From the IMG/VR virus record IMGVR_UViG_3300030419_004018, positions 1-21,708 of that record: a stretch of 21,708 nt of DNA. The stretch is one strand, 5' to 3'. This DNA is from a virus. The first letter of the stretch is position 1. Each line of letters begins with the position of its first letter. The notes beneath the pieces are model-generated. The model was not told where the DNA came from. It ran no database searches and saw nothing but the letters and a program-made list of their open reading frames with translations. Positions 1 to 21,708 of the stretch are shown here, piece by piece. Both the position numbers and the translations under genes were made by a program.

Positions 1-2
1 TA

Positions 3-539
3 ATCTTCACAGGATGTGAAGCTGAAGACGAGGAGGAAGACACAATTCACGGCGGTGCAATGTGGGCCAGAATGCCTATAACTGCCTTAGTTGCAGATAT
101 ACCTTTAGAAGAATGGCCTGAACCTATGGCAACACATGACGCACAGCCTTGGGATTGTTCCTCACATAATCATTCTGTTTATGTTTTGGACAGGGCTACA
201 CCGTGTCCCTGGTTAGCTAAGATTGATGGTCAGATGTTTCCTGCTAAGTATTTGTTTACTGTAGACTACACTGATAGCGAGATCGGTGATGACCCTGCAC
301 AACACAAACAGAGCCATGTTTTACAGCTTTTAGATGCAGGAGAGTGGACAGGTAATATTGTTGCGTTACCAAATAATCGGGTGCGTGTAACGCATCCAGC
401 TTGGTTTGCGGTAGGAGAGGGTGCCCCTGATTTTAAACCCTCACAACATATACACTATTCAAAAAGTGATTTAGACTATACACTAGATGTAAATCGAGTA
501 TTCGATAACCTATACAACGAGGAAGAGAAAGATGGCTAA
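3..539 (+). CDS. Conserved phage protein of unknown function, 5'-truncated
   Basis: The reading frame is open from the left edge of the window and reads IFTGCEAEDEEEDTIHGGA directly before the first Met at 60. That Met is therefore probably internal and the real start lies upstream. Only a weak ribosome site precedes position 60; the AGGAGG at 31-36 is too far from it and encodes Glu residues of this frame. About 178 residues are visible. The protein is rich in Trp, His and Pro, with an HDAQPWDCSSHNHSV segment and a VDYTDSE...DPAQHKQSH segment, and has no membrane span or signal peptide. I know similar sequences from marine phage genomes but not their function. It sits just before the adaptor genes, so a head-completion or virion role is plausible (inference). 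Its last 8 bases overlap the next gene. Confidence 0.75.
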   Translation: MFTGCEAEDEEEDTIHGGAMWARMPITALVADIPLEEWPEPMATHDAQPWDCSSHNHSVYVLDRATPCPWLAKIDGQMFPAKYLFTVDYTDSEIGDDPAQHKQSHVLQLLDAGEWTGNIVALPNNRVRVTHPAWFAVGEGAPDFKPSQHIHYSKSDLDYTLDVNRVFDNLYNEEEKDG

Positions 540-714
540 AGGACTTGTTGGAAATCAAAAGAAGTTAGATCGTAACAACAATAACCGAATAGATAAAGAA
601 GACTTTCAGCTTTTAAGAAAACCTGATGCTATGTCCAAAGGCGGAAAAGTAACAGCGTTTAAAAATGGCGGCGTTGCAATTATCAAGACCAACCAGAAAC
701 CACACATGAGTTAA
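532..714 (+). CDS. Small EF-hand/dockerin-like calcium-loop protein, 60 aa
   Basis: A 60-aa basic protein. Residues 13-24 (DRNNNNRIDKED) fit a 12-residue calcium-binding loop: Asp13, Asn15, Asn17, Ile20 at the hydrophobic position, Asp21, and Asp24 where Glu is usual. The Gly normally at loop position 6 is Asn. The rest is Lys/Gly-rich (SKGGKVTAFKNGG). The ATG lies inside the end of the upstream gene and is preceded by AGGAAGAG about 5 bases upstream, so translation is probably coupled. Family knowledge: EF-hand loops bind Ca2+; dockerins use paired loops for protein docking. Only one loop is present here, so binding might need a partner or dimer. A virion or assembly role is inferred from position only. 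It could also be a basic linker whose resemblance is accidental. Confidence 0.8.
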   Translation: MAKGLVGNQKKLDRNNNNRIDKEDFQLLRKPDAMSKGGKVTAFKNGGVAIIKTNQKPHMS

Positions 715-717
715 GCT

Positions 718-1383
718 ATGGCAACTTCAGGATCAAGAGACTTCGAACTAGATGTAGCTGACATCATCGAAGAAGCATATGAAAGATGCGGACTAGAGGT
801 TCGTACAGGCTACGATGCAAAGACGGCTCGTCGGTCTCTTAACCTGATGTTTGCAGAATGGGCAAACAGAGGCTTGAATCTCTGGACTATACAGCAAGCA
901 ACGCTTACGCTTACTAAGGGCCAGGCCCAAGAGACGTTGACTTCTGATGTAATAGATCTTCTTGAAGTGGTGTTACGACGTGATGGTACGGACTTTGAAC
1001 TGAGCAGAATTAGTAGGGGTGAATATTTAACGGTTCCTAATAAAACTACGGAAGCTCGTCCAAGCCAGTATTACTTTGACAGAAAAATTGCTCCGGTTAT
1101 TAATCTCTGGGCTACTCCAGAAAACTCAACAGATCAGATAGTTTATTATTATGTGCGACGAATCGAAGATGCTGATACTCTTACTAATACTACTGATATG
1201 CCTTTTCGTTTCTATCCTTGCATGGTGGCTGGACTAGCATACTACTTGGCGATGAAACGTGCTCCAGAGCGGATTCAGTTATTAAAGACAGTTTATGAAG
1301 AGGAGTTCCAACGTGCTTCTGATGAGGATGAGGATAGAACACCTCTGAAACTACAACCTAGTATACAATATTTGAGGGTATAA
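718..1383 (+). CDS. P22 gp4-like head-to-tail adaptor (tail accessory factor)
   Basis: A 221-aa protein whose N-terminal half matches the P22 tail accessory factor gp4 family. It has an early helix (DIIEEAYERCGLE) followed by ARRSLNLMFAEWANRGLNLW (residues 38-57), the signature I recognise for this family. In P22, twelve gp4 subunits bind below the portal, close the filled head and provide the platform for the gp10 nozzle. A beta-rich central part (residues 60-140) precedes a second helical stretch with PFRFYPCMVAGLAYYLAMKR near residue 160. It is longer than P22 gp4 (about 166 aa), the extra length being C-terminal and acidic (SDEDEDRT). Its stop shares an A with the next start (TAATG). The gp10-like partner is encoded at 10928-12796, well downstream, beyond the fibre cassettes. 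Confidence 0.85.
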   Translation: MATSGSRDFELDVADIIEEAYERCGLEVRTGYDAKTARRSLNLMFAEWANRGLNLWTIQQATLTLTKGQAQETLTSDVIDLLEVVLRRDGTDFELSRISRGEYLTVPNKTTEARPSQYYFDRKIAPVINLWATPENSTDQIVYYYVRRIEDADTLTNTTDMPFRFYPCMVAGLAYYLAMKRAPERIQLLKTVYEEEFQRASDEDEDRTPLKLQPSIQYLRV

Positions 1384-1763
1384 TGGCGTTTGCGTCCGGT
1401 AAAAAAGCTTTTGGTATATCAGATCGATCTGGTTTTCGGTATCGACTCAGAGACATGCGTAAGGAGTGGAACGGACTACTTGTAGGTAAGGATGAGTTTG
1501 AACCAAAACATCCGCAGCTTAGACCTCCTCGTGTAGGTACAGATCCACAGGCGTTGAGAGATCCACGTCCAGAGACAGGTTTGTCAGAGCAAAGAGCTTT
1601 TCAGTATGGGTTTAATCCTGTTGGTTTTAAGGAAATTCCAGGCATAATAGATGAAAACGATCTTGTGGCTACAGGATCTGTAGGAACAGTTACAATTTTC
1701 TTTCCGCAGCATATTGGTAGTCAGGCTACAGGATCTGTAGGAACAGTTACGGTGGTAGTATAA
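1383..1763 (+). CDS. Probable virion protein with two C-terminal VGTVTV repeats
   Basis: A 126-aa protein I cannot assign to a named family. The N-terminal two thirds are basic and Pro-rich (SGFRYRLRDMRKEWNG; PKHPQLRPPRVGTDP; LRDPRPETG), without a predicted membrane segment, and look like an extended peptide that wraps other subunits. The last part carries two copies of ATGSVGTVT separated by a short IFFPQHIGSQ linker; at DNA level this is an exact 27-base direct repeat. The same motif makes up the repeat protein at 3175-4137 and ends the protein at 12793-13077. The gene lies between two adaptor-type genes and shares TAATG junctions with both, so a connector or tail structural role is likely (inference). 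Confidence 0.85.
   Translation: MAFASGKKAFGISDRSGFRYRLRDMRKEWNGLLVGKDEFEPKHPQLRPPRVGTDPQALRDPRPETGLSEQRAFQYGFNPVGFKEIPGIIDENDLVATGSVGTVTIFFPQHIGSQATGSVGTVTVVV
1667..1750 (+). repeat. Exact 27-base direct repeat encoding ATGSVGTVT
   Basis: Bases 1667-1693 and 1724-1750 are identical over 27 positions, with starts 57 bases apart and in the same frame. Both encode the VGTVTV beta motif at the C-terminus of the 126-aa protein. Identity down to synonymous sites suggests a recent duplication or gene conversion. Confidence 0.9.
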
Positions 1764-2422
1764 TGGCTTTTACATACGACGGTTTAAAACAAGCAATTCA
1801 AGATTATACGGAAAACTCGGAGACGACTTTCGTAAACAATCTTCCTATTTTTATCAGGACTTCTGAAGAGCGCATATTAAAAAATGTGCAGTTGAATTTA
1901 TTTATGCGTAATCAAGTTGGTTCTATGGCTGTTGGCAATCAGTATCTTGGTGCGCCCAGTGATTTTTTAGCTCCTTTTTCCGTAAGTATTTATAATAGTG
2001 CCGCAGGAAGTGACGCAAAAGAATATCTAGAGTTTAAAAATTTATCTTTTATTGAAACATTTCATCCTGATTATACTGTTCGAGGTAAACCAAGATACTA
2101 TGCTCAGTTTGATGTGGGTAACTTTATTTTAGCTCCAACACCTGACGTTGCCTATGATGTTGAGGTTCAGTATATGTATAGACCTGCTAGTCTAACTTCA
2201 GGTGCAGGGACGGCTACGTCTTGGTTAAGTGAGAATGCAGAGTTAGCGTTATTATATGGTTCACTTGTTGAGGCGTATATCTTTATGAAGGGTGAGCCAG
2301 ATATAATGGCACTGTATAACCAGAGGTTTAATGAAGCGATAATTGGGTTGAAAATGCTAGGGGAAGCAAAAGAAACTACGCAAGATTATCGCGTTGGTAG
2401 AGTAGTGAGGCCGAAACAATAA
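1763..2422 (+). CDS. Putative head-tail adaptor / tail structural protein, 219 aa
   Basis: A 219-aa protein of a type common in short-tailed marine phages, next to the gp4-like gene. It opens with a helical region (MAFTYDGLKQAIQDYTEN, then IFIRTSEERILKNVQLN) typical of adaptor or tail-tubular proteins. A beta-rich middle follows (residues 55-140, including GNQYLGAPSDFLAPFSV and PRYYAQFDVGNFILAP). A helical C-terminal part (ENAELALLYGSLVEAYIFMKGEPDIMALYNQRFNEA, shown here only in outline: residues about 157-190) ends in a basic tail. The order helix, beta barrel, helix is the usual one for T7 gp11-like and SU10-type adaptors; I infer that role and cannot prove it without a profile search. TAATG junctions join it to both neighbours. 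Confidence 0.75.
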   Translation: MAFTYDGLKQAIQDYTENSETTFVNNLPIFIRTSEERILKNVQLNLFMRNQVGSMAVGNQYLGAPSDFLAPFSVSIYNSAAGSDAKEYLEFKNLSFIETFHPDYTVRGKPRYYAQFDVGNFILAPTPDVAYDVEVQYMYRPASLTSGAGTATSWLSENAELALLYGSLVEAYIFMKGEPDIMALYNQRFNEAIIGLKMLGEAKETTQDYRVGRVVRPKQ

Positions 2423-2715
2423 TGTTTAAACTTAATTTTGATATTCCAGACGATCCTATCGTCAACGTACAAACAACGCAGAATCGAGGATTTACCCCCG
2501 ATGAGGTTGCAGAACGTTGTGTAGAAAAACTGATTAGCGTGTCGGATAACGCACATCCAGCTATCAGAGATCAAGCACGAGCGTTCCAAAAGCACATGGA
2601 AAAGGTGGTTGCATTTTATATGCGCGAAGCTATTCGCAGTGACCGCACAACCGTGTATAATGCCCTTATAGATGCAGGGCATCCAGAACTGGCTGACGCA
2701 ATAAGGAGATTATAA
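2422..2715 (+). CDS. Small helical conserved marine-phage protein, 97 aa
   Basis: A 97-aa protein predicted to be almost wholly alpha-helical after a short N-terminal beta segment (MFKLNFDIPDD). Recognisable parts are FTPDEVAERCVEKLISVSD, AIRDQARAFQKHMEKVVAFY and the end DRTTVYNALIDAGHPELADA. I recognise this as a protein recurring beside structural genes of marine phages, always of unknown function. No catalytic or metal motif is visible. The start overlaps the preceding stop by one A. Its 3' end contains a strong AAGGAG that serves the next gene, whose ATG begins two bases after the stop. It may be a small connector or assembly factor (inference from position). Confidence 0.85.
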   Translation: MFKLNFDIPDDPIVNVQTTQNRGFTPDEVAERCVEKLISVSDNAHPAIRDQARAFQKHMEKVVAFYMREAIRSDRTTVYNALIDAGHPELADAIRRL

Positions 2716-2716
2716 C

Positions 2717-3160
2717 ATGGCGATCACGCAAGCAATGTGTACCTCTTTCAAGCAAGAACTTCTTGAAGCAGGGCACAACTTTAAAAACTCAGGAGGGCAT
2801 ACTTTTAAGCTTGCTCTTTATACTTCGTCTGCATCATTAGATGCTTCTACTACTGGTTATGCTACTTCAAACGAGGTTAGTGGCACGGGTTATTCCGCTG
2901 GTGGTGGTACACTTACACGAGTAGATCCCAGTACGAGTGGCACCACGGCGTTTACAGACTTTGCTGATTTAACGTTTTCAACGGCGACAATTACAGCAAA
3001 CGGTGCTTTGATATATAACACCACAACTGGTGGCGGATCAGGTACAACGGATTCTGTTATTGTGTTGGCGTTTGGTGGCGATAAGACATCAACTGCTGGT
3101 GACTTTACTATTCAGTTCCCAACAGCGGACGCGAGTAACGCTATTATCCGTATCGCCTAG
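2717..3160 (+). CDS. Beta-rich virion protein of a conserved marine-phage family, 147 aa
   Basis: A 147-aa Ser/Thr/Gly-rich protein. A short N-terminal helix (CTSFKQELLEAGHNF) is followed by FKLALYTSSASLD, a Gly/Ser-rich central part and a C-terminal beta region with DFADLTFSTATITANGALIY and the end FPTADASNAIIRIA. I recognise this family from marine phages and their metagenomic relatives, where it is an unassigned structural protein; the all-beta composition suits a tail or fibre-associated subunit. A strong AAGGAG lies 8-9 bases before the ATG. Only 14 bases separate it from the next gene, and those bases form an inverted repeat. Confidence 0.85.
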   Translation: MAITQAMCTSFKQELLEAGHNFKNSGGHTFKLALYTSSASLDASTTGYATSNEVSGTGYSAGGGTLTRVDPSTSGTTAFTDFADLTFSTATITANGALIYNTTTGGGSGTTDSVIVLAFGGDKTSTAGDFTIQFPTADASNAIIRIA

Positions 3161-3161
3161 A

Positions 3162-3174
3162 CGGACCAGGTCCG
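3162..3174 (+). promoter_or_regulatory. Inverted repeat filling the gap before the repeat-protein gene
   Basis: CGGACC (3162-3167) and GGTCCG (3169-3174) are perfect reverse complements around a single A. As RNA they could form a five-pair stem with a CAG triloop. The repeat occupies almost the whole spacer and ends at the base before the ATG at 3175. The only candidate ribosome-binding bases (AGG, 3168-3170) lie inside it, so it could dampen translation of the repeat protein. This is a small structure, and its effect is inferred. Confidence 0.45.
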
Positions 3175-4137
3175 ATGGCAATAATTGCGGGATGGAGTAG
3201 AGGTACATGGTCTCAAGGTACTTGGGGCGAATCCATTCCAGTTGTTGTTACAGGAGTGGCAGGGACAGGTGCGGTTGGATCTGTTTCTGTTGTTGCAGAG
3301 GCTAGTGTTCCAGAGACAGGGCTGGCGGCTACAGGTGGCGTTGGCTCTGTTGTCGTTGCGGCTGCGGCTGATGTAGGGGTTACAGGCTCTACAAGCACAG
3401 GTTCTGTAGGTTCTGTCGTTGTCACAGGTACAGCAAACATTTCCGCAGCGGGATCTGCGGGTACGGGAGCCGTAGGATCACCGACAATTAGCGGTGATGC
3501 GATTGTTCCAGAAACAGGTTTATCTTCTACAGCTTCCGTTGGTAGCGTAACAGTTGCTGCGAATGCAGACGTTGGAGCTACAGGATCTGCTGCTACTGGT
3601 GGGCTAGATTCTGTAACGGTAACAGGTACAGCCAACGTTCCAGAGACAGGTATCTCTGCCACAGGCGGCGTTGGTAGCGTTACAGTTATAGGCGTTGGTA
3701 ACATAGCGGTCACAGGATCTGAGGCTACGGGCGAAGTCGGTACGGCTACAGTTAATGCTGCTGCAAATGTTGCTGTAGAGGTTGGCGAATCTCCACCCAC
3801 AGGTTTTGCTTTTGGTGTGGTAGGCACTGTCATTGCGGGTATTTCTGTAGAGTTTTTAACAACGGGATTGGCAAGTGGAACAAATGTTGGTACTGTAACG
3901 GTACAAGCAAACGCAGATGCTATCGTAACTGGCGAAGAAGTAGCAGGAAGTATAGGAAATGTTAGGGTATATGGTCAAGTTGTTCCAGATCAAGTTCCGA
4001 ATTTTCAACCGCCTGTGCCCGGTATGCAGCCCGGCGATCCATTGTCGAGTCCCTCTTATAAAGAGGCTGAAGGAGCGCCTAGAGGCTTTGTACCCGGTGA
4101 TCGTTTACAAGAAGCTGCATGGAAAGACGTAGCATAG
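3175..4137 (+). CDS. Tandem 22-residue beta-repeat virion protein
   Basis: A 320-aa protein dominated by repeats. Residues 1-20 are Trp-rich (GWSRGTWSQGTWGE). Residues 23-198 are eight consecutive units of exactly 22 residues, with a TG near unit position 4-5, TG.VGSV.V in the middle and a small-residue end (TGTAN, AANAD). Residues 199 to about 270 hold roughly three diverged units with one insertion. The last 50 residues are Pro-rich (VPNFQPPVPGMQPGDP) with a charged end. Regular short Gly/Val/Thr repeats suggest a beta-solenoid or fibrous rod, consistent with a tail spike shaft or decoration, but I know no assigned function. The VGTVTV core recurs in the proteins at 1383-1763 and 12793-13077. 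The start has a poor ribosome site lying in an inverted repeat. Confidence 0.85.
   Translation: MAIIAGWSRGTWSQGTWGESIPVVVTGVAGTGAVGSVSVVAEASVPETGLAATGGVGSVVVAAAADVGVTGSTSTGSVGSVVVTGTANISAAGSAGTGAVGSPTISGDAIVPETGLSSTASVGSVTVAANADVGATGSAATGGLDSVTVTGTANVPETGISATGGVGSVTVIGVGNIAVTGSEATGEVGTATVNAAANVAVEVGESPPTGFAFGVVGTVIAGISVEFLTTGLASGTNVGTVTVQANADAIVTGEEVAGSIGNVRVYGQVVPDQVPNFQPPVPGMQPGDPLSSPSYKEAEGAPRGFVPGDRLQEAAWKDVA
3241..3768 (+). repeat. Eight tandem 66-base coding repeats (22 aa each)
   Basis: Eight in-frame units of 66 bases encode residues 23-198 of the 320-aa protein without any gap. Units beginning VPETG (2, 4 and 6) alternate in part with units beginning VGVTG, ISAAG, VGATG and IAVTG, hinting at a 44-residue higher-order duplication. 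DNA identity between units is moderate, so the array is not freshly amplified. Confidence 0.85.
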
Positions 4138-4146
4138 GAGAAATAT

Positions 4147-4749
4147 ATGGCTAGTACGTTTACAACAAACTTTGCGATTGAAAAACCGGGAACTGGTGAA
4201 CAATCTGGTACATGGGGTACAACAACAAACCATAACTTTGATATATTTGATCGGTTGGCTGGATACAAAAGCGTAACTGTATCAGGTGCAACGCATACAT
4301 TAACTGTTAGACCAGGCTCTCCATCTTCTGGATCGAGCAACGCATCAGACGGTATGTATCGCGTTATTGAGTTTGTAGATTCGGGTTCAGATCTTGGCAG
4401 TGATGTTACGCTAACAATAGCACCAAACACAACTCAGGCGTTTTTTATCTTTAAAAATTCATTAACTGCGGATAGAAATATAATTGTTACGCAGGGTAGC
4501 GGAACAAATGTTACCGTTCCCGGCACAGGAAAAGTTAGCATTGTGTACGGTGATGGTGGCGGATCAGGAGCAAATATGATAAGCTTGAGTGATACTTTGG
4601 CAATGTCAAATCCTGAGATTACAGGTGGTTCAGTGACCAATCTTACTGAGTTAAGCATGGTAAACGCTGCGGCACAGGTCAAAGCTCAGAATGGTTTAAA
4701 TGTAGACGCGGCGGGTACTGCTGTCGCTTTATCAATTGCGTTAGGATAG
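4147..4749 (+). CDS. Tail structural/fibre-like protein with EQSGTWGTTTN motif
   Basis: A 200-aa beta-rich protein. The N-terminus (FAIEKPGTGEQSGTWGTTTN, residues 9-28) is a signature I recognise from many marine phage tail or fibre proteins. It is followed by NFDIFDRLAGYKSVTVSG, a region like LTVRPGSPS...DGMYRVIEFVD, an ITVTQG/VTVPGTG block and a GDGGGSGANMISL turn-rich strand. The C-terminal 45 residues (MSNPEITGGSVTNLTELSM...) resemble the head of a fibre shaft. The probable role is a baseplate-like or fibre-attachment subunit of the tail (inference). AGGAGAAA precedes the ATG at good spacing, and four bases separate its stop from the next ATG. Confidence 0.85.
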   Translation: MASTFTTNFAIEKPGTGEQSGTWGTTTNHNFDIFDRLAGYKSVTVSGATHTLTVRPGSPSSGSSNASDGMYRVIEFVDSGSDLGSDVTLTIAPNTTQAFFIFKNSLTADRNIIVTQGSGTNVTVPGTGKVSIVYGDGGGSGANMISLSDTLAMSNPEITGGSVTNLTELSMVNAAAQVKAQNGLNVDAAGTAVALSIALG

Positions 4750-4753
4750 TTAG

Positions 4754-5095
4754 ATGGCAACAAATACCTTCAAACGAAAAATCTCAGCAAGCATAGGCAC
4801 CACGGCTACGGCGGTTGGTGGTTATCAAGTTCTTCTGGACGTTCAAACCACAGCAATTGGTTTGGCTCTGGCTAATGTAACAGCTTCTCAAATAACTGTA
4901 ACTGTTACTTTGAATACCCAAGCGGGTGATACAATCCATATTATTAAGGACGCACCGATACCAAGCGGTGGTGCGTTGATCCCGATTGGTGGAGATCAAA
5001 AGGTTGTTATGGAACATAACGATCAGATTAAAGTTGTGTCGGATACAGCATCGTCAGTCGATGCTATCTTGAGTATTCTAGAGATTGCTTCATAG
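4754..5095 (+). CDS. Small beta-sandwich-like virion protein, 113 aa
   Basis: A 113-aa protein with no charged clusters and strong beta-strand alternation. Landmarks are IGLALANVTASQITVTVTL (about residues 35-53), IHIIKDAPIPSGGALIPIGG (61-80) and a C-terminal strand ending SVDAILSILEIAS. I recognise it as a short structural protein that recurs in marine phages next to fibre genes; its exact position in the particle is unknown to me. AGGA before the ATG is the ribosome site. It directly precedes the first fibre gene and may cap or attach fibres (inference from position). Confidence 0.85.
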   Translation: MATNTFKRKISASIGTTATAVGGYQVLLDVQTTAIGLALANVTASQITVTVTLNTQAGDTIHIIKDAPIPSGGALIPIGGDQKVVMEHNDQIKVVSDTASSVDAILSILEIAS

Positions 5096-5105
5096 GAGTG
5101 TATAG

Positions 5106-6749
5106 ATGCCATATTTAGGTAACGAACCTGCCACAGCGTACACAAGCACCACGAAGGATACTTTTAGCGGTGACGCCTCTACTACCGACTTTACAATGTC
5201 AAAGTCCGCAAACGTTAATGCGGTTCGAGTAGTTGTAGAGAACGTTGTTCAAAACCCGACTGTCGCTTACACCTGTAGTGGCACCACGTTGTCTTTTACA
5301 TCGGCACCTCCCACAGGCACAAACAACATCTACGTTGTGCATCTAGGACCACCAGCCGCGACTGTTGCACCGCCTTCGACTATTAATAATCCGACTACAT
5401 TTACTGGTGGTGTTACCTTAAAGAACGAAACGCCAGAAGACACGGACGGAGGACGAGAGTCGATAGTTACCTTTCAAGGTACGCAATCTGGTAGTGAAAT
5501 TACCACATTGGCTCAGATTCAAGCGTCACATGACGGTACATCGGATGATGAAGCTGGCGATTTAATCATCAAAGTTAATGACGGCAACGATGGTGCATCA
5601 CCTAGTGAAGCCATGAGAATAAACTCATTAGGTAATGTGGGTATTGGTACTGCTAATATTGATGTTTCAACTCAAGCAGGTGGCTCTGGTTATAAAGCAT
5701 TACAGATTGAAAGTGATGAGGGTGGACAATTAAACTTTGACCACAATGATGCTGGAACAGGCTCTACTCTCGGACAGATTAACTTTCAAAGAGCAGGTGA
5801 AGTTCTTGCTGAAATAGAAGGTGTTACTGACGGTGCAACAGATAATGGTCGTATAGCTTTTAGAGTGCAACCTGATGGCGGTGCGTTAGGTGAAGTCATG
5901 AGAATAGACCATACTGGTAATGTAATGATTGGTCACACCTCCCAAGATTCACCTGTTGATAATGGCGGTGCTGGTGTAACACTTAGAACGCAAGGCGTAA
6001 TGCTAATCGGTGGTACTGGAACTTCTATATACGCTAACCGTGAAGATAGTGATGGCGAGGTTATGCAGTTTCGCAAAGACGGCAGTAGCTTTGGGGGGAT
6101 TGGTCTTTCTGGTGGTAATAATATGTACATTTCTGGTACACAGACTGACCATTGTGGATTTACTTTTGCAACAAATCAAATTCTACCTACAACACTGGGA
6201 ACTGCTAATGATAACATTGTTGATTTAGGTTCAAGTTCTAATCGTTATAATGACGCATATATCACTAACGGTGTTACAACAGGTTCTGATGAAAGAGAAA
6301 AACAACAGATTGCATCACTAACAGATGCAGAAATTACCGCAGCTAAAGCAATTAGTAAGTTATTTAAAACGTATAAGTGGAATAGTGCAGTAGAATCCAA
6401 AGGTGACAATGCTCGAACTCACACTGGTGTTATTGCTCAACAAATAGAAACTGCAATGTCAGACGCAGGGTTAGACGCAGGGGATTATGCGTTCTTCATT
6501 AGTACAACTTGGTGGGAAAAAGATGTAGAGGTTGCTGCTGTTGAGGCAGACGAAGAGAGCGGCATAGAAGCACAAGACGCTTACACACGTACTGATACCT
6601 ACGACACACAAGAAGAAGCACCAGAGGGCGCAACAGAGCGTACAAGGTTAGGTTTAAGATACGCAGAGTTACTAGCATTTATTGGTGCAGCAACAGAACA
6701 GAGACTAACTAGCATTGAAGCTAGATTAGACGCACTGGAGGCAGGATAA
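5106..6749 (+). CDS. Tail fibre A with C-terminal self-cleaving S74 chaperone domain
   Basis: A 547-aa fibre protein. Residues 1-85 form an N-terminal particle-attachment-type domain (MPYLGNEPATAYTST...). Residues 107-172 are the block shared with fibre B (EDTDGGRES ... SEAMRI). Residues 173-390 are a beta-rich shaft or receptor region (GNVGIGTANID, GNVMIGHTSQD). The last 154 residues are a peptidase S74 intramolecular chaperone: Ser394-Asp-Glu-Arg-Glu-Lys399 is the Ser-Lys dyad spacing known from endosialidase tailspikes, followed by HTGVIAQQIE and a C-terminal coiled coil (LTSIEARLDALEAG). In that family the domain trimerises the fibre and then cuts itself off just before the Ser, which here would leave a 393-residue fibre. 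Host receptor binding is the likely role. Codon choice becomes more A/T-ending after about 5630. Confidence 0.9.
   Translation: MPYLGNEPATAYTSTTKDTFSGDASTTDFTMSKSANVNAVRVVVENVVQNPTVAYTCSGTTLSFTSAPPTGTNNIYVVHLGPPAATVAPPSTINNPTTFTGGVTLKNETPEDTDGGRESIVTFQGTQSGSEITTLAQIQASHDGTSDDEAGDLIIKVNDGNDGASPSEAMRINSLGNVGIGTANIDVSTQAGGSGYKALQIESDEGGQLNFDHNDAGTGSTLGQINFQRAGEVLAEIEGVTDGATDNGRIAFRVQPDGGALGEVMRIDHTGNVMIGHTSQDSPVDNGGAGVTLRTQGVMLIGGTGTSIYANREDSDGEVMQFRKDGSSFGGIGLSGGNNMYISGTQTDHCGFTFATNQILPTTLGTANDNIVDLGSSSNRYNDAYITNGVTTGSDEREKQQIASLTDAEITAAKAISKLFKTYKWNSAVESKGDNARTHTGVIAQQIETAMSDAGLDAGDYAFFISTTWWEKDVEVAAVEADEESGIEAQDAYTRTDTYDTQEEAPEGATERTRLGLRYAELLAFIGAATEQRLTSIEARLDALEAG
6285..6302 (+). other. 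S74 autocleavage site codons (Ser394 to Lys399)
   Basis: These codons encode SDEREK. In characterised S74 chaperones the Ser and the Lys five residues later form the catalytic pair, and cleavage is on the N-terminal side of the Ser. The preceding context (ITNGVTTG) and the following KQQIASL fit the family. Confidence 0.8.
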
Positions 6750-7849
6750 TGAGCAAGGCACGAGAACTAGCTGAACTAGGTGCGGTTTACGATAGCGGTG
6801 CCTTGTCGAACCGTAATATTATAATCAACGGTGCTATGAATGTGGCGCAAAGGGGTACGTCTAGCACAGGCGTCGGTGGATCATCAGGATATTTTACTTG
6901 TGACAGGTGGAAAATAACAACGGATGCTACTGCTGGTAGAGTAACTATGACGCAAGAAAGTGATGGACCAGATGGATTTGCAAATAGTATTAAACTAGCT
7001 ACTACAACTGCTGACACTTCTATCGCAGCAGGAGAACTTTTTATTTTAGGTCAAAGTATTGAGGCTCAAGATTTACAAAAATTAAAAAAAGGTACAAGTG
7101 CAGCTGAATCTGTAACAGTAAGTTTTTATGTTAAAGCAAATGCCTCTGCTACATATGTGGCTGAATTGTTTGACCATGACAACACTAGAAATAATACAAG
7201 AGCATTTACGGTAGGAACAAGTTGGTCGAGAGTAGAATTAACTTTCGCTGCAGACACAACAGGTGCTTTGGGCGATGATAATGCCGCAGGTATGACGTTT
7301 CAAATATGGCTACATGCAGGGTCAACTTATTCTGGTGGAACATTTTCTGATAATACTTGGCAGAGTGTTACCGCTGCAAATAGATATGCTGGAAGTAGAA
7401 CATCAATCTTTGATAGTACAAGCAGAACACTTTTTATCACAGGCGTCCAGTTGGAAGTCGGCACAGAAGCCACGCCCTTTGAGCATCGGTCATTTGCTGA
7501 TGATCTTTTAAGTTGTCAACGCTACACATACATTATTACAGGTGACGATGATGACATGACAGGTATTATGGGTTATGGGGAGTCAGCATCAGCCGCAAGG
7601 TTTCCTTTATTGTACCCTGTTAATATGAGAGCATCTCCATCTTTTACTTTATCGGGAACTTGTAGGGCGCAAGGTGGCACAGCAGATGGTGCAAATTTTA
7701 CAAGTGGATTGGCAATTGTTAATGCAAATACTAATCATACTGGGTCTGCATTAAGAGTTACTGGCACAAGTAATCTAGCTAATGATAGAGGGTATAATCT
7801 CCAAATAAAAGCTGACGGTACAACACTAACTTTTGATGCGGAGCTATAA
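6749..7849 (+). CDS. Accessory tail-fibre / carbohydrate-binding-like protein, copy 1
   Basis: A 366-aa protein of a widespread phage fibre family. It opens with a short coiled region and NRNIIINGAMNVAQRGTSST (residues 22-41). A jelly-roll-like domain follows, with QSIEAQDLQKLKKGTS, VTVSFYVKANASATYVAEL and the hallmark ITGVQLEVGTEATPFEHR near residue 230-247, then SFADDLLSCQRY. The C-terminal 100 residues are a separate beta domain ending FDAEL. The fold resembles carbohydrate-binding modules, so glycan recognition at the host surface is plausible (inference). GGAGG inside the last codons of fibre A is its ribosome site, and the stop and start share an A. The paralogue at 9636-10736 has exactly the same length. 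Confidence 0.85.
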   Translation: MSKARELAELGAVYDSGALSNRNIIINGAMNVAQRGTSSTGVGGSSGYFTCDRWKITTDATAGRVTMTQESDGPDGFANSIKLATTTADTSIAAGELFILGQSIEAQDLQKLKKGTSAAESVTVSFYVKANASATYVAELFDHDNTRNNTRAFTVGTSWSRVELTFAADTTGALGDDNAAGMTFQIWLHAGSTYSGGTFSDNTWQSVTAANRYAGSRTSIFDSTSRTLFITGVQLEVGTEATPFEHRSFADDLLSCQRYTYIITGDDDDMTGIMGYGESASAARFPLLYPVNMRASPSFTLSGTCRAQGGTADGANFTSGLAIVNANTNHTGSALRVTGTSNLANDRGYNLQIKADGTTLTFDAEL

Positions 7850-7852
7850 AAT

Positions 7853-8023
7853 ATGAATATTGAATCAGCACAATATTACAACGATGGTTTTGGAAATATA
7901 GGGGGTATTATGGCTACAATAGACGGACAAAAAATTTCTATCCCTTTAGACCCTGCCAACCGCCACTACGCAGCTATCCTTGAATGGGTAGATGATGGAA
8001 ACACAATTGAGGAGGCTGATTAA
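7853..8023 (+). CDS. Small fibre-cassette protein, copy 1, 56 aa
   Basis: A short gene filling the interval between the accessory fibre and fibre B. It reads MNIESAQYYNDGFGNIGGIM at the start and ends in ILEWVDDGNTIEEAD. It is a paralogue of the 60-aa protein at 10739-10921: both start M(N/D)I.SA.Y and share (A)(T/V)ID....SIP....NR.Y...(I/V)LEW. The family recurs beside fibre genes in marine phages and may act in fibre assembly (inference; no function is known to me). GCGGAG within the upstream gene's DAEL codons is the probable ribosome site. Its own GAGGAGG overlaps the last codons and would serve fibre B, with which it shares a TAATG. Confidence 0.85.
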   Translation: MNIESAQYYNDGFGNIGGIMATIDGQKISIPLDPANRHYAAILEWVDDGNTIEEAD

Positions 8024-9636
8024 TGCCATATATAGGTAATCAACCGGGAACGGGTGTAAGAAACCGTTTTATCTATACCGCGACTGCCTCCCAGACCACG
8101 TTCACAGGGGCGGATAACAATAGCAAAACGTTGAGCTATGCAGATTCTGCATACGTTGACGTTTTTTTAAATGGAATCTGTCTCGTGCCGGGAACCGACT
8201 ACACCGCCAGTACAAAGACGAGCATCGTATTAACCCAAGCAGCTTCACTTAGCGATACTTTAGAAGTTATTGCGTATGACGTAGCGTCAATGGATGACTC
8301 TCTTTCAACGTCTGATGGCGGGACTATTTTAGGTAATTTAGGCGTTTCCACCTCTTCTCCTGATCTTACTTTTACAAACACTACCTCTGAGGACACAGAC
8401 GGAGGCCGAGAGTCTACGATCACCTTTAAGGGTAAACAGTCTGGCGGCGAAGAAAGTACCTTAGCTGAAATACGAGCCAGTCATGACGCAACAGCAGACG
8501 ATCAAAAAGGCGATTTAATATTTAAGACTAATGATGGATCTGATGGTACAAGTCCAACTGAAGCTATGAGGATTGAATCAGACCAACAAGTTTTAATAAC
8601 TACAAGTGCAGATGCTAAAGGTCTTACTATTAAGAACTCTGGTGACAACAGACCATACTTAAATATGGACGCTAATAGAAGTGGTGCAGGAAATAATTTA
8701 TCACAAATAAACTTTAAGTGGGATGGAACTGATGTTGCTAGAATTATAGCTGTAGCAGGAGCAGATACTACCAATAAAGACGATGCTCATATAACATTTG
8801 GTACTGCTTCAGCAGGGTCTGTAGATGAACGTATGCGTCTTACATCGAGTGGAGGTTTAGCTATTGGTTCTACCGATAACAATGGTTTTAATCTTAAAGT
8901 TGAAGGTTTAACAATGCTTGAATCTGGTAACAATGAAACCTTTGGTCAACTTTTTATTCATGGCACTGGTTCGTCAACTGGTGATGCACAAATTTCTATG
9001 CATACTGATTCAAACGGTAGAGCTATCTACGTTGATGAAAGTGATGCTAATACCCTGAGATTTTCTGGTGGTGCTGGAAAAGGCCACTCATCTGACTTTA
9101 AAATAGATAACAGTGGTAATGTAACAGTAGGTGGTTCTCTTTCTAAGGGTTCTGGTTCATTTAAAATACGCCATCCATTAGAATCTAAAAAAGATACACA
9201 CTGGCTTGTTCACTCTTTTGTTGAGGGGCCACAAGCTGATAACTTATATCGTGGTAGAGTTACTCTTGAAGACGGTGTAGCAAGTGTAAATGTTGATATA
9301 GCATCAGGAATGACTGATGGAACTTTTGTTCTCCTAAACAGAGACATTCAATGTTTTACAACAAATGAAACTGGTTGGACTCCTATTAAAGGTTCTGTGT
9401 CAGGAAATATTCTTACAATTACAGCACAGGATAATACTTGTACTGATACTATTTCATGGATGGTTATTGGTGAACGTCAAGATGACCACATGAAACAAAA
9501 CACTACAGGTTGGACAGATAGCGATGGTAAAATAATTATTGAGCCAGAGCTAACTAAAACAGAAAAAGAAGATAATACAGAAATAATTGAAAATCCTGTT
9601 CTAAAATTTGATTATAGTGAATTGGAGGCAGAATAA
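8023..9636 (+). CDS. Tail fibre B with a different C-terminal domain, no S74
   Basis: A 537-aa fibre. The N-terminus (MPYIGNQPGTGVRNR...) is a variant of the fibre A attachment domain, with an FLNGICLVPGTDY strand pair at about residues 48-60. Residues 119-184 match residues 107-172 of fibre A without gaps. The shaft (185-380) differs. The C-terminal 155 residues hold GSFKIRHPLESKKDTHWLVH, GPQADNLYRGRVTLEDG, DGTFVLLNRDIQCFTTNE and SWMVIGERQDDHM, a beta domain I recognise from other marine phage fibres and from bacterial surface proteins. No Ser-Lys S74 motif is present, so maturation must differ from that of fibre A. It probably recognises a receptor different from fibre A's, or is a second branch of one fibre assembly (inference). 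Composition turns more A/T-rich after about 8515. Confidence 0.88.
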   Translation: MPYIGNQPGTGVRNRFIYTATASQTTFTGADNNSKTLSYADSAYVDVFLNGICLVPGTDYTASTKTSIVLTQAASLSDTLEVIAYDVASMDDSLSTSDGGTILGNLGVSTSSPDLTFTNTTSEDTDGGRESTITFKGKQSGGEESTLAEIRASHDATADDQKGDLIFKTNDGSDGTSPTEAMRIESDQQVLITTSADAKGLTIKNSGDNRPYLNMDANRSGAGNNLSQINFKWDGTDVARIIAVAGADTTNKDDAHITFGTASAGSVDERMRLTSSGGLAIGSTDNNGFNLKVEGLTMLESGNNETFGQLFIHGTGSSTGDAQISMHTDSNGRAIYVDESDANTLRFSGGAGKGHSSDFKIDNSGNVTVGGSLSKGSGSFKIRHPLESKKDTHWLVHSFVEGPQADNLYRGRVTLEDGVASVNVDIASGMTDGTFVLLNRDIQCFTTNETGWTPIKGSVSGNILTITAQDNTCTDTISWMVIGERQDDHMKQNTTGWTDSDGKIIIEPELTKTEKEDNTEIIENPVLKFDYSELEAE

Positions 9637-10736
9637 TGGCAGTATCAAGAATCGACGAAGCTGGCCTCAACGTTAACCAGTATGGGAACAGAAATGTTAT
9701 AGGTAATTCTGCAATGAGAATTGCTCAACGAGGTACGAGCACAACAGGAATTACTGGTTCTGATTATCAAGCTCTTGATAGATTTAGAACATCTATAGGT
9801 AATGGTGGAACTTGGACAATGAGTCAAGCATCTGTTACTGATTTAGTAGGTTTTGCTAATTCATTAAAGATGGATGTTACTACAGCAAAAAGTTCTCCAG
9901 ATGCTAATTCAAGTTGTAGGATTCAAACAAAAATTGAGGGTCAAGATTTACAACATTTTAAAAAAGGTACTGCAAGTGCAGAACAATACACTTTAAGTTT
10001 TTATGTTAAATCAACAACAACTGGAACATACATAGTTGAATTTTTTGACGGAGATAATACTAGACATGTTGGTAAATCGTACACAATAGACGCTGCTGAT
10101 ACTTGGGAATATAAAACTATAACAATGCCAGCAGATACTACAGGAGCTTTTGATCGTGATGCTAATGGTAGTCTTATAGTAAGTTGGTATTTAATGGCAG
10201 GGTCAGATTTAACTTCTGGAACTTTAAGAGAAACTTGGGGTGGTTCTTCAAATACTGAAAGGGCAGGTGGACAAGTAAATCTTGCAGCAAGTACATCTAA
10301 TGATTGGCAAATCACAGGGGTACAACTAGAAGCAGGAGACACAGCAACCCCTTTTGAATATATCCCCTTTGCTGATGACTTAGCTAGGTGTCAGAGGTAT
10401 TACTATAGAATAAGTTGTGATGGTAGTCACGATGGTGTTTATACAATTGGTAACGCATTTACTACTGATGATGCTCTTTGTGCAGTGCCTTTTCCTGTTG
10501 CTATGAGAGCGGAACCAACTCTTGGTTTTCAAACAGGGGCAAGTGGACATAAAATTAGGACTGGATCAGGGTCTAGTCAACAAACTTCAGCATTAATTAT
10601 TAGTGCTTTTGACAATACTAATTTTACTAATGTTTCGCTTACTGGCACTACAACAACTGCTAATTTAACAAGCGGACATGCCGCACAATTTCGTGTAAGC
10701 CCAGATGACTTTATTGATTTCGATGCGGAGTTATAA
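9636..10736 (+). CDS. Accessory tail-fibre / carbohydrate-binding-like protein, copy 2
   Basis: A 366-aa paralogue of the protein at 6749-7849. Shared landmarks are NRNVIGNSAMRIAQRGTSTT (residues 18-37), IEGQDLQHFKKGT, YTLSFYVKSTTTGTYIVEFF, ITGVQLEAGDTATPFEY and PFADDLARCQRYYYRIS, and both end in FDAEL. The family is usual in phage tail fibres, and its central domain looks like a carbohydrate-binding jelly roll. Sequence between the landmarks has diverged strongly from copy 1, as expected for surface-exposed binding loops under diversifying selection (inference). GGAGG in the last codons of fibre B acts as the ribosome site, with a TAATG junction. Confidence 0.85.
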   Translation: MAVSRIDEAGLNVNQYGNRNVIGNSAMRIAQRGTSTTGITGSDYQALDRFRTSIGNGGTWTMSQASVTDLVGFANSLKMDVTTAKSSPDANSSCRIQTKIEGQDLQHFKKGTASAEQYTLSFYVKSTTTGTYIVEFFDGDNTRHVGKSYTIDAADTWEYKTITMPADTTGAFDRDANGSLIVSWYLMAGSDLTSGTLRETWGGSSNTERAGGQVNLAASTSNDWQITGVQLEAGDTATPFEYIPFADDLARCQRYYYRISCDGSHDGVYTIGNAFTTDDALCAVPFPVAMRAEPTLGFQTGASGHKIRTGSGSSQQTSALIISAFDNTNFTNVSLTGTTTTANLTSGHAAQFRVSPDDFIDFDAEL

Positions 10737-10738
10737 AA

Positions 10739-10921
10739 ATGGATATTAAATCAGCTAAATACTTTAAAATATCGTATGAGGATGCTCCCGACAAAACAGT
10801 AATCCAAGCAGTTATTGATGATAGAAATATGTCTATACCAATATCAGAGGATAACCGTTACTACCGAGCAGTCCTCGAATGGGCGGAAGAAGACGGCAAC
10901 GAGATTCAAGCAGCGGAGTAA
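10739..10921 (+). CDS. Small fibre-cassette protein, copy 2, 60 aa
   Basis: A 60-aa acidic protein beginning MDIKSAKYFKISYEDAPDK and ending AVLEWAEEDGNEIQAAE. It is homologous to the 56-aa product of 7853-8023, differing by a longer N-terminal loop (ISYEDAPDKTV). No catalytic motif or membrane segment is seen. The constant position after the accessory fibre in both cassette copies argues for a fibre assembly or capping role (inference). The ribosome site (GCGGAG) lies in the last codons of the upstream gene. GCGGAG at its own 3' end precedes the nozzle gene's ATG. Confidence 0.85.
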   Translation: MDIKSAKYFKISYEDAPDKTVIQAVIDDRNMSIPISEDNRYYRAVLEWAEEDGNEIQAAE

Positions 10922-10927
10922 TGTTAC

Positions 10928-12796
10928 ATGCCACTAAGCAAACTCCAGTTCAAGCCGGGAATCAACCGAGAAGGCACCAACTATTCTAACGAAGGTGGTT
11001 GGTTTGACGGAGATAAGATCCGTTTTAAGTCTGGCTATGTGGAGCGCATTGGTGGCTGGCAAAAGGTAGCTACAACCACATTTGAGGGTAGCTGTCGTAA
11101 CATGCTGGATTTTGTAACACTGGCATCTGAAAACTTATTGTTTATGGGTACGCATGAAAAAGCCTACCTCGAAGATGGTGGCACTTACTACGACATAACT
11201 CCTATAAGAACTACGATTACATGCGGAGCAAACCCCATAACAACAGGAACCGCAGGATCTGGTATTATTACGGTAACAGCTAATTCTCACGGATCAAAAG
11301 TAGGTAATTACGTCACAATAGCGGGGGCCACGGCTGTAGATGGACTTACAACAGATCAACTTAATCAAAATTTAGAAATACTAACAGTTCCAGATAGCAA
11401 CACTTTTACTGTTGACACAGGTGGAGCGGCTTCTTCTGGGTCAACGGCTGGAGGTGGTAGTTCTGTTACCGCAGCTATGGAAATAGATGTTGGTCTTAAC
11501 ACCACAGTTCTTGGTAATGGTTGGGGTGCAGGTACTTGGGGACGTATGACTTGGAGTTCTGGTGCTGGATCGTTAGCGGGTCAAAACCTCAGACTGTGGA
11601 TGTCTGATTCTTGGGGCGAGGATCTGGTTGCTAATTTAGTGGATGGCAGTCTTTACTATTGGGACGCAACAACTGGCAAATCCGCCCGAATGGTTGAATT
11701 AAGCACTGTATCAGGTGCTAGTGATGTTCCAACTACCGTTCGAAAAGTTATGGTATCGGACACAGATCGTCATGTTTTGTGTTTTGGTGCCAATCCGGTG
11801 GGTAGTGCTACATTCGATCCATTGCTTATTCGTTGGTCTAGCCAAGAAAGTGTAACAGATTGGACACCCACTGCTACCAACACCGCTGGTGACATACGAT
11901 TGTCTCAAGGTTCTGAGATAGTAACAGCTATTCGAACATCGCGTCAGATCCTTGTGTTTACAGAAAACAGTTTACATAGTGTGCAGTTTGTCGGAGCACC
12001 GTTTACTTTTGGTGCAGCAATAATCGGTACAAACGTCCGTATTGCAGGTCCTAACACAGCGATTGCTGTAAACGATGTTGTCTTTTGGATGGGTCAGGAA
12101 AACTTCTATCTTTACGATGGTCGTATAAACCCTATACCATGTAGCGTTCGACAGTATGTGTTTGATGATATTAATCGTAATCAATCGTTCAAGTTTTTTG
12201 CAGGTAGCCTATCAAGCAACTCTGAAGTCTGGTGGTATTATTGTTCTGAGAACAGTAGTGAAATAGATCGTTATGTAATTTACAACTATCTTGAAAAAAC
12301 TTGGTACTACGGAACCTTAGCCAGAACAGCTTGGAACGATAGAGCGTCTGGATCTCGTTTATTTCCACAAGCTCCAGGAACAGACGGCGTATTGTACAAC
12401 CACGAAAACGGTTTGGACGATGGCAGCGTTAACCCTCCAGCCGCAATCAACGCCTTTGTGCAGTCAGCAGACTTTGACATAGGCGACGGTCAACAGTTTA
12501 TGCTAATCAACAGGATTATACCTGATCTTAACTTTTCAGATTCGGATGCGACGTCACCGCAGGTTAAGTTTACCATGGGTGCGAGAAACTATAGCGGTAG
12601 CGCAGCGGGTCAAGGATCTGTAAACGGGGATGTTATACGATCCTCTGTGGTCTCTGGAACAGATAACTACACGGATCAGGTCTACATGAGATTAAGAGGA
12701 CGACAGGTTAACTTGAAAGTTGAGAGCGATACGACCGGAGTCAAATGGAGACTGGGTGCACCCAGGTTAGATGCAAGACCGGATGGTCGTCGATGA
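10928..12796 (+). CDS. P22 gp10-like nozzle / packaged-DNA stabilisation protein
   Basis: A 622-aa protein. It starts MPLSKLQFKPGINREGTNYS and continues with GWFDGDKIRFKSGYVERIGG, both typical of gp10-like DNA-stabilisation proteins, which form the hexameric tail nozzle below gp4 in P22. Residues about 105-180 are an inserted beta domain (ITVTANSHGSKVGNYVTIAG, PDSNTFTVD). The centre has Trp-rich blades (WGAGTWGRMTWSSGAG; VFWMGQENFYLYDG; SEVWWYYCSEN) that look like beta-propeller repeats. The end, LKVESDTTGVKWRLGAPRLD, is a signature I know from marine homologues. It is longer than P22 gp10 (472 aa), mainly through the inserted domain. It presumably binds the gp4-like adaptor and carries the fibres. 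An ATGA overlap couples it to the next gene. Confidence 0.85.
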   Translation: MPLSKLQFKPGINREGTNYSNEGGWFDGDKIRFKSGYVERIGGWQKVATTTFEGSCRNMLDFVTLASENLLFMGTHEKAYLEDGGTYYDITPIRTTITCGANPITTGTAGSGIITVTANSHGSKVGNYVTIAGATAVDGLTTDQLNQNLEILTVPDSNTFTVDTGGAASSGSTAGGGSSVTAAMEIDVGLNTTVLGNGWGAGTWGRMTWSSGAGSLAGQNLRLWMSDSWGEDLVANLVDGSLYYWDATTGKSARMVELSTVSGASDVPTTVRKVMVSDTDRHVLCFGANPVGSATFDPLLIRWSSQESVTDWTPTATNTAGDIRLSQGSEIVTAIRTSRQILVFTENSLHSVQFVGAPFTFGAAIIGTNVRIAGPNTAIAVNDVVFWMGQENFYLYDGRINPIPCSVRQYVFDDINRNQSFKFFAGSLSSNSEVWWYYCSENSSEIDRYVIYNYLEKTWYYGTLARTAWNDRASGSRLFPQAPGTDGVLYNHENGLDDGSVNPPAAINAFVQSADFDIGDGQQFMLINRIIPDLNFSDSDATSPQVKFTMGARNYSGSAAGQGSVNGDVIRSSVVSGTDNYTDQVYMRLRGRQVNLKVESDTTGVKWRLGAPRLDARPDGRR

Positions 12797-13077
12797 GTAG
12801 AAAGATTGTTCGATCCATTATTCCGATTGCCCCTCCACAGTATGACTCCGCATATGTGAATCAATTGGCTCGGTCCTTGGACAATTTCATAGATGAGACC
12901 AGGAATCCGCTTTTAAACATACCGAACATGCCAAACGTGAGTGTGGTTAGTGTTTTAGAAGAGGGCGATCTTTTTGAGGATAATGGTTTTGTAAAAATCA
13001 AACGTGCAAATACAACGGCTGTCACAACAAATGTGGGCACATCAGCAGTAGGAACAGTAACAGTGGTGATATCATGA
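12793..13077 (+). CDS. Small virion protein ending in a VGTVTV motif, 94 aa
   Basis: The start is taken at 12793 (MSRKIVRSIIPIAPPQYDSA), where ATGA overlaps the nozzle stop, and not at the longer in-frame Met at 12745, which lies well inside the nozzle gene and gives an atypical peptide. The N-terminal 45 residues (APPQYDSAYVNQLARSLDNF) match a small protein common in marine phages after the nozzle gene; it is helical, of unknown role. A GDLFEDNGFVKI strand pair follows. The last residues, TSAVGTVTVVIS, repeat the motif found in the proteins at 1383-1763 and 3175-4137. It is probably a tail-tip or connector component (inference). Its stop overlaps the next ATG by four bases. Confidence 0.85.
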   Translation: MSRKIVRSIIPIAPPQYDSAYVNQLARSLDNFIDETRNPLLNIPNMPNVSVVSVLEEGDLFEDNGFVKIKRANTTAVTTNVGTSAVGTVTVVIS

Positions 13078-13301
13078 CAGACATACTTATTATGCCAGAC
13101 GGTAGTAGGTGGAAACCTTCGACAAGTTCTGATACAGTAGAATGTGTAAGCTGCGGTAACGAAGTGGACACACCAGAAGAGATTGCGTCTTATCCAGACG
13201 GTAACTGCCCTGATTGTGGTGAGTCATGGACAGGAAGTGAAAAGAGAAGTACAACTATTGTAGTAACAATGCCTGAACAAATCTCTGGAGGATCGGGTTA
13301 A
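13074..13301 (+). CDS. Small zinc-ribbon protein, 75 aa
   Basis: A 75-aa acidic protein with two CxxC pairs: Cys24/Cys27 (CVSCG) and Cys45/Cys48 (CPDCG), 17 residues apart, the layout of a zinc ribbon. The N-terminus (ILIMPDGSRWK) is a beta hairpin. The C-terminal 25 residues are Ser/Thr-rich with a TTIVVTMP strand. Zinc ribbons bind nucleic acid or protein, and which applies here is unknown. The location inside the late operon, with an ATGA at its start and a TAATG at its end, points to a virion or assembly component and not an early regulator, but a late transcription factor cannot be excluded. Confidence 0.85.
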   Translation: MTDILIMPDGSRWKPSTSSDTVECVSCGNEVDTPEEIASYPDGNCPDCGESWTGSEKRSTTIVVTMPEQISGGSG

Positions 13302-13939
13302 TGGCTGAGAACAAGCAAGGTTATTTTCTTGGAGGCATACTTAGTGCGTTAGCGGGTAAAGCTTTGCTACCCAAGATTCTTGGTGGCATAGCTGGAACTG
13401 TTGTCTTAAATAAGTTGTTTGGATCTAAGAGTGGTACTAACAAAGAAAGTGTTGAAGAAGCACTTGCAAGGTTTAATGCAGCACCTAAAACTACAGATCC
13501 GTTGAAGAATTTGTTTAAGTCTCGATACACTACGATGGACGAAGCTGGTAATGAAGTATCTCCGCACTTTGATACAGCCGAGGAACGAGACGCTTATGAC
13601 AAAAAGATTGAAGAAGAGTATAGGACTCAACCCATCTCACAACTATACTCAGGTCTTGCTCTTGGGGGCCAGGCCCAAGCGGAGTCTGGTATCGGGGGCT
13701 TGATCCAAGGTCCTGGAAATGTGACCAGTGACTCAATACCTGGTGGTATTATGCAGAACGGTCAAAAGGTAGAAGAAATATTGGTATCTAACGGCGAAGT
13801 AATTTTTTCAGGAAAAGACTTAGAAAATTTAGATCCAGATGGTAACATAGAAAGAGCGGGTCAACGATTGGGTAATGCACCCAATGGAACTCGTGGTGCA
13901 GAAGCGGCAAGAATGTACGCTGAAGTGCAATCAGCATAG
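13301..13939 (+). CDS. Presumed internal virion/ejection protein with GPG...DSIP motif, 212 aa
   Basis: A 212-aa protein. Residues 7-42 are a hydrophobic Gly/Ala-rich stretch (FLGGILSALAGKALLPKILG, then GIAGTVVLNKLFG) able to form one or two membrane helices, a property of phage proteins that enter the host envelope with the DNA. The middle is charged and helical. The C-terminal 80 residues carry GLIQGPGNVTSDSIPGGI and EEILVSNGEVIFS with GQRLGNAP, a motif set I recognise from many marine phage virion proteins. Position before three larger proteins of similar composition suggests a T7 gp14-like place in the ejection core (inference). It has a good GGAGG ribosome site. Confidence 0.8.
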   Translation: MAENKQGYFLGGILSALAGKALLPKILGGIAGTVVLNKLFGSKSGTNKESVEEALARFNAAPKTTDPLKNLFKSRYTTMDEAGNEVSPHFDTAEERDAYDKKIEEEYRTQPISQLYSGLALGGQAQAESGIGGLIQGPGNVTSDSIPGGIMQNGQKVEEILVSNGEVIFSGKDLENLDPDGNIERAGQRLGNAPNGTRGAEAARMYAEVQSA

Positions 13940-13951
13940 AAGGGTAAGACT

Positions 13952-14800
13952 ATGGCAGAAACAACAGCAACAACGATTACGGACTTACCCGAATATCAGA
14001 AACAATATCTACAAGAGATCCTGCAACGGGCACAGGCTCTGGGTAAACAAGCTTACACGCTTCCATCCTATCAGGTTGCAGGTCGTACGCCTATACAACA
14101 GCAAGCTACGAACCTAGCTACACAAGGTATTGGTGCGTATATGCCTATGTTACAGGCAGGAGAAAAAGCTACCGCTGCTGGTATTGCGGCGACCGAAAGC
14201 CTGTTAGATCCAAATGCTGCAATGGCGTTTATGAATCCGTATCAACAGGCTGTTTCTGATGAAATAAACCGTGCATATGACATTCAGGCTAGAGATGCCG
14301 GACTCGCGGCTGTCGGACAACCTGGCGGTCCTTCTGCTTTTGGTGGATCTAGAGCCGAGATAGCAAAACGTGAGATAGATAGAAACCGAGCCTCGGCTCT
14401 TGCACAAGCACAGGCACAAGCTTTTGGTCAGGCACAGCAGCAACAGTTGGCACGAGCACAATCAGCGGCACAGGGGCTGGGTAGTTTGGGTATGCAACAG
14501 GCTAAACTTGGCGAGGCGTTCCAAGGTCTCAACATCAACGACATCAACATGCTATCTGCTCTTGGTGGTCAGGAACAGCAACAGCGTCAGAGAGAACTGG
14601 ATGCAGCAAGACAGACACAATACCAGAATGTCATGCAACCATATCAGCAACTCGGATTCTACTCAGATATATTCCAAGGCATGCCGACATCTCAGACTAC
14701 GTTTACATCGCAGCAGTCTCCAGATCCTAGCATGTTGTCACAGATTGGTGGTCTCGGTATGGGACTCTATAGTCTCGGCAAAGCTGGAATGTTTGGTTAA
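13952..14800 (+). CDS. Gln/Ala-rich presumed internal virion protein, 282 aa
   Basis: A 282-aa protein with a strong helical bias. Residues 94-145 contain MNPYQQAVSDEINRAYDIQ and VGQPGGPSAFGGSRAEIA, which recur in marine phage virion proteins known to me only as structural. Residues about 149-172 are nearly pure Ala/Gln/Arg (AQAQAQAFGQAQQQQLARAQ), followed by further Gln-rich helix. The C-terminus is Gly-rich (IGGLGMGLYSLGKAGMFG) and mildly hydrophobic. The composition resembles T7 gp15- or P22 gp20-type ejection proteins, which are long flexible helices that thread through the tail; this is an inference. AGAAGGG precedes the ATG, and 12 bases separate it from the upstream stop. Confidence 0.8.
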   Translation: MAETTATTITDLPEYQKQYLQEILQRAQALGKQAYTLPSYQVAGRTPIQQQATNLATQGIGAYMPMLQAGEKATAAGIAATESLLDPNAAMAFMNPYQQAVSDEINRAYDIQARDAGLAAVGQPGGPSAFGGSRAEIAKREIDRNRASALAQAQAQAFGQAQQQQLARAQSAAQGLGSLGMQQAKLGEAFQGLNINDINMLSALGGQEQQQRQRELDAARQTQYQNVMQPYQQLGFYSDIFQGMPTSQTTFTSQQSPDPSMLSQIGGLGMGLYSLGKAGMFG

Positions 14801-14815
14801 GGCAGGAGTTTAAAC

Positions 14816-16546
14816 ATGAATGTAATGAACCGCAAATTGTTTGCTAATCGAGATGCTCGTCGAAAACTGGCAAGCATGGGCGGTATAATGGTTTCATCTC
14901 CAGAGCTTATGCAAGCAGCTCAAATGTTTGCTAATGGAGGATCAGCGGTAGTAAAAACTGTATTGATGGGTAGGGGTCTCTATGATGTTAAGGCGAATGG
15001 TCAAATTGTACCAAGAGTAAGTGGAGTTCCTCTTGATCCAACTGACCCAGCGCAAGCTGAATTAATACGGGAAGTACGGTCTGAGGGGGTTGATATAGAT
15101 GGCCCAACGATTGGAGCCAGCACTCGTGGTGAAGCCATAGACATGGTTAACAGGCGAATTGGTAGGGACATGAGTGAAAAGGGGTTAACTGATATGAGAG
15201 AGGTTGATCAGCCTCTTAGAATTGAAAGATCTATACAGTACACGCCAGATGATCTTTTTGGTATTCCTTTGGACGAGGCAACAGTAACTGGAGGTCTATT
15301 ACCTCCAAAGCTAGACTCCGCACCCATTACAGAAAACGAAGCGGGTATTGGCAGTAGTTTCCCCAAGATTCCAGATTCACGAAAAGCAAAAGATCAATTA
15401 ATTAGAGGAAAGCTCGCGGATCAGATCAGAAGTGAGGGTCTTCCCTCTATAACCACCCCTGATGATGAAAATCCAATGGTAAAATTAATTGAAGCAGGAA
15501 TAGATAAAGTAACAACTCCTTTCAAACCAGATACAACAAACAACCCGCCTAATCCATATCAAAGTGATATTGACGCGGCGGTGGAGTCCTTCACTGGGCC
15601 AGCTATTGGTGGCAATCTTGAGGGTCAAGATGAGGGTGATTCTACTTTATCAGGTGATAACTTTATACTGCCTCCAACTGAGGGTTATCCATTTCCCACA
15701 GATGCACCGGAAGTTGTTGAAGAAGAAAAGAAAAAGTTAGAAAAAGATTTTGGCACAGAAACAGAGGACATACCTTTTTCAGACATCCCCGGTTTTACAG
15801 GTGATAAAGAAAAAGACTCAGAAGCAGTTATTAAAGATTTAGGTAAAGCTGTTGACAAAGAGAATAAGAAGACAGGTGGAGGAAGCCCTGCTAATGCAGG
15901 TGCAAATGTCTTTTTAGATGCAGCGGGTGTAGACTCATCTAACATGACCCTCAAAGAAAAAGTCACATCGATGAAAGAAATCTACACAGAGTTACTGGGC
16001 TACGATGATGAAGATGAGTCTGAGTTATTCTGGCTAAACATGGCTCAAATAGGTTTTCTAGTTGCATCTGGACAAGATCCAAACGCTTTGGCAAACATAG
16101 CCGCTGGTTTTGCTCAAGGCGCAAGTAAGTTTGCAGAAGATAAAAGAGACAAAAAAGCTCGTGATGATAAGATTACTCTTGCTGCTTTTGGTGAAGTTAT
16201 GGCTGATGAAAGAGCAACTACAAAATTTGGCAGGGATCTACAGCTAGCTAAAATACGTGCATCAGGATCTAGTTCCTATTCTACGGTAGACAGAATGTTT
16301 AAGTCTGTTTTAGATAACAGTCTAGCCGCATATAAAACTCAAGTTGAAGACGGCACGATAACAAATGAACAAGCTGTCGCTAAAGCCATGGCGGATGCTT
16401 CCACCGCTTTTCCTGACTCACAGTTTGCAAACACAACCAAGCTTCCACCAGAAGAAACCGTTCAAGTTATGCAGGATGGAGTACTAAAAACAGTTCCTAT
16501 TAGTCAATTACCTACTCAGAAAAAAGTACTAAACAAAGAAGGGTAG
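14816..16546 (+). CDS. Presumed internal virion/ejection protein, 576 aa
   Basis: A 576-aa mostly acidic protein. The N-terminus MNVMNRKLFANRDARRKLAS with MVSSPELMQAAQMFANGGSA is a conserved opening I recognise in marine phages. A long, probably disordered Pro/Asp/Glu-rich middle (residues 130-330) includes an EEEKKKLEKDF helix near 300. Residues 375-440 are ordered: MKEIYTELLGYDDEDESELF, then a hydrophobic helix MAQIGFLVASGQDPNALANI. A charged helical tail follows. No lysozyme, transglycosylase or protease motif was seen. AGGAG lies 7 bases before the first ATG at 14816; the Met three codons later is an alternative start. It is presumably part of the ejection core with its neighbours. Confidence 0.8.
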   Translation: MNVMNRKLFANRDARRKLASMGGIMVSSPELMQAAQMFANGGSAVVKTVLMGRGLYDVKANGQIVPRVSGVPLDPTDPAQAELIREVRSEGVDIDGPTIGASTRGEAIDMVNRRIGRDMSEKGLTDMREVDQPLRIERSIQYTPDDLFGIPLDEATVTGGLLPPKLDSAPITENEAGIGSSFPKIPDSRKAKDQLIRGKLADQIRSEGLPSITTPDDENPMVKLIEAGIDKVTTPFKPDTTNNPPNPYQSDIDAAVESFTGPAIGGNLEGQDEGDSTLSGDNFILPPTEGYPFPTDAPEVVEEEKKKLEKDFGTETEDIPFSDIPGFTGDKEKDSEAVIKDLGKAVDKENKKTGGGSPANAGANVFLDAAGVDSSNMTLKEKVTSMKEIYTELLGYDDEDESELFWLNMAQIGFLVASGQDPNALANIAAGFAQGASKFAEDKRDKKARDDKITLAAFGEVMADERATTKFGRDLQLAKIRASGSSSYSTVDRMFKSVLDNSLAAYKTQVEDGTITNEQAVAKAMADASTAFPDSQFANTTKLPPEETVQVMQDGVLKTVPISQLPTQKKVLNKEG

Positions 16547-16549
16547 GAC

Positions 16550-19500
16550 ATGGCAGAGTTTGATCCCACCAAACCATTTACAATAGTGGAGCCAGACCCT
16601 ATAGAATTTGATCCCACCAAACCATTTACAATAGTGGGAGAAGAAGAGGACGAATCCGATCAAACAGTCGTTGGTTCCATAGGTCGAGGTGCTGGTGCAG
16701 GTTTAGTTAACATTGCACAAGGACTCTCGGAACTTGGTGCTGCGGGTCTCGAAGCCACAGGTGCTATTGACGAAGGTAGTCAGGAAGCAACAACCGAGGC
16801 GTTTGAATCTCTCAAAGATGCCACTGGATTACGACCAGATCGTGCGGCTGGTAAGGTCGCAGAAACTATCGCTACATATGCTACACCTGGATTAGGCGTA
16901 TTTAGCTGGGTATCTAAGGCAGACAAAGCACGTAGAGCTTTACAGGCAGGAACGGCTGCACCAAAAACTAAAACAATAATAGGTAGATCTGCTGTTAAGT
17001 TTGGCGAGAAAGCTCCTGCTGCTTTGACAGGAACACGGGCAGGTCGTGCCGCTCTAACAACCGTTGGCACAGGCGTAGCTGACATTTTTGTTTCACCAAG
17101 CTCAATGTCAACTCTTGCAGATAGCTGGGATGCCATGCCTGATTTTCTTAGAACAGAAGATGAAGAAGGTCTAACAGGTAAGGAACTAACAGGGGTGCGT
17201 CTTAGAAATAAATTTCGTCTTGGTCTTGAAGGAGCCGGATTTAACTTAGGAGCAGAAGTTGTTTTACCCGTGGTGGGTGCAACAGTTAAAGGCATAGGTC
17301 AGGTGCCAGGTGTGCCAGCCTTGGCACGAGGTCTATCTAATACGTTCGATTATATGGGAGACAAAATTCTTCAAGCTCCAGTCATTGGACCACGGGTCAA
17401 GAAGTACTTAACTCCTGATGGATTGGCTCCAAACGAAATCATGACAGCCCTCAGAACGGCTGAAGGTATGACTGAAGGCCAAGAGAAGATGGCTAGTGAA
17501 ACCATCCGAGAGTACGATAAAGCTGTTCGTAACTTAATAAAGTTTCAAGGTGTCAGAGGTTTGTTTCGTTCAGGGCAGGAACGTATTCAACGGACATATA
17601 GTGACACATTTGATTACCTAACCGGAGATATGGCTGCGGATGTTTTCCGTTCCACATACGGCACCAAAGTAACAAAAGCTGCAGACAAAATGCGAGAACA
17701 GATTACCGATCTAAGCAATATGTTTCGTGAGTCGATAGAAGAGTCCAACCTACCCAGAGAAGAAATTGATCGTCTTCAAGGTATCTTTGACCAAAACCAA
17801 GCCACATATATACGAAGATTATACGAAATAAATCTCCGACCAGAAAAGTTCAGAGGTGTACCTGTACGAGAAATGCCAAACTATGATGCAGCTTTAGCTC
17901 AAACAGAACAAGCTTTCCGTAACAGAAACGCACGGATACAATCCGCGATAGCCGCAGGTCGAAACGTTGCAGATAGAGACATGATCGTAGATGATCCACG
18001 AGCCGCAGCGGAAATGTTTATTGATGAACAGTTTGATCGAGCACGTTTGGCTATGGGAGAACTTGCTCTTGATGCTCCACAGCACATCAAATACATAACT
18101 CAAGGCGGTAAAGAAGTTAGAACAGAGACCCGTGGTAATCTCTTCAACCTAGCTGACGGAATGTTGAAGGATCGTTCGCGGATTTTAGACGAAGCTCCTC
18201 TACTACAAGAAATGATGGGTGTAATACGTGATCCAAAAGAAGCGTTTCTTCGCACGGTAAACGATACATCTAACACCATCGCAGCACAAAGATTGTATGG
18301 TGAGGTTGCAAGATCTCTTGGTAAAACAACATTTCAGGATGGATTACCTGCACTGAGACAAGGTCAACGTCCCATCATCGATGGTAACAACTTAACGGAT
18401 CAAATGGTCGCACAGTTAGAGGGCTTTGGGTATGTAAGAGCCGGAGAATTGAATCCAGAGAGAGCCTTTGGTGGTAAGTTTGGGTCTCTATCTGGTGATT
18501 TTATCCCTGTAGAAGTGTATAATTCTTTGACCACACCTATGAGATCAAGCTCCTCGGTCCAAGAAGCTCTGGCTGTATCGCTACAACTCAAGGGTTTATC
18601 ACAGATGACCAAGACTGTGCTGAACCCCTTATCACAAGTCAGAAACTTTCTATCCAATACGTTTGTCGTAGGTGCAAATGGTTTGTTGGGCAGGAACTTA
18701 GGCTTGTTTGAGAGTGCAGATGTCTTGGTTTCCAACGCCCTCGAAAGCCCAGAACAATTCAAGTTGTTACGATCAATGGCGGACGAAGGAGCGATTGGTC
18801 AAAACATACAGATCAACGAGATGCGTCGATTGTTGCAAGAACAAACTGAGTTGGGTGTATCTGCACGACTTAACAAAGCAGGTAACGCCTTTCGACAATC
18901 TAAGCTTGGTGCACCTGTTCGGTTTATGGAAAAGACCTATGGATTGGGTGACGACTACTGGAAGGTGGTCGGTGCTCTGGGAGAGAAAGCAAGATATGGT
19001 GCTGCTCTTCGCAAAGGTGGGGTAGATATAGACAACGTATCTCCCGCAGTTCAAGAAGCTTTAGTTGCTTCTGGTCTTGCACAAAGATCCAGATCGATTG
19101 CAGGTACAGAGTTTGGTGATCTGTTTGCTATCGACTTAGTTAAACAAACCATGCCTACATACTCCATGGTTCCTGAAGCGATTAAAGCGTTACGTCGTAT
19201 ACCTGTCGTCGGTAACTTTATGGCTTTTCCTGCTGAGATTATTCGTACAACAGGCAACATCGTTAATCGTGCTGTCAAAGAGATGGGATTTAAACCCACT
19301 CAACAGATGATAGATGAACTAGGTATAGAGTCCGCAAACAGAATAGCTCGTCAGGTTAGAGGCATAGGTGCCCAACGTTTGACAGGGTATATCTCCATGG
19401 CACAGGTTGCTCCGTTGGCAATGCGTGACGCGGCACATACAATTCTTGAAGTGACACCAGAAGAAGAAGCTCTTCTAGAAGAGAACAGTGCTTACTGGAC

Positions 19501-20680
19501 TAAGGGCAATACTCTTATGTATTTGGAAAAACTCAAGGACGGACAGGCAGATTACGCCGACTTGTCTTACATGCTACCGTATGAGTTTATGCTTGCCCCT
19601 GCTCGTGCTGCCCTGCAAGTGTATGGAGAGAAGGGTGAAGTCGGAGCTAATGAAGCAGAACAGATCTTTGCTGGAACGTGGGAAGGTTTCAAGAAGTTTG
19701 CAGAACCATTTGCTTCAGAAGGTCTCGCAGCTGAAAGAGTTATCGACGTAACAATACGAAACGGCAAAACACAGACAGGTGCCGAGATCTATGAACCAGG
19801 TGAGATGTGGGGAGACAAACTATCTAAGTCCTTGGTACACGTAACTGGGGCGTTTATGCCTGGAATTATTGATCAGTTCAGAACAATCAAAGGTGGTGAG
19901 TTTGTTCCAGGTCGTGCCACTCGCGCTATTACTGGTATGCCCTCAAGAGACGGAGATCCCTACACCATAGCTGAAGAAGCTGGCACCATGCTCATTGGTG
20001 TTCGACCCATGAAACTTAAAGTAGATCGTAGTCTTGGGTATGCTGGAGGTGAATATTCTGCAAACAGATCCAGTGCTGTTCAGATCTTTACTAAAGTAGC
20101 CGACGACAATGATGCAGATGTCGATGACATATTGGGTGCCTATGTACAAGCTAACGAAGCACGTCGCAGACACCAAGCAGAACTCAGAGATAAAATACTA
20201 AAGGCACAGGCAGCAGGTATGAGTAAGGCTGAAGTATTCAAAGCTTTCAAAAACACAGGTGTAAGTCGCAAAGAACTTCGAGATATTCTTAATAACAGAT
20301 ACATACCAATCAAAGTAAGTCGAAACTTAATTAGAGAAGTTGCCAGGGAAGTAAATATTAACAGAGAAAATCGTATACTTAGTAGAGTTCCTGTTAGTGA
20401 GATCAATGCGGTGCGTAGGTCATTAATTGGAACTCCAATTATTGGAGAAAGAGAAGAGGTGCAAGAGACCACAACTCCTGTTTTTGATCCTACCCAGCCA
20501 TTCACAATTGTGGGACAAGAAACGCCTTCACCAAGCCCGACAGTTTCTGTTCCTGCTCCATCACCACAACCAACCACACTACAACAGGTGCGAGATAAAA
20601 CCAGAACTATACTGGGTACAGCGAGCAATCCAATATCTGCATTAAGAGACTTGGAAATCTTTCAGAGTACGAGAGACTAA
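16550..20680 (+). CDS. Giant presumed ejection protein with FDPTKPFTIV tags at both ends, 1376 aa
   Basis: The largest gene, 1376 aa. It starts with two copies of EFDPTKPFTIV (residues 3-13 and 19-29), and a third version, VFDPTQPFTIVG, lies near the C-terminus (1311-1322), just before a Pro/Ser/Thr-rich linker. Residues 40-330 are Gly/Ala-rich with weakly hydrophobic stretches. A long helical, Arg/Glu-rich middle follows (330-680). TKTVLNPLSQVRNFLSNTFV (from 687) and VVGNFMAFPAEIIRTTGNIV (from about 886) are blocks I recognise from large marine phage structural proteins. Like T7 gp16 or DarB-type proteins it is probably packaged and ejected with DNA (inference from size and last position). 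No transglycosylase, protease or polymerase signature was found. Its stop overlaps the stop of the opposite-strand gene. Confidence 0.85.
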   Translation: MAEFDPTKPFTIVEPDPIEFDPTKPFTIVGEEEDESDQTVVGSIGRGAGAGLVNIAQGLSELGAAGLEATGAIDEGSQEATTEAFESLKDATGLRPDRAAGKVAETIATYATPGLGVFSWVSKADKARRALQAGTAAPKTKTIIGRSAVKFGEKAPAALTGTRAGRAALTTVGTGVADIFVSPSSMSTLADSWDAMPDFLRTEDEEGLTGKELTGVRLRNKFRLGLEGAGFNLGAEVVLPVVGATVKGIGQVPGVPALARGLSNTFDYMGDKILQAPVIGPRVKKYLTPDGLAPNEIMTALRTAEGMTEGQEKMASETIREYDKAVRNLIKFQGVRGLFRSGQERIQRTYSDTFDYLTGDMAADVFRSTYGTKVTKAADKMREQITDLSNMFRESIEESNLPREEIDRLQGIFDQNQATYIRRLYEINLRPEKFRGVPVREMPNYDAALAQTEQAFRNRNARIQSAIAAGRNVADRDMIVDDPRAAAEMFIDEQFDRARLAMGELALDAPQHIKYITQGGKEVRTETRGNLFNLADGMLKDRSRILDEAPLLQEMMGVIRDPKEAFLRTVNDTSNTIAAQRLYGEVARSLGKTTFQDGLPALRQGQRPIIDGNNLTDQMVAQLEGFGYVRAGELNPERAFGGKFGSLSGDFIPVEVYNSLTTPMRSSSSVQEALAVSLQLKGLSQMTKTVLNPLSQVRNFLSNTFVVGANGLLGRNLGLFESADVLVSNALESPEQFKLLRSMADEGAIGQNIQINEMRRLLQEQTELGVSARLNKAGNAFRQSKLGAPVRFMEKTYGLGDDYWKVVGALGEKARYGAALRKGGVDIDNVSPAVQEALVASGLAQRSRSIAGTEFGDLFAIDLVKQTMPTYSMVPEAIKALRRIPVVGNFMAFPAEIIRTTGNIVNRAVKEMGFKPTQQMIDELGIESANRIARQVRGIGAQRLTGYISMAQVAPLAMRDAAHTILEVTPEEEALLEENSAYWTKGNTLMYLEKLKDGQADYADLSYMLPYEFMLAPARAALQVYGEKGEVGANEAEQIFAGTWEGFKKFAEPFASEGLAAERVIDVTIRNGKTQTGAEIYEPGEMWGDKLSKSLVHVTGAFMPGIIDQFRTIKGGEFVPGRATRAITGMPSRDGDPYTIAEEAGTMLIGVRPMKLKVDRSLGYAGGEYSANRSSAVQIFTKVADDNDADVDDILGAYVQANEARRRHQAELRDKILKAQAAGMSKAEVFKAFKNTGVSRKELRDILNNRYIPIKVSRNLIREVAREVNINRENRILSRVPVSEINAVRRSLIGTPIIGEREEVQETTTPVFDPTQPFTIVGQETPSPSPTVSVPAPSPQPTTLQQVRDKTRTILGTASNPISALRDLEIFQSTRD
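16559..16637 (+). repeat. Exact 31-base direct repeat encoding FDPTKPFTIV
   Basis: Bases 16559-16589 and 16607-16637 are identical over 31 positions, with starts 48 bases apart in the same frame. The third protein-level copy (about 20483-20515) differs at DNA level. The two N-terminal copies look like a recent duplication of an older tag. Confidence 0.9.
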
Positions 20681-20880
20681 TCCTCCACCTCAATCCTGAC
20701 GCCCTTGCCCCCGAACATTCTAACCAGTTCGTCAGCCATTCCCTCTGTTTCTTGGACCAGGCCCTCGTCCATTGACAGCACCGATAAATCAACTGCCCAT
20801 CCGATAAAATCCATCAAGGCTTCTATCTGCATAGGATGCATCTGTCTTAATCCCAGGGTTTTCATATCAGGATCTATCAT
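20677..20880 (-). CDS. Small acidic protein downstream of polA, 67 aa
   Basis: A 67-aa protein, MIDPDMKTLGLRQMHPMQIE at the start and MFGGKGVRIEVED at the end, with a helical centre containing FIGWAVDLSVLSMDEGL. I do not recognise a family. The start is set at 20880, where ATGA overlaps the polA stop and GGGGAG lies 7 bases upstream. A TTG five codons earlier would place that ribosome site inside the gene and is less likely. It is the last gene of the minus-strand replication transcript, and its position suggests translational coupling to polA. Its stop (TAG, 20677-20679) overlaps the stop of the plus-strand giant gene. A replication accessory role is possible but unsupported by motifs. Confidence 0.7.
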   Translation of the reverse strand: MIDPDMKTLGLRQMHPMQIEALMDFIGWAVDLSVLSMDEGLVQETEGMADELVRMFGGKGVRIEVED

Positions 20881-21708
20881 TCGATTTCTCCCCAATTGTC
20901 CTTGAGTTCATCGTCAACTTTAGAGGGGACTTTCAAGACGTCCGACAGCCCATTCTCCATTATGTCCTTGATGCATCGCGCTTGGTCGTCACCCTCTACT
21001 GAGAAGCATAACTCATCATGAACCGTAAGCATAGGTAAAAGTCCCTCTGAATAACAATCAGCCATAGCTTTTTTTGTCTGGTCGGCGGCTGATCCTTGAA
21101 TCAATTTGTTCAACGCCTTGTAAGTAAACGCTCTTTTCAATGGCTGACCATATTCTTTCATGGCTTCTTCGTATGGTAATGGCTTCTTGTATCCAAACGT
21201 TCTCGGCTCCCACAGGTGAAATCGACAGCGACGCCCCAGTATGGTACGGATCTGCCCTGTCTTCTCTGCTTGTTTACTTGCCAGATCTGCAAGACCCTTA
21301 ACGAACGGCACCTTCTCACGGTGTGTTGCCAGTAGTTCTCCTGCTTCGTCAGGTGAGATGTCTAGTTGCCCTGCCAGTTTACCTTTGCCCATACCGTACA
21401 TGATACCTAAGTTCACGACCTTTGCTTCCTTACGTTTGATTCCTGCTATGTCCGCTACCATCTGGTGCAGATCCACGTCACCGCTGTGATATTCCTCTAC
21501 GATTGTATCAACGATAGGATGCTTGAACTCTCCCTTCAGGCTTGCCGCAAAGTGCACCAGTAACCTCGGCTCTTGGCTCGAATAGTCAAACGATCCCCAC
21601 TTGGTTCCTTCTTCTGGTATAAACAGACCACGGATCATCTTCTTGATCTCAGGATCACGCGAAGGAATTTGCTGTAGGTTTGGGTTGGACGACGAGAATC
21701 GCCCAGTT
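20877..21708 (-). CDS. polA: Family A DNA polymerase, C-terminal part (gene runs off the window)
   Basis: About 276 residues of the polymerase domain of a Pol I-type replicative enzyme are visible; the 5' part lies beyond 21708. Motifs in order: TGRFSSSNPNLQQIP (21663-21707), motif A SFDYSSQEPRLLVHFA with the catalytic Asp codon at 21585-21587, the O-helix RKEAKVVNLGIMYGMG, the LIQGSAADQTKKAM helix, and motif C VHDEL with His-Asp-Glu at 21012-21020. The protein ends DDELKDNWGEIE. The O-helix residue equivalent to E. coli Phe762 is Leu (codon 21408-21410). T7-type enzymes have Tyr at this site, which governs dideoxynucleotide discrimination. The Leu variant is associated with marine viruses. 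The enzyme copies the phage genome. It is encoded opposite to the virion genes and followed by a small coupled gene. Confidence 0.95.
   Translation of the reverse strand, partial: TGRFSSSNPNLQQIPSRDPEIKKMIRGLFIPEEGTKWGSFDYSSQEPRLLVHFAASLKGEFKHPIVDTIVEEYHSGDVDLHQMVADIAGIKRKEAKVVNLGIMYGMGKGKLAGQLDISPDEAGELLATHREKVPFVKGLADLASKQAEKTGQIRTILGRRCRFHLWEPRTFGYKKPLPYEEAMKEYGQPLKRAFTYKALNKLIQGSAADQTKKAMADCYSEGLLPMLTVHDELCFSVEGDDQARCIKDIMENGLSDVLKVPSKVDDELKDNWGEIE
20888..20893 (-). promoter_or_regulatory. Ribosome-binding site of the small gene after polA
   Basis: GGGGAG on the minus strand lies 7 bases before the ATG at 20880. It overlaps the last codons of polA and decides the ATG start over the upstream TTG. 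Confidence 0.65.

Follow-up and report, generated by a model that had tools for sequence, protein, structure and literature searches.

The fibre region of this virus record is read here as two docking positions of an HMO-2011-like marine podovirus that carry interchangeable adhesin modules, and we put the probability of this reading at roughly 0.7. The whole record, 21,708 bases long, was analysed and is called the window below. The N-domain ends of the two fibres are conserved according to their position, while the fibre tips, together with two accompanying proteins named A and S, move from virus to virus and from one position to the other. This points to a standing two-position toolkit and not to a recent copy of a cassette. 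In such a toolkit, slot 1 would keep the upstream gene g113 and the N-domain of the first fibre constant, and slot 2 the N-domain of the second fibre. Each slot would then hold an exchangeable shaft and tip, followed by an optional A-S pair. The two N-domains would attach their fibres to separate places on the virion. With two slots, one virion could have two specificities and selection could replace one arm at a time.

Three homologous gene pairs

All features described here are on the plus strand, and the six open reading frames were found at exactly the positions given in an earlier note on this DNA. The fibre gene F1 (5106-6749, 547 amino acids) is followed by A1 (6749-7849, 366 amino acids) and S1 (7853-8023, 56 amino acids), and the fibre gene F2 (8023-9636, 537 amino acids) by A2 (9636-10736, 366 amino acids) and S2 (10739-10921, 60 amino acids). 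The stop and start codons overlap as TAATG at the F1-to-A1 and F2-to-A2 junctions and also at S1-to-F2. The three pairs are homologous, well above shuffled controls. The local alignment score is 405 for F1/F2 (59 +/- 11 in 200 shuffles, maximum 103), 536 for A1/A2 (48 +/- 8, maximum 79) and 110 for S1/S2 (22 +/- 5, maximum 48), with the same number of shuffles in each case. The ORF positions and the alignments agree with what the earlier note had described, namely three pairs in the same order with near-equal lengths and coupled junctions, and the similarity is not the generic short motifs that the note had named as contrary to its view.

The pairwise protein alignment suggested in that note gave full-length similarity for two of the pairs, and for the fibres over the N-terminal 60% or so only. 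In BLASTP, S1 and S2 align over the full length (E 4e-12, 40% identity) and A1 and A2 over residues 21-366 and 18-366, respectively (E 6e-62, identity about 40-41%). The match of F1 to F2 (E 5e-39, 36% identity) is confined to residues 1-307 and 1-318. By segment, the identity of the two fibres is 27% in the N-domain, 46% in the shaft (200 residues) and 24% in the C-terminal part. The homology is limited to about 310 N-terminal residues; the tips are unrelated, the value of 24% being background.

Gene order and slot-specific N-domains

The array is preceded by g200 (4147-4749), whose homologues begin longer fibre-like proteins, and by g113 (4754-5095), a small structural protein directly 5' of the F1-type gene. 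It is closed by a neck or 'stabilization' protein (10928-12796, phrog_3287). With this neck gene as an anchor, 80 IMG/VR loci were fetched, in which it is 63-94% identical to that of the window. Twenty-five contigs, the window included, span the stretch from g147 to the neck gene with the latter at an identity of at least 60%; the numbers given for this set are contigs and not independent events, since L030/L031 and L069/L070 are near-copies. The order g200, g113, F1-type, [A-S], F2-type, [A-S], neck gene is invariable in the set wherever the genes are present. The array genes occur in that order in 22 of the 25 contigs, some parts being absent in some. The A-S pair occupies both slots in seven contigs (among them the window), slot 2 only in seven, to which L049 may be added with a broken A and S not found, and slot 1 only in three, one of them L045. 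It is in neither slot in four contigs, besides L050, L052 and L083. These last three have no g113, F, A or S and contain g200 homologues of 327-464 amino acids; in CRP-902 the g200 homologue is the start of a 1015 aa 'tail fiber domain' protein. The gene g113 is also found in HMO-2011, HTVC100P, Lederberg and Melnitz.

The F1 N-domain (residues 1-92, 5106-5381), of slot-1 type and a putative docking domain, is 76-97% kept in close relatives whose remaining F1 is dissimilar. The F2 N-domain (residues 1-106, 8023-8340), of slot-2 type and presumably a docking or joint domain, is conserved throughout the clade. The two types keep to their slots. An F1-type gene lies directly behind g113 in 20 of 20 non-edge cases. 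Of the F2-type genes, 14 follow S, 13 follow an F1-type gene and 2 follow g113, the last two groups with a gap in between, and 13 stand at a contig edge; none is directly behind g113. A tree of the N-domains parts the F1-type from the F2-type with full support, and it is to be taken as an illustration and not as proof since its labels were taken from similarity. Comparison of the two profiles by hhalign (probability 98.5, E 3e-15) characterizes them as remote, old paralogues, so that any duplication is old. If there was one, it affected the docking domain and is older than the clade itself.

These domains were compared with the T7 fibre anchor, PF03906. At the cut-off of 25.2 bits, F1 of the window gives no match and F2 reaches 15.6 bits, while two slot-1 relatives, L036 (36.3 bits, 5.5e-9) and L165 (26.8 bits, 4.8e-6), pass. 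A remote kinship to the T7 anchor is therefore likely, with the window proteins themselves below the cut-off. The fibre of HTVC011P has a true T7 anchor at residues 2-148, with weak similarity to the F1-type profile (E 8e-5), and an F2-type domain inside the chain at residues 446-536 (E 9e-24). The F2-type domain is internal to the fibre also in CRP-1 (625-707) and CRP-9 (571-653). It is doubtful that the F2 N-domain is simply a T7 anchor, because HTVC011P has the domain internally and its true anchor elsewhere; all three fibres suggest that the domain may instead connect parts of one fibre. Since the window proteins are below the anchor cut-off and the HTVC011P domain is internal, docking to the virion is a role that we infer. 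The F1-type profile also hit antibody chains, which was regarded as noise.

The presence of an F2-type domain within a fibre that bears a T7 anchor, and its internal position in CRP-1 and CRP-9, would also fit a serial or branched arrangement. The F2 N-domain would dock on F1 or on a g113/F1 complex, in a manner similar to KP32 or G7C, and the two genes would form one two-part fibre. Podoviruses with two receptor-binding proteins in an anchor-and-branch system are already known (PMC6872550). However, the Pfam search of F1, with E up to 1, detected no T4gp10-like docking domain, although short Klebsiella fragments could be missed by it. F2 is not joined by a short peptide of the KP32/G7C RBP2 type, its N-terminal 106 residues or so being a clade-wide conserved domain that shares ancestry with the N-domain of F1. 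L045, moreover, has an F2 and no recognisable F1. An F2-type gene without a recognisable F1-type gene is found in four spanning relatives (L030/L031, L045 and L074), and three others have neither. We consider such a fibre a possible but rather unlikely arrangement; it is compatible with exchangeable modules and overlaps in this respect with the two-position reading.

Exchange of tips and of the A-S pair

The predicted structure of A (pLDDT 89) consists of an N-terminal helix, a domain of CBM4 fold spanning residues 21-240 and a C-terminal beta domain, the last of which was scarcely covered by the fold search. In A1, which belongs to phrog_4492, the jelly roll of residues 21-240 corresponds to 6809-7468; A2 is a second adhesin-like protein of the same CBM4 type. 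The model resembles CBM4-2 (PDB code 2y64) with a Z of 14.1 and an rmsd of 2.6 over 158 residues. Phage proteins related in fold are CBA120 TSP4 (Z 11.7), Kp7 gp52 (10.7), K2-2 TSP (10.8) and the Pa193/E217 fibres (10.8 and 10.4, with 22% identity). All of them share the fold of residues 21-240 at a Z of 10-12 and have the domain inside a spike or fibre polypeptide, while A of the window is a separate gene with the partner S. By sequence, the A proteins of the window do not match Pfam CBM_4_9, and nine of 81 relatives match it weakly (best E 5.7e-5). Profile searches of the PDB with the A sequence gave marginal hits (9t9r_H, E 0.007), which were set aside. The CBM4 fold of A is thus a confident prediction, and the protein may be regarded as a lectin-like adhesin. 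Both the tips and A would bind glycans of the host surface.

The small protein S is predicted as a beta3-alpha structure of 56-60 residues (pLDDT 96.8). It lies directly behind A in 90 of the 96 S genes found in a sample collected through A and the neck gene, in which S without A is under-represented. From the side of A, 89 of 160 genes have S directly behind them, and the more distant A genes are mostly without it. Among 66 members of the S family there is no relevant match in Pfam or NCBIfam, Phage_tail_APC included, and the PDB gives no relevant sequence match either. The weak beta3-alpha resemblance to a chemokine-like fold (best Z 5.8, Foldseek E 0.5) was treated as chance. Most likely S is an assembly helper of A, and S1 and S2 are probable chaperones. 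This is suggested by the position behind A, by the annotation of S as 'tail assembly chaperone' in Melnitz, and by analogy with HMO-2011, in which gene 30, a Phage_tail_APC chaperone, stands behind gene 31, which encodes a C1q protein. A also ends in DAEL, and the idea that S reads this as a tag was not supported, because xAEL is an equally regular ending of those A proteins that no S follows.

The pair is also found in other backbones. In Melnitz (Kyanoviridae) g113- and F1-type genes stand before A-S, and in P-TIM68 a 671-aa fibre ends in A. This occurrence in phages of other tail types could mean that there is no two-slot logic, that A-S is a mobile adhesin module settling at any coupled start and that the second fibre was independently acquired. 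L045, which carries A-S twice in tandem directly behind g113 and in which F1 is not recognisable, would agree with this. So would a report of variable islands in marine phages, which places carbohydrate-binding and fibre genes among the commonest identifiable ones (PMC3909814). However, the N-domains are slot-specific, and the gene order is invariant in spite of the divergence of the neck genes. In addition, A itself has partial slot fidelity. The A tree mixes the slots and requires eight changes (between 8 and 10 in the bootstraps), well-supported branches forcing six or more; it has several long branches and a bootstrap not fully settled. In shuffles 12.5 changes are needed and none of 500 is as low, so that the slots are partly kept apart. 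A purely mobile origin of the arrangement is therefore judged improbable.

The exchange is evident from seven close relatives of the window, with neck genes at 87-92%; L036, a more distant eighth row of the comparison, was left out of the ranges. The parts expected to be constant under the two-position reading are similar to those of the window at 82-96% for the backbone genes and 76-97% for the N-domains, the variable ones at 22-42% for the tips, 36-57% for A and 46-70% for S. The F1 shaft (5382-6035), related to that of F2, is exchangeable, and so is the F2 shaft (8341-8982), which is 80% identical to slot 2 of L104 and 77% to slot 1 of L026. The F1 tip (6036-6749) contains a Peptidase_S74 self-cleaving chaperone domain (residues 394-456) with 45.6 bits against a cut-off of 22 and with relatives in the PDB. 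The domain begins at Ser394 (codon at 6285), and its cleavage is predicted. The nearest relatives of this tip are fibres of slot 2, in L014 (72%), L102 (66%) and L030 (63%). Of the fetched loci, L055 and L079 are the only ones with relatives of the F2 tip (8983-9636); Pfam gives no Peptidase_S74 match in F2, although 17 of the 37 members of its slot-2 family carry that domain.

The A proteins are exchanged in a similar way. The identity of A1 to A of other genomes, in either slot, is 57%, against 41% to A2. The distance between slot-1 and slot-2 A is 0.639 within a genome and 0.637 between genomes, and whenever a slot-1 A has a partner in its genome, some other genome holds an A that is closer to it. 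The earlier note had read the shared order, near-equal lengths and junctions of both copies as a tandem duplication of the whole three-gene cassette, with sister placement of the copies as its own check, but a recent duplication of this kind in the genome is refuted for A, whose copies are not sisters, and for the N-domains, which are 27% identical and divided by slot across the clade, and with unrelated tips it is extremely improbable as a whole. Its view that the three genes are preserved as a unit can be retained in part: A and S travel together, but the pair is present in zero, one or two copies and accompanies more than a single kind of tip. Correlation of distances proved significant and not specific as a test of co-inheritance of A and S (slot 2: A-S r 0.51, A-F2N 0.51, S-F2N 0.60). 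Two receptor-binding arms, which the note had also proposed, are plausible with three homologous, translationally coupled pairs in the same order. One fibre set may be general for most podoviruses, as it stated, but here two N-terminal domains are the rule, including genes 41 and 33 of HMO-2011.

The modules share a joint. The 15-nt word GGAGGCWGRWTAATG has three copies in the window (6737, 8011 and 9624; expected 0.00), found only at the starts of A1, F2 and A2. It reads GGAGGCAGGATAATG at F1-to-A1 (6737-6751), GGAGGCTGATTAATG at S1-to-F2 (8011-8025) and GGAGGCAGAATAATG at F2-to-A2 (9624-9638). In 1.94 Mb of fetched DNA, the window included, it occurs 29 times: 14 times at A starts, 14 times at F2 starts and once before an A-like frame truncated where its contig stops. 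Among genes with overlapping TAATG/TGATG starts, the motif GGAGGC is present at 33 of the 65 that encode A or F2 and at 3 of the remaining 57, with a p of 2e-8 that is optimistic because the relatives are not independent. The protein ends encoded at the word differ (DALEAG, SELEAE and TIEEAD), so that the word seems to be conserved at the DNA level. Its letters fit a Shine-Dalgarno site in front of a coupled stop and start, and it may also be a recombination seam for the exchange of modules. We tentatively propose, as a more specific and clearly less secure version of the two-position reading, that two related, non-interchangeable docking domains serve as fixed sockets. Tip and lectin-helper modules would be swapped into either of them through the shared 15-nt joint (coupled Shine-Dalgarno, TAATG), one arm being re-tooled while the other works.

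Comparison with known phage systems

The array of the window is a variant of a known design with two receptor-binding proteins. The Klebsiella phages of the KP32 and KP34 groups and K1-5/SP6 likewise bear two such proteins on their short tails. The N-terminal parts used for docking are conserved in them, the distal parts are swapped, and the tip is sometimes an autocleaving chaperone (PMC6872550). In these systems, however, a T7 anchor and a T4gp10-like branch point belong to RBP1, whereas RBP2 begins with a short peptide (PMC6872550). In the window both fibres have related N-domains of about 100 residues, and an A-S pair is possible in each slot. The T7-like pelagiphages (HTVC011P and relatives) share with the window the F2-type domain and have a T7 anchor weakly similar to the F1-type, but they possess a single fibre gene with the F2-type domain inside it. 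Within the stretch fetched, neither A nor S was found beside the HTVC011P-type fibre.

Fibre and carbohydrate-binding proteins also appear as variable genes in the metaviromic islands of marine phages; the account of them in PMC3909814, in its relevant passages, describes this variability and not a two-slot rule, A-S pairing or a joint word. The combination of a two-slot rule with related slot-specific N-domains, a portable A-S pair and a joint word was not found described in open-licence literature, which is weak evidence of its absence. A fixed two-slot layout provides a concrete parts list of N-domains, tips and lectin-like proteins, together with candidate swap seams. It also shows that where a genome of this kind seems to have a duplicated fibre cassette, each slot should be interpreted separately, and the two not as mutual copies.

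The design is present in an isolate too, the Puniceispirillum phage HMO-2011, which has the g113-type gene 42, the F1-type 41, the F2-type 33, A 28 and S 27, and then the neck gene. The window has the features of an HMO-2011-type fibre region, with g113, F1-type, F2-type, A-S and a neck-type gene in order. Unlike the window, HMO-2011 has its N-domains as stand-alone proteins of about 150 residues, followed by strings of small proteins, and only one A-S pair. A paper on RCA phages reports, in its part on these genes, that HMO-2011-type fibre genes differ between hosts (PMC6918029). In the HMO-2011 record itself they are annotated merely as tail fibre, collar or hypothetical proteins.

Stand-alone N-terminal domains and other fibre loci

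Where the N-terminal domain of the fibre occurs as a stand-alone protein of about 150 residues, it is followed downstream by a string of small proteins of about 115-150 aa. This arrangement is found in HMO-2011 (4135-8950) and in the related loci L068 (4143-8254) and L014 (3457-4558). Many of the small proteins in these strings end at the C-terminus in GDLA or GLA, and Phage_tail_APC chaperones come after some of them (in HMO-2011, genes 38 and 30). The strings look as if the fibre had been broken up into separate units.

In the T4-like myophage Melnitz, a gene row at 1524-9187 contains two genes for g113, the small structural protein, and proteins with two or three F1-type (first-slot) N-terminal domains in tandem. 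The same row also holds the adhesin-like protein A, the small protein S and another protein of F1/F2 type. In locus L045 (5268-9501), the order A-S-A-S stands directly behind g113 and is followed by the second fibre gene, F2, and the neck gene; no F1 is recognisable there.

Enlarged neck protein

The neck protein reaches about 800 aa in L023 (9501-11903) and L027 (2407-4809), enlarged through an insertion similar to residues 89-185 of the same protein.

Other genes of the window

The 320-aa protein encoded at 3175-4137 consists mostly of a short VGSVTV-like repeat rich in valine, glycine and threonine. The 1376-aa protein (16550-20680) carries FDPTKPFTIV twice at the N-terminus and FDPTQPFTIV near the C-terminus. 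At the contig end lies a convergent gene (20877-21638, minus strand); judging by its sequence, it may encode the C-terminal portion of a DNA polymerase of family A.
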